A stretch of DNA of 45,274 bases from Terriglobia bacterium. GTDB lineage: Bacteria; Acidobacteriota; Terriglobia; Bryobacterales; Bryobacteraceae. Below, one piece after another: positions 1-45,274 of the stretch. The notes beneath the pieces are model-generated. The model saw nothing but the letters and a program-made list of their open reading frames with translations, had not been told where the DNA came from and did not search any database. The stretch spans positions 1 through 45,274 of the forward strand of contig JAIQFN010000047.1 in assembly GCA_020073265.1 (NCBI GenBank), given 5' to 3'. Position 1 is the stretch's first letter; every line of letters starts with the position of its first letter. The position numbers were made by a program, and so were the translations under genes.

Positions 1-115
1 CCACGTGTGATGCCATTGCCACATTGTGTGCCGAAAAAGCCGGCACGTGCGCGTGTACCTGATACTCAACATGATTGTTATTGAGGTATCTCAGAAGTTC
101 ATTCCGTTGTTCCAT
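1..115 (-). CDS. YbaK/ProX-like aminoacyl-tRNA deacylase, N-terminal part (runs off the left edge)
   Basis: Only the first 38 codons are in the window. The peptide starts MEQRNELLRYLNNNHVEYQV and continues with HAHVPAFSAHNVAMASHV. The pattern (a short helix, then 'YLxxxxVxYxVxxHxPAxxAxxVAxAxHV') is typical of the YbaK/EbsC/ProX family. These enzymes hydrolyse mischarged tRNAs such as Ala- or Cys-tRNA(Pro) in the cytosol; some family members have other roles. The start is well supported: on the minus strand AAGGAGG (124-130) lies 8 bases before the ATG at 113-115. It is transcribed leftwards, away from the small gene at 284, with a 168-base divergent gap. The catalytic part lies outside the window, so activity cannot be judged. 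Confidence 0.72.
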   Translation of the reverse strand, partial: MEQRNELLRYLNNNHVEYQVHAHVPAFSAHNVAMASHV

Positions 116-283
116 GCGTAATTCCTCCTTGTTGTGGTGCGGATGCGCAAAAACTTTTCCGGTTGCATTGTTTGGTGAGTGGAGGATGTTAGCTTCGCGG
201 AGAGGCCGCGCGCCGAAGTTCGTCCGATCGTTCTCTAAAGAGTTGGGCGCCGAGGGCCGACTGTACTAATAGGAGAAACCGCC

Positions 284-439
284 GTGCGCCTTCGTTGCTG
301 GATCGTTCCTTGCCTGACCCTGTTTCTGCTGGCTCCCATCGCGAGCGCAAGGTCGCGAAAGCCGCATCCGGCGGGAGTGCATCCCAAGCCGAATCATCCC
401 ACCTCGAAGTACAAGGCCAAGAAACCGAAAAAGCACTAA
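284..439 (+). CDS. Small secreted Lys/Pro/His-rich peptide (51 aa)
   Basis: A short reading frame starts with GTG at 284 and has AGGAG (271-275) 8 bases upstream. It encodes a basic start (MRLRCW), a hydrophobic stretch at residues 7-20 (IVPCLTLFLLAPIA) and a likely signal-peptidase I site at 'ASA-R' near residue 22. The remaining ~29 residues are almost only Lys, Arg, Pro, His and small residues, ending in KAKKPKKH. The predicted mature peptide is therefore a strongly cationic, unstructured chain in the periplasm or outside. No family is recognised. It could bind polyanions (LPS, nucleic acid, polysaccharide) or metal through its histidines, but that is speculation. Its stop lies 11 bases from the stop of the convergent glycosyltransferase gene. 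A non-coding alternative cannot be excluded, but signal peptide, RBS and composition together favour a real gene. Confidence 0.55.
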   Translation: MRLRCWIVPCLTLFLLAPIASARSRKPHPAGVHPKPNHPTSKYKAKKPKKH

Positions 440-450
440 ACTGTCGCGAT

Positions 451-2157
451 TCAACGCGCTACGGGCTGCTGCGGAGGAACGTAGTACAGCAGAATTGATT
501 TCCCGATGCGCTCGGTAGGCTTGATCAAATCCGGCCAGGAATGCGCGCCCGGTTCGTGCATTTGCAGACCCATCCGGTAGAGTTTCCATTGGGTCATTTG
601 GACCGCGTTCCATCCGGCCGAGGGCGCGTCGATGGCGGTCCGCTCGTGAGGCGGGAAACCATGCGACGCCAGGCTGATCGTGATGGTGGGGGTGAAGGCG
701 ACCGACGGCGCGTTGAGTTCCTTCAGCCTCTGGCCCAGCCGCTTGATGTCCTGCCCCCAGTCCAGATCCGAATCCACCACGATGTTCTCGGGATGGTCGC
801 CCGCCAGAGCATTGAAGTACGCCAGGTAGTCGGGATGAGCGGCGATTGAAGTGCCGCACAGCCACAACAGCGCAAGGCCCAGCGTCCAGCGCGCCCAGCC
901 CTGTGTCAGGGCTTTCCCGGCCAGCCACATGGCGCCGCCGGCCGCGATCACGGCGAGGAACGGAAACATCGGGAGGATGTGACGAAGGCCGATGTTGATG
1001 TGGGCCACCATGGCCACCGTCAGGATTCCGAGCGAGATCGCGATAGCAAATCCGAGCGGCCAGCTATCCGCGGGCCGGGCGGGGAGCTTCCAAAGTCCGA
1101 GCGCCAGCAGACCGAGCATCGCCAGCGGAAGCTTCACGGCCAGCAGCACCGGAAAGAATTGCCACCAGCCATCCATTCGCAAGTCGCCCATCAGATAGGA
1201 GAGATGTCCGCCCGTGTTGTGCTGGCTGACTTCCTGGATTCCCGAATACAGTTCCGGGAACGGCACTGGGAACGGCACCCAATCGGTCTTGCCGAATGAG
1301 AAACGATAGCCCGCCCAGATCACCAAGAACGCCAGGATCGCCGACAGCGCGGCCCAGGGCAGGCGGCGCAACAGATCGCGCGCCAACTGGCCGGGCGCAG
1401 GCCGCGTCTTGACCAGCCACAAGGCCAGCGCCAAACCCATGGCAGCCGGATAAAAAACCAAGGACGAGAACTTCGAAAGCACCATCAGGCCTAGCGCCAG
1501 GCCGAACCAGGCGGCCGTCTTCGGGCCGGGTTGCTCGACCAGCCGCAGCGAGGCATACATGGCCGCCGCCATGCACGCCGTTACTCCCATGTCGGTGGTC
1601 GACAGGCCGGCGTGGGCGAGCAGGGTCGGAATCATAGTGAAAATGAACACCGCCACCACACCTGCACTCACTCCCAGCATCCTGCGGCCCCACAGGAACA
1701 CCATCCAGGACGCCAGCCAGAAGAAGGGCAGATTGCCGGCCCGCGAGAGGGCGAGCCGGAAGTCGTACTGATTCGCTCCGCCTCCGTATAGGATTGTGTT
1801 GCCTTCGAAAGTCATGTCGCCCTGGCGATTCCCGTGGACTCCGGCAAGGTAGGGTCCCAGCGCGACCATGACCCGGGTGAGGGGAGGATGCTGGGCCTCG
1901 TAGTTGTAGATGCCCTGATCCAGCCACTGCATCCCGCAGGCGATGTGCGCCGGTTCATCGGAGGTGTGATTGAAGACGGTATAAGTGATAGCGATCCGGA
2001 TCGAGCCAAGCAGGATCAAACCCAGGACAACCAGCAAAGCGCGCTTTTGCAGGAAATCTTCTATCCGCGCAAGAATTGGCGGCGATTCGACTTTTGCCTT
2101 CTGCTGCGAAGGCGCCCGCTGCTGCTCGCGCGGCTTTTTCTTCGGGACCGTGGGCAT
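451..2157 (-). CDS. GT39/ArnT-like polytopic membrane glycosyltransferase
   Basis: 568 residues from the chosen ATG at 2157. The N-terminus is a short Lys/Arg/Gln-rich cytosolic tail (residues 1-25), followed by about ten or more hydrophobic segments. The first extracytoplasmic loop contains D67-E68 in 'TSDEPAH', matching the acidic catalytic motif of the GT-C fold PMT/ArnT (GT39) enzymes, which transfer a sugar from a polyprenyl-phosphate donor to a protein, lipid or glycan outside the inner membrane. The C-terminal half has 'VVDSDLDWGQD' near residue 460, a motif I associate with bacterial GT39-like proteins annotated in Acidobacteria and Planctomycetes. A purine-rich GGGAGGGGA stands directly before the ATG at 2157. 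An in-frame upstream start at 2253 would add 32 basic residues (MSMGGACLNRRRR...) and is less likely. Substrate is unknown; it is not in an obvious operon. Confidence 0.8.
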   Translation of the reverse strand: MPTVPKKKPREQQRAPSQQKAKVESPPILARIEDFLQKRALLVVLGLILLGSIRIAITYTVFNHTSDEPAHIACGMQWLDQGIYNYEAQHPPLTRVMVALGPYLAGVHGNRQGDMTFEGNTILYGGGANQYDFRLALSRAGNLPFFWLASWMVFLWGRRMLGVSAGVVAVFIFTMIPTLLAHAGLSTTDMGVTACMAAAMYASLRLVEQPGPKTAAWFGLALGLMVLSKFSSLVFYPAAMGLALALWLVKTRPAPGQLARDLLRRLPWAALSAILAFLVIWAGYRFSFGKTDWVPFPVPFPELYSGIQEVSQHNTGGHLSYLMGDLRMDGWWQFFPVLLAVKLPLAMLGLLALGLWKLPARPADSWPLGFAIAISLGILTVAMVAHINIGLRHILPMFPFLAVIAAGGAMWLAGKALTQGWARWTLGLALLWLCGTSIAAHPDYLAYFNALAGDHPENIVVDSDLDWGQDIKRLGQRLKELNAPSVAFTPTITISLASHGFPPHERTAIDAPSAGWNAVQMTQWKLYRMGLQMHEPGAHSWPDLIKPTERIGKSILLYYVPPQQPVAR

Positions 2158-2264
2158 TCCCCTCCCATGATAGAAGAGAAGCGGGACGGAACGAGCATGC
2201 TTCGCCCGGATTTGCCGCCTTCGCCGGTTGAGACAAGCGCCACCCATAGACAACTTGGATTCTT

Positions 2265-2813
2265 ATGGCGAAGAGAATACGATCCCTCGCTGTGAGACCG
2301 TCCCCGGTGCTGACCGCATCCATCGAGCGACGGATTTATGTAATTCGTGGCCGGAAGGTCATGCTGGATGCCGATCTGGCGGAGCTGTACCGAGTGCCAA
2401 CCTCGCGCTTGAATGAGCAGGTAAAGAGAAACCGCAAGCGTTTTCCGGCGGACTTCATGTTCCAGCTCAACGACCACGAAGCGGATTTTTTGACATCGCA
2501 AAATGCGATATCAAACGCGGGACGTGGCGGCAGGCGCACGCTGCCGTACGTATTCACCGAACAAGGCGTCGCCATGCTTTCGAGCGTCTTGAAAAGCGAG
2601 CGCGCGGTGCAAGTGAATATCGCCATCATGCGCGCTTTTGTCCGGCTCCGGCAGATGATCGCGGCTCACAAGGCGCTCGCCAAGAAAATCGATGAGCTGG
2701 AAGAAAAGTTTCAAGCGCACGATTCTCAGCTTCAGACCGTCTTTGAGGCGATCCGCGAGCTGCTCACGCCTGCCCCGCCGCCCGCCCGGCGCCGCATCGG
2801 GTTTGTGGCTTGA
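2265..2813 (+). CDS. ORF6N-domain DNA-binding protein
   Basis: 182 residues. Residues ~17-105 form an ORF6N domain: 'IYVIRGRKVMLDADLAELY', then VPTSRLNEQVKRN, then RFPADFMFQLN and 'YVFTEQGVAMLSSVL'. This domain was defined in phage and large-virus proteins and is related to KilA-N and the antirepressor group; it is believed to bind DNA. Residues ~125-165 (ALAKKIDELEEKF onward) look like a coiled coil, probably for dimerisation, followed by a Pro-rich tail. Chromosomal copies of this size are common and often isolated, as here: it is divergent from the glycosyltransferase gene and 68 bases before an unrelated gene. No clear Shine-Dalgarno is visible before the ATG. Its role (regulation, remnant of a phage antirepressor) is not known. 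Confidence 0.85.
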   Translation: MAKRIRSLAVRPSPVLTASIERRIYVIRGRKVMLDADLAELYRVPTSRLNEQVKRNRKRFPADFMFQLNDHEADFLTSQNAISNAGRGGRRTLPYVFTEQGVAMLSSVLKSERAVQVNIAIMRAFVRLRQMIAAHKALAKKIDELEEKFQAHDSQLQTVFEAIRELLTPAPPPARRRIGFVA

Positions 2814-2881
2814 TCGTGAAGCAGCCCTGAGAGAAGTTCCCGCACCACTCCACTACAGCAATATCCCGAGAGGGTACATAG

Positions 2882-4894
2882 GTGTTACGAATCACGCTTC
2901 TCATGGCGCTGGCCTGCGGGTCCGCCGCCGCTCAGACTACCGATCCCGCCTACCAGCCGCTCGCGCAGGCCTACGACGCGCTTCGCCAGAAGAACTACGA
3001 CCAGGCCGTGGCCGGATTCGAGCAAGCCATCGCGCTGGCGCCGGACCGCGCATCGATCCGCAAGGACCTGGCGTACACGCTGCTGAAAATCGGCGAGAAC
3101 GAAACCGCGCGCGACCAGTTCGCAGAGGCCATGCGGCTCGACCCGTCCGACCAGCACGTCGCGCTCGAGTACGCATTCTTGTGCTACGAAACCAGGCAGC
3201 AGGCCGTCGCCCGCAGGATCTTCGACCGCATTCGCAAGACCGGAGACGCGACCGCCGAGCAGGCCTTCGAGAATATCGACCGGCCGCTTCGCGAAGGCAT
3301 CCAGCGCTGGCAGAAAGCGCTCGAGATGTCGCCGGACAACTTTAGCGCGCACCAGGAACTCGCCACTCTGGCCGAACAGCGCGATCAGTTCGAATTGGCC
3401 GCCGAACATTATGAGAAAGCCTGGCGGCTCAAGCCCGAGGAACGGTCGCTGATGCTCGACCTGGGCCGCGTCTGGAAAGCGCTGGGACGCGCGGAACAAG
3501 CCAATTCCATGCTGCTGGCGGCTTCCCGCGGCGGCCAGCCACGAGTGGCCGAGACGGCGCGCGAGCTTCTGCCATCGCGCTATCCGTACGTGTACGAATT
3601 CGAGAAGGCGCTCGAAATCGATCCGAAAAACTTTGAGCTGCGCCGCGAATATTCGTACCTGCTGCTCGAGATGGGCAAGAAGAACGAGGCCGAGCATCAG
3701 TTCCAGATCCTGAACCGGATGGCTCCCGGCGACCTGTTGTCCGCGGCGCAGCTAGGGTTTCTGCGGCTCAACCGGCACGACTACGCGGGCGCCCAGCCAC
3801 TGCTCGATAGCGTACTGAAAGGAGGCGACGAGGAGGTGGCCGACCGCGTTCGCGTCGCCTTGAAGCTCCCCCAAACGTTGCGCCGCCACGAGCCTTCGCC
3901 GCGCCGTACGTCCGAGGAAGCCAAAGCCATCGCCGACAAAAGCATGCAGGCCGGCTACCTCAAGGACGCGCTCAAGTATCTGACCATCGCGCACGAAAAC
4001 GATCCGGTGGATTTCGGTGTGATGCTCAAGCTGGGCTGGGTGTACAACATCCTCAAGGATGACCGCGAGGCTGTCAAATGGTTCAACCTGGCCAGCAAAA
4101 GCCCGGATCCCGCCATCGCCAAGGAGGCCGGCCAGGCTTCGCGCAATCTCTCTTCTGCCTTTGCCCGCTTTCGGACCACCGTGTGGGCGAATCCGTTCTT
4201 CTCCAGCCGCTGGCACGACGCTTTTGGTTACGGCCAGGTGAAGACCGCCGTCAAGCTGGGAAAACTTCCATTCCAGCCTTACATCTCCATGCGGTTCGTC
4301 GGCGACGTGCGTGGGACCACCGGTGCGACGCTGAGCAATCCGGCGCCGCAGTATCTTTCCGAGAGCTCGTTTATCTTCGGCGTGGGAGTGGCCAGCATTC
4401 CCTGGCACGGCGTCACAGGTTGGTTCGAAGCAGGCGAAGCGGTGAAGTACCTCACCGACCGCAAGGACGTTGGCGCCATGATTCCCGACTATCGCGGCGG
4501 CATCGCGTATGGCAAAGGCTTCGGCCATTTGATGGGCGGGAACAAGGGGCCGTTCTTTGAAACTAACGAAGACGCCGTTTTTGTCAGCCGCTTCCAGAAC
4601 GACCTGTTGTTGTATTCGCAGAATCGCGCCGGCTACTCGTTTCCGCGGTCCGAGAGCGGTTTCCAGGCGCAGTTCTTTTGGAACTTCAACGGCACCACGG
4701 ACCGCCTGCATCAATACTGGGCCAACTTTGTCGAATCGGGGCCGGGCGTGCGATTCCGGGCGCCAGGAATGCCGAAATCGATGCTGTTCTCGGTGAGTAT
4801 TTTGCGCGGAGTCTACACCAACAATGAGGACAACCCGCGCCGGCCTAACTTTTTCGATCTGAGAGCGGGATTCTGGTATGCGTTCACGCGTTAA
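2882..4894 (+). CDS. TPR-repeat outer-membrane protein with NfrA-like C-terminal domain
   Basis: 670 residues from GTG 2882, with GAGAGGG upstream. A signal peptide (residues 1-18, ending GSAAAQ) is followed by about ten tetratricopeptide repeats to roughly residue 430, for example 'NYDQAVAGFEQAIALAPD' and 'FELAAEHYEKAWRLKPEE'. The last ~240 residues resemble the C-terminal domain of phage N4 adsorption protein A (NfrA) and related exopolysaccharide export porins: alternating aromatic strands with 'ETNEDAVFVSRFQNDLLLY'. In NfrA, PgaA, BcsC and PelB, a TPR superhelix sits on a beta barrel that lets a polysaccharide leave the cell. No synthase gene is nearby, so export of a glycan is inferred only. 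Its last 17 bases overlap the next gene, indicating translational coupling to the putative glycosidase. Confidence 0.78.
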   Translation: MLRITLLMALACGSAAAQTTDPAYQPLAQAYDALRQKNYDQAVAGFEQAIALAPDRASIRKDLAYTLLKIGENETARDQFAEAMRLDPSDQHVALEYAFLCYETRQQAVARRIFDRIRKTGDATAEQAFENIDRPLREGIQRWQKALEMSPDNFSAHQELATLAEQRDQFELAAEHYEKAWRLKPEERSLMLDLGRVWKALGRAEQANSMLLAASRGGQPRVAETARELLPSRYPYVYEFEKALEIDPKNFELRREYSYLLLEMGKKNEAEHQFQILNRMAPGDLLSAAQLGFLRLNRHDYAGAQPLLDSVLKGGDEEVADRVRVALKLPQTLRRHEPSPRRTSEEAKAIADKSMQAGYLKDALKYLTIAHENDPVDFGVMLKLGWVYNILKDDREAVKWFNLASKSPDPAIAKEAGQASRNLSSAFARFRTTVWANPFFSSRWHDAFGYGQVKTAVKLGKLPFQPYISMRFVGDVRGTTGATLSNPAPQYLSESSFIFGVGVASIPWHGVTGWFEAGEAVKYLTDRKDVGAMIPDYRGGIAYGKGFGHLMGGNKGPFFETNEDAVFVSRFQNDLLLYSQNRAGYSFPRSESGFQAQFFWNFNGTTDRLHQYWANFVESGPGVRFRAPGMPKSMLFSVSILRGVYTNNEDNPRRPNFFDLRAGFWYAFTR

Positions 4895-6908
4895 GCTTGC
4901 GTCTCTTATACTTTTTGTGGCGGCTTCGCTACCGGCGGCGACGTTCACCTATCATCTTGCCGGTGATGATGCGGGCCCCTGGCCGCAGATCCTTTCCTCG
5001 ATTGGGCTCACGCCTGCCTCCGGAGGCCCGTCCAATCTTTTCATCGTCCGCACAGTGGCGCCGGGCTCGGCTCCGCAGTGGATTCAGCGCATCGAGCAAG
5101 GCGGCATCGCGGTGCTGGAGGGCGATAGCGAGCTGGCGGCCGCCCTTGGGTTCAAACCCACCAACCAGCGCGTCGTGATTCGTAGCATTGTGGACAAGCG
5201 CGCACCCAAGCTGCCGATCGTCTGGGAATCAGCCGCCGACACGCCCGTGTTCGAGGTTCCGAAGGACGCGCGAATCTTCGCGTCCGAACGTTGGGAGGGA
5301 GCGCCGGTGATGGCCGCGGTCCGCCGGGGATCGGGCGCCGCACTGTGGATCGCAACCGCGCCCGGCAAGGAAGGCTACGAGCGCTTTCCGTATCTCCTGC
5401 AGGCGCTGACCGACCTGGGCGTGCGGCCGCCGCTGCGCAGCGAACGGCTGTGGGCTTTCTTCGACGGCGCCTACCGCTCGCGCGTCGACTTGGACTATTT
5501 CGCGAGCCGCTGGCGCGCGGCCGGAATCGGCGCGCTGCATGTGGCCGGCTGGCACTATTACGAACAAAATCCGGAAAACGACGCCTACTTGCGCCGCTTG
5601 ATCGAAGCCTGCCATCGCAGGGGCATTCTGGTTTACGTCTGGCTCGAATTGCCGCACGTGAGCGAGCAGTTCTGGACCGATCATCCCGAGTGGCGCGAGA
5701 AAACCGCGCTGCTGCAGGATGCGCAGCTCGACTGGCGCAAGCTCATGAACCTGACCAATCGCGAGTGTTTCGGTGCGGTGGCGACGGGAGTCAAGGATCT
5801 GATCCAGCGCTTCGATTGGGACGGCGTCAATCTCGCTGAGCTGTATTTCGAATCGCTGGAAGGCGCCGCGAACCCGGCCCGCTTCACTCCCATGAATGCC
5901 GAGGTGCGCGATGAGTTCCGCCGCGCGCAGGGCGTCGATCCGCTCGAGTTGTTCCGATCCGGAAAGGCCGATCCCGCGAAACTGGCCGCGTTCCTGGGCT
6001 ATCGCGCCGGACTGGCGCGCCGGCAGCAGGAAGAATGGATCGGCCAGATCGAATCCATCCGCGCTTCCAAGCCCGACCTGGATTTCGTGCTCACGCACGT
6101 GGATGATCGCTTCGACACGCGCATGCGCGAGCTGATCGGCGCCGATGCCGCGCGCGTCCTGCCGCTGCTCGACCAGCACGACTTCACCTTTCTGATCGAA
6201 GACCCGGCTACCATCTGGAACCTGGGGCCGCAGCGTTACCCGAAAATCGCGTCCCAGTACGCGCCGCTCACCACGCACACCGGCAAGCTGGCCATCGACA
6301 TCAACATCGTCGAACGCTACCAGGACGTCTATCCGACCAAGCAACAGACCGGCACGGAATTGTTCCAGCTCGTCCACCTGGCGGCCAAAGCTTTTCCCCG
6401 GGTGGCGCTGTACTTCGAGAATTCCATCCTTCCGCCCGATTTGCCGCTGCTCGCCTCAGCCGCGGCCAGCGTCGACAAGCTGGAGCAGAACGGATCGCGA
6501 CTGGTGGTCGAATCGCGTGACGGTGTCGGAGTCCCCTGGCAAGGTCCGGCGCTGGTGAATGGGCGGCCTTGGCCGGTGCGCAGCGACGATACGCTGTGGC
6601 TTCCGGCGGGATCCGTGGTAGTGGAACAGGCTCAAAAAGAATCCCCGCTACGCATCCTGGATTTCAACGGGAATCTGCGCTCGGCCAACGCGTCGGCAAC
6701 TGGTCTCGAGTTTTCCTACCAGAGCAACGCGCGCGCCTTGGCGCTGGTGAACTCACGTCCGTTCAATATCGAGATCGACGGCGCCCCAGCTCAGCAGAAG
6801 CCTTCCGAGTCCGGCTCGAACTTCCTGCTCATCCTGCCGCGCGGCCAGCACATCGTGACTTTGGAGCTCGCCGGCTCAGGGCTGCTGGGGCAAAGCAGCG
6901 GGAAGTGA
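4878..6908 (+). CDS. Exported TIM-barrel protein, putative glycoside hydrolase
   Basis: 676 residues with a signal peptide (1-19, SLPAA). Residues ~20-170 form an alpha/beta region that reads like a ThuA or glutamine-amidotransferase-type fold ('VLEGDSELAAALGF'). Residues ~190-480 look like a (beta/alpha)8 barrel of the hypothetical glycoside hydrolase type: 'GIGALHVAGWHYYEQN', 'RGILVYVWLELPHVSEQFW', 'WDGVNLAELYFESLEG', 'LDFVLTHVDDRFDTRM'. Acidic residues at barrel strand ends (E in LAELYFES, D in HVDD) are candidate catalytic groups. The C-terminal ~130 residues are beta-rich. The gene overlaps the upstream NfrA-like gene by 17 bases, the arrangement expected if it trims or processes the glycan exported there, as PgaB and PelA do in their systems. 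No specific GH family is recognised. Its 3' end overlaps the convergent TolC gene by 33 bases. Confidence 0.6.
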   Translation: MRSRVKLASLILFVAASLPAATFTYHLAGDDAGPWPQILSSIGLTPASGGPSNLFIVRTVAPGSAPQWIQRIEQGGIAVLEGDSELAAALGFKPTNQRVVIRSIVDKRAPKLPIVWESAADTPVFEVPKDARIFASERWEGAPVMAAVRRGSGAALWIATAPGKEGYERFPYLLQALTDLGVRPPLRSERLWAFFDGAYRSRVDLDYFASRWRAAGIGALHVAGWHYYEQNPENDAYLRRLIEACHRRGILVYVWLELPHVSEQFWTDHPEWREKTALLQDAQLDWRKLMNLTNRECFGAVATGVKDLIQRFDWDGVNLAELYFESLEGAANPARFTPMNAEVRDEFRRAQGVDPLELFRSGKADPAKLAAFLGYRAGLARRQQEEWIGQIESIRASKPDLDFVLTHVDDRFDTRMRELIGADAARVLPLLDQHDFTFLIEDPATIWNLGPQRYPKIASQYAPLTTHTGKLAIDINIVERYQDVYPTKQQTGTELFQLVHLAAKAFPRVALYFENSILPPDLPLLASAAASVDKLEQNGSRLVVESRDGVGVPWQGPALVNGRPWPVRSDDTLWLPAGSVVVEQAQKESPLRILDFNGNLRSANASATGLEFSYQSNARALALVNSRPFNIEIDGAPAQQKPSESGSNFLLILPRGQHIVTLELAGSGLLGQSSGK

Positions 6909-8804
6909 CGAAGTCCGCCCAACCTTGCCAGCGCGCGCTTCGCCGATCGACACATGGTTCGTGTCCAGGATCGTGCCGAGCGTCCGGTCCAGTGAAATGC
7001 GCGCATTGCTGTAGCTGACTAAAGCCGCGATCTCCGCCGATTGGGCGGCCGTCAGGTCCCTTTGCTGCTGAATCACGTTGTACGGAACGGACGCGCCCAG
7101 ACTGTATTTCTTCTGTTCGGCCGAGAGCAGTTGCTGTTCCAGTTCCCGATTCTTGACGGCGGCATCGTAGCGAACCCTGGCCTGCCGCAAACCTACGACG
7201 GAATTCGCCACATCCACCGCTACCTGGTTGATGTCCTTCTGCGTGGTGAGCTGCCGCTGGCGCAACTGAAGCTGATCGATTCCATAGTCTGCTTGTGCCA
7301 GGTGATTGCCGAGCTGGGTGGACAAGAAAGCGCCGATCCGTTCGGTCGGGAAATTCCGCCGGAAGATCTGGCCCAGCGCGTTACCCATGCCTCCCGCGAA
7401 ATACGGATCGGGTGCTTGCGTCCCCCGTTGCGAAACCACGGTGTGCGGTGTTCCCGCCAATCCGGCCTGGCTCTCGCCGCCGAAGACCTGCGCACTGGGC
7501 AGGATCCCGTTCCTGGTCCCAAGCGCGGAGACCTCGGCGGTGTGCACGCCTGCCAATTCGGCCGCGATGTCGCTGCGGTTGGCCAGTGCCTTCTGCACCA
7601 GCTCCTGAAGCGGCGCCAGATCGTCCTGTTGAGGTATGACGATGCGGTCGAGCGGCACGATGCGCGCGTTCTTCAGCGCGGGATCCGCAACCCCCGTCCG
7701 GCTGATCAGATTCTTGAGCTGCAGCTCCTGCTGCTGGAGACTGGTTTGGGAATCCACCAAGTCCCGCTGCGTGCCGGCGAGCTGCGCTTCCGCCCTGGTG
7801 ACGTCGAGCGGAATCAGCGATCCGATTTCTACCTGCTTCTGGTTGTCTTCGTACAGAGTTTGAGCGAGTTGCACTGCGCTCTCTTTGGCCTTTACGTCCT
7901 CGTAATCGGCAACCAAAGCATAGTACAAGCTCAGAACCTGGGCCACCGTGCCGATCACCTGCGTCTTGAAATTCAAGTCCGACGTAGTGAGGTTGATCTT
8001 GGCCACCGTAATGGTGCGCGCATTGACCGCGATGCCGAAGCCCCGCAGCAGATTGTGCTGGAAGGAAAACGACAGGTTCGGCGCCACCGACGGATTCAGA
8101 AGGTCGGTTGGTGCGTTCTCTTTCAAGAAGTGGTCGGTGTAGTTGATGGTTATGCCGCCGCCGCTGAGAAAACCCTGCTGATACGATCCGCTGTAGACGC
8201 GCGTATTCGAGATCAAGACCGGAGTGATGCTCTGAACGATGTTGAACTGGGGCACGGTCCTGTGACTGAAGGTAGAGGTTTCCTGAATGGTCGGATCCAG
8301 GTTTTGGGTGACTGGGCCGACCTGCGAAATGGTTGCGTTGGCGGTGCCGCCCGAGGCCGCGCTGCCGCCCGTTCCGCTGACGCCCGCGGCTGCCTGGCTT
8401 CCTGCCACGCCCTGCCCGCTGGCCACCGAGCCTGCTTGCGCCGCGCCGCTGGGCACGCCCGGCAACGCGCCTCCGGCCTCGGAGCGCTCGAGCTGCCACG
8501 CCGACAGGATCGGGTTGTACCGCGCCACTTCGATGTCGATGCTGTTCTCTAACGCCAGTGCGATGGCATCCTGAACAGTCAGGTACAACGTCCCCGCACG
8601 GATCAGGTCGCTCAGGCGTCCGGAGTTTCCGAGCCGGACGGGTGGCACGTCGGGAGCCAGATACGGACGGACAATGACGGGCGCCGACGGGCGGACCGGG
8701 TCGATGGAAGCCTGCTGCGCCGGAGCGAGCGAGAGCGAGCAGCTATAGCACAACCCGACCGCGACTCCCTTTCGCAGCGCGATGGAAACTTGTCGCCGCG
8801 TCAT
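6876..8804 (-). CDS. TolC-family outer-membrane factor (second of a tandem pair)
   Basis: 642 residues with a signal sequence that includes 'GLCYSCSLSLAPAQQ'. The body has the TolC/OEP layout: two homologous halves of long helices with barrel strands, for example 'YYALVADYEDVKAKESAVQ', 'RAEAQLAGTQRDLVDSQTSL' and 'YSLGASVPYNVIQQQRDL'. These trimers form outer-membrane exit ducts for efflux pumps or type I secretion. Between residues ~100 and 170 there is a Gly/Ala/Ser-rich insertion not typical of E. coli TolC. Its start codon overlaps the stop of the upstream paralogue (ATGA, 8801-8804), so the two are translationally coupled. No adaptor (HlyD/RND-MFP) or pump gene is adjacent, so the partner is unknown. 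The Gly-rich insertion recurs in the paralogue. Confidence 0.88.
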   Translation of the reverse strand: MTRRQVSIALRKGVAVGLCYSCSLSLAPAQQASIDPVRPSAPVIVRPYLAPDVPPVRLGNSGRLSDLIRAGTLYLTVQDAIALALENSIDIEVARYNPILSAWQLERSEAGGALPGVPSGAAQAGSVASGQGVAGSQAAAGVSGTGGSAASGGTANATISQVGPVTQNLDPTIQETSTFSHRTVPQFNIVQSITPVLISNTRVYSGSYQQGFLSGGGITINYTDHFLKENAPTDLLNPSVAPNLSFSFQHNLLRGFGIAVNARTITVAKINLTTSDLNFKTQVIGTVAQVLSLYYALVADYEDVKAKESAVQLAQTLYEDNQKQVEIGSLIPLDVTRAEAQLAGTQRDLVDSQTSLQQQELQLKNLISRTGVADPALKNARIVPLDRIVIPQQDDLAPLQELVQKALANRSDIAAELAGVHTAEVSALGTRNGILPSAQVFGGESQAGLAGTPHTVVSQRGTQAPDPYFAGGMGNALGQIFRRNFPTERIGAFLSTQLGNHLAQADYGIDQLQLRQRQLTTQKDINQVAVDVANSVVGLRQARVRYDAAVKNRELEQQLLSAEQKKYSLGASVPYNVIQQQRDLTAAQSAEIAALVSYSNARISLDRTLGTILDTNHVSIGEARAGKVGRTSSLPAALPQQP

Positions 8805-10702
8805 CGCTGCACTCCCACCGGCAGGTTGGCCGGAAGCGCCGACTTGCGCGAGACCTGCCCGGCCAGCGCCTCACTCAGAGAAATGTTGTTCGTATCGAGC
8901 GTCGTGCCCAGGGCCTGATCGAACGCGATGCGCGCGTGGCTGTAGTTCGCCATGCTTTGCACCTGCGCGCTGACGGCGTTCGCCAAGTCGCGCTGGTCCT
9001 GGATCACCTGAAAGGCGGTGGCGGCCCCAAGCTGATACCTTCTCCGATCCGCGTCCAGGGTCTGCTGCTGAAGATCCCGGGCCTTGAGGGCGGCATCATA
9101 TCGAGCGCGCGCCTGCTGCAGCCCAATCACCGCATTCTGGATGTCCACGCGAACCTGGTTGATGCTCTTCTGCAGCGTCAATTCGTTCTGCCGGATTTCG
9201 AGCAGGCTGGTGACATAGTCGGATTGCGCCGCGCGGTTGCGAAGCGGGATGTTCAACGAAATGCCCGCCGAGTAATTCGGATAATTTCGCCGCGCGATCT
9301 GCGCCAGCAGGTTGCCGTAACCTCCCGCCAGATACGCGACCCCCGGATCCAGCGCGCCCGCCGCTGTCAGGTCGCCCGACAAGCCGTTGTTGGTGAGTTC
9401 GGCAAAAGCCTGCAAAGTCGGCTTCAAGGAATTCTTGATGCCCACCAGGTTCAACTGGTTGCTCTCGATATTGATCCGGCTCTGTTCGATCTCGGCGCGC
9501 TTGCCGAGCGCTTCCTCCACCAGCGTGTCCACCGGCCTGATCTCGTCTTTATCCGGAACGGAGATCGTATCCAGGGGCACGACGTGAACATCCGCCAGGC
9601 TGGGACTGGAAACGCCGTTGCGGCTCAAGGCGTTCTTCAGCACCGTTTCCTGCTGCAGCAGATTGGTCTGTGAAACCACCAGGTCCTGCTGGCTGGCGTA
9701 GAGCTGCGCTTCAGCGCGCGTGATTTCAATTTCCGCCAGCGCGCCGATGGCCACCTGCTTCTTGTTGTCTTCGAGCAGTTGCTGCGCCGCTTCTACTTCC
9801 TGCCGGCGCGCGCGCAGGTCCTCGTTGAAACTCACCAGGTCCCAATACAGGTTCAAAGCTGCCGCGACCGTCGTGATCACCTGCTGTTTGAACTGCAGAT
9901 CGGTCACCTTCAGGTTGTTCTTCTGGACGCGAATGTTCCGGCCGTTGACGGCGGATCCAAAGCCCTGCAGGAGATTCTGCGTCACCGTCAAATCCAGGCT
10001 TCCCGTGGTGTACGGATTCAGGCTGAAGAACAGGCTGTTCACTTTGGTGTGCTGGCTCGCATAGACCATCTGCGCGCTCAAACCGAAATCCCAATTCTGC
10101 TGGTACTGAGCCTGAAACGTACGAGTGTTCTGAATCAGGGCCGTGGTGCCGGTCAAGACGGTATTGTTTTGCGGGATGGTGGCGTGTTGGAAGTTCATGA
10201 ACGCGGCGACGGTCGGGTCGAGAGACGGAATGACGGGGCCGAGCTGCGTGACGATCCCGCCGCCCGAACTGACGCCCGCTCCGGCTGCCGCTACGCCGCC
10301 GCTGAAGTTCACACTCACGCCCTGCAGGCTGACGCTTTGGGGACCTGGAGCCAGGCCCACTCCGACGCTGCGCAGCGCGCCACCGGCCTGGGCTCGTTTG
10401 AGCACCTCTCTGGCCAGTAACGGCCCGTAACGTTGCACCTCAACGTCCAGGCTGTTCTCCACCGACAGCGCCACCACGTCCTCAGCCGACAGGTAAAGAT
10501 TGCCGGCGCGCACCAGCGTATCCAAGCGCGGCGAGTTGGTCAGATTGATCGGCGGAACGGTCCTGGGCTCATAAGGACGGGTCAGCCAGCCCAGGCGGCC
10601 CGCAGGAGGCGGCTCAATTCGGATGGCAGTCTGCGCGCTGGCGGACGTAGCGAGCAGCATGGAAACGCAAAACAAACCCAGCGAAATGTGAAATGATTTC
10701 AT
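8801..10702 (-). CDS. TolC-family outer-membrane factor (first of a tandem pair)
   Basis: 633 residues from the ATG at 10702, which gives a clean signal peptide (MKSFHISLGLFCVSMLLATS, ending ASAQ). A longer open frame to 10846 exists but would bury that signal peptide and is rejected. The N-terminal module 'PPINLTNSPRLDTLVRAGNLYLSAEDVVALSVENSLDVEVQRYGP' is matched closely in the downstream paralogue; then a Gly-rich stretch (residues ~110-150) and the TolC repeats follow, e.g. 'YWDLVSFNEDLRARRQEVE' and 'YQLGAATAFQVIQDQRDL'. Function: outer-membrane channel of an efflux or secretion system. It follows the PVA-dehydrogenase-like gene on the same strand after 150 bases, which hold a GC-rich inverted repeat (GGGCCAGGGCCC), so it may be independently transcribed. 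Confidence 0.88.
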   Translation of the reverse strand: MKSFHISLGLFCVSMLLATSASAQTAIRIEPPPAGRLGWLTRPYEPRTVPPINLTNSPRLDTLVRAGNLYLSAEDVVALSVENSLDVEVQRYGPLLAREVLKRAQAGGALRSVGVGLAPGPQSVSLQGVSVNFSGGVAAAGAGVSSGGGIVTQLGPVIPSLDPTVAAFMNFQHATIPQNNTVLTGTTALIQNTRTFQAQYQQNWDFGLSAQMVYASQHTKVNSLFFSLNPYTTGSLDLTVTQNLLQGFGSAVNGRNIRVQKNNLKVTDLQFKQQVITTVAAALNLYWDLVSFNEDLRARRQEVEAAQQLLEDNKKQVAIGALAEIEITRAEAQLYASQQDLVVSQTNLLQQETVLKNALSRNGVSSPSLADVHVVPLDTISVPDKDEIRPVDTLVEEALGKRAEIEQSRINIESNQLNLVGIKNSLKPTLQAFAELTNNGLSGDLTAAGALDPGVAYLAGGYGNLLAQIARRNYPNYSAGISLNIPLRNRAAQSDYVTSLLEIRQNELTLQKSINQVRVDIQNAVIGLQQARARYDAALKARDLQQQTLDADRRRYQLGAATAFQVIQDQRDLANAVSAQVQSMANYSHARIAFDQALGTTLDTNNISLSEALAGQVSRKSALPANLPVGVQR

Positions 10703-10852
10703 CGTTATCGTGTTCGACCTTTGTGTAATGATGCCGGCGTGGTTGGGCCGCCGCGCATGAAGGGGGCCCTGGCCCATCATAACGAGAACGCGCGCAGGGG
10801 AGCTTGAGTTCCGTGGATTGCAGCGCGCCGAGCCGGTCGCGCTCAAGACGAG

Positions 10853-12655
10853 CTATTTTCCGTCTACCGAAAAAGCCAGCAGCACGTTTCCGGGCGAGCC
10901 GCCGAATCCGCCGTAACCGGAATTGGTGAACACCATGCCATTGGCGATGGTCGGTCCCGCGCCGTTGATGGAGCCGCCCTTGGCCGCGACCTTGTTTACC
11001 GTCTCGAAGGGCCTGGAGGTTTCGAAATCCCACAGGATCTCGCCGGTCTTGGTGGAGTAAGCGCGGAAGTGCCCGTTCACCGCGCCCGAGAACACCGCGC
11101 CCGGAATCACGGAGACGGCCGCCGATTGAGCCGGCTGGCAACCTTGCGTCCCTTCGCACGCGACCTTGGGAGCGGGTGTGCTCCAGACTTGTTCGCCGGT
11201 GGCGAGCTTCAGCGCCGAAATGCCGGGCTTCGCGCCATTGCGCACGATCACGTCGGAGATGGCGACGTAGGTATTCTGATCGTCAGCCGCATGGCCCCAC
11301 TCGACTCCGCCCAGCGCGCTACCGGCGCCCACGCGCACCTGCCAGACGATCTTGCCCTTCTGATCGGGATCCAGACCCCAGACCACGCCCGACTTCTGTC
11401 CGGCCACGATAATCTGCTTGCCGCCACCGATCGAGCGCAGGATCGGCGCGCTACCGAAGTCGAAATCCGGACCGAGTTCTTCCGGGCAATTCGGCGAAGC
11501 GGGGCAACCCACGATGAAATTGTCCTTGGGCGTGACCTGGCTCACCCACATGAGCCTTCCGCTCTCGAGATCGAACGCGACGATCGCGTCGCTGGTGTTG
11601 ATGTCGACGTCAGTATAGGAATCGCCGGTGGCCGCATAGACCAGCTTGCGCTTGGTGTCGATGGTGGGCGCCGACCAGATGGCCGCGCCCGCGGGTCCGT
11701 ACATCTGCGTGCCCACCTTGCTCTTCTTGTACGCCTTGGGAGGATCGAGCACGCTGTAACTCTTCCAGAGCTGGCGACCGGTTTCGGCGTCCAACGCCAC
11801 CATGCTTCCCCGGAACTTGCAGCACTCATACTGCGGCGCGCGGGCCGATCCTTCTTCAACCGAAGCGACCGGTACATACAGACGGCCGTCATGCAGAATC
11901 GGCGTTCCCGTGATGCGCGCCACCGGATGATCGTCCAATTGAATCTTCCACAGCGGCGCTCCGGTTTCGGCGTCAACGGCGTGGGCGTAGGCCCGCAGGT
12001 CGCCGAAGTAAGCGATGTAGCGTCCGCCGGTTTTCGCGGGCGCGATCTGAATCGCAGTCCGGACGCCCGCGCCGGCTTTGTAAGCCCAGTAGGTGCATCC
12101 CGTGGCGGCGTCCAGAGAGTACACGGTACCCGCGGCGCTGCCCACGAAGATGCGGCCGCCCACGACGGTGGGTTGCGCAAAGGCCCGGTTGTCGCCAGGG
12201 AATCCGAAGGCCCACTTGAGCTTGAGCTTGGGAATGTCCGCGGCCGCTAGGCCAGGCTTGGGTTGGTAACGCGAATTGTCGGCATCCACTCCCCAGCCGT
12301 TCCAGTCGCCGGCCGCTAGCGAGAACTTCTTCGCCGGAGCCGTGCACATTCCGGCCGACTCTTCGGTGCGGGCCGAAAATTCCTTGCCCGTCAGGAAGCG
12401 CGCGATGGCGCGTCCCTCTGCCTGACTCAAGCCGGCCGATTGGGTCACCATCGCTCCGTTGAACATCGCATTCACGATGGCCTCCGGAGTTCGCGCCGCG
12501 ATCTCCTCGCGCTTCGGAATCCGGGACTGCGCGCTGGGGTTCTCGTGACAGTCGGCGCAACGCGCCTTGTAAAGCGCGGCTCCATCAGGATCAGCGGCCC
12601 ACAGCGAACCAACCACACAACTCAACAGAACGATGACGGATCCTCGAACACGCAT
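10853..12655 (-). CDS. Cytochrome c/PQQ quinoprotein, polyvinyl-alcohol-dehydrogenase-like
   Basis: 600 residues with a signal peptide (1-21). An N-terminal cytochrome c domain carries haem motif C33-A-D-C36-H37. From ~115 onward comes an eight-bladed PQQ-type propeller with W-motifs such as 'PKLKLKWAFGFPGDNRAF', 'DAETGAPLWKIQLDDHP' and 'DAETGRQLWKSY'. A vicinal cysteine pair C278-C279 ('YECCKFRGSMVALD') matches the vicinal-disulfide position of quinoprotein alcohol dehydrogenases. This N-terminal haem c plus propeller order and length fit polyvinyl alcohol dehydrogenase (EC 1.1.2.6) and relatives, periplasmic enzymes oxidising secondary alcohols and passing electrons to cytochrome c. The natural substrate here is unknown. 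The RBS GGAGG lies 10 bases before the ATG. It is divergent from the MFS transporter gene with a 102-base gap. Confidence 0.82.
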   Translation of the reverse strand: MRVRGSVIVLLSCVVGSLWAADPDGAALYKARCADCHENPSAQSRIPKREEIAARTPEAIVNAMFNGAMVTQSAGLSQAEGRAIARFLTGKEFSARTEESAGMCTAPAKKFSLAAGDWNGWGVDADNSRYQPKPGLAAADIPKLKLKWAFGFPGDNRAFAQPTVVGGRIFVGSAAGTVYSLDAATGCTYWAYKAGAGVRTAIQIAPAKTGGRYIAYFGDLRAYAHAVDAETGAPLWKIQLDDHPVARITGTPILHDGRLYVPVASVEEGSARAPQYECCKFRGSMVALDAETGRQLWKSYSVLDPPKAYKKSKVGTQMYGPAGAAIWSAPTIDTKRKLVYAATGDSYTDVDINTSDAIVAFDLESGRLMWVSQVTPKDNFIVGCPASPNCPEELGPDFDFGSAPILRSIGGGKQIIVAGQKSGVVWGLDPDQKGKIVWQVRVGAGSALGGVEWGHAADDQNTYVAISDVIVRNGAKPGISALKLATGEQVWSTPAPKVACEGTQGCQPAQSAAVSVIPGAVFSGAVNGHFRAYSTKTGEILWDFETSRPFETVNKVAAKGGSINGAGPTIANGMVFTNSGYGGFGGSPGNVLLAFSVDGK

Positions 12656-12702
12656 CAGCAGGAAACCTCCGGGTTAACGTGGCATTCAGCCAGTAGCAAC
12701 AA

Positions 12703-12711
12703 AATATATCA
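12703..12711 (-). promoter_or_regulatory. Candidate extended -10 promoter element of the PVA-dehydrogenase-like gene
   Basis: On the minus strand this reads TGATATATT, an extended -10 (TGN-TATATT), about 47 bases before the ATG of the quinoprotein gene. No good -35 hexamer is visible 16-18 bases upstream. Confidence 0.35.
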
Positions 12712-12757
12712 CGTCCGAAGCCTGATCAGAGGGCCTGTGGCGGATAATGGGAGGTCC

Positions 12758-13969
12758 ATGCCGTTCCGCGATCAACGTTGGCTGGCGCTCTGGGCCGCCA
12801 TGCTCGGCTACATGCTGGACGCCATGGACGTGCTGCTGTACGTGTTCGCCATCCAGACTCTGCGCGCCGAGTTTCACTGGTCGGCCGCCACCGCGGGCCT
12901 GGTCAGCTCGGTGACTCTGATCGCGTCGTCCTTCGGCGGAGTAGCCGCGGGCATGCTGGCCGACCGCATCGGCCGCTCCCGCACGCTGGTTTACACGATT
13001 CTGACCTACTCGATCGCGTCGGGGCTGTCGGCGACCTCCACGGGGATCGCGACGCTACTGGTGTGGAGAATGTTCGTGGGCCTGGGCCTGGGCGGAGAAT
13101 GGTCCGCCGGCGCGGTTCTGGTCTCCGAACATTGGCCCGCCGAGCATCGCGCCAAAGCGATTGGTCTCATGCAATCGGGGTGGGCTATCGGCTACATGCT
13201 GGCGGCGGTGCTCACCGCGTTGGTGCTTCCGCGATTCGGCTGGCGCGTGTTGTTTCTGGCCGGCGTCCTGCCCGCGCTGCTGACGATCTGGATTCAACGT
13301 CACGTAAAGGAACCCGAAATCTGGACCAAGCGGAGCGCCGCTGTGCCGATTCGAGCTCTCTTTCGCCCGCCGCTTGGGAGGCGCACGTTTCTCGCCACCG
13401 CGCTTGCGACGTCGGTGTTATTCGCTTACTGGGGAGTCAACACGTGGCTCCCCGGGTTTCTCTCCGCGTCCAAGACGCAAGGTGGCGCAGGTCTCGACAT
13501 CCTGCAGACCAGCACCTGGATCTTCACCATGCAGATCGGCGCATTTCTCGGATACGTCACCTTCGGCTGGTTGGCGGACCGGTTCGGGCGGCGTCCGGTG
13601 TTCTTTGTTTATGTTGTCGCCGCGGCGATTCTCACGCCAGTCTACGGCCTGACTCCACGCTGGGGCGGCGCCGCGGCCGAAACCTGGCTCTTCATTCTCG
13701 GGCCGTTCCTGGGCTTCTTCGGCACCGGGTTCTTCTCGCTATTCGGCGCGATGCTGGCGGAACTCTATCCGACCGCGGTCCGCGGAACCGGCCAGGGCTT
13801 CGTCTATAACGTCGGACGCGCCGCCAGCGCGCTGGCTCCTTTCACTGTAGGAGCGATCGCCGACCGGCGAGGGATTGGTGCGGGCTTGGCGCTGAACTCC
13901 GCGTTCTTCCTGACCGGAGCGATCCTCATTTTCACGCTTCCGGAGACCAAGAACACCGAGCTAGCATGA
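12758..13969 (+). CDS. MFS transporter (metabolite/sugar:H+ symporter type)
   Basis: 403 residues from the ATG at 12758, which has GGGAGG five bases upstream; the longer open frame back to 12440 runs antisense through the quinoprotein gene and is rejected. Twelve hydrophobic segments are expected. The MFS signature between TM2 and TM3 is D69-R-I-G-R73 ('ADRIGRSRTLVYT'), repeated in the second half as 'GWLADRFGRRPVF'. 'GLGLGGEWSAGAVLVSEHWP' and 'RAKAIGLMQSGWAIGYMLAA' are typical of the metabolite:H+, aromatic-acid:H+ and sialate:H+ symporter branches. 'MLAELYPTAVRGTGQGFVYNVGR' in the second half fits the same group. It probably imports a small organic acid or sugar across the inner membrane. 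Divergent orientation to the quinoprotein suggests, but does not prove, a shared substrate. Confidence 0.85.
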   Translation: MPFRDQRWLALWAAMLGYMLDAMDVLLYVFAIQTLRAEFHWSAATAGLVSSVTLIASSFGGVAAGMLADRIGRSRTLVYTILTYSIASGLSATSTGIATLLVWRMFVGLGLGGEWSAGAVLVSEHWPAEHRAKAIGLMQSGWAIGYMLAAVLTALVLPRFGWRVLFLAGVLPALLTIWIQRHVKEPEIWTKRSAAVPIRALFRPPLGRRTFLATALATSVLFAYWGVNTWLPGFLSASKTQGGAGLDILQTSTWIFTMQIGAFLGYVTFGWLADRFGRRPVFFVYVVAAAILTPVYGLTPRWGGAAAETWLFILGPFLGFFGTGFFSLFGAMLAELYPTAVRGTGQGFVYNVGRAASALAPFTVGAIADRRGIGAGLALNSAFFLTGAILIFTLPETKNTELA

Positions 13970-13973
13970 AGTT

Positions 13974-16193
13974 TCAAAAGTGAAATCGATACCTAAGCTG
14001 AACGTAGATCTGTCTCGGCTCGCCGTAGTGCGTGCCGCCGAAGGTCGCGCTATTGTCCAGCAGGAATCTGCGATTGGTCACGTTCAATCCGACCACCGAA
14101 AGCGACAAGCTCTCGCCGAGCGCTTTCCCTAGCGACAAATTGAAGGTCGTGTGCGGTTCCAAGTGCATCGGAATCTCGCTATCGCCGTCCGTGAAGCCCG
14201 AGCCGTAGTACAATCCGCCGGAGGCCCACGCGCGCCGCGGCAGCGCGACATTGAAGTTCGCGTGCAGCGTGTGCCGCTGATCGTGATCCAGGAGGAAGTA
14301 GCCGGTATCAGGGGGCGAGAAATCGGTCAACCCGCCTGCGACCGCCCCCTCGGCCTCGGCGTGCTGATAGGAGTACGTGATCGCGACGTCTCCACGCCGC
14401 AGAATCCTCGGCGAGCGAATGGTGACCTCGGTCCCCCAGATCCGCGCTCCGGCGATCGAGAGCGGAAAGAACACGTTGGAGTTTCCGATCGAATTGTGGT
14501 CGAAGTAGTTCCGGGAACGCATCCGGAAATTGTTCACGTCGAAGCTCCAGCCCCGCAGCGGAATCGTGAGTCCGATTTGATTCTCCTGGTCGCGCTCGCC
14601 CTTCAGCGGAATGAATCCGAGTCCCTGCGTGACCGCAAAATCGAGCAGCGGCCCTTGCACGGTGGTTAGGGGCGGAGCTTGATAGTAAGTCCCGAAGTAT
14701 CCACGCAACACCCAACCCAAGCGCGGAATCCGGATCGCCGCGCCTACCCGGGGACTGGCGGCATTCTCGGAGACCGCGCCGGTGAAGTGCGTCAGCCGCA
14801 AGCCTCCGGTGAGAGTGAGCCAGCTCGCCAGCTTGAATTGATCTTCGAGAAAACCCGCTTCCAGATGGCCAGTCGAGTTCATCGCGCCGGCGACATTCGA
14901 ACCCGAGCCGTCATTTGCGAGCAGGCGGATCGACTCAGCATCGCGCTGTCCGAAACCATACACGCCCACGCGCGCGTTGTGCCGCGTGGTGACGGCGTTC
15001 AAGGCGATCTGCGCACCCGCATAGGTGGAATCCAGATGTTGCAGCGTGCTGATGGGCGTGTCGTTAGGATCGCCATCGTAATTCGCGCGATTGAAATGCG
15101 CGAACGGCGACAGCGTAAACAACACTCCCGGCGAAAAGGTATGCGCCCAGGTGAAATCCGCCAGCACATCCCGCTCCCGCTCCACATCGCGAATGCCGGC
15201 CGCGACCGCCCCCGGGTCATTGGGCACTTGATAATCGTCGCGCCGCAGCGAGGTGATGAACCGAAGCTGATTGGCCGGATCGAGGTTGAAGATCAGAGAG
15301 CCGAACCCGCCCAGGCCCCATACGCGGTCGTGCAGCAACTCCGGACCGGGCGTCTCCAGCCCGTAATCGCTGCGATTCCCGTTCACGCTGCCGAAGTAGG
15401 CGAAGCGCTGCGTGTGGTCGCCGAAATTGAACTGATTGTTGGTCTGATGAAAAGTGCCCAGCGTGGTGTTGATTTCCATCTCGCGATCTTTTTCGAAGCC
15501 GGTTCGCGGAACGACATTGAACACGCCGTAGGTGCGATCGCCGTACTCGGACGAATACCCGCCGCGCTGCACTTCCAGATAGTCGATGTCCTTGGGATCG
15601 ATCTGCGGCCCCACGTTGCTCGCGATGTTCGTGTTCGGTATGGGAATCCCGTCGATGGCCCAAGTGACCTGGTGGCCGCCGCGAACGTGGAGCTGATCGT
15701 GTGTCATGTAGGCGCCCGGCACGTAGTTGGTGATCATCTCGAGGCTGTTGGTCAGATCCGCGCCCGGCGTCTGCTCGATCAGGCCCCGGCTGATCAGTGT
15801 CTCGGCGGACGCTTGCGGATTCACTTCCTCCGATTTCTCCGACACCTCGACGGACTCTTGCTGAGGCGCCAACCCGAGCTGCAAATGCAACACCGGCGCA
15901 TTGCCGGAAGCCACCACCAGGCGTTGCTCTTCTTCGCGGAAACCTTCGTGCTTAACGCGAATGATATATTCGCCCGCGGGGACGGCCGAGAAGGTGAACT
16001 CTCCGCTGCCATCGGTCCGCACCTGGTTGGACCACTCCGACGCTGCCGCCTTGAGCGTAACCCCGGCACCCGGTACGGGCCGGTGCGACGGATCGTGCAC
16101 GATTCCGCGCACGTTTCCGAAAATCGTCGCGCGAGCGTCCGCCGCACAGAATAAGAAAGCGATCGATGCCGAGAGAAGATAGACCCGGCGCAT
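13974..16193 (-). CDS. TonB-dependent receptor with N-terminal carboxypeptidase-regulatory-like domain
   Basis: 739 residues from the ATG at 16193 (AAGGAGG four bases upstream). Signal peptide 1-20; residues ~25-105 form a CarboxypepD_reg-like beta sandwich ('FGNVRGIVHDPSHRPVPGAG'). The plug follows ('LTNSLEMITNYVPGAYM', 'LHVRGGHQVTWAIDGIPIP', 'DIDYLEVQRGGYSSEYGDR'). The rest is a 22-strand-type barrel ending in aromatic YRFHF, the usual outer-membrane assembly signal. It is shorter than the Oar-like receptors elsewhere in the window and closer to classical siderophore or metal receptors. It is the last gene of a minus-strand cluster, 38 bases after the small Cys-rich protein. That neighbour suggests a metal or thiol-reactive ligand (inference). 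Its stop lies five bases from the stop of the convergent MFS gene. Confidence 0.88.
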   Translation of the reverse strand: MRRVYLLSASIAFLFCAADARATIFGNVRGIVHDPSHRPVPGAGVTLKAAASEWSNQVRTDGSGEFTFSAVPAGEYIIRVKHEGFREEEQRLVVASGNAPVLHLQLGLAPQQESVEVSEKSEEVNPQASAETLISRGLIEQTPGADLTNSLEMITNYVPGAYMTHDQLHVRGGHQVTWAIDGIPIPNTNIASNVGPQIDPKDIDYLEVQRGGYSSEYGDRTYGVFNVVPRTGFEKDREMEINTTLGTFHQTNNQFNFGDHTQRFAYFGSVNGNRSDYGLETPGPELLHDRVWGLGGFGSLIFNLDPANQLRFITSLRRDDYQVPNDPGAVAAGIRDVERERDVLADFTWAHTFSPGVLFTLSPFAHFNRANYDGDPNDTPISTLQHLDSTYAGAQIALNAVTTRHNARVGVYGFGQRDAESIRLLANDGSGSNVAGAMNSTGHLEAGFLEDQFKLASWLTLTGGLRLTHFTGAVSENAASPRVGAAIRIPRLGWVLRGYFGTYYQAPPLTTVQGPLLDFAVTQGLGFIPLKGERDQENQIGLTIPLRGWSFDVNNFRMRSRNYFDHNSIGNSNVFFPLSIAGARIWGTEVTIRSPRILRRGDVAITYSYQHAEAEGAVAGGLTDFSPPDTGYFLLDHDQRHTLHANFNVALPRRAWASGGLYYGSGFTDGDSEIPMHLEPHTTFNLSLGKALGESLSLSVVGLNVTNRRFLLDNSATFGGTHYGEPRQIYVQLRYRFHF

Positions 16194-16231
16194 ACATCCT
16201 CCTTGCAACAACTGAAAGGGAACCCCTGCGA

Positions 16232-16600
16232 TTAGGCTTCAGCAGGAGGAGGGCGCTGGTAGAGAAAAACGTCGCGATGCGCTCGAGCGAACCCGGAAAC
16301 CGATTGGACGGCTGGCCGGGTGGCCGGGGCCGCCGCTGCGGGCATTACCGTGAGGGGCTGGATCGCCGCCAGCGGCTTGATGTTCCGAACTGGAATCCGG
16401 CACTGAGTCCCGCATCCCAGATCGGCGACCAAAGCCGGACCGCCCGATGCATTATGCGATCGGCGGCAGCAGCAAACCTGTTTATCTTTGCAGCAGAGGG
16501 CGGTTGACGCCGTCGCTCCCATCGCGAGGAACGGGAGGGGCTGAGCCGTCAGGCACACCAGCAGCGCGCAGGCGATCAGGCGGGCCAGGCGCATCAGCAT
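16232..16600 (-). CDS. Small exported Cys-rich protein
   Basis: 122 residues with a signal peptide (residues 1-27, 'LIACALLVCLTAQPLPFLAMG'). The mature part begins with a dense cysteine cluster: C36-C37, C43-C44-C45 plus H49 ('CCKDKQVCCCRRSH'), then C63 and C67 ('CGTQC'). The C-terminus is Pro/Ala-rich and ends 'FLYQRPPPAEA'. The size, exported Cys/His motif and 'RPPPA' end are reminiscent of the short DUF2946-type proteins often found next to copper or other metal TonB receptors, but I cannot confirm membership. It lies 38 bases before the receptor gene and 30 bases after the methyltransferase gene, on the same strand. A possible -10 (TATACT, minus strand, 16611-16616) precedes it. A role in periplasmic metal binding or delivery to the receptor is inference. 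Confidence 0.6.
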   Translation of the reverse strand: MLMRLARLIACALLVCLTAQPLPFLAMGATASTALCCKDKQVCCCRRSHNASGGPALVADLGCGTQCRIPVRNIKPLAAIQPLTVMPAAAAPATRPAVQSVSGFARAHRDVFLYQRPPPAEA

Positions 16601-16630
16601 TTCAAACTTCAGTATACTCCTCGCGGCGAT

Positions 16631-17314
16631 TTATCGCGAAGATGCGCCCGCGACTCCAAAGATCAGGAACTGCTGGCGCGGCAGAAAATCATGCTGTGCC
16701 ACCAGCTTGTATCCGGCCTTGGCCATCTCCGATTTGAACTTCCCGGGCGAGAAGCGAAACTCCTTGGGCGGGCCGTCGGGTGAGTCCGGCTTGAAGTCAA
16801 TGATCGCCACCCGGCCGCCCGGCTTGAGCGACTTCGCCAGCTTCTGGAAATACGCCTCGCGACCGCCGATGTGGTGATAAGTATCGACGATCAGGACCAC
16901 GTCCACGGGTTCCGGAAGATTGGGCGTGTCCGCGGCCGCCTGCACCGACACTACGTTCTTCAGCCCCTCCTTGGCGGCGCGCTCTCGCAGATAAGTCACC
17001 ATGGACGGCTCGATGTCGGCGCCGTAGACCTTGGGCGCGGCTTCCGACTTTGCCAGCCGCACGGTGAAGTACCCGGTGCCGGAGCCGACGTCGGCCACGA
17101 TGTCGCCGCGCTTCAAACCCAGCGCCGCGATCACGCGATCGGGCATCTGCCAGGCATCCCGGGCCGGATCGTCGAACATCTTGGCGAACTGCTCGGGCTG
17201 GTCGAAGCGGTGCTCCATGTGGTCGGCATGGGTTTTCTCCTGGCTCTTGGATTGAGCCAGCAGCACGGCCGCAAACAGCGGCACTACGGCAAGCAGACAA
17301 CGGCTAGAATGCAT
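16631..17314 (-). CDS. Exported class I SAM-dependent methyltransferase
   Basis: 227 residues. An N-terminal signal peptide is clear (LLAVVPLFAAVLLAQSKSQE, cleavage near residue 21), followed by 'HADHMEHRFDQPEQFAKMFD'. The Rossmann methyltransferase core has motif I D75-V-G-S-G-T-G81 ('VADVGSGTGYFTVRLA'), the acidic loop 'VYGADIEPSMVTYLRERA', and post-motifs 'VDVVLIVDTYHHI' and 'LKPGGRVAIIDFKP'. Length fits the family. The export signal is odd, because S-adenosylmethionine is a cytosolic cofactor; the same layout exists in annotated homologues of other phyla, so it is not a chance fusion. It sits between the haem-c/propeller gene (64 bases upstream) and the Cys-rich protein. The substrate is unknown. 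A GCGAT-TT-ATCGC inverted repeat (16626-16637) overlaps its stop codon. Confidence 0.8.
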   Translation of the reverse strand: MHSSRCLLAVVPLFAAVLLAQSKSQEKTHADHMEHRFDQPEQFAKMFDDPARDAWQMPDRVIAALGLKRGDIVADVGSGTGYFTVRLAKSEAAPKVYGADIEPSMVTYLRERAAKEGLKNVVSVQAAADTPNLPEPVDVVLIVDTYHHIGGREAYFQKLAKSLKPGGRVAIIDFKPDSPDGPPKEFRFSPGKFKSEMAKAGYKLVAQHDFLPRQQFLIFGVAGASSR

Positions 17315-17378
17315 TGGAAACTCCTCGTCTCATTCTAGAATTTGACGCGTTCGCCCCGGGATTTCTTCCCGAAAACTT

Positions 17379-19499
17379 TCAATTCGCCAGCGGATCCGGC
17401 CGAAGCTGGAAGTGCAGCACCTTGCTGGTGGTTCCTTTGCCGGTCTCGGTGTGAAACATCGCGCGAGTCGCGTAAGTCGACCACAGGCCCTTGCCCTTCC
17501 AACCCGCCTTGGCGTCGTCGATTCTGCCGTCCAGGCCTTTGGCGAAAAATCCGATCGGGTACGGTACGCGCAGCACCACCCATTTGCCGTTCACCAGCGC
17601 CAGCAGCGCGTCCTCGCCGTTCCCGGTGGCGACCGGCACGTTGCGTCCCAACCCGAACGTGTCGAATTGATCCACCCAATCGTAGTAACTCGCCTCGGCG
17701 CTGCCGGAATCACTGAGTCCCTTGAACTGCGGTGCGGGAAATGGATACAACGACCAACCTTCCGGACAATGCTGTCCCGTCGCGGTAGGCCCGTTCAGCA
17801 CTTTGCACTTGCGCCGGTCGAAGCTCGCCAGGTGGCCGCTTGCGAGCACGGTCCACACCACGCCGTTGCGATCGATGTCCAGCCCGCGCGGCGAGAAGCC
17901 CTGCACTTTCGCGTTGGGATTGTTCCACGGAAGATCGTACACTTCCGCGAGCGCCGTCTCGGGCGGATGCGATCCGGGGTTCAACCGCACCACTCGTCCC
18001 GGAAATCCCAGCACGGTTCCCCAGATCGAGCCGTCGGCCGGACTGACGGTGAGGCCATAGAACGAACCCGAGATGCGCTTGTCCTTGGTGGGATCCACCG
18101 GATCATTCGGCTCCACGTAGGCGTCGCGCTTGCCGTTGCCATTGGTGTCCAGGATCAGCGCGGTCCAGCCCTGCGATTTCTGTTCGTCGTGAGTCTCTTC
18201 GAACATCTTCACGTTCAGCCAGCCCACCACGTCGCCACCGCCGCCGCTCGAGGTCCACAGCGTGTGATTGGCGTCTTCGGCGAACTGCAGATGGTGCGTG
18301 CTGAAACAGGTGTCGATCAGCGTGAACTGCTTCGACTGCGGATCGTACATAGCCAGTTGGCGCCCGCTCCGGTTCACCGGAAACAGCTTCGCCGACGGAT
18401 GGCTGGATCCTTGCTTGCAGAACGCCGGATTGTCGGGCGGACGAATCACCGACGTCAGCCACACCCGCCCTTTCTCGTCGAACATCGGGTTATGAATATT
18501 GGTCTGGCTGTCCCAGATCGCTTCGTCACCCCAGTACGCCGAGGCCTTCAGCGGCGGCGGAGGGCCGGGCGTCTTCGGATCGCGAACCGGCACTTTGATC
18601 GACGTCGCCGTGTTGTGGACCGGATCGAGGACCGGGATAAAGTCAGTGCTGAGCTCCGGCGCGCCGTACAGCAGGCCATTCGCGTTAACGTTCGGGTTCC
18701 GTTTGTCGGTCGCGATTTCATCGTGCAGGTACGCCTTGGGCGTCGTCCAGTCCCATTCCGTGATCACGACGTTGCGCTCCACGCCCTGCGGACGCGGCGG
18801 CGCGGGCGGCAGTTCACCTGCCTTGATCCGATTGGTCCAATCGGCGAACATCGCGAGCGCGCGTTCCTTGCCCAGCCGGCCGATTCCACCCACCATCGCG
18901 CTGCCGGCTTGTCCTGACTGGATGCGCCGCTCCCACGCCTGCGTGGCTGAATCGAATTTTCCCAGACCCGGCGGGATCTCTCGCGTGGCCTTGGTCCCCA
19001 GTTGATGACACGACCAGCAGCTATCGGTCTTGATCGTCTCCAACCACTCGGCCTGGCTTTTCATGCCCGGCGAGATTCCGTTGCCCTTCGGTCCGGTGCC
19101 GGGAAACTCGCTTTTGTCGGGGACCTTGAGCAGCGAATACCAAAAGCTGGCAGGATAATACTCCGCCGCGGCCTTCGGATTCGGCGCCGGCACTGCGGTC
19201 AGGTTGACGATCTTGCCGGGCGCGGCCTGCACCTTGGCCGAGTCTACCAGCCCGTAGCCGCGCACCCACACGCTGTAGTTGGCTTTCGGAAGATCGGGGA
19301 GGACGAAGCGTCCGCGATCGTCGGTCACCACGATCTTGGCGAACTTGGTGGGCAGGTCCTTGGTTTCAGCGATCACCCAAACGCCGGCTTCCGGTCCCTT
19401 GGAGCCGGTGACCACGCCGCCGATATCATCGTTGTCGATAGCAGGCTGTTGCGCGAACGCCGCCAAGCCCGCGAAGCACAAAAACGCAAAGGTCCTCAT
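17379..19499 (-). CDS. Secreted carboxypeptidase-regulatory/cytochrome c/beta-propeller fusion protein
   Basis: 706 residues from the ATG at 19499, with AAGGAGG seven bases upstream. Open frame continues upstream to 19991, but that part overlaps the divergent gene and has no signal peptide. Signal peptide 1-17; residues 25-103 are a carboxypeptidase-regulatory-like domain ('GGVVTGSKGPEAGVWVIAET'). A single haem c motif follows at C161-W-S-C164-H165 ('CWSCHQLGTKATREIPP'). From ~240 to the end there is a Vgb/SMP-30-like propeller ('GLTVSPADGSIWGTVLGFPG', 'GFSPRGLDIDRNGVVWTVLA'). Proteins of this build are frequent in Acidobacteria and are usually annotated as virginiamycin-B-lyase-like; a redox or ligand-binding role in the periplasm is inferred. 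It is the first gene of the minus-strand cluster; a candidate -10 (TATACT, 19529-19534) lies 30 bases before its start. Confidence 0.78.
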   Translation of the reverse strand: MRTFAFLCFAGLAAFAQQPAIDNDDIGGVVTGSKGPEAGVWVIAETKDLPTKFAKIVVTDDRGRFVLPDLPKANYSVWVRGYGLVDSAKVQAAPGKIVNLTAVPAPNPKAAAEYYPASFWYSLLKVPDKSEFPGTGPKGNGISPGMKSQAEWLETIKTDSCWSCHQLGTKATREIPPGLGKFDSATQAWERRIQSGQAGSAMVGGIGRLGKERALAMFADWTNRIKAGELPPAPPRPQGVERNVVITEWDWTTPKAYLHDEIATDKRNPNVNANGLLYGAPELSTDFIPVLDPVHNTATSIKVPVRDPKTPGPPPPLKASAYWGDEAIWDSQTNIHNPMFDEKGRVWLTSVIRPPDNPAFCKQGSSHPSAKLFPVNRSGRQLAMYDPQSKQFTLIDTCFSTHHLQFAEDANHTLWTSSGGGGDVVGWLNVKMFEETHDEQKSQGWTALILDTNGNGKRDAYVEPNDPVDPTKDKRISGSFYGLTVSPADGSIWGTVLGFPGRVVRLNPGSHPPETALAEVYDLPWNNPNAKVQGFSPRGLDIDRNGVVWTVLASGHLASFDRRKCKVLNGPTATGQHCPEGWSLYPFPAPQFKGLSDSGSAEASYYDWVDQFDTFGLGRNVPVATGNGEDALLALVNGKWVVLRVPYPIGFFAKGLDGRIDDAKAGWKGKGLWSTYATRAMFHTETGKGTTSKVLHFQLRPDPLAN

Positions 19500-19640
19500 T
19501 TCCGGCCCTCCTTGCGGCAGACGCGAATAGTATATACCGTGGCGCACGCACTCATCGCAACGTCGGAGCCGCTGACAAATCCAGGAGTCGGGGCCACGCA
19601 AGGCCAGCGGCCTGAATCTCCGGTAGAATAGCCTCAATCC

Positions 19641-22475
19641 ATGAAACGATCCATTGGCGGTTTGGCTCTGGTCGCGGTTCTGATGGGCGTACTTGTTTTT
19701 GTGAGCAAACCTGCGCCGCAACCGTCTTCCACGACTCCGGCGGCGTCGGAGCGCGCATTCCTGCTGATGCTTGGCGAGAAAGCCTCCGCTGAGGAGACCT
19801 GGGATGGCACGGTCCGCGTTGCCGGAAGCGGCGCGGTTGCGTCCACTACCGGCTGGCATTTTTCGACTACCGACAAAGTTACCGGGCCAGGCGCGTGGAC
19901 GTGCAAGACCCGGCGCGACGAAATCGTTCCCTTCTCCGACATTGACTATACGGAGATGGCTCCGGGCGAGAAACCCCAGGTCTTCTATCAACCCGTGGGT
20001 CTTTACATCACCGTTTCTGGACCGGCGGAGTCGAGCGTTCAGGTGCAGACGGCGCAGGGCAGCTTTGAGTTCGCGCTATCCAGCCTGCGACTGGAGCCTG
20101 CCGAGTTTCTCAATGGGCGCGCCACCGTGCACGAGGTGGCCGCGGTTCAGAAGCTGAGCACTCCGCAATACGAAGACGACGAGCCCGCGGTTACCGCGCT
20201 CTCCGATGGTAGTGTGGTTGCAGCTTGGGTGGGGTACCAGAATCAGGCCGACCGCGTGCTGTTGCGGACGCTGCGCAACGGCGCCTGGTCTGAAGCGGAA
20301 GAAGTAACACCCAAAGCCGCCGATATCTTCCGCTGTTCAGTGGTGGCCGGCGCGGGCGGCAGCCTGTGGGCCTTCTGGAGCCAGCGCGAGAACGACCGTT
20401 GGCAGATCTGGGGCCGCGAGAAGCGCGATGGTAAGTGGCAGCCGGCCGAACCGATTGCCCAGACCGGTTCGAATACGTTTCACCGCGCCGCCGCTTCTTC
20501 TTCCGGAGAGATCGCCGTGGTGTGGCAGAGCTATCGAAACGGCCAGAGCGATATTTTCCTCAAGGTCCGCGGCAGCCAGGGATCCTGGTCGCAAGAGGCG
20601 CGTCTTAGTGACTCGCCGGCCAATGATTGGGAACCGTCGGTGGCGGTGGGCGCCGATGGAGCCGTCTATGCTGCCTGGGACACGTATGCGCACGGCAACT
20701 ATGATGTCCAGTTCCGCACCTGGCGCGACGGGAACCTATCGGTCGTGGCGAGTGTGACCAGCAGCCCAAACTTTCAGGCGCAGACGTCGGTGGCGATCGA
20801 TCGCGAAAATCGTCCGTGGGTCGCCTGGAACGAATCGGGCGTCAATTGGGGTAAGGACCAGGGCTTTTTGATTCCGACGCCGCTCGCAACACCGCTCCAT
20901 CAAGAGAGATGGGTTCGCGTCGCCATGTGGGACGGCAAGGGATGGCTGGAGCCGAAGCAAAAACCCAGTGCCGTGTTCCCGCCATCAATGCGCCACAACA
21001 GCGAACATCCGCAGATCGTGTTTGACGGCGGCGGGCGATTGTTTATGGTCTTCCGTCACTGGACGCGCCAGAACAGCCGCACCATCGGCAGCCCGATCGT
21101 GTGGGAAAACTATCTGACGCTCTTCGACGGGGAGCGCTGGTCCACGCCGGATCTGATGCTGATGAGCGGCGGTTCGATCGAGAAGCACGCGGCCCTGACG
21201 CGCGACGCCCAAGGCGCGATCTGGTCGGCCTGGATGACCGACAACCGGCCCTTCAGCACCATGATCCCAGGCAACGCCGATGTCTACTTCGGCCGGCTTA
21301 CTCCGCAGGAGGCGCTTCCGCAAGCCCGGATGGCAGCCAGCCAATTCTTGCCGCTGGTCGATCCGATGGTGGAGGCGATCCCGGTACACAATCGCGAAGC
21401 CGAAGACATCCAGGCGATGCACAACTACACCATCTCGTCGGCCGGCAAGCGGTACAAGATCTATCGCGGAGACATGCATCGCCACACCGACGTCTCGCGC
21501 GATTTCAAATACGACGGATCCTTGATCGAACTCTACCGCTATGCCCTCGACGCGGCCGGCATGGACTATATCGCCGCCACCGATCACAACACCGGCTACG
21601 ACCAGGAGTTCACCTGGTGGCAGAATCAAAAGCTGGTCGATCTGTTTCTCGTTCCAGGAGCGTTCACGCCCTTGTTCGCTTACGAGCGCAGCCTTCCTTA
21701 TCCCAACGGCCATCGCAACGTGATCTGGTCGAAGCGCGGCTTCCGCACGCTGCCGGTCAGCCGCGACGAGCAACGCGGCGTCGAAGGAGCAGCCAAGCTG
21801 TACGCCGAGTTACGACGGACCAATGGCATCACCATGCCGCACTCCACCGGTACCGATCAGGGAACCGATTTTCGCGACAACGATCCGGATCTCGAACCGC
21901 TGATCGAGATCTATCAGGGCTATCGAACCAGCTACGAGTACGAAGGTGCGCCGCGGTCGGCCACGGCGTTAAACAAACATGCGCAAAAGAGCGGCTTTGA
22001 GCCGCAGGGATTCTGGTGGAACGCGCTCGACAAGGGCTTCAAGCTGGGCGTGCAGGCTTCCAGCGACCATTGGTCGACGCACATCTCTTATGCGTGTATC
22101 CTGGCCGAATCCTGGACCAGGGAGGGACTGCTGGACGCCATACGCAAGCGGCACTCGTATGCAGCCACCGACAATATCGCGCTCGATTTCCAGGCAGTCA
22201 CGGGGAGGACGGCTCACATGATGGGAGATATCGTGACGGCGCAGGCCAAGGAAGATCCGCAGTTTCTGGTGCGAGTCTCGGGTACGGCGGCTATCAAACA
22301 AATCGACCTGATCAAGAACCATGCTTTCATTTACACCACGCGGCCCGACACACGGCAGGCGCGGTTCGACTACGTCGACAAACAATCATCGCCCGGCGAG
22401 AGCTGGTACTACGTGCGTGTGCTGCAGGAGGACGGGCAACTCGCCTGGAGTTCGCCCATCTGGATTCGAAAGTAG
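19641..22475 (+). CDS. Exported beta-propeller plus PHP-domain (DUF3604) protein
   Basis: 944 residues with an N-terminal signal or membrane anchor (GGLALVAVLMGVLVFVSK). Residues ~150-540 are repeated WD/BNR-like blades with recurring 'AWVGYQN', 'FWSQREN', 'VWQSYRNG' and 'AWDTYAHG' motifs, i.e. a sialidase-like propeller. The C-terminal ~330 residues are a PHP-type metal-dependent hydrolase domain of the DUF3604 kind: H613-R-H615 in 'GDMHRHTDVSRDF', D648-H649 in 'AATDHNTG', then 'MPHSTGTDQG' and 'VQASSDHWSTH' supplying further metal ligands. DUF3604 proteins are uncharacterised, presumably phosphoesterase- or amidohydrolase-like enzymes. The gene is divergent from the cytochrome/propeller gene (141-base gap, with TAGAAT 11 bases before the ATG). 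Ends convergent with the FGE gene. Substrate unknown. Confidence 0.8.
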   Translation: MKRSIGGLALVAVLMGVLVFVSKPAPQPSSTTPAASERAFLLMLGEKASAEETWDGTVRVAGSGAVASTTGWHFSTTDKVTGPGAWTCKTRRDEIVPFSDIDYTEMAPGEKPQVFYQPVGLYITVSGPAESSVQVQTAQGSFEFALSSLRLEPAEFLNGRATVHEVAAVQKLSTPQYEDDEPAVTALSDGSVVAAWVGYQNQADRVLLRTLRNGAWSEAEEVTPKAADIFRCSVVAGAGGSLWAFWSQRENDRWQIWGREKRDGKWQPAEPIAQTGSNTFHRAAASSSGEIAVVWQSYRNGQSDIFLKVRGSQGSWSQEARLSDSPANDWEPSVAVGADGAVYAAWDTYAHGNYDVQFRTWRDGNLSVVASVTSSPNFQAQTSVAIDRENRPWVAWNESGVNWGKDQGFLIPTPLATPLHQERWVRVAMWDGKGWLEPKQKPSAVFPPSMRHNSEHPQIVFDGGGRLFMVFRHWTRQNSRTIGSPIVWENYLTLFDGERWSTPDLMLMSGGSIEKHAALTRDAQGAIWSAWMTDNRPFSTMIPGNADVYFGRLTPQEALPQARMAASQFLPLVDPMVEAIPVHNREAEDIQAMHNYTISSAGKRYKIYRGDMHRHTDVSRDFKYDGSLIELYRYALDAAGMDYIAATDHNTGYDQEFTWWQNQKLVDLFLVPGAFTPLFAYERSLPYPNGHRNVIWSKRGFRTLPVSRDEQRGVEGAAKLYAELRRTNGITMPHSTGTDQGTDFRDNDPDLEPLIEIYQGYRTSYEYEGAPRSATALNKHAQKSGFEPQGFWWNALDKGFKLGVQASSDHWSTHISYACILAESWTREGLLDAIRKRHSYAATDNIALDFQAVTGRTAHMMGDIVTAQAKEDPQFLVRVSGTAAIKQIDLIKNHAFIYTTRPDTRQARFDYVDKQSSPGESWYYVRVLQEDGQLAWSSPIWIRK

Positions 22476-22508
22476 GCCGACAGCTTTCCTAGAACAGCAG
22501 TGGTTCAG

Positions 22509-22546
22509 ACGGCTCAACTGATCGAAACCTAAGCGTACTGAGCCGT
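22509..22546. terminator. Candidate bidirectional hairpin between convergent genes
   Basis: ACGGCTCA (22509-22516) and TGAGCCGT (22539-22546) form a perfect 8-bp stem with a 22-base loop. It sits in the 78-base gap between the convergent PHP-protein and FGE genes. A TTAAAT follows on the plus side, but there is no long T-run, so function as an intrinsic terminator is only likely by position. Confidence 0.4.
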
Positions 22547-22553
22547 TAAATCG

Positions 22554-23546
22554 TCAGACATCGCGCACGCAACGAAAGCTGATATTGGTTGTGGAACTGT
22601 CCGGTGTATTCGAAGTCCGCGCGGCCACGCGATAGCGGTTGCAATAGGATCGGTGACAGAGATAAGAACCACCCTTCAGCACGCGCGCAACGCCGTCCAG
22701 CGGACCTACCGGATTCGCGCGCGTCGCCGTGACGTGGTAATTGGGATGAAACCAGTCGGCGCACCATTCCCACGCATTCCCGGTGATGGTGAACAGCCCG
22801 TATCCATTGGGAGGAAACGCAGCGGCCGGCGCCACCGCGGAGTAGCCGTCCTCGGCCAGATCCAAGTTTGGGAATTCTCCCTGCCAGATGTTGCAGAGGT
22901 GTTTCCCGCCCGGCGTCAATTCGTCGCCCCAAGGATACAATTTCTGCTCCAAGCCTCCGCGCGCGGCGTACTCCCATTCGGCCTCAGTCGGCAGTCTTTT
23001 CCCGGCCCACTTGCAATACTCGACCGCATCATTCCAGGTGACGTGAAGGACGGGGTGATCGGCGCGGGTCTCGATGCCGGAGTCGGGACCTTCCGGGTGC
23101 CGCCAGTCCGCCCTCCCGACCTTGCACCACCAGTCCACGCCGGTGACGGTGGCCTCCACCAGCTCGGCACGGCGCTCGGCGGGAATGTGCCCCTGGAAGA
23201 CGAACGACCAGCCGAATCGTTCCGCCTCGGTAAGGTAGTCAGTCGCCTGCCCGAACTCGTGGAACTGCACGTTGGTGACGGGGCAGGCATCCATATAGAA
23301 CGCATCCAGCGTTATTTCGCGAACCGGGCCCTCGCCGTCCTTGGGGAACGCCTGCTCGCTGTCCGTGCCCATCAGAAAGGAGCCACCCTTGAGCTTGACC
23401 ATGCCGCTGGTCGATCCCGAGATTACACGCGGCCGCTGCGCCGAGGCCAGGCGGGACTGCGTTAACTGCTCCGCTCGCTGCCGGCCTGGAGCACAGCACG
23501 GATGCACCAGGCCTGCCTGCGCAAAGAGTTCGAACTCGCGCTTCAT
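22554..23546 (-). CDS. Formylglycine-generating enzyme (FGE/SUMF1 family)
   Basis: 330 residues, no signal peptide, so cytosolic. The FGE fold starts at ~49 ('MVKLKGGSFLMGTDS') and contains 'HPVLHVTWNDAVEYCKWAGK', 'RLPTEAEWEYAARGG' and 'NGYGLFTITGNAWEWCADWF'. The catalytic cysteine pair is intact: C297 and C302 in 'GGSYLCHRSYCNRYR', with the same spacing as C336/C341 of human FGE; 'RTSNTPDSSTTNISFRC' follows as expected. The enzyme oxidises the cysteine of a C-x-P-x-R motif in sulfatases to formylglycine. Its likely client, a sulfatase with CSPSR, is encoded two genes upstream in the same operon; the parvulin gene ends six bases before this start. Oddity: the 48-residue N-terminal extension itself contains C18-A-P-G-R22, a match to the substrate motif. 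An internal start at Met49 is possible. Confidence 0.92.
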   Translation of the reverse strand: MKREFELFAQAGLVHPCCAPGRQRAEQLTQSRLASAQRPRVISGSTSGMVKLKGGSFLMGTDSEQAFPKDGEGPVREITLDAFYMDACPVTNVQFHEFGQATDYLTEAERFGWSFVFQGHIPAERRAELVEATVTGVDWWCKVGRADWRHPEGPDSGIETRADHPVLHVTWNDAVEYCKWAGKRLPTEAEWEYAARGGLEQKLYPWGDELTPGGKHLCNIWQGEFPNLDLAEDGYSAVAPAAAFPPNGYGLFTITGNAWEWCADWFHPNYHVTATRANPVGPLDGVARVLKGGSYLCHRSYCNRYRVAARTSNTPDSSTTNISFRCVRDV

Positions 23547-23552
23547 CTGGAT

Positions 23553-24278
23553 TTACGCCTTGCGGATGTCTGCTCTGGCACGCAGCCCGTCCACGAACTG
23601 CTCGATACACGTCTCTTTGCGGCGTTGGATCAGGTGCTCCTCGATCTCGCTCCGAACATCGGTTAGATCGCGCACGCCCTCCGCCTTTCGTTCGTACATC
23701 TTCGCGATGTGAAATCCGAATGGGGAGCGAAAAATGGAGCTTACTTCGCCCGGCTTCATCGAGAAAACGATGTTCTCGAATTCCTGCACCATCTGACCGC
23801 GCTGAAAGAATCCCAGATCCCCGCCCCTTCCCGGGCAGTCGGAGCGCCGATCGGCCACTTCTTCAAAAGGCTTTCCGTCCAGCAACTCTTGTTGGATGGC
23901 TTGGATGGTTTCCAGAGCGCTGCTCTCATCGCTGCGCTCGTCGACGTTCTTTACGATATGGGCGGCGTGCACCATTTCCGGGGCGTAAAAACTATCGCGG
24001 TGCTTGCGGTAGTGCTCCACGACGTCTTTCTTTTTGGGAGCGGCTACCTTCGCAGTCAACTTTGCTACCAGTTCTTCGACGCGCTGGCCGGTCTCTTGCG
24101 CCGCCTGCTGCAGCAGAACTTTTTCGATCACGTTTTCCCTGGCCCATTCCCAGGCGCGCATCTCGATGGCCAGGGGATCGTCGTCGAGATCCGCCTCCAG
24201 CAGGCGCGCCTTCACCATTTGAGCTTCCTGGCGGATCAACGCGTCGTCGACACGCTCGCCATTGACGAGAATCGGCAT
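23553..24278 (-). CDS. Parvulin-type peptidyl-prolyl cis-trans isomerase
   Basis: 241 residues from the ATG at 24278; the open frame continues upstream but only through the sulfatase gene in another frame. Residues 1-95 are a helical SurA_N-like segment ('LEADLDDDPLAIEMRAWEWA'). Residues ~97-197 are the parvulin domain with the expected features: H104-A-A-H107, 'EEVADRRSDCPGRGGDLGFF' (D147, C148), 'VFSMKPGEVSSIFRSPFGFH' (H190). There is no signal peptide, which is unusual because most SurA/PpiD/PrsA relatives act outside the cytosol. The start lies four bases after the sulfatase stop and the stop six bases before the FGE start, so the three are one operon. Because FGE recognises a proline-containing motif in an unfolded or folding sulfatase, a helper role in sulfatase maturation is plausible but inferred. 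Confidence 0.87.
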   Translation of the reverse strand: MPILVNGERVDDALIRQEAQMVKARLLEADLDDDPLAIEMRAWEWARENVIEKVLLQQAAQETGQRVEELVAKLTAKVAAPKKKDVVEHYRKHRDSFYAPEMVHAAHIVKNVDERSDESSALETIQAIQQELLDGKPFEEVADRRSDCPGRGGDLGFFQRGQMVQEFENIVFSMKPGEVSSIFRSPFGFHIAKMYERKAEGVRDLTDVRSEIEEHLIQRRKETCIEQFVDGLRARADIRKA

Positions 24279-24282
24279 GGCC

Positions 24283-25662
24283 TTACGGCTGCACTGGCCT
24301 GGCGTAGGCGCCGGCTGGAAGGCTGGGGATCGACTTTCGCGCTTGAGATTCCGTCCAGGCCTGCTGCACTTGTTCCGGGAAGCCGGGAACGAGCGATTTG
24401 ATCCTGCGTTGGATCTCTTCCACCACCTGTGGATTGTCGGCAGCGACGTCGTAGCTTTCGTCCGGGTCGTTGGCCAGGTTGTAAAGCTCAGGGCGGGCCA
24501 GCGTGAAACTGAAGCGCCCGCCGGGAGGAGCCGGCGCATAGGCCGCGGTGTTGTGTCGCGCGATGTGCAGCTTCCAATTCATCCAGCGCGCGCATTGCAG
24601 GTCCCAGTTGTCGAAGTACAGCAGGACTTCGCGCTCGATGGATTCCTTCTGGCCCGACAGCAGCGGCCAGATATCGATCCCATCCAGCGGCTTGGAGGGC
24701 AGCGCGGCGCCGCACAGCCGGACCACCGTCGGCAGAAGATCGAGCATGGATGCAAGCCCGTTGCACACCCGGCCCTTCGGGATCCTGCCGGGCCAAGCGG
24801 CAATGAACGGCTCGCGCACGCCGCCCTCATAGGTTGTGTTCTTGCGCCCGCGCAGTTTGCCCGGGCTGCCCTGGTACCAGGGCCCGTTGTAGCTGGTGAA
24901 CAGCACCAGCGTGTTCTGCTCCACGCCGTTCTGCTTCAGCGCCCGCCGGATTTCGCCGACGCTCCAGTCGAGTTCCTCCACCACGTCTCCGTACAAGCCT
25001 TCGGGCGACTTGCCGCGAAATCGCTCGGATGCGCCCAGCGGAATGTGTGGAAACGTTTGCGGCAGGTAAAGAAAGAACGGCGAGTCGCGATTTTCGTGGA
25101 TGAACTTGACCGCCTGCTCGGTGTAGCGCTGGGTCAGCGTCTCGAGCTTCGCGGGTTCTTCGATCACCTCGGTGTTGTGCATCAGCACGCGCGGGTTCAT
25201 GTCGTTGCTGTACGGGATGCCGAAGTATTCGTCAAAACCGCGCCGCGTGGGCAGGTACTCGGCCGGCCGCCCCAGGTGCCATTTGCCGATGCACATGGTC
25301 TTGTAGTTCTGAGCCTTGAGCAGGTCCGCCAGAGTGGATTCGTCCAAGCTGAGCCCGTCGCGATCCTGCGGAAAAAAGACTCGCGGCACGCCCACGCGCG
25401 TGGGATACCTTCCGGTCAACAGGGCCGCGCGCGACGGCGAGCAAACCGGATCGGCCGACGTGAAGTTGGTGAAGCGGACGCCTTCGCCGGCCATGCGATC
25501 CAGGTTGGGAGTCGGGATCTTCGAGCCGTAGCAGCCCAAGTCGCCGTAACCGAGGTCGTCGCAAAGAATCACGACGATGTTCGGTTTCCTGGATGGCGCC
25601 GCCAGAAGCTGCGACGCGAGCGCCGCGCCCGTGGAAGCGAGGAAGGATCGTCTATCGATCAT
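24283..25662 (-). CDS. Tat-exported type I sulfatase
   Basis: 459 residues from the ATG at 25662, giving a twin-arginine leader R4-R5-S-F-L ('MIDRRSFLASTGAALASQLL'). The alkaline-phosphatase-fold sulfatase core begins 'KPNIVVILCDDLGYGDLGCY' (D35, D36 metal ligands). The modification motif is C74-S-P-S-R78, followed by the usual 'AALLTGRYPTRVG'. This is the cysteine type, converted to formylglycine by FGE, which then hydrolyses sulfate esters using Ca2+. Further family motifs: 'KTMCIGKWHLG', 'FFLYLPQTFPHIPL', 'TLVLFTSYNGPW'. The usual 'T-S-D-N-G' metal-binding segment reads T-S-Y-N-G here, i.e. a Tyr replaces the conserved Asp, which may affect metal binding. Tat export implies that it folds and is modified in the cytosol, consistent with the co-encoded cytosolic parvulin and FGE. 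It follows the 'PDLQGLW' protein gene by 43 bases. Confidence 0.92.
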   Translation of the reverse strand: MIDRRSFLASTGAALASQLLAAPSRKPNIVVILCDDLGYGDLGCYGSKIPTPNLDRMAGEGVRFTNFTSADPVCSPSRAALLTGRYPTRVGVPRVFFPQDRDGLSLDESTLADLLKAQNYKTMCIGKWHLGRPAEYLPTRRGFDEYFGIPYSNDMNPRVLMHNTEVIEEPAKLETLTQRYTEQAVKFIHENRDSPFFLYLPQTFPHIPLGASERFRGKSPEGLYGDVVEELDWSVGEIRRALKQNGVEQNTLVLFTSYNGPWYQGSPGKLRGRKNTTYEGGVREPFIAAWPGRIPKGRVCNGLASMLDLLPTVVRLCGAALPSKPLDGIDIWPLLSGQKESIEREVLLYFDNWDLQCARWMNWKLHIARHNTAAYAPAPPGGRFSFTLARPELYNLANDPDESYDVAADNPQVVEEIQRRIKSLVPGFPEQVQQAWTESQARKSIPSLPAGAYARPVQP

Positions 25663-25705
25663 GCCTGAGCGTTGTCCTAGCGATCGCAAAGGGTGGCTGG
25701 ACGGG

Positions 25706-26686
25706 CTATTTCTTCTGGGCGCCTTCCGCCTCCATTTTGCGCGCTCCGCCAAGGATGTCTTCGATCGCGTAGTTGCCCTCGTGGCAGGCGTATTCGTAGA
25801 TCGGTCCCGGCGTCGCGACAAACGGAAGTTCCAAGGTCCACGGCCTGCTCCAGGTGGAGGGATCTTCCAGGGTGGCTTTGTAAACCAGGGTGCGCGCGTC
25901 CTCGCGGGTAAAGCGCTCGGTCACCTTCAGGTCCTTCGAGGCGCCGCGAAAATGAGGCTGCTCGTTGAAATTCGTCGTCTCCACCACCAGCGTGTCACCT
26001 TCCCAATGCCCGATGGAATCGCCCAGCCAGTTGCGGACATTCGGAGGCGCGTGCTGCGAGTTCATACGGATGATGCGTACGTCATGGATCATTTCCGAGA
26101 GAATCATGATCGCGTCCGGGGTCTGCACGATCTGGTAGTTGTTGTTGTAAAGCGCCGGGAGCATGGGCGGGCCGGTAGGCGACCCGACCAGGCAGCGCTC
26201 GGTGGCCGGACGTGCCTTCACGTCGTCGGTGCTCGACAATCTCTGCGCGCGGCCGCGTCCGCGGGCTTGCGGCGACATGGGCGGTACTCTGCCATCCGGC
26301 GGATCGACCACCAGGGAGGTTCGCTTCACGCCATCGATGCGCGCCAGTTCGGCGCCCATGTCGTAAAACAGAACGTTGTAGGCGCCGGTCCCCTCCGACC
26401 CCTTGCCCACGTGCAGCGGGCCTTCCGACGTCCCATCCAGCTGCTGCCATGCCGCTGCATCGCTCTGCTCATATTTCTTCGCCTCCGCGTCGGTCAGCGT
26501 CGGCTTGCCGGCAAACACAGCCGGACGTTCCATCGGCGTCCGCGTCGAATTGTTCCAGAGACCCTGCAGATCCGGGTGGCCATCCGCAGTCCGGGGCATC
26601 TTCCAGGCCGTCTTGTTCTGCGCCGGGAGCGTGGCCGCCGCAAAGAGCGCCAGCCCGCCGATTGCCATCAGATTCCGGTAAGCCAT
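25706..26686 (-). CDS. Secreted protein of unknown function ('PDLQGLW' type)
   Basis: 326 residues with a signal peptide (1-22, 'AIGGLALFAAATLPAQ'). The start has GAGGTGAAGG upstream. The mature protein begins 'TADGHPDLQGLWNNSTRTPM', a pattern seen in many uncharacterised acidobacterial and proteobacterial secreted proteins, and continues with 'ERCLVGSPTGPPMLPALYNN', 'IMILSEMIHDVRIIRM', 'WLGDSIGHWEGDTLVVETT' and 'YEYACHEGNYAIEDIL'. The 'GxSxGxWxGDTLVVxT' core is the most constant part of such proteins. No catalytic residues are known and I do not assign an activity; beta-rich content suggests a ligand-binding or hydrolytic periplasmic protein. It is the second gene of the left arm of the TetR locus, between receptor and sulfatase. 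Confidence 0.75.
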   Translation of the reverse strand: MAYRNLMAIGGLALFAAATLPAQNKTAWKMPRTADGHPDLQGLWNNSTRTPMERPAVFAGKPTLTDAEAKKYEQSDAAAWQQLDGTSEGPLHVGKGSEGTGAYNVLFYDMGAELARIDGVKRTSLVVDPPDGRVPPMSPQARGRGRAQRLSSTDDVKARPATERCLVGSPTGPPMLPALYNNNYQIVQTPDAIMILSEMIHDVRIIRMNSQHAPPNVRNWLGDSIGHWEGDTLVVETTNFNEQPHFRGASKDLKVTERFTREDARTLVYKATLEDPSTWSRPWTLELPFVATPGPIYEYACHEGNYAIEDILGGARKMEAEGAQKK

Positions 26687-26733
26687 ACCTTCACCTCAGA
26701 TAGAGCATACCGCTATTCTTGCCCTTGTGCGGG

Positions 26734-26759
26734 GCGGGGTTCCGGCCCGCCGGACCCGC
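26734..26759 (-). other. Intercistronic GC hairpin between receptor and downstream genes
   Basis: TCCGGC (26741-26746) pairs with GCCGGA (26749-26754), and flanking GCGGG pairs with CCCGC across a one- or two-base bulge. It lies in the 218-base gap downstream of the receptor gene and 48 bases before the next gene. No T-run follows on the minus strand, so an mRNA-stabilising or attenuating element is more likely than full termination. Confidence 0.35.
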
Positions 26760-26904
26760 TATGTTTAGCCTTCCGCGCCGATCACCTGCGGGCAGAAGAG
26801 CCGCGTCATAACATCCCGCGAGCCGTCTGCGCAATCGTGGGCATCACGCGATCCCCGGGATTATCCAAATGACGCGAGTACGAGACGGGAGGATCCGGAA
26901 CCCG

Positions 26905-29900
26905 TCAGAAACTCACGCGCGCGGCAAACTGGAAGGACCGCGGTCCGCCGCTACCGAACGCCTGGCCCACACGACCGCTGGGCTGCCCGAAGTTAGGCTG
27001 ATTCAGCACGCTGCTGTAACCGGTCAGGTTCGCGAAGTTGAACAGGTTGAACGCCTCTGCCATGATCGACACTCTCAGACTCTCGCGAATTGGAATGTCG
27101 CGGGAGACACGCAGATCCTGTGCGAGCAATGAGTCGTCTGGCGCGAACGTAGCCGGCAAAACAATCGGATTGATGACCTGATTGAACGGCGTTCTCGGCG
27201 GTACGCTTGAGCTTGTGCCGTTGGCGTTCGGGACATTGATTGGCGCGGCGATGGTGGAGTTAAACTTCGTCACGAGTATGCGGATGTCGTTAGCGCTCAA
27301 GCCGCTGCCAAACTCATTCTGACGTGGCACGCCCGGGAGAAGTTCGTTGCTGATGCCATCGCCGTTGAGGTCGAGGCCGGCGATCAGAGTATTGCCCGGT
27401 GATCCGCTGGCGGTTTGAGAAATCAGCGAAAACGACCAGCCATTCAAGAGCCGCCGCAGCGCCGCCGACGATCCCTTGTAACCGGATGGCATGTAGACCG
27501 CGCTTACGGTGAGCTGCTGCGGCCGGTTCACAATGTTTCCGTTAGCGGAGTCGAAGTTATTATTGGCAACGAATCCAACGAAACCCGTCTCCTGGGCGTA
27601 CACGTACGTCGCGAGCAACTGAAAGCCATTGGCGAATCGCTTGTCCAGCTTGAGGTTTAAGGCCTGGTACCGGGAATTCGCTCCGCTGCCGACAACCGGG
27701 ATTGCTCCGGCGGAACAATTATCGTTGGGATCGAGCGCGAGCGATTGCGCGGTGGTGCATAAGGGGATAACGGGATTGCGCGCAAACGTCACCACGCCCG
27801 TGGTGGGATTTACTGAACTTACCAACGGCCGATTGAACTGATTGCGATCGATTGAATATGCGAAGGCTCCGCTGCCGACGCCGAAGTGCACGAAACGGCG
27901 CATCACATAATCGGCCGAAAGAACCAGGTCCTTGTAGATCTGGCGTTGCACGCCAATGCTGGTGTGCATGCCGTATCCCATGGTTGCTTGGGGGTCGAAA
28001 ATACTGCCGATCCCGCCCTGTTTTACGATCTGAATGCCGCTGACGGACGGGTCTGTGCCATTGCCGATCTTGGACATGATCTGCTGCTCGATGGTCGGAA
28101 GCATGGGCAACAACTGCGCCCCGGTGAAGGTGGTGGGCACACTCACGAAGTTCAGCCCGACCACTTGCCCGGTCACGGCGTAACGGCCGTTGCCCGACGG
28201 GCCCACTAGAGCTCGTTCCTGAAAACGTGGATTGTAATTTCCGGCGTCATGGTAGATACCGGCGCCACCGCGGATGACCGTTTTGGCATCTTTGCCCAGG
28301 CTCCAGGCGAAGCCGAGCGCCGGATCAAAAGCTCTGGTGTCGGGCTGCGGCGGGTTGAGGTCGCCCGCCAAAAGCGGCGCCAAATAGGCCGGGCGCCTTA
28401 AGTCGCTGTTGAACAAATTCGTTTCGTAGGAATAAGCCAAGCCGTAGTTCAGCGTGAAGTTAGGCCGCAATCTCCAGGAATCCTGTGCGAAGAAGCGTAT
28501 GCGATCATTGCGCGAGGCGCTGTTGTAGTTGTACGGACCGGGCAGTTGGGGTGAACCGATCCCCATGGTGAAGGTTTGCAACGGGAGCTGCATAATGTCG
28601 GAGAACGCCGGCGGCGGTCCGCTGGGATTCTTCAGAGTGGCCGGAAGGGCATTGTAGATTGAAGCGAAGGCAGGCCCGGTCAAGTTGGATACGCCCCACA
28701 GCGTGATGATGGCGGGATCATCGTACGCCAAGGTTACCGGGAAGTAGTCGTGCTCCCATTCGCCGCCGAAACGAATCCTGTGCGATCCCTTCTGCCAGGT
28801 GATATTGTCCACCAGTTGGTAGGTCCTCGGGAAGCGTGTGGTGGGCACATTTTGCTGATTTCCGATCTTGAATCTGGCAGCGTCGAAGACGGAGATTTGC
28901 GGTTCGCCCAGCCCGACGCAAGAGACCGGGTTGACGCATTGTGCCGCGCTGGCCGCGCCCAGTACGCCGTAGAAATATCCGAACGAATACCGGGCGTCAT
29001 TCACGATAGCCGGTGATAGCACGCTCACAAGACCAGCCTGAACCTGAAATGCGAGATTGCTGCTGGCCTGCCAGTTGGAGGGCATGAACACGCCAGCGGC
29101 CGGGGGCGCGTAGGAATTGTTGTTATCCAGACTGTAGCGCAGAAACGCTGTGTTTCTCGGATTCAAATTCGCATCCAGCCGCAAATTAAACTCTTTGGCA
29201 TTCAAAGGACTGGGCGAAATAACGTTGAGGCTGTTGAACACCGGACTGTTGTTCTGAACGTCGTATGCCGCCAACTGCTTGTTGTAGTCGTAGTTTGTGA
29301 AGAAGAACAGCTTGTCTTTCTTGATCGGTCCGCCCAGACTGAACCCTGCCTGCTTGCGGGCAAAGTAAGGGTCCAGATTGTTGAGATCGCGCCCTAGGCC
29401 GGGATACGCGGAAAGGTTGTGGTCGCGATAGTAGAAAAATCCGCTGCCATGGTAAGAGTTGGTACCGCGCTTGGAAACGATATTGATGGCCCCGGCCGAG
29501 GTCGTGCTGGTCGACAGATCGAAGTTGAAGGTAGAGATCTGGAATTCCTGGACGGACTCCATCGAGAAGTTCTGCGCCGAACCTCCCGTAATCCGGTCAT
29601 TGACGGTGGCGCCGTCCACCGAGATCCGAGTTTGGCTCGACTGTGCGCCGCCAATGGTGACGCGTACGAATGTATTTCCTAGCGCGCCTGGATTTGAGGA
29701 GGATTGTACCGTAACGCCAGACTGGAGCTCTGCCAGTTCGAGGAAGTTCCTTCCGTTTAGCGGCAGACTGTTCACTTGCCGGCTGCTCACGCTCCCCGCT
29801 ATCGAGTAGTCGGTGGTGTTGATCTGAGGCGCTTCGCTGGTGACTGTCACCGCCTCGTTGGTCTGTCCCACTTGCAAGGTAAAGTTGAGCGATGCATTGT

Positions 29901-30189
29901 CGCCCACCTGCAGCGTCACGGAAGCAATCTCGGTTTTGAATCCCGGCATGGCCGCGCTGACTTCGTATGCCCCCGGCTCGAGGTTCTCCACCTGATATTG
30001 ACCCGCGCTTCGAGTAGTCACGGTGCGCGAAGCGCCGGTCTCTTTGTTTTTGGCCACAACGGTGGCGCCCGGCACGACAGCATTCGCGGAATCAAAGATG
30101 GTGCCCCGCATCGCGGCGGTCGGCGCCTGTCCCATGGCGACGCACGCTGCCAGCATCAACCCCGTAAGTGACCCTTTGATCCGATCCAT
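26905..30189 (-). CDS. Oar-like TonB-dependent receptor (left arm of TetR locus)
   Basis: 1094 residues; ATG at 30189 with AGGAGG five to six bases upstream. Signal peptide 1-22, then a carboxypeptidase-regulatory-like domain at ~25-105 ('MRGTIFDSANAVVPGATVVA', 'YQVENLEPGAYEVSAAMPGF'). The plug is at ~110-230 ('SRQVNSLPLNGRNFLELAEL', 'VSKRGTNSYHGSGFFYYRDH'); the large barrel runs to the C-terminus and ends in 'FAARVSF', an outer-membrane assembly signal. It imports a ligand across the outer membrane using TonB energy; by size it is of the Oar/SusC-like class rather than a siderophore receptor. It is the first gene of the operon leading to the sulfatase and FGE. Its plug closely resembles the receptor of the right arm ('FFARK/RxxGF', 'GGPIKKDKLFFFxNYxY'), so the two are paralogues. 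Confidence 0.9.
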   Translation of the reverse strand: MDRIKGSLTGLMLAACVAMGQAPTAAMRGTIFDSANAVVPGATVVAKNKETGASRTVTTRSAGQYQVENLEPGAYEVSAAMPGFKTEIASVTLQVGDNASLNFTLQVGQTNEAVTVTSEAPQINTTDYSIAGSVSSRQVNSLPLNGRNFLELAELQSGVTVQSSSNPGALGNTFVRVTIGGAQSSQTRISVDGATVNDRITGGSAQNFSMESVQEFQISTFNFDLSTSTTSAGAINIVSKRGTNSYHGSGFFYYRDHNLSAYPGLGRDLNNLDPYFARKQAGFSLGGPIKKDKLFFFTNYDYNKQLAAYDVQNNSPVFNSLNVISPSPLNAKEFNLRLDANLNPRNTAFLRYSLDNNNSYAPPAAGVFMPSNWQASSNLAFQVQAGLVSVLSPAIVNDARYSFGYFYGVLGAASAAQCVNPVSCVGLGEPQISVFDAARFKIGNQQNVPTTRFPRTYQLVDNITWQKGSHRIRFGGEWEHDYFPVTLAYDDPAIITLWGVSNLTGPAFASIYNALPATLKNPSGPPPAFSDIMQLPLQTFTMGIGSPQLPGPYNYNSASRNDRIRFFAQDSWRLRPNFTLNYGLAYSYETNLFNSDLRRPAYLAPLLAGDLNPPQPDTRAFDPALGFAWSLGKDAKTVIRGGAGIYHDAGNYNPRFQERALVGPSGNGRYAVTGQVVGLNFVSVPTTFTGAQLLPMLPTIEQQIMSKIGNGTDPSVSGIQIVKQGGIGSIFDPQATMGYGMHTSIGVQRQIYKDLVLSADYVMRRFVHFGVGSGAFAYSIDRNQFNRPLVSSVNPTTGVVTFARNPVIPLCTTAQSLALDPNDNCSAGAIPVVGSGANSRYQALNLKLDKRFANGFQLLATYVYAQETGFVGFVANNNFDSANGNIVNRPQQLTVSAVYMPSGYKGSSAALRRLLNGWSFSLISQTASGSPGNTLIAGLDLNGDGISNELLPGVPRQNEFGSGLSANDIRILVTKFNSTIAAPINVPNANGTSSSVPPRTPFNQVINPIVLPATFAPDDSLLAQDLRVSRDIPIRESLRVSIMAEAFNLFNFANLTGYSSVLNQPNFGQPSGRVGQAFGSGGPRSFQFAARVSF

Positions 30190-30217
30190 AGGAGCCTCCT
30201 GTAAGCGACGCTGCCGT

Positions 30218-30236
30218 ACCGGCCAGCCGGTTGGTA
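30218..30236 (-). promoter_or_regulatory. Operator A (putative TetR site) at the left-arm receptor promoter
   Basis: The minus strand reads TACCAACCGGCTGGCCGGT. Its core ACCGGC-TG-GCCGGT (30218-30231) has perfect 6-bp arms. It matches the site upstream of the right-arm receptor at 17 of 19 positions and starts six bases downstream of the -10 hexamer, where a bound repressor would block RNA polymerase. Confidence 0.6.
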
Positions 30237-30242
30237 ATGAAA

Positions 30243-30271
30243 TTTATATCACAGGCCGCCGGGTGCGTCAA
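30243..30271 (-). promoter_or_regulatory. Sigma70-like promoter of the left-arm receptor operon
   Basis: On the minus strand TTGACG (30266-30271), a 17-base spacer ending in TGTGA, and TATAAA (30243-30248). Both hexamers match consensus at five of six positions, with an extended -10 (TGA before TATAAA). The leader to the ATG is about 45 bases. Confidence 0.65.
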
Positions 30272-30373
30272 TTGCGGGGTGCTTCCGGAGTTAACGACCC
30301 ACCTGGTCCAAGCAAGCCATAGTTCTAGGCGAGCTCTCTCCAGAAACGCCGCTCCCGCCGCGAGCCTCCGGAT

Positions 30374-30402
30374 TTGACGGCAAATTTTGGATTTAGTACA
30401 GT
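30374..30402 (+). promoter_or_regulatory. Sigma70-like promoter of the TetR gene
   Basis: TTGACG (30374-30379), a 17-base spacer, and TACAGT (30397-30402). The -35 is good and the -10 is moderate (four of six). The start codon at 30438 is about 30 bases after the predicted transcription start. Confidence 0.45.
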
Positions 30403-30407
30403 TATCT

Positions 30408-30423
30408 TACCGGGTAGTCGGTA
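30408..30423 (+). promoter_or_regulatory. Operator C (putative autoregulatory TetR site)
   Basis: TACCGGGTAGTCGGTA is a dyad with arms TACCG and CGGTA around six bases. Its 14-base core ACCGGGTAGTCGGT matches operator A at 11 of 14 positions. It covers the predicted transcription start of the TetR gene, the usual position for autorepression. It is more divergent than sites A and B. Confidence 0.45.
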
Positions 30424-30437
30424 GGTTTGACCCATCC

Positions 30438-31049
30438 ATGGCAACCTCTTCGAGCGGCGTTCGTGCCAACACACCCAACGAGGTACGGCTGGTCGAAATC
30501 TACTTCGCGGCTGCGAAGCTCATTCAGGAAAAGGGATTTCAGGCCACTTCCCTGCAAGACATCGCTCGCGAGGTAGGGTTGACCAAGGCGGGATTGTATC
30601 ACTACATTCCCAGCAAAGAGCGGCTGCTCTATGAAATCATGAACTACGCCATGGACCGGGTGGATCGCGACGTGATCGCCCCAGCGCGTGAAATTGAGGA
30701 CGCCGAGCGGCGCCTGGCGGTCATCGCTGAAAATTACGCCAGGCTGGTGGTCGGGAACCAAGAAATCACAATTGTCCTCAATGACATCGGAGGCCTGACT
30801 GGCGCCAAGAAACGTCACGTGAATCAGCGGCAAGACGCCTTCTATCAGTTCGTGAGAGACACGATTCAGGACCTTGAGGAACAGCACAAGACATCCGGCA
30901 TGGATGTCTCTGTGCTGGCGATGAGCTTCTTCGGTGTCATTCGCTGGCTTGCTCACTGGTATCGTTCGAATGGCAAGCTCAGCCGAGAGCGGGTCATCGA
31001 AGAAATCAGGGAGCTAACCGCGTGCAGGATGATGGGCTTGGGCCGATAA
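30438..31049 (+). CDS. TetR/AcrR-family transcriptional regulator
   Basis: 203 residues from ATG 30438. An earlier in-frame start at 30387 would place the promoter and operator inside the gene, so it is rejected. The N-terminal helix-turn-helix is typical: 'LVEIYFAAAKLIQEKGFQA' then 'TSLQDIAREVGLTKAGLYHY' (residues 38-56) and 'IPSKERLLYEIM'. The C-terminal ~140 residues form the helical ligand-binding and dimerisation domain; 'SKERLLYEI' and the following helices resemble the branch that includes KstR-type regulators of lipid or steroid catabolism, but the ligand cannot be deduced. It lies between two divergent receptor operons, each with a similar dyad at its promoter, and has a related dyad in its own promoter. 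It is therefore probably a local, autoregulated repressor of both arms. Confidence 0.9.
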   Translation: MATSSSGVRANTPNEVRLVEIYFAAAKLIQEKGFQATSLQDIAREVGLTKAGLYHYIPSKERLLYEIMNYAMDRVDRDVIAPAREIEDAERRLAVIAENYARLVVGNQEITIVLNDIGGLTGAKKRHVNQRQDAFYQFVRDTIQDLEEQHKTSGMDVSVLAMSFFGVIRWLAHWYRSNGKLSRERVIEEIRELTACRMMGLGR

Positions 31050-31124
31050 GAACGCATCGCGGCCTGTGGCCCGGAATTCCCCTAGCGATTAATTGAGGAC
31101 CAAGCCGGCCTGCGGGCTGGAGCC

Positions 31125-31154
31125 TTGACACGATTAATCCCTGTGATATATGAT
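31125..31154 (+). promoter_or_regulatory. Sigma70-like promoter of the right-arm receptor operon
   Basis: A perfect -35 TTGACA (31125-31130), an 18-base spacer, and TATGAT (31149-31154, five of six). It shares the CTGTGATATA context (31141-31150) with the left-arm receptor promoter. Confidence 0.65.
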
Positions 31155-31155
31155 T

Positions 31156-31174
31156 TACCGACCGGCTGACCGGT
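31156..31174 (+). promoter_or_regulatory. Operator B (putative TetR site) at the right-arm receptor promoter
   Basis: TACCGACCGGCTGACCGGT, with core ACCGG-CTGA-CCGGT (31161-31174). It is 17 of 19 identical to the site at the left-arm receptor promoter and begins one base after the -10, overlapping the expected transcription start. Confidence 0.6.
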
Positions 31175-31199
31175 TTGATCAGCCGAAAGGGGGTATGCC

Positions 31200-34100
31200 T
31201 TGCGCTCCATGGTTCGAACATTCTTCTTCTTAGTTGCGGCCGCACTGCTGGTGCAACTTGTTATGGCTCAAGTTCCCACGGGAACCATCACCGGGGCGGT
31301 GACAGACCAGACTGGCTCGGTGGTCCCTGGCGCGTCGATCACCGTGACCCACAAGGAATCGGGCGAGGTCCGGCGGGCGACCAGCGCGGCGGACGGCTCC
31401 TACTTAGTGGCCGCTCTACCGGCAGGGCTGTACGACGTCAGCGTGGAAGCGCCGGGTTTTCGCACCCTGATTCGCCCGGCGACCGTGGCCACCGGAAGCA
31501 CCGTGAAAGTCGACATCGGTCTGGTGCTCGGCGACACCAAGGATGTCGTCACCGTGGAAGCTGCCTCTGCGCAGATGAACTATGAGAGCCAGAGCGTGCA
31601 GGGCGTGGTTGGCCGTCAACAGATTCAGGGCCTCCCCTTGAACGGGCGCAGCTTTCTCAACCTCGCGCTGCTGGAACCGGGCGTGACCATCACCACCGGC
31701 TCGACCGCGCAATACAATGCTTTGTTCCGCGTTCAGCTGCTCGGCACCAGCGGCGCAGGACAGAGCGGGCTGGCCGGACCGCAACCCGCCATCACCGTGG
31801 ACGGCGCCAGTGTGCGCGATGCATGGACCGGGCAAACCGGCATGAACTTCTCGCAGGAGGTGGTGCAGGAGTTCCAGGTTTCCACCGTGAACTTCGACCT
31901 CTCTACCGGAATCACGGCGGTAGGTGGCGTCAACATCGTCACGCGATCGGGCGGCGACCAATATCACGGCAGCGCCTACTACTTCTTCCGCGATCACAAC
32001 ATCGCCGCTTATCCGGGCTTGCAGCGCAGCAATCTGACCAACGATCCGTTCTTTGCGCGGCGCAATCCCGGCTTCTGGATGGGCGGCCCCATCAAGAAGG
32101 ACAAGCTGTTCTTCTTCTTCAACTACGAATATTTGAATCAAACCTCGGCGGTGGTCTTCCAGGCCAACAATCCGTTGTTCTCGGCTCTCTCCACCGTGGC
32201 GCCCAGTCCGTACACCGGCGCGAATCTGAGTGCGAAGTTCGACTATCACATCAATCCGAACAACACCGCGTTTCTGCGCTACTCGCACGACGGCAATCAA
32301 GCCGTGGGTCCAGCCACGCAGGTGCCGCAACTTCCCTCAGGCTGGCTGCACAACACCAACTGGTCGGATCAAAGCATCCTGGGCGTCACCACGACGTTCA
32401 AGCCGACGCTAGTAAACGATTTCCGCTTCTCTTACGCCTACTGGACGAACCGCAACCTGTTTCCGTCAGCCAGCGAGTGCCCGCCGCCCTGCATCGGGTT
32501 CGACCAGGTCCAGGTCACGGTGCTGAATACCAACATCGTGGTGGGACACACCAACAACGCGCAGCAAGGCCGCGATATACGCCGCTACGACTGGAACGAC
32601 AACGTGACCTGGCAGCTCGGCTCGCATCGCCTGCGCTTTGGCGGCGAGTACGAGATGTCGCCCAACACCGGTTTCTGGGGCTTCTGCAATCCCGGGTGCG
32701 CCATCGTGTACAACCCCACGCAAGGCGCCGCGGTAGGGCTTCCGGTTCCCAAGACCGTGGCTTCTTTCGACGATATCCTGAAGCTGCCGCTGTATCGCAA
32801 CGACTGGGGCGTCGGCGATCCCAGCACGCCGGCTCCCTACCAGGCTGATGAAGCCAGGACCGGCCACCGAATCCACGTCTACATCCAGGACACCTGGAAG
32901 GTCACGTCCAGCCTGACCTTGAATCTCGGACTGGGATACCAGTATGAAGGCAACCTCGCCAACTACGACTTGCAGAAGCCCGCGAGCCTGGCCGCGATCT
33001 ATGGCAACGATCTCAGTCCCACCGACCAGCAGTACAGGAATTTTTCGCCGGCCTTCGGATTCGCCTGGCGAGTCGGCAAGAGCGACAAGACCGTGATCCG
33101 GGGCGGGGCCGGCCTGTTCTACGACACGCAGCTGCTGTGGGAGCACTTCCGCGAGCGATCCGAGATCGGTCCGGTCGGCAACGGGCGCTACCGCGTCCAG
33201 AGTACGTATACACAGAACACGATTGCCGGAATCCCGGGTGTGCCGGTAGGAGCGGCGACGGCGTTCCTGACCGTACCCACGGCCTTCACGCTGGGCAACT
33301 TGATGCAGCAGTACGGCGCGTTGACGGGTCAGTTGAACGGTCTGTTTGCGCCCGGCAAATACACTTATCCACAAGTCACGAATTTCGATGTGGCCAAACA
33401 GGCTCTGGAACTGATCCCGCGAAACTTCCCGGTGCTGTACAGCGAGCATTTCAACATCGGCATCCAGCGCGAGATCGCCAAAGACATGGTGCTGACGGCC
33501 GACTTCGTGTCGCGCCAGTACATGCATACGCTGCTGGGAGGCGGCAACAACGTCGAGATCGACTACAATCACTTCAGTTCAGTGCAAGGGCCGGTGATCC
33601 CCAAGTGCGTCGGCGCGCAACAGTTCGATCCCAGCGCCAAGTGCTCCACGGGCGCGATTACGTTCTGGGATCCGGGCGGGCGCGGAAACTATCGCGGCCT
33701 GCTGGTGAAGCTGAACAAGCGCTTTACCAACCGCTACCAGTTCACGGCGTCTTATGCGCTCGAAAGCCAGGCCGCGGTGGACGTGTTCAGCAACAGCAAC
33801 TGGTTCGCCGGATACGGTCCGTATGGGCCTCGGCATGTATTGAACATCTCCGGTGTGGTGCAGTTGCCCTGGGGCTTTGAGGCCTCGGTGATCTCGTCAA
33901 CCATCAGCGCTTCGCCGGTGGCGCCGTCCATTCCAACCATCGATCTGGACGGGGACGGATCCACGGGCGAGCCGCTACCGGGCGTCGACTACCGGTGCTT
34001 CAATGCAGGCTGCGGCCGCAGCGATCTGGCCAAGGCCGTGAGCGATTTCAACGCCAATTACGCCGGCAAGAAAACCAGCCGCGGCCAGACCATTCCGACT

Positions 34101-34388
34101 CTGGTGCTGCCGCAACAATACAGCCTGGGCAGCACCTTCAACTCGCAGGACCTGCGCGTCAGCAAGACGTTCCGCCTCAAGGAACGTTACCTGTTCAATT
34201 TCTTCGGCGAGTGCTTCAACATTCTCAACGTCGGCAACGTGAGCGGCTTCGCGTTGACTCTGGATACCCAGGCGGCCAATCCCGCCAACCAGATTTTCGC
34301 GTTCGGGCAGCCATCTCAGCGCGTCGGCCAGAACTTCGGTTCGGGCGGTCCGCGCGCGTTCCAGGTCGGCGGGAGGTTCAGCTTCTAA
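31200..34388 (+). CDS. Oar-like TonB-dependent receptor (right arm of TetR locus)
   Basis: 1062 residues counted from TTG 31200, which has AAAGGGGG six bases upstream; an in-frame ATG at 31209 is the alternative and changes only three residues. Signal peptide to ~residue 24 ('FFFLVAAALLVQLVMAQ'), then a carboxypeptidase-regulatory-like domain ('GTITGAVTDQTGSVVPGASI', 'GLYDVSVEAPGF'). Plug segment: 'RQQIQGLPLNGRSFLNLALL' and 'QEVVQEFQVSTVNFDLSTGI'. The barrel ends 'FQVGGRFSF', an outer-membrane assembly signal. It resembles the left-arm receptor across plug and early barrel ('YFFRDHNIAAYPGLQR', 'GGPIKKDKLFFFFNYEY'). The PQQ dehydrogenase, serine hydrolase and hydrolase-fold genes follow with gaps of about 25 bases, forming one operon. 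Ligand unknown; probably related to that of the other arm. Confidence 0.9.
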   Translation: MRSMVRTFFFLVAAALLVQLVMAQVPTGTITGAVTDQTGSVVPGASITVTHKESGEVRRATSAADGSYLVAALPAGLYDVSVEAPGFRTLIRPATVATGSTVKVDIGLVLGDTKDVVTVEAASAQMNYESQSVQGVVGRQQIQGLPLNGRSFLNLALLEPGVTITTGSTAQYNALFRVQLLGTSGAGQSGLAGPQPAITVDGASVRDAWTGQTGMNFSQEVVQEFQVSTVNFDLSTGITAVGGVNIVTRSGGDQYHGSAYYFFRDHNIAAYPGLQRSNLTNDPFFARRNPGFWMGGPIKKDKLFFFFNYEYLNQTSAVVFQANNPLFSALSTVAPSPYTGANLSAKFDYHINPNNTAFLRYSHDGNQAVGPATQVPQLPSGWLHNTNWSDQSILGVTTTFKPTLVNDFRFSYAYWTNRNLFPSASECPPPCIGFDQVQVTVLNTNIVVGHTNNAQQGRDIRRYDWNDNVTWQLGSHRLRFGGEYEMSPNTGFWGFCNPGCAIVYNPTQGAAVGLPVPKTVASFDDILKLPLYRNDWGVGDPSTPAPYQADEARTGHRIHVYIQDTWKVTSSLTLNLGLGYQYEGNLANYDLQKPASLAAIYGNDLSPTDQQYRNFSPAFGFAWRVGKSDKTVIRGGAGLFYDTQLLWEHFRERSEIGPVGNGRYRVQSTYTQNTIAGIPGVPVGAATAFLTVPTAFTLGNLMQQYGALTGQLNGLFAPGKYTYPQVTNFDVAKQALELIPRNFPVLYSEHFNIGIQREIAKDMVLTADFVSRQYMHTLLGGGNNVEIDYNHFSSVQGPVIPKCVGAQQFDPSAKCSTGAITFWDPGGRGNYRGLLVKLNKRFTNRYQFTASYALESQAAVDVFSNSNWFAGYGPYGPRHVLNISGVVQLPWGFEASVISSTISASPVAPSIPTIDLDGDGSTGEPLPGVDYRCFNAGCGRSDLAKAVSDFNANYAGKKTSRGQTIPTLVLPQQYSLGSTFNSQDLRVSKTFRLKERYLFNFFGECFNILNVGNVSGFALTLDTQAANPANQIFAFGQPSQRVGQNFGSGGPRAFQVGGRFSF

Positions 34389-34413
34389 GCACCGCTTTGC
34401 ACACCAGGCGCCT

Positions 34414-36321
34414 ATGAGATGCCGACCTACCGCGCGACAGACCGTCCTGTGGATCATCGCAGTTCTTTGCATCTCAACCGCCGCGGCGCAAAACATTGAC
34501 GAGTGGTTCGCTTACGGCGGCGACAACCGCGCCGCCAAGTATTCGCCGCTCGATCAGATCAATGCCCGGAACGTGCAGCAATTGAAGATCGCCTGGCGCT
34601 GGGCTTCGCCCGATCAGCAACTCCTGGCGGCGCACCAGGATCTTCGGGCCGGCGAGTTCCAGGCCACGCCCATCCTGGTGGCAGGCGTGCTCTACACCAG
34701 CACGGCGATGAGCCAGGTGGCCGCCATCGACCCGGTCACCGGCAAGACAATTTGGATCTTCGACCCTGAGACCTGGCGTGTGAAAATGCCCACCACTAAG
34801 GGCTTCCAGCATCGCGGCGTGGCGTACTGGAGCGATGGCAAGCAGGGCCGGATCCTGATCGCCACTGGCGACAGCCACCTGATCGCCCTGGATGCCAAGA
34901 CCGGGAAGAAGCTTGCCTCGTTCGGCGACAACGGCGTGGTGGACCTTCGTACCGTGGGACTGTTACGTCCGGTAAGTGGACCGCCCGAGTTGTATGGCCA
35001 CACTTCCGCGGTGGTTATCTGCCGGGACGTGCTGATCGTGGGCAGCTACATCAGCGATCGCGCTTTTGACCGTTTCTCGCCGCCTGGCGATGTGCGCGGC
35101 TTCGACGTTCGCACCGGCAAACTGCTGTGGGTTTTCCATACCGTGCCGCAGCAAGGCGAATTCGGCACCGACACCTGGGAGAACGAATCCTGGAAATATA
35201 CTGGCGCCGCCAATGTGTGGGCGCCCATCAGCGCCGACGACCAACTCGGCTACGTCTACCTGCCGGTCAGCACGCCGACCAACAACTTCAGCGGAACAGA
35301 CCGGCCCGGCAGTGGACTTTTCGGCGATAGCCTGGTGTGCCTGAACGCGAAGACCGGTCAGCGAGTCTGGCACTTTCAGTTCGTGCATCACGGGCTTTGG
35401 GATTACGACACGCCGGCAGCGCCGAACCTCGTAGACATCAGCGTGGGCGGCCGCAGAATCAAAGCGGTTGCGCAAGTGACCAAGCAGGGCTTCACTTATG
35501 TCTTCGACCGCGTTACGGGAGCACCCGTGTGGCCGATCGAGGAGCGGCCGGTCCCGCAGTCCAGCCGGCCCGGTGAAAAATCCTGGCCCACCCAGCCGTT
35601 TCCAACCAAGCCTCCAGCGTTTGACTTACAGGGCGTGACCGAAGACCAGCTCATCGATTTTACGCCGGAATTGCGCACCGAGGCTCTCCAGATTCTGAAG
35701 CGATACAAGTATGGGCCGCTGTTTACTCCTCCGGATCCCAAGCTTCCGACCATCTTCATGCCCGGCTGGCTGGGCGGCGCGAACTGGTTCGGCGCGGCCG
35801 TAGATCCCGAGACCGGGATGCTGTACGTGCCGTCGGCAACCGCGCCGCTGGCTTATCCGCTCCGCGGCGGCAACGACAACGAAAATATTGCGGCGGCCGG
35901 CGGTTTCCTGGGCGGCCCTCAGGGACTGCCTTTGTTCAAGCCGCCCTTCTCTCGCGTGACGGCCATCGACCTGAACCGCGGCGAGATCGCCTGGACGGTT
36001 CCACTCGGCGACGGGCCGCGCGATCATCCGGCGCTGAAGGACCTGCATCTGGGGCCGCTCGGAACACCGTATGCGCGAGGCCGGCCACTCCTGACCAAAA
36101 CTTTGCTGTTCGTGGCGGAAACCGACGCTCGGGAACCGCGCGGCCCGTCTACTCTGCATGCCTTCGACAAAAAGACCGGCCACGAAATCTGGCGCATGCC
36201 GGTCACAAACACAGTCATGGACGTGCCCATGACCTATCGCGCCGGAGGTAAGCAGTATATCGTCGTCGGCTGCGGCGCCAGGACTTCAGCCCACGAGCTG
36301 ATCGCATTCAGTTTGCCTTGA
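34414..36321 (+). CDS. Periplasmic PQQ-dependent dehydrogenase (glucose-dehydrogenase-like)
   Basis: 635 residues with a signal peptide (1-25, 'VLWIIAVLCISTAAAQ'). The mature chain starts 'WFAYGGDNRAAKYSPLDQIN', the usual first blade of quinoprotein propellers. Blade motifs include 'LYTSTAMSQVAAIDPVTGKT', 'DVRTGKLLWVFHTVP' and 'LNAKTGQRVWHFQFVHHGLW'. The 'HHGLWDYDTPAAPNL' segment (about residues 324-338) corresponds to the conserved H-H-x-x-W-D-x-D-x-P-x-x-P region near the active site of membrane-glucose-dehydrogenase relatives. Unlike the quinoprotein at 10.9-12.7 kb it has no haem c domain and no N-terminal membrane helices, so it should pass electrons to a separate acceptor. It would oxidise a sugar or alcohol in the periplasm. 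It is the second gene of the right-arm operon, 25 bases after the receptor. Confidence 0.88.
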   Translation: MRCRPTARQTVLWIIAVLCISTAAAQNIDEWFAYGGDNRAAKYSPLDQINARNVQQLKIAWRWASPDQQLLAAHQDLRAGEFQATPILVAGVLYTSTAMSQVAAIDPVTGKTIWIFDPETWRVKMPTTKGFQHRGVAYWSDGKQGRILIATGDSHLIALDAKTGKKLASFGDNGVVDLRTVGLLRPVSGPPELYGHTSAVVICRDVLIVGSYISDRAFDRFSPPGDVRGFDVRTGKLLWVFHTVPQQGEFGTDTWENESWKYTGAANVWAPISADDQLGYVYLPVSTPTNNFSGTDRPGSGLFGDSLVCLNAKTGQRVWHFQFVHHGLWDYDTPAAPNLVDISVGGRRIKAVAQVTKQGFTYVFDRVTGAPVWPIEERPVPQSSRPGEKSWPTQPFPTKPPAFDLQGVTEDQLIDFTPELRTEALQILKRYKYGPLFTPPDPKLPTIFMPGWLGGANWFGAAVDPETGMLYVPSATAPLAYPLRGGNDNENIAAAGGFLGGPQGLPLFKPPFSRVTAIDLNRGEIAWTVPLGDGPRDHPALKDLHLGPLGTPYARGRPLLTKTLLFVAETDAREPRGPSTLHAFDKKTGHEIWRMPVTNTVMDVPMTYRAGGKQYIVVGCGARTSAHELIAFSLP

Positions 36322-36345
36322 TTCACTGAAAAGGAAGATCCCTGT

Positions 36346-37539
36346 ATGAGGAAACCGTTACTGACGATTGTCGCCGCAGCAGCGTTTGCCACTTCGCTGC
36401 ACCCCGCCTCGCTGCCCAACTATGACGTAGATCAGAAGGCTGCGTCGCGTTATGATTTCTCCGCGTTGCGCGCGCGGGTACAGAAGGCCGTGGACACGGG
36501 CGAAATTCCGGGCGGCTCCGTGCTCGTAATGCAGCACGGCAAAGTTGTCTTTAAGGAAGCCTTCGGCCTCATCGACATTGAAAACAACAAGCCGTTTCGA
36601 ACCGACTCGGTTTGCGCCATCGCGTCATCCACGAAATGGATCAGCGGCGCTACGCTCATGGCCGCGGTTTCCGAAGGCAAGCTTTCGCTCGACGACCCCA
36701 TCGGTAAGTACTTTCCAGCCTATGCCGACATGCCCGTAAAGGGATCCGCGGAGAAGGGCAGTCCGACGGTCCGCCAGTGCTTCTCTCACACCAACGCGTT
36801 GCCTGAGATTACCGACAACATATTGGTTCGCGATCACAGCGTGCTCGAATCGGCACAACTTCTGGCGAAGACGATCAACACGCTGGACTGGATGCCGGGA
36901 TCCGCATTCCGCTACGGAAACACCGGAATGCAGTTGGTCGGCGGCGCCGTCGCGAAGGTGACGGGCATGGAGTTCCAGGATTACATGCGCGAGAAGATCC
37001 TTGCGCCGTTGGGCATGCGTGATACCAGCTTCAACCCTACGGCCGATCAGCGCCAGCGCAGCGGCGGCATTTACGTGCACAAGCAGGGCGGCGGCTTCCA
37101 AAGAGAAAATCTTCCCGCGCTGCAAGGCAATATTCGCGGCGCACTGGTGGCCGGAGGCTTGCATTCCACGCTGGATGATTATGCGCGCTTCCTCACCATG
37201 ATGCTCAACGACGGCCGATTCAACGGACACCAGGTGCTCCCGGCGAAGGCGGCGCTGGAGACCCAGAAGGACCAGACCGGGGGAGCGCCCATCAAGTCTT
37301 CTCCGTATCGAAATCAGAAAGGCTATGGGCTCGGCGCGGCGGTGATGGGCGTGGATGCCTCGGGCAAGCCAATCTACATCGGCGATGGCGGCGCCTTCGG
37401 CACCTACGGCTGGATCGACCGCGATCAGGAACTGATCGGCGTATTCTTCACGCAGAACAGGCTGCGCGATATCTACAACCTGTCCATGGTCGAGATTCGG
37501 GACTTGGTTCGCGCCGCCGCCGACAACGCCAAACACTGA
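36346..37539 (+). CDS. Serine hydrolase of the class C beta-lactamase/esterase family
   Basis: 397 residues; RBS AAGGAAG before the ATG. Signal peptide 1-21. The catalytic motifs of the beta-lactamase-like fold are present: S94-S-T-K97 ('CAIASSTKWISGATLM'), Y190-G-N192 ('FRYGNTGMQLVGG') and a C-terminal 'GDGGAFGTYGW' that replaces the K-T-G box of true beta-lactamases, as in esterases and D-amino-peptidases of this family (EstB, DAP). The general acid/base set S94, K97 and Y190 is complete. It is therefore an exported esterase, amidase or peptidase rather than an antibiotic-resistance enzyme. It sits 24 bases after the PQQ dehydrogenase gene in the right-arm operon and may release an ester-linked group from the imported substrate (inference). 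Confidence 0.87.
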   Translation: MRKPLLTIVAAAAFATSLHPASLPNYDVDQKAASRYDFSALRARVQKAVDTGEIPGGSVLVMQHGKVVFKEAFGLIDIENNKPFRTDSVCAIASSTKWISGATLMAAVSEGKLSLDDPIGKYFPAYADMPVKGSAEKGSPTVRQCFSHTNALPEITDNILVRDHSVLESAQLLAKTINTLDWMPGSAFRYGNTGMQLVGGAVAKVTGMEFQDYMREKILAPLGMRDTSFNPTADQRQRSGGIYVHKQGGGFQRENLPALQGNIRGALVAGGLHSTLDDYARFLTMMLNDGRFNGHQVLPAKAALETQKDQTGGAPIKSSPYRNQKGYGLGAAVMGVDASGKPIYIGDGGAFGTYGWIDRDQELIGVFFTQNRLRDIYNLSMVEIRDLVRAAADNAKH

Positions 37540-37561
37540 CAGGACGATGAGGAATTCCCAG

Positions 37562-38698
37562 ATGAAACCAACGCTGCTGGTTGTCGCATGCCTGTGCTCT
37601 GCGCTCGGTCAGGCGCAGACGCGTCCGCAAGGTCCGGTGAGCGAATCCGGCGTAATCAACGGCGCCCGCTTTCGCATCGACATTCCGGCCAATTGGAATG
37701 GAGGCCTGGTTCTCTGGGCCCACGGCTACAGCCCGCCCGAGACGCCTTATCGCATCGCAGGCGAGGAAGGCGTTCGCAATGCCGGCGCGCAATTGATTCC
37801 CGTCCTGGGTGCGCAGGGTTATGCGTTGGCCCAGTCGGCATATAGCGTGCAAGGGCTCTCGATCCGCGAAGGCGTGCTGGAGACCGAGGCGCTGCGCCAG
37901 TATTTCGTGCACAAATACGGCAAAACGTATCCCACCATATTTGCGGGCGCGCACGGCGGCGGGTTGATTACTTATGCCGCGATTGAACGGTTTCCCGAAT
38001 CTTACGATGGCGCGATCGCTTTCGGCGGTATCCCTCTGCCCGAGCTGGAGTGGGTCAAGGAGCGTATGTTCGACATGCGCCTCTTGTTCGACTACTATTT
38101 CCCAGGCTTGCCGGGAAGCGTCGTTGATTTCCCCGATGACGAGACCTGGGCCAGCGTCCGCGTGCAGGCCAAGAAGCTGGTGGACGCACACCCCGAGCGC
38201 GCCAAGACTCTGCTACGGATGTACAATCTGCGCAACACCGACGAACTGTGGCGTTGCATGGGTCTCTACACTTCGATACTGAAAGACCTCAACCGCAATC
38301 GCGCGCATGGCAACGCCTTCGACAACCGCAATACCATCTATCGCGGCAGCGATGACGACGCCAAGCTCAACCGCGAGGTTCCACGTTATAAGAGCGATCC
38401 GAAGGCAGTGGAGTATATGCGCCAGTGGGCCACGCCCACCTGCCAGATATCGTCTCCGCTGCTGGCGATCAACAGCTTGTTCGATCCCGTGGTTCCGTCG
38501 CAGGATACTCACTACTACGACGAGGCATGCAATCGGGCTGGCAAGACGGATCTGTTTGTCCAGATGTGGATGGATATGAAGGGCGAGTCCCCCACACCGA
38601 GCGCGGAAGGTTTTGCGCTGATTTTCAAAACGATGACCGACTGGATACTGAAGAGCAAGCGGCCCGCAGGCGGAGAACTAACCGTGGGGGTCAAGTGA
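37562..38698 (+). CDS. Exported alpha/beta-hydrolase-fold protein lacking the usual nucleophile
   Basis: 378 residues from the ATG at 37562 (GAGG nine bases upstream); an ATG at 37547 would add five residues. Signal peptide 1-19 ('TLLVVACLCSALGQAQ'). The fold reads clearly: 'WNGGLVLWAHGYSPP' (strand 3 and oxyanion loop), 'YALAQSAYSVQGLSIREGV', the elbow 'YPTIFAGAHGGGLITYAAIE', 'FPESYDGAIAFGG' and the acid strand 'LLAINSLFDPVVP' (D308). At the nucleophile elbow the expected G-x-S-x-G is G129-A-H131-G-G133: histidine stands where serine should be. Near the C-terminus the expected G-H-C-x-F-T segment reads 'KGESPTPSAEGF', so the catalytic histidine also seems missing. It is probably a non-catalytic binding protein, or an enzyme with a different mechanism. 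Last gene of the right-arm operon. Confidence 0.75.
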   Translation: MKPTLLVVACLCSALGQAQTRPQGPVSESGVINGARFRIDIPANWNGGLVLWAHGYSPPETPYRIAGEEGVRNAGAQLIPVLGAQGYALAQSAYSVQGLSIREGVLETEALRQYFVHKYGKTYPTIFAGAHGGGLITYAAIERFPESYDGAIAFGGIPLPELEWVKERMFDMRLLFDYYFPGLPGSVVDFPDDETWASVRVQAKKLVDAHPERAKTLLRMYNLRNTDELWRCMGLYTSILKDLNRNRAHGNAFDNRNTIYRGSDDDAKLNREVPRYKSDPKAVEYMRQWATPTCQISSPLLAINSLFDPVVPSQDTHYYDEACNRAGKTDLFVQMWMDMKGESPTPSAEGFALIFKTMTDWILKSKRPAGGELTVGVK

Positions 38699-38718
38699 GA
38701 GTTCGCTTGGCATAGAAT

Positions 38719-38739
38719 GGCGCTCGCCGCTGGAGCGCC
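38719..38739 (+). terminator. Candidate terminator hairpin at the end of the right-arm operon
   Basis: GGCGCTC (38719-38725) and GAGCGCC (38733-38739) form a perfect 7-bp stem with a 7-base loop, 20 bases after the stop of the hydrolase-fold gene and followed by TTCT. It lies in the gap between convergent genes. The weak T-tract makes intrinsic termination uncertain. Confidence 0.45.
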
Positions 38740-38806
38740 TTCTCGCGGCGCATGAGGTTCTGCGAAACGGCGTCGGACTGCGGCCGGCGAAATACCCACC
38801 TGCACC

Positions 38807-40291
38807 TCAAGCCAGTTTCAGTTCTTTGATTGCCTCGCCGGCCCCACTCAGATTTGCCAACCGCATTTCCGAATACTTGCGGGAAAGGACCACCCCTGGG
38901 GCGCCGGCGCGAAAGGCCGCCATCACCGCGTCCTTGGTTCCCAGCGGCGTACATTTGCTTTGATTGGCTTCAGTCGGAATGTCGATGTCAATTCCTGGCC
39001 AGATCAGCGTCTTGGTTCCGGCCGCGCCATCCACCGCACGCTTCGACTCGCGGTAAACGTAGTCACTCGAGAACCCAGTATATGGGATCTCCTCGTAACT
39101 GCGTTCTTTGTAGTCCAATACCCGGTACTGGTATTCGAGTAGTTCCTGTTTGGGGAAGTCCGCAAATACACCCTTATGGATGCCGTCAATGTAGCTGGCC
39201 ATTCGCGGGCCGGCGCAATTGTGATACATCACTATCTTCAGAAAGTCGGAATACTTGGCAAGTTCCTGGAGGTCCTGCTCGGCGCGAAAGTAGGGGCTGA
39301 AAGAGTTGTTGTGAAAGATATGCCAGCCGCACAGCAGTTCCGGCTTCACCGACTTCACCCTGCTGTGCAGCGCCTGGTAAGTTTCCCGCAGGCTGTCGTT
39401 CCAGAAGGTTTCCCAAGCCAGGATATCCGGATAGCGTAAGAGGATCCGCCAGAAGGTGACGTAACAGCCGTCCACCGGGCGCTGGCCGGCTGAAGTTTGT
39501 TTCAAGAAGGTTTCCAGCGCGAGATATCCTGCGCGGGCCCGCTCCATGTTGATTCCCAGCCGCTGGGCTTTTTTCTGGCAAAACTCGCAGAAACAGGAGG
39601 CCTGCTCCGCGCTGGCCGTCCGGATCGCATTGTTCAACGGGCCCATGCGCTCCGAGCACCACATGATCCCGTCGACGTCGTAGGATCTGGCGTAATCCTC
39701 AACCAATCCCAGGAGGAAATTCGTGGTGTTGGGGTTGTTAAAACAGAGCCGCGAACCCTGTTTGCCATGCAGGTCGCGTTCCAGTAACTTGTCGATGTTG
39801 GGGAGGTCCCTGCGAAAGACATCCTCGGCCCACAAGATGGTGCGCATGCCGCGTTTCTTCGCCGCGGGAGCGACCGTGGTGATAATGTCGACACCAGGGT
39901 GGTCGGGGGCGCGCGTATCCGCCGCTCTTAGGGCCGTGTCCCTGTAGTACTGCGAATGCGGAGTGGCGAAATTGCCACCGTGAAAATCCAGATCGTATTC
40001 CTGTTTGCCGTGGTCGGGCAGGGGTTGTCCCGGAACCTGCCGGCCAGCGATACCCCGCCCATAGGTGAACACGGCCAGGAAGAGTGTGTTGATGTGGCCG
40101 CGCTCCTGGAAAATATCCAGCACTGGCTCCACGCCCTCGTCAAGAAATGAGATGGCTCCTACCTGGATTCCGATCATGTTCTTTTGCGGGGATGGCTGCG
40201 CCTGCGCGGGTGCAAGTGCGGTTAGCGCAGCCGACCCCGCCACGGCCGCGGTCTTCAAGAAGTCTCTGCGGTCTATCTCAGTATTTGCCAC
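38807..40291 (-). CDS. Tat-exported TIM-barrel protein, putative glycoside hydrolase
   Basis: 494 residues from GTG 40291, with GGGAGGAGG upstream. Twin-arginine leader 'DRRDFLKTAAVAG' then 'SAALTALAPAQAQP'. The body reads as a (beta/alpha)8 barrel: 'MIGIQVGAISFLDEGVEPVL', 'RGMRTILWAEDVFRRDLPNI', 'YDVDGIMWCSERMGPLNNAI', 'LLCGWHIFHNNSFSPYFRAE', 'FLKIVMYHNCAGPRMASYID', 'TLIWPGIDIDIPTEANQS'. A 'CFCEFC' motif after the fourth strand resembles the Cys cluster of hypothetical glycosyl-hydrolase-like proteins. Carboxylates at strand ends (E in CSER, D in WPGID) may be catalytic. No GH family is assigned. It follows the third receptor gene by 47 bases; a small palindrome (TCGAGT-GT-ACTCGA, 40313-40326) lies in that gap. 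It probably acts on the compound taken up by that receptor. Confidence 0.65.
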   Translation of the reverse strand: MANTEIDRRDFLKTAAVAGSAALTALAPAQAQPSPQKNMIGIQVGAISFLDEGVEPVLDIFQERGHINTLFLAVFTYGRGIAGRQVPGQPLPDHGKQEYDLDFHGGNFATPHSQYYRDTALRAADTRAPDHPGVDIITTVAPAAKKRGMRTILWAEDVFRRDLPNIDKLLERDLHGKQGSRLCFNNPNTTNFLLGLVEDYARSYDVDGIMWCSERMGPLNNAIRTASAEQASCFCEFCQKKAQRLGINMERARAGYLALETFLKQTSAGQRPVDGCYVTFWRILLRYPDILAWETFWNDSLRETYQALHSRVKSVKPELLCGWHIFHNNSFSPYFRAEQDLQELAKYSDFLKIVMYHNCAGPRMASYIDGIHKGVFADFPKQELLEYQYRVLDYKERSYEEIPYTGFSSDYVYRESKRAVDGAAGTKTLIWPGIDIDIPTEANQSKCTPLGTKDAVMAAFRAGAPGVVLSRKYSEMRLANLSGAGEAIKELKLA

Positions 40292-40338
40292 GAATCCTCC
40301 TCCCGTCTTCTGTCGAGTGTACTCGAGCTTAGCGCAAT

Positions 40339-43300
40339 TTAAAAAGTGATCCTGGCGTTGAATTGCATGACTCGTGCTCCCAAGGTACTCAGAAGCTGGC
40401 CAAAGAAAGGGTCATTCACGCTGGTCCGCAGGCCGGAGAGGTTGGTGTGATTCAGAGTGTTGAACATATCGGTGCGGATCTGTAGCTTGACGTTTTCCCG
40501 GATCGAGAAATTCTTGGCCATGCTGAAGTTCAGATTCCATAGGCCGGGTGACCGCACCTCGCCCGGACCGGCATTGCCCGGCCGGATTGGAGCGCCCGAT
40601 GCGCTGGATACGGGAATTTTCTGAAAAGCGGCGGGATTGAGATACTGCAGCGTGTCCTGGTAATTGGAAAGAATGGCCTGACCTCCGATGTAGTCGGCGC
40701 GCTGATTGGGAGTGGACGAAGTCTGCGTCACAATGATGGGGAGGCCAGTCTGGGCCGAGAAAATTCCCGTGGCCTGCCAACCGCCCAAGACAGTGCGGGC
40801 GAAGGTGCCCAGGCTCGAGAATCCCGGCAAATCGTACACAAAGTCCGCCGCGAAGTAATGAGTTATGTCGGACGCCGTGGGACCTCGGTCAGCGCGCAGG
40901 TCGAAGAAACTCTGACTGCGGCTGAAATTTTCCCCATCGTAGTAGGCGCCGGAATCTCCTCCCCCATTGCCAAGCGCTTTCGACCACGTGTAATTAACGT
41001 CAAAGCTCAACTGATGACCGAAGCGCTTCCGGATCGAGTTCTGCCAGCCGTAATAGGTCATAGTCTGCGAGCTATCCACATAGTTTGGTTGTCCACCCAA
41101 ATTGGGGTTCGGCCGCAACCCGGTCAGGCGATCTACCGTGTTCGCGGACCTCCACAGAGGGAACTTGACGCCGCGTGTTCCGACAAACGCCGTCTGGAAC
41201 ATCACGGTTGATGTGATCTGTCGTTGAATGTCAAACGTGTACTGCATCGTATAAGGGTTTTGCAGGCTCGGGCTGTAAATAGCCGAGACGTAGGTAATTG
41301 GGCTCGTTTGAGTAAGCTGCTGAGTATACTTGAAGAAATTATCGTTGTAATCAGGATACTTAATGGCGAAGGTCTTGATATCCGCTGGAGTGAAAGTAGC
41401 CCGGTAAGGTACATTTGGGGCGCTGGAGAGAACATTCCAGAAATTCTCCGGCATTAGATTGCTGAACATTACGCCGAACCCAGCCCGGATGGCTGTCTTG
41501 CCTTTTCCGTCCGGATTGTAAGCGAAACCAACTCTGGGGCCGAAATTCACGGCGTCGTTGGGGTAAGGATCTGAAGGAGATCGGTAGGGACCCACGTTAA
41601 ACTGGCCGTCCATGCTTAGAACAGTCGGGTTATAGAGTCCCGCTTGAGGCGTCCCGCCCGCTCCCTGTCCGACAAAGTTGGAATAGAAATCGTATCGCAG
41701 GCCAAGGTTCACAGTCAGCTTCGGGCTCACCTTCCAGTCGTCTTGGGCAAACAAGCCCCACTCAGACATTCGCCCGTCGTAAAGTCCGGATCCCAGCGTG
41801 GCCGCGACCTGGCTGGGCTGATTGTTGAGCAAGGCATCGAAGCTGGTGTATAAGAAGTCTGGAATTTGAGGGTTGTTACAAGTACCTTGCCAGAGGTGAT
41901 AGTCCGCGCCAAACTTGAGAAAGTGGTGGCCGATCAAGCGTGCGTACTTTTCCGAAAGCTGCCACTGGCCACCGCCGAGGTGGTTAATCTCGCCGCTGGG
42001 CCCGGTCCAGCCGAGACTGGTATTGAGATCGGGGATGCGCCGCCCGTAAGGGAAGCTCTCGCTGGAGCTGGCTGGATCCTTGAGACTAAAGAAATCATCG
42101 GTACGATCCCATATGGTCCGGTTGTAACCGAGTCGCGTCTCAGAAGTCCAGTTACTTCCACCGGTCTGGAAGCTGGTACCGAAACGGTTGAGGTTGGTGA
42201 TAAAGTTTCGATTGTCATCGTTGTAGTAACGGGGGACCAACCAGTAGGGCGTGCCGTGATTGTAGGTAAAGGCGAGACGGCTATTGGCTGTCAGGATCAC
42301 GTCCCCTTTCGCGTCATAGTGGTCGTCCTTGTGGATCTCTCTCTTAGTGGCGCTGAAATTCCCAACCAGCGCATTCGCCGCGGTGGGAGAACTCGGCAAA
42401 GGGAATGCCTGGAGCGCGAGCTGGTAGTCCGGCACTGCGCTCAGCAGTTGCTGACGGGCCAGAGCGGTGGGCACATTACCCTGCACGAAAGAGGCCGCCG
42501 ACTCGCGGTAACCTTCATAGTCCCCAAAGAGGAAGATCTTGTTTTTCTTGATCGGCCCGCCCAGAGAGCCGCCAAACTGGTTGAAAGTGAGGGCAGGTTT
42601 GGTAGCGACCACTTGAAGCCGTGCGTTGGCCGCGCTGTCCTGATGGTTCTCAAACAGGCTGCCGTGCAAATTGTTCGTGCCGGACTTTGATACCAGGTTC
42701 ACCTGTCCGCCGACGGCATCTTCATATTCCGCGGGAATAGCCCCTTTGACGGCGCTGACCTCTTGAATGCCCTCCACGCTCAACACGTCAACCAGATTGG
42801 CGCCTTGGTATACGCCGGGATTGTTACTGCCTGAGTTTCCGGTAGCATTGGTCCCATCGAGGGAATACACTGTGCCGTTGCGTCCGACTCCGTTCATATT
42901 GACGCCAGTCCCGTTGTTTCCTTGGCTTGGAACGATGCCGGCGTTGATCTTCAACAGACCGCTGAAGTTTCGGTTTTGCAAAGGCAGTTCTCTCGCATCG
43001 GTGATGCTGTAATTCTGAAGTTGTTGTGCGGATACTGTATTGACCAACGGCGCAGTGCCCTCGACACTGACCTTGTCGGTCAGCGCGCCCAGCTCAAGCG
43101 CGAACGTTTGCCGTACTTGCTGGCCCGCGGTAAGCGTGATTCCGTTGCTGATATAGGCCTTAAAGCCCGCCGCGTCGATTGTTAGGGTGTAAACGCCCGC
43201 CGGCACAAAGGTGAAACCAAAGTCTCCACTACTGTTTGCGCTTTTCGTCAACGTGGCCTGGGTGTTTTGGTTCGTGAGCGTCACGACCGCTGACGGCACC

Positions 43301-43455
43301 ACGGCCCCTGAGGGGTCGGTGACGCTCCCGTAGTATGTGGCCGAGTTCGCTTGTGACCAAGCCATCTCTGGCATCCACAGCAGCACGCACGCGAGCAGGA
43401 AACCCGCCACGCCTAGATGCACGCGCTGCGTCGAAAAAGAAAGATTTCTCCTCAT
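40339..43455 (-). CDS. Oar-like TonB-dependent receptor (third)
   Basis: 1038 residues; ATG at 43455 with GAGGGGGG five bases upstream. Signal peptide about 1-35 ('VAGFLLACVLLWMPEMAWSQ'), long for this class. Carboxypeptidase-regulatory-like domain: 'ATYYGSVTDPSGAVVPSAVV', 'VPAGVYTLTIDAAGF'. Plug: 'ARELPLQNRNFSGLLKINAG', 'NGVGRNGTVYSLDGTNATGN', 'VSKSGTNNLHGSLFENHQDS'. The barrel ends 'MQFNARITF', an outer-membrane assembly signal. The plug differs from those of the two TetR-locus receptors, so it is probably specific for another ligand. It is followed on the same strand by the Tat-exported TIM-barrel gene and preceded, after 240 bases, by the cytochrome/copper monooxygenase gene. The upstream gap holds three inverted repeats, one of which directly abuts the ribosome-binding site. 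Confidence 0.9.
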   Translation of the reverse strand: MRRNLSFSTQRVHLGVAGFLLACVLLWMPEMAWSQANSATYYGSVTDPSGAVVPSAVVTLTNQNTQATLTKSANSSGDFGFTFVPAGVYTLTIDAAGFKAYISNGITLTAGQQVRQTFALELGALTDKVSVEGTAPLVNTVSAQQLQNYSITDARELPLQNRNFSGLLKINAGIVPSQGNNGTGVNMNGVGRNGTVYSLDGTNATGNSGSNNPGVYQGANLVDVLSVEGIQEVSAVKGAIPAEYEDAVGGQVNLVSKSGTNNLHGSLFENHQDSAANARLQVVATKPALTFNQFGGSLGGPIKKNKIFLFGDYEGYRESAASFVQGNVPTALARQQLLSAVPDYQLALQAFPLPSSPTAANALVGNFSATKREIHKDDHYDAKGDVILTANSRLAFTYNHGTPYWLVPRYYNDDNRNFITNLNRFGTSFQTGGSNWTSETRLGYNRTIWDRTDDFFSLKDPASSSESFPYGRRIPDLNTSLGWTGPSGEINHLGGGQWQLSEKYARLIGHHFLKFGADYHLWQGTCNNPQIPDFLYTSFDALLNNQPSQVAATLGSGLYDGRMSEWGLFAQDDWKVSPKLTVNLGLRYDFYSNFVGQGAGGTPQAGLYNPTVLSMDGQFNVGPYRSPSDPYPNDAVNFGPRVGFAYNPDGKGKTAIRAGFGVMFSNLMPENFWNVLSSAPNVPYRATFTPADIKTFAIKYPDYNDNFFKYTQQLTQTSPITYVSAIYSPSLQNPYTMQYTFDIQRQITSTVMFQTAFVGTRGVKFPLWRSANTVDRLTGLRPNPNLGGQPNYVDSSQTMTYYGWQNSIRKRFGHQLSFDVNYTWSKALGNGGGDSGAYYDGENFSRSQSFFDLRADRGPTASDITHYFAADFVYDLPGFSSLGTFARTVLGGWQATGIFSAQTGLPIIVTQTSSTPNQRADYIGGQAILSNYQDTLQYLNPAAFQKIPVSSASGAPIRPGNAGPGEVRSPGLWNLNFSMAKNFSIRENVKLQIRTDMFNTLNHTNLSGLRTSVNDPFFGQLLSTLGARVMQFNARITF

Positions 43456-43465
43456 GTAATCCCCC

Positions 43466-43480
43466 CTCTTTCTGAAAGAG
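43466..43480 (-). repeat. Palindrome at the ribosome-binding site of the third receptor
   Basis: CTCTTTC-T-GAAAGAG, perfect 7-bp arms around one base. Its last bases abut the G-rich RBS, 11 bases before the ATG of the receptor gene. It could be an operator; as RNA the one-base loop is too small, so a DNA site is more likely. Confidence 0.45.
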
Positions 43481-43509
43481 CCGCTAAATTGGTTTGAGAT
43501 CTTGCTTCG

Positions 43510-43523
43510 ACCGCCTGGCGGGT
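43510..43523 (-). repeat. Inverted repeat resembling the TetR-type operator upstream of the third receptor
   Basis: ACCGCCTGGCGGGT on the plus strand has CCGCC/GGCGG arms. It matches 12 of 14 positions of the operator core ACCGGCTGGCCGGT, but the mismatches fall in both arms and no promoter hexamers are visible at it, so it is a weak candidate. Confidence 0.25.
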
Positions 43524-43561
43524 TGCCGGCGCTCGAAATGCACAGCCCTGCGATCGAGGTT

Positions 43562-43581
43562 CTGCCTGGATCGACAGGCAG
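43562..43581 (-). terminator. Hairpin downstream of the cytochrome/copper monooxygenase gene
   Basis: CTGCCTG (43562-43568) and CAGGCAG (43575-43581) form a perfect 7-bp stem with a 6-base loop. It lies 115 bases after the stop of the gene at 43696-44991 and 107 bases before the next start. No T-run is seen, so termination is not assured. Confidence 0.3.
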
Positions 43582-43695
43582 GACGCGTCGTCAAACAGGT
43601 TTTGTTACAGCGGAGACGTCAGTATCGTGAATCACCGGCACCGCCGCCCGCGTGCCGGAACTCTCTTCGCCTGAAAGTCAGAACGGCGCCCTGAT

Positions 43696-44991
43696 TCAAG
43701 GAGCCGTTCCAAAAATCTCTTTCGTCTTCGGATTCAGATCGATGGCGATATCCATGAATCCTTTCAACATCTCTTCCCAGCTCTGATCGCCGTGGTGCAC
43801 CGCGGAACTCGGATCGGGATTATTCGGATTGTTCGCCGAGTTGTCATAGTGCCCAATGCATTCGAGGATCGTGCCCGCCGGAAGCAGCTTCGGCTGCGCC
43901 AGGAAGTACGTCAATTGCCAATGGAAGTCGTAGTGAGAAACGCGCAACAGCGTCTCTGACTTTCCATCGGGGTAGGTGGCGCGGAACTCGAAATCCTTGC
44001 CTCGCAGGTGCATGTGGGGCTGGAGAGCCGTCACCTTCAGATCCTGCATGAGTCTCACTTTTGTCTGGACCAGGGCATTCGGATCGCCTGGGAGAATCGT
44101 GAAATTCTCGTTGAACACAGAAACGCCGCGAACACGCTCGATGGGAGGCTGTTTCGCGAACCTGAAACCGATGCGCGGCCGTTCGGTCACGGGCGTTCCG
44201 TTGGGGGTAAAGTGAAGCTGAAACATGATATCGGAACCCGCTTTGATCAACCGCGCCTGCCCGGGCTTCAACGCGGGCGCCACTCCGCCCGGTACGTACA
44301 CCTGCAGGTTCTCGCTATCGGGAGCAGCCCCAAACGTGCGGCTGCGATCGCGAGAATCCGGATCCCCTTCCCGCTCGAAGTACTGGCCGTGCGGGTGCTT
44401 CTTTTCATACTCCGGGTTATGGGGACGCACCGATGCGATCATATGATGCACCACGGAGGGGTTTTCCGGCCGCATCTCTACCGCCTCGATCCACTTGTCT
44501 TCGGTGAAACCGCTGGGGAAAAGAATGTATTGGTAAGGAACCACGCCACTGGCCGGAATGTGGTATTCAGTGGGAACTTCCAGCACCAGATCCGGCTTTC
44601 CGATGGCCCAGCCGTCGACAAATGACACAGGCTGGGGAGCGTCCTTAGGATTGCCTTCGGGCGCGCCGTTGTCGGCCCAGGAGACGAGCGTGTCGATCTC
44701 GGCGCGCGAGAGTGAACGATCGTTGGAAAATGTTCCGTACCCCGGATCCGCGAACCAGGGAGGCATCTTCTTCAGCACTACGGCTGAGCGAATGGCTTTC
44801 GCCCAGGGGCGCACCTGTTTATAGTTGAGCAATGGCATGGGGCCGATCTCACCTGGACGGTGGCAGCCTTGACAGCGCTGCTGCAGGATGGGAGCCACAT
44901 CTTTGTAGTAGGTGAGCGGGGCTGAACCCGTGGCGCCGCCGTACAAGGGCAGGCATGCCGCAAGCAGTATTCCTCCACACTTAGGAAGCAT
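43696..44991 (-). CDS. Cytochrome c fused to a PHM-like type II copper monooxygenase
   Basis: 431 residues with a signal peptide (1-22). An N-terminal cytochrome c-like domain (25-110) has haem motif C40-Q-G-C43-H44 ('ILQQRCQGCHRPGEIGPMPL'). The C-terminal part (~120-430) resembles the two-domain copper type II, ascorbate-dependent monooxygenase fold (peptidylglycine hydroxylating PHM and dopamine hydroxylase): H182-H183 in 'NPSVVHHMIASVRPH', H260 in 'IMFQLHFTPNG', H326-M-H328 in 'LQPHMHLRGKDF', and M408 in 'WEEMLKGFM'. These match in order the CuH (H, H, H) and CuM (H, H, M) ligand sets of PHM. Proteins with this fusion are common in Acidobacteria; electrons may reach the coppers through haem instead of ascorbate. 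The substrate is unknown. No strong RBS precedes the ATG. A TATTAT (minus, 45016-45021) is a possible -10. Confidence 0.8.
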   Translation of the reverse strand: MLPKCGGILLAACLPLYGGATGSAPLTYYKDVAPILQQRCQGCHRPGEIGPMPLLNYKQVRPWAKAIRSAVVLKKMPPWFADPGYGTFSNDRSLSRAEIDTLVSWADNGAPEGNPKDAPQPVSFVDGWAIGKPDLVLEVPTEYHIPASGVVPYQYILFPSGFTEDKWIEAVEMRPENPSVVHHMIASVRPHNPEYEKKHPHGQYFEREGDPDSRDRSRTFGAAPDSENLQVYVPGGVAPALKPGQARLIKAGSDIMFQLHFTPNGTPVTERPRIGFRFAKQPPIERVRGVSVFNENFTILPGDPNALVQTKVRLMQDLKVTALQPHMHLRGKDFEFRATYPDGKSETLLRVSHYDFHWQLTYFLAQPKLLPAGTILECIGHYDNSANNPNNPDPSSAVHHGDQSWEEMLKGFMDIAIDLNPKTKEIFGTAP

Positions 44992-45072
44992 GAGGACTCA
45001 GTAACAACCTCGTTAATAATAGTTGCTAGTGGGTTGTCTCTAAGTACTCTTTACTAGCCCAGGTAACGTCAT

Positions 45073-45274
45073 ATGATTATGACGTTGCGTTCTCGCATTA
45101 CCTTGACTCCAACTCAACGGGGCGAACTGCAAGCGCATTTGCGGCGTCGCAATCTTCCGGCCAGCGTGGCCGTCCGAATGAAGATCGTACTGATGCTGGA
45201 CGAAGGCTCCAGCTACAACGACATCAAGGAGAAGCTGGACACCACGGCGCCGACCATTTCGCTATGGAAGCGGC
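45073..45274 (+). mobile_element. IS630-like transposase, N-terminal part (cut by the window edge)
   Basis: 67 codons are visible from ATG 45073 (or ATG 45079). The peptide 'RITLTPTQRGELQAHLRRRN' followed by 'LPASVAVRMKIVLMLDEGSS' and 'YNDIKEKLDTTAPTISLWKR' is the N-terminal helix-turn-helix of IS630/Tc1-mariner-type transposases. The catalytic DDE part lies beyond the window. Upstream (44992-45072) the sequence is more AT-rich than its surroundings and contains a short imperfect repeat pair (ACAACC 45004-45009, GGTTGT 45032-45037). This may be the left end of the element, but its terminal inverted repeat and TA target site cannot be fixed without the right end. Confidence 0.65.

Follow-up and report, generated by a model that had tools for sequence, protein, structure and literature searches.

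Acidobacteriota genomes encode large sets of Oar-like outer-membrane receptors, and for most of these we know of no established substrate. The window studied here (the whole stretch of DNA analysed, 45,274 nucleotides from a soil-type bacterium) raises the question of whether two such receptors, transcribed divergently and 42% identical to each other, are controlled by the TetR-family regulator encoded between them. An initial annotation had described related dyads at the three promoters of this locus and had predicted a small regulon comprising the TetR gene and both receptor operons. The genes, promoters and dyads concerned are the following, with ranks from the held-out matrix described below:

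30438..31049, plus strand: TetR-family repressor P0001, 203 aa, with TetR_N and TetR_C_24 domains
26905..30189, minus strand: Oar-like outer-membrane receptor 1 (P0002, 1094 aa), with OMP_b-brl_4 and CarboxypepD_reg domains
31200..34388, plus strand: Oar-like outer-membrane receptor 2 (P0003, 1062 aa), with CarboxypepD_reg and OMP_b-brl_4 domains
30243..30271, minus strand: receptor-1 operon promoter, TTGACG (30266-30271), 17 bases, TATAAA (30243-30248), read from the sequence
31125..31154, plus strand: receptor-2 operon promoter, TTGACA, 18 bases, TATGAT, read from the sequence and the promoter listing
30374..30402, plus strand: TetR gene promoter, TTGACG, 17 bases, TACAGT, read from the sequence and the promoter listing
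30218..30236, minus strand: putative operator at the receptor-1 promoter, TACCAACCGGCTGGCCGGT, 6 bases past the -10 box; rank 1 in the window
31156..31174, plus strand: putative operator at the receptor-2 promoter, TACCGACCGGCTGACCGGT, 1 base past the -10 box; rank 5, in the register 31160-31175
30408..30423, plus strand: putative operator in the promoter of the TetR gene itself, TACCGGGTAGTCGGTA, covering the start of transcription as predicted; rank 3

Both receptors combine a CarboxypepD_reg N-terminal domain with an OMP_b-brl_4 barrel. Neither the Pfam plug PF07715 nor the TonB_dep_Rec barrel PF00593 matched P0002 or P0003 at 1e-3, and we therefore call them Oar-like outer-membrane receptors rather than TonB-dependent ones. 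The window encodes one more Oar-like receptor, the third (40339-43455, minus strand); it matches PF00593, and no dyad lies near it among the window matches of the 19-base pattern discussed below.

The -35 and -10 boxes reported for the three promoters are all present, at spacings of 17-18 bases, and the receptor dyads do lie just downstream of the -10 boxes. The gaps between -10 box and dyad are 6 bases for receptor 1, 1 for receptor 2 and 5 for the TetR gene, which places the dyads in the expected transcription-start region. The receptor-1 promoter is absent from the automatic listing because the rule applied there demands T as the last base of the -10 box; promoter-like sites are not enriched there overall (5 versus 4.8 in shuffled sequences). 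The third dyad exists as described, but the overlap with the TetR coding start that had been attributed to it does not hold for the ATG at 30438: the dyad spans positions -30 to -15, ends 14 bases before this codon and would overlap the coding start only if the upstream TTG at 30387 were used. It is the sole exact match to TACCG-N6-CGGTA in the window. With one mismatch there are three matches (0.74 expected), a number reached in 2 of 100 shuffles, and on its own the third dyad is not exceptional.

The 19-mer TACC[A/G]ACCGGCTG[G/A]CCGGT occurs at 30218-30236 (minus strand) and 31156-31174 (plus strand), and a direct check of the sequence confirmed both the coordinates and the identity of 17 out of 19 bases. 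The dyad within it has to be redrawn, being ACCGGCTG[G/A]CCGGT (ACCGG-N4-CCGGT), with an extra TACC half-site preceding it. When up to three mismatches were allowed, the window held two matches against 0.07 expected, and none of 100 shuffles reached two; chance does not account for the pair, bearing in mind that the two receptor sites themselves supplied the pattern. A genome-wide search, proposed in the initial annotation as a check, was run with a 20-base form of the pattern on the 6.41-Mb genome and gave no exact match beyond the two window sites. Four more matches were found at 2-3 mismatches, compared with two for the reversed control pattern, and all four fall within open frames of at least 100 aa. 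As there is no further convincing site in this genome, the regulon looks local.

The two receptor sites could be alike simply through duplication of one receptor-plus-promoter unit, the dyads having no regulator at all. The receptors are paralogous, and their promoters also have CCTGTGATATA in common. However, promoter DNA free of constraint should have drifted apart between paralogues whose proteins are 42% identical, as it has in most other pairs: among 703 pairs formed by 38 non-redundant 180-base receptor promoters (from 45 full-flank loci out of 58), the best 19-base match was only 12 or 13 in 543 pairs. The best ungapped match between the window receptor promoters is 17 out of 19, a value reached or exceeded by five of the 703 pairs, the window pair included, and one of the four others joins two genomes of a single genus. 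A duplication also leaves aside that the TetR promoter has a related dyad and that TetR loci elsewhere carry the motif, and we regard it as very improbable.

P0001 contains a TetR_N helix-turn-helix domain (PF00440, 4.5e-14) and a TetR_C_24 ligand/dimer domain (PF17932, 1.8e-17). Its profile matched, in this order, AibR (5k7f group), 3dcf and PfmR (3vpr) in the PDB. AibR of Myxococcus xanthus (5k7f/5k7h/5k7z) is the best match, at 1.2e-51 by profile and 9.7e-30 by P0001 alone, and PfmR (TTHB023) of Thermus thermophilus HB8, a TetR-family protein like P0001, is related at 4.2e-33 by profile. Homologues at 1e-30 were present in 39 out of 396 genomes of a phylum sample, own genome counted. The genus sample of five genomes gave matches at 1e-20 in two, that of the window itself and another with 41% identity, and contained no close orthologue of P0001; no syntenic orthologous locus was found for comparison. 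P0001 is 39-51% identical to its closest relatives, the nearest being that of locus L049 (51%), and the own genome encodes a paralogue at 39% identity (G000:C73:20669). In a phylogenetic tree, some rows of which are long branches, P0001 pairs with L049, from a Pyrinomonadaceae MAG (support 98/83), and less firmly with L107, from a Bryobacteraceae MAG (94/75). It stands apart from an eight-row clade holding its own paralogue and proteins from G049, G067, G093 and G108. This patchy distribution may reflect horizontal acquisition. On contig G049:C287 (loci L046 and L060), roughly 4 kb separates two near-identical TetR copies; AACCGAACGGTCGGTT stands at the promoter of one copy itself, and the second copy diverges from a receptor gene.

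The lack of conservation at related loci had been put forward as the result that would count against these dyads, and conservation is what we observed. A TACCGANCGGTCGGTA-like dyad was located upstream of the TetR gene in 35 of the 54 homologous TetR loci scanned, within the 320 bases that precede the TetR match; these are drawn from 67 loci, with L101, L102, L104-L106 and L108-L115 left out. A 16-base dyad agreeing with TACCGACCGGTCGGTA at 12 or more positions was found in those 35 loci versus 16 of 429 control windows taken from these loci, and one agreeing at 14 or more in 24 loci versus none of the 429; because part of these loci had supplied the consensus, the meaningful part is the contrast with the controls, not the score. 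The other 19 loci score below 12 out of 16. In many of the dyad-bearing loci, a -10-like box closely precedes the dyad. The PfmR operator consensus, TACCGACCGNTNGGTN, as given in PMC7022988, is the same motif. At L049, TTGACA...AACCGACCAGCCAGCCGGTCGGTT stands ahead of a TetR-receptor pair; the reverse complement of its dyad is AACCGACCGGCTGGCTGGTCGGTT, and the core ACCGACCGGCTGGC is common to L049 and the window.

A matrix built from 30 sites of relatives, with the window held out, was used to rank about 45,000 window positions. The window sites came first (30217, score 13.0), third (30408, 9.1) and fifth (31160, 7.9), and the second-ranked position lies inside the PQQ-dehydrogenase gene. In 60 simulated 45-kb sequences, the best score averaged 10.1 and reached 18.7 at most. 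Single window sites are thus unexceptional, whereas the placement of three of the top five on the three promoters is exceptional. Profile R2, trained on 26 TetR-promoter sites with the window excluded, gave overlapping window matches of 9.0, 6.3 and 5.0 bits (ranks 1, 3 and 8; E 0.12, 0.96 and 2.4) and no match in the own genome (G000) at E 0.3. There, the consensus TACCGRMCGGTCGGTA with up to two mismatches gave six matches at five places, all with two mismatches, against 31 for the reversed control. The dyad at 30408-30423 agrees by eye with 12 of the 16 bases of TACCGACCGGTCGGTA, which gives the TetR gene an operator-like site at its own promoter, weak by profile R2. Being weak by the family profile, the window sites appear to be a diverged version of the motif, as might be expected with P0001 39-51% identical to its closest relatives.

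Sequence comparison thus gives good support to the dyads being operators of the TetR protein encoded between the receptors. Two parts of the earlier proposal are likewise well supported by it: TetR autoregulation and the membership of the two receptor operons in one small regulon. Another repressor, for example the 39% identical paralogue, might be the one that uses these operators, with the local TetR acting elsewhere or additionally. TetR_C_24 relatives use closely similar sites and cross-talk is therefore possible, but a matching site stands at the promoter of the local TetR gene itself, which lies between both targets, and the dyad pattern search found none upstream of the paralogue. We consider control by such another repressor unlikely.

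Assignment of the dyads to P0001 or its relatives raises the question of whether they also mark receptors in other genomes. The promoter-plus-dyad layout also precedes receptors in a further four genomes of the family, namely G049, G067, G108, where the receptor lies at a contig end and was identified from its first codons only, and G034, which belongs to the genus of the window and has the layout twice. In the promoter alignment, TTGACA...TGATATATGATTTACCGACCGGCTGACCGGTT at window receptor 2 corresponds to TTGACA...TGATATATCTTTCCACCGAACGGTCGGTT in G067, with G108 and G049 alike, and to TTGACA...TATATGATCTCCCTACCGGTCGATCGGTT in both G034 copies. The dyad as a general feature of the receptor family was rejected: among 58 receptor-homologue loci, partly overlapping and a few of them at contig ends with the wrong upstream stretch (e.g. 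L154, L163), only the two window receptors scored above 7 (the next scored 6.8) and the other 56 were without the dyad. These 58 loci are a subset of the receptor matches, and the dyad-bearing G067:C291 and G034:C73 lie outside it.

Profile R1, which had the window sites in its training set, was applied to 14 genomes chosen partly for their TetRs, scoring 150 of the 1,865-5,570 first-look candidates per genome. The scored candidates yielded at least 71 matches at E <=3 and at least 28 distinct places with 14 bits or more, at least 26 of them outside the training set by hand count. Six of these 26 places lie directly before an Oar-like receptor (G208:C4, G093:C256, G093:C172, G067:C291, G034:C73:139978 and G108:C679), and G488:C68 precedes a TetR-receptor pair. 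Some of the other 19 stand before a TetR gene (G208:C13:107050), thiolases (G208:C13:172306, G108:C647), ETF/MDR genes (G208:C13:92361), hydrolases (G093:C105, G108:C83:39629) or a TPP enzyme (G433:C90), and the rest are without a labelled gene or within open frames (G067:C597:1310 among those judged). Even five of 26 places before receptors would have a probability of about 5.5e-6, assuming that about 1% of the genome lies there, a rough share within 300 bases before such a receptor taken from candidate counts. Places with 14 bits or more occurred in eight of the 14 genomes, seven with a TetR of this clade and G034 with a double TetR_C_24 protein. Among the scored candidates there were none in G002, G003, G028, G121 and G140, five genomes in which the search for a clade TetR gave no match, or in G000, where the two matches of the genome scored 13.1 and 12.9 bits. 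The second receptor site of G034 scored 13.2 bits, and a 12.2-bit site in G093:C378 lies 177 bases before the receptor frame, far from its promoter. A claim of a family-wide regulon was dropped: across 121 family genomes, profile R2 at E <=0.3 gave 25 matches at 21 places, many of them inside open frames, no more than the roughly 36 matches allowed by chance. Our reading therefore draws solely on places adjacent to receptor or TetR genes.

The double TetR_C_24 protein of G034 (L240:14399-15694) is encoded near a tandem pair of Oar-like receptors, both of which have a dyad immediately past the -10 box, and it presumably binds those dyads. Unlike P0001, to which it is 26% identical, it has two TetR units in a 431-aa chain. 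The tandem receptor promoters of this locus (L240, G034:C73:128500-146500) are near-identical and lie near 7875-7945 and 11480-11545. The 12-Mb genome G108, which has a clade TetR, contains at least 13 distinct operator-like places at E <=3, at least nine of them with 14 bits or more, and possibly a larger regulon. Among the loci concerned (L229, L230, L236, L238, L239, L248, L271), some have genes for a phosphotriesterase, an alpha/beta hydrolase, PQQ/cytochrome c proteins or thiolases close by.

Inverted repeats at or just past the predicted transcription start could also work as hairpins at the 5' end of the mRNA, affecting stability or attenuation, instead of as operators. The dyad does not follow the -10 box in some loci (L232, L245, L233), and in G093:C256 (L232) and G208:C4 (L245) it lies just upstream of the receptor's -35 box, so not every site can act alike. 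A dyad in that position argues against a hairpin, with the caveat that the one at L232 could instead serve a divergent frame. The dyad sequence also matches a known TetR operator, and we find a role as mRNA hairpins hardly credible.

If the dyads are operators of P0001, control may extend to the enzymes encoded behind the receptors, in two arms:

25706..26686, minus strand: P0005, a secreted-looking protein of 326 aa without Pfam match, second gene of arm 1
24283..25662, minus strand: sulfatase with a C-S-P-S-R signature (Cys-type); open frame to 25821, ATG chosen by eye
23553..24278, minus strand: PPIC-type peptidyl-prolyl isomerase; open frame to 24539, start chosen by eye
22554..23546, minus strand: FGE-sulfatase domain protein (Pfam)
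34414..36321, plus strand: PQQ-dependent dehydrogenase (PF01011), 25 bases past receptor 2
36346..37539, plus strand: beta-lactamase-fold serine hydrolase (PF00144)
37547..38698, plus strand: weakly DUF6351/tannase-like protein (18.8 bits, under the curated cut-off of 22.4)

The gaps in arm 2, from receptor 2 through dehydrogenase and hydrolase to the DUF6351-like protein, are 25, 24 and 7 bases. In arm 1, receptor 1 and P0005 are separated by 218 bases, with no terminator-like site listed on the receptor-1 strand within this gap, and P0005 and the sulfatase by 43 bases if the sulfatase ATG is at 25662. A frame at 25577-26872 (plus strand) was dismissed as spurious: it is without Pfam match and lies opposite P0005, itself Pfam-less but secreted-looking. 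Both arms have operon-like spacing, from which their co-transcription is likely. Co-control of the arms, as initially annotated, is thus made likely by spacing, but it finds no parallel in the 58 receptor loci, where the PQQ dehydrogenase, P0005, sulfatase, FGE protein, two hydrolases and TetR of the window gave no match at 1e-8 beyond the window copies. As far as the flank of about 1.5 kb past the receptor shows, the arms do not appear to be a conserved module.

We consider it very probable that P0001 binds the three dyads and represses its own gene and the two divergent Oar-like receptor operons in a ligand-responsive manner. As a member of the TetR_C_24 clade, kin of PfmR and AibR and using TACCGANCGGTCGGTA operators in the diverged form of the window, P0001 (30438-31049) would sit as a dimer on three ACCG-type dyads or, at the longer receptor sites, alternatively as two overlapping dimers. 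Bound P0001 would obstruct RNA polymerase just past the -10 box of its own and both receptor promoters. Its DNA affinity would shift in response to a small ligand, for which a CoA thioester derived from the imported substrate is the likeliest candidate, and expression of the receptors and the enzymes behind them would thereby change; one signal molecule would then control both operons.

A CoA thioester is our best guess for this ligand, by analogy, because relatives of P0001 often lie beside acyl-CoA catabolic genes and AibR responds to isovaleryl-CoA. Of 49 homologues, sought with a few query proteins and lying on contigs several of which are short, 15 have an acyl-CoA dehydrogenase within 5 kb, 11 a zinc/MDR dehydrogenase, nine an Oar-like receptor, five an AMP ligase and three an SDR. 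No acyl-CoA gene was seen in the window arms. As described in PMC6018408, AibR places one dimer on DNA, has a CoA-thioester ligand and represses in its ligand-bound form, the ligand being needed for repression; it differs from the window system in regulating isovaleryl-CoA synthesis. The initial annotation had the signal molecule switching the genes on; with AibR, the best solved relative, repressing when ligand-bound, the ligand effect on P0001 may have either sign. Deletion of PfmR raises expression of the genes of its own operon, and the portion of PMC7022988 at hand ties PfmR to phenylacetate and fatty-acid genes of a thermophile, with no mention there of an outer-membrane receptor; the window receptor sites are diverged and longer than those of PfmR. 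No TetR control of TonB-dependent or Oar-like receptors is described in the accessible portions of the open-licence PMC literature on Acidobacteria, Acidobacteriota and Solibacter or in those of PMC9736018.

The locus is likely a local, autoregulated TetR regulon, a new instance of an ordinary mechanism, and it predicts a defined regulon of two arms. The loose first-look candidates for P0003, numbering 94 in G000 and as many as 639 in one of the listed genomes, are not receptor counts but fit the large receptor sets of Acidobacteriota. The wider pattern of interest is that some receptors are tagged with PfmR-type operators in genomes holding such TetRs. That a CoA-thioester-responsive TetR_C_24 clade controls selected Oar-like receptors together with acyl-CoA catabolism across Acidobacteriota is a tentative and rather doubtful extension. 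If true, lipid-like, aromatic or ester substrates would cross the outer membrane through those receptors, and the operator, readable from the genome, would serve as a tag linking particular Oar-like receptors to pathways. Where a conserved operator ties particular receptors to a repressor and enzymes, the substrate of the receptor becomes a testable question.
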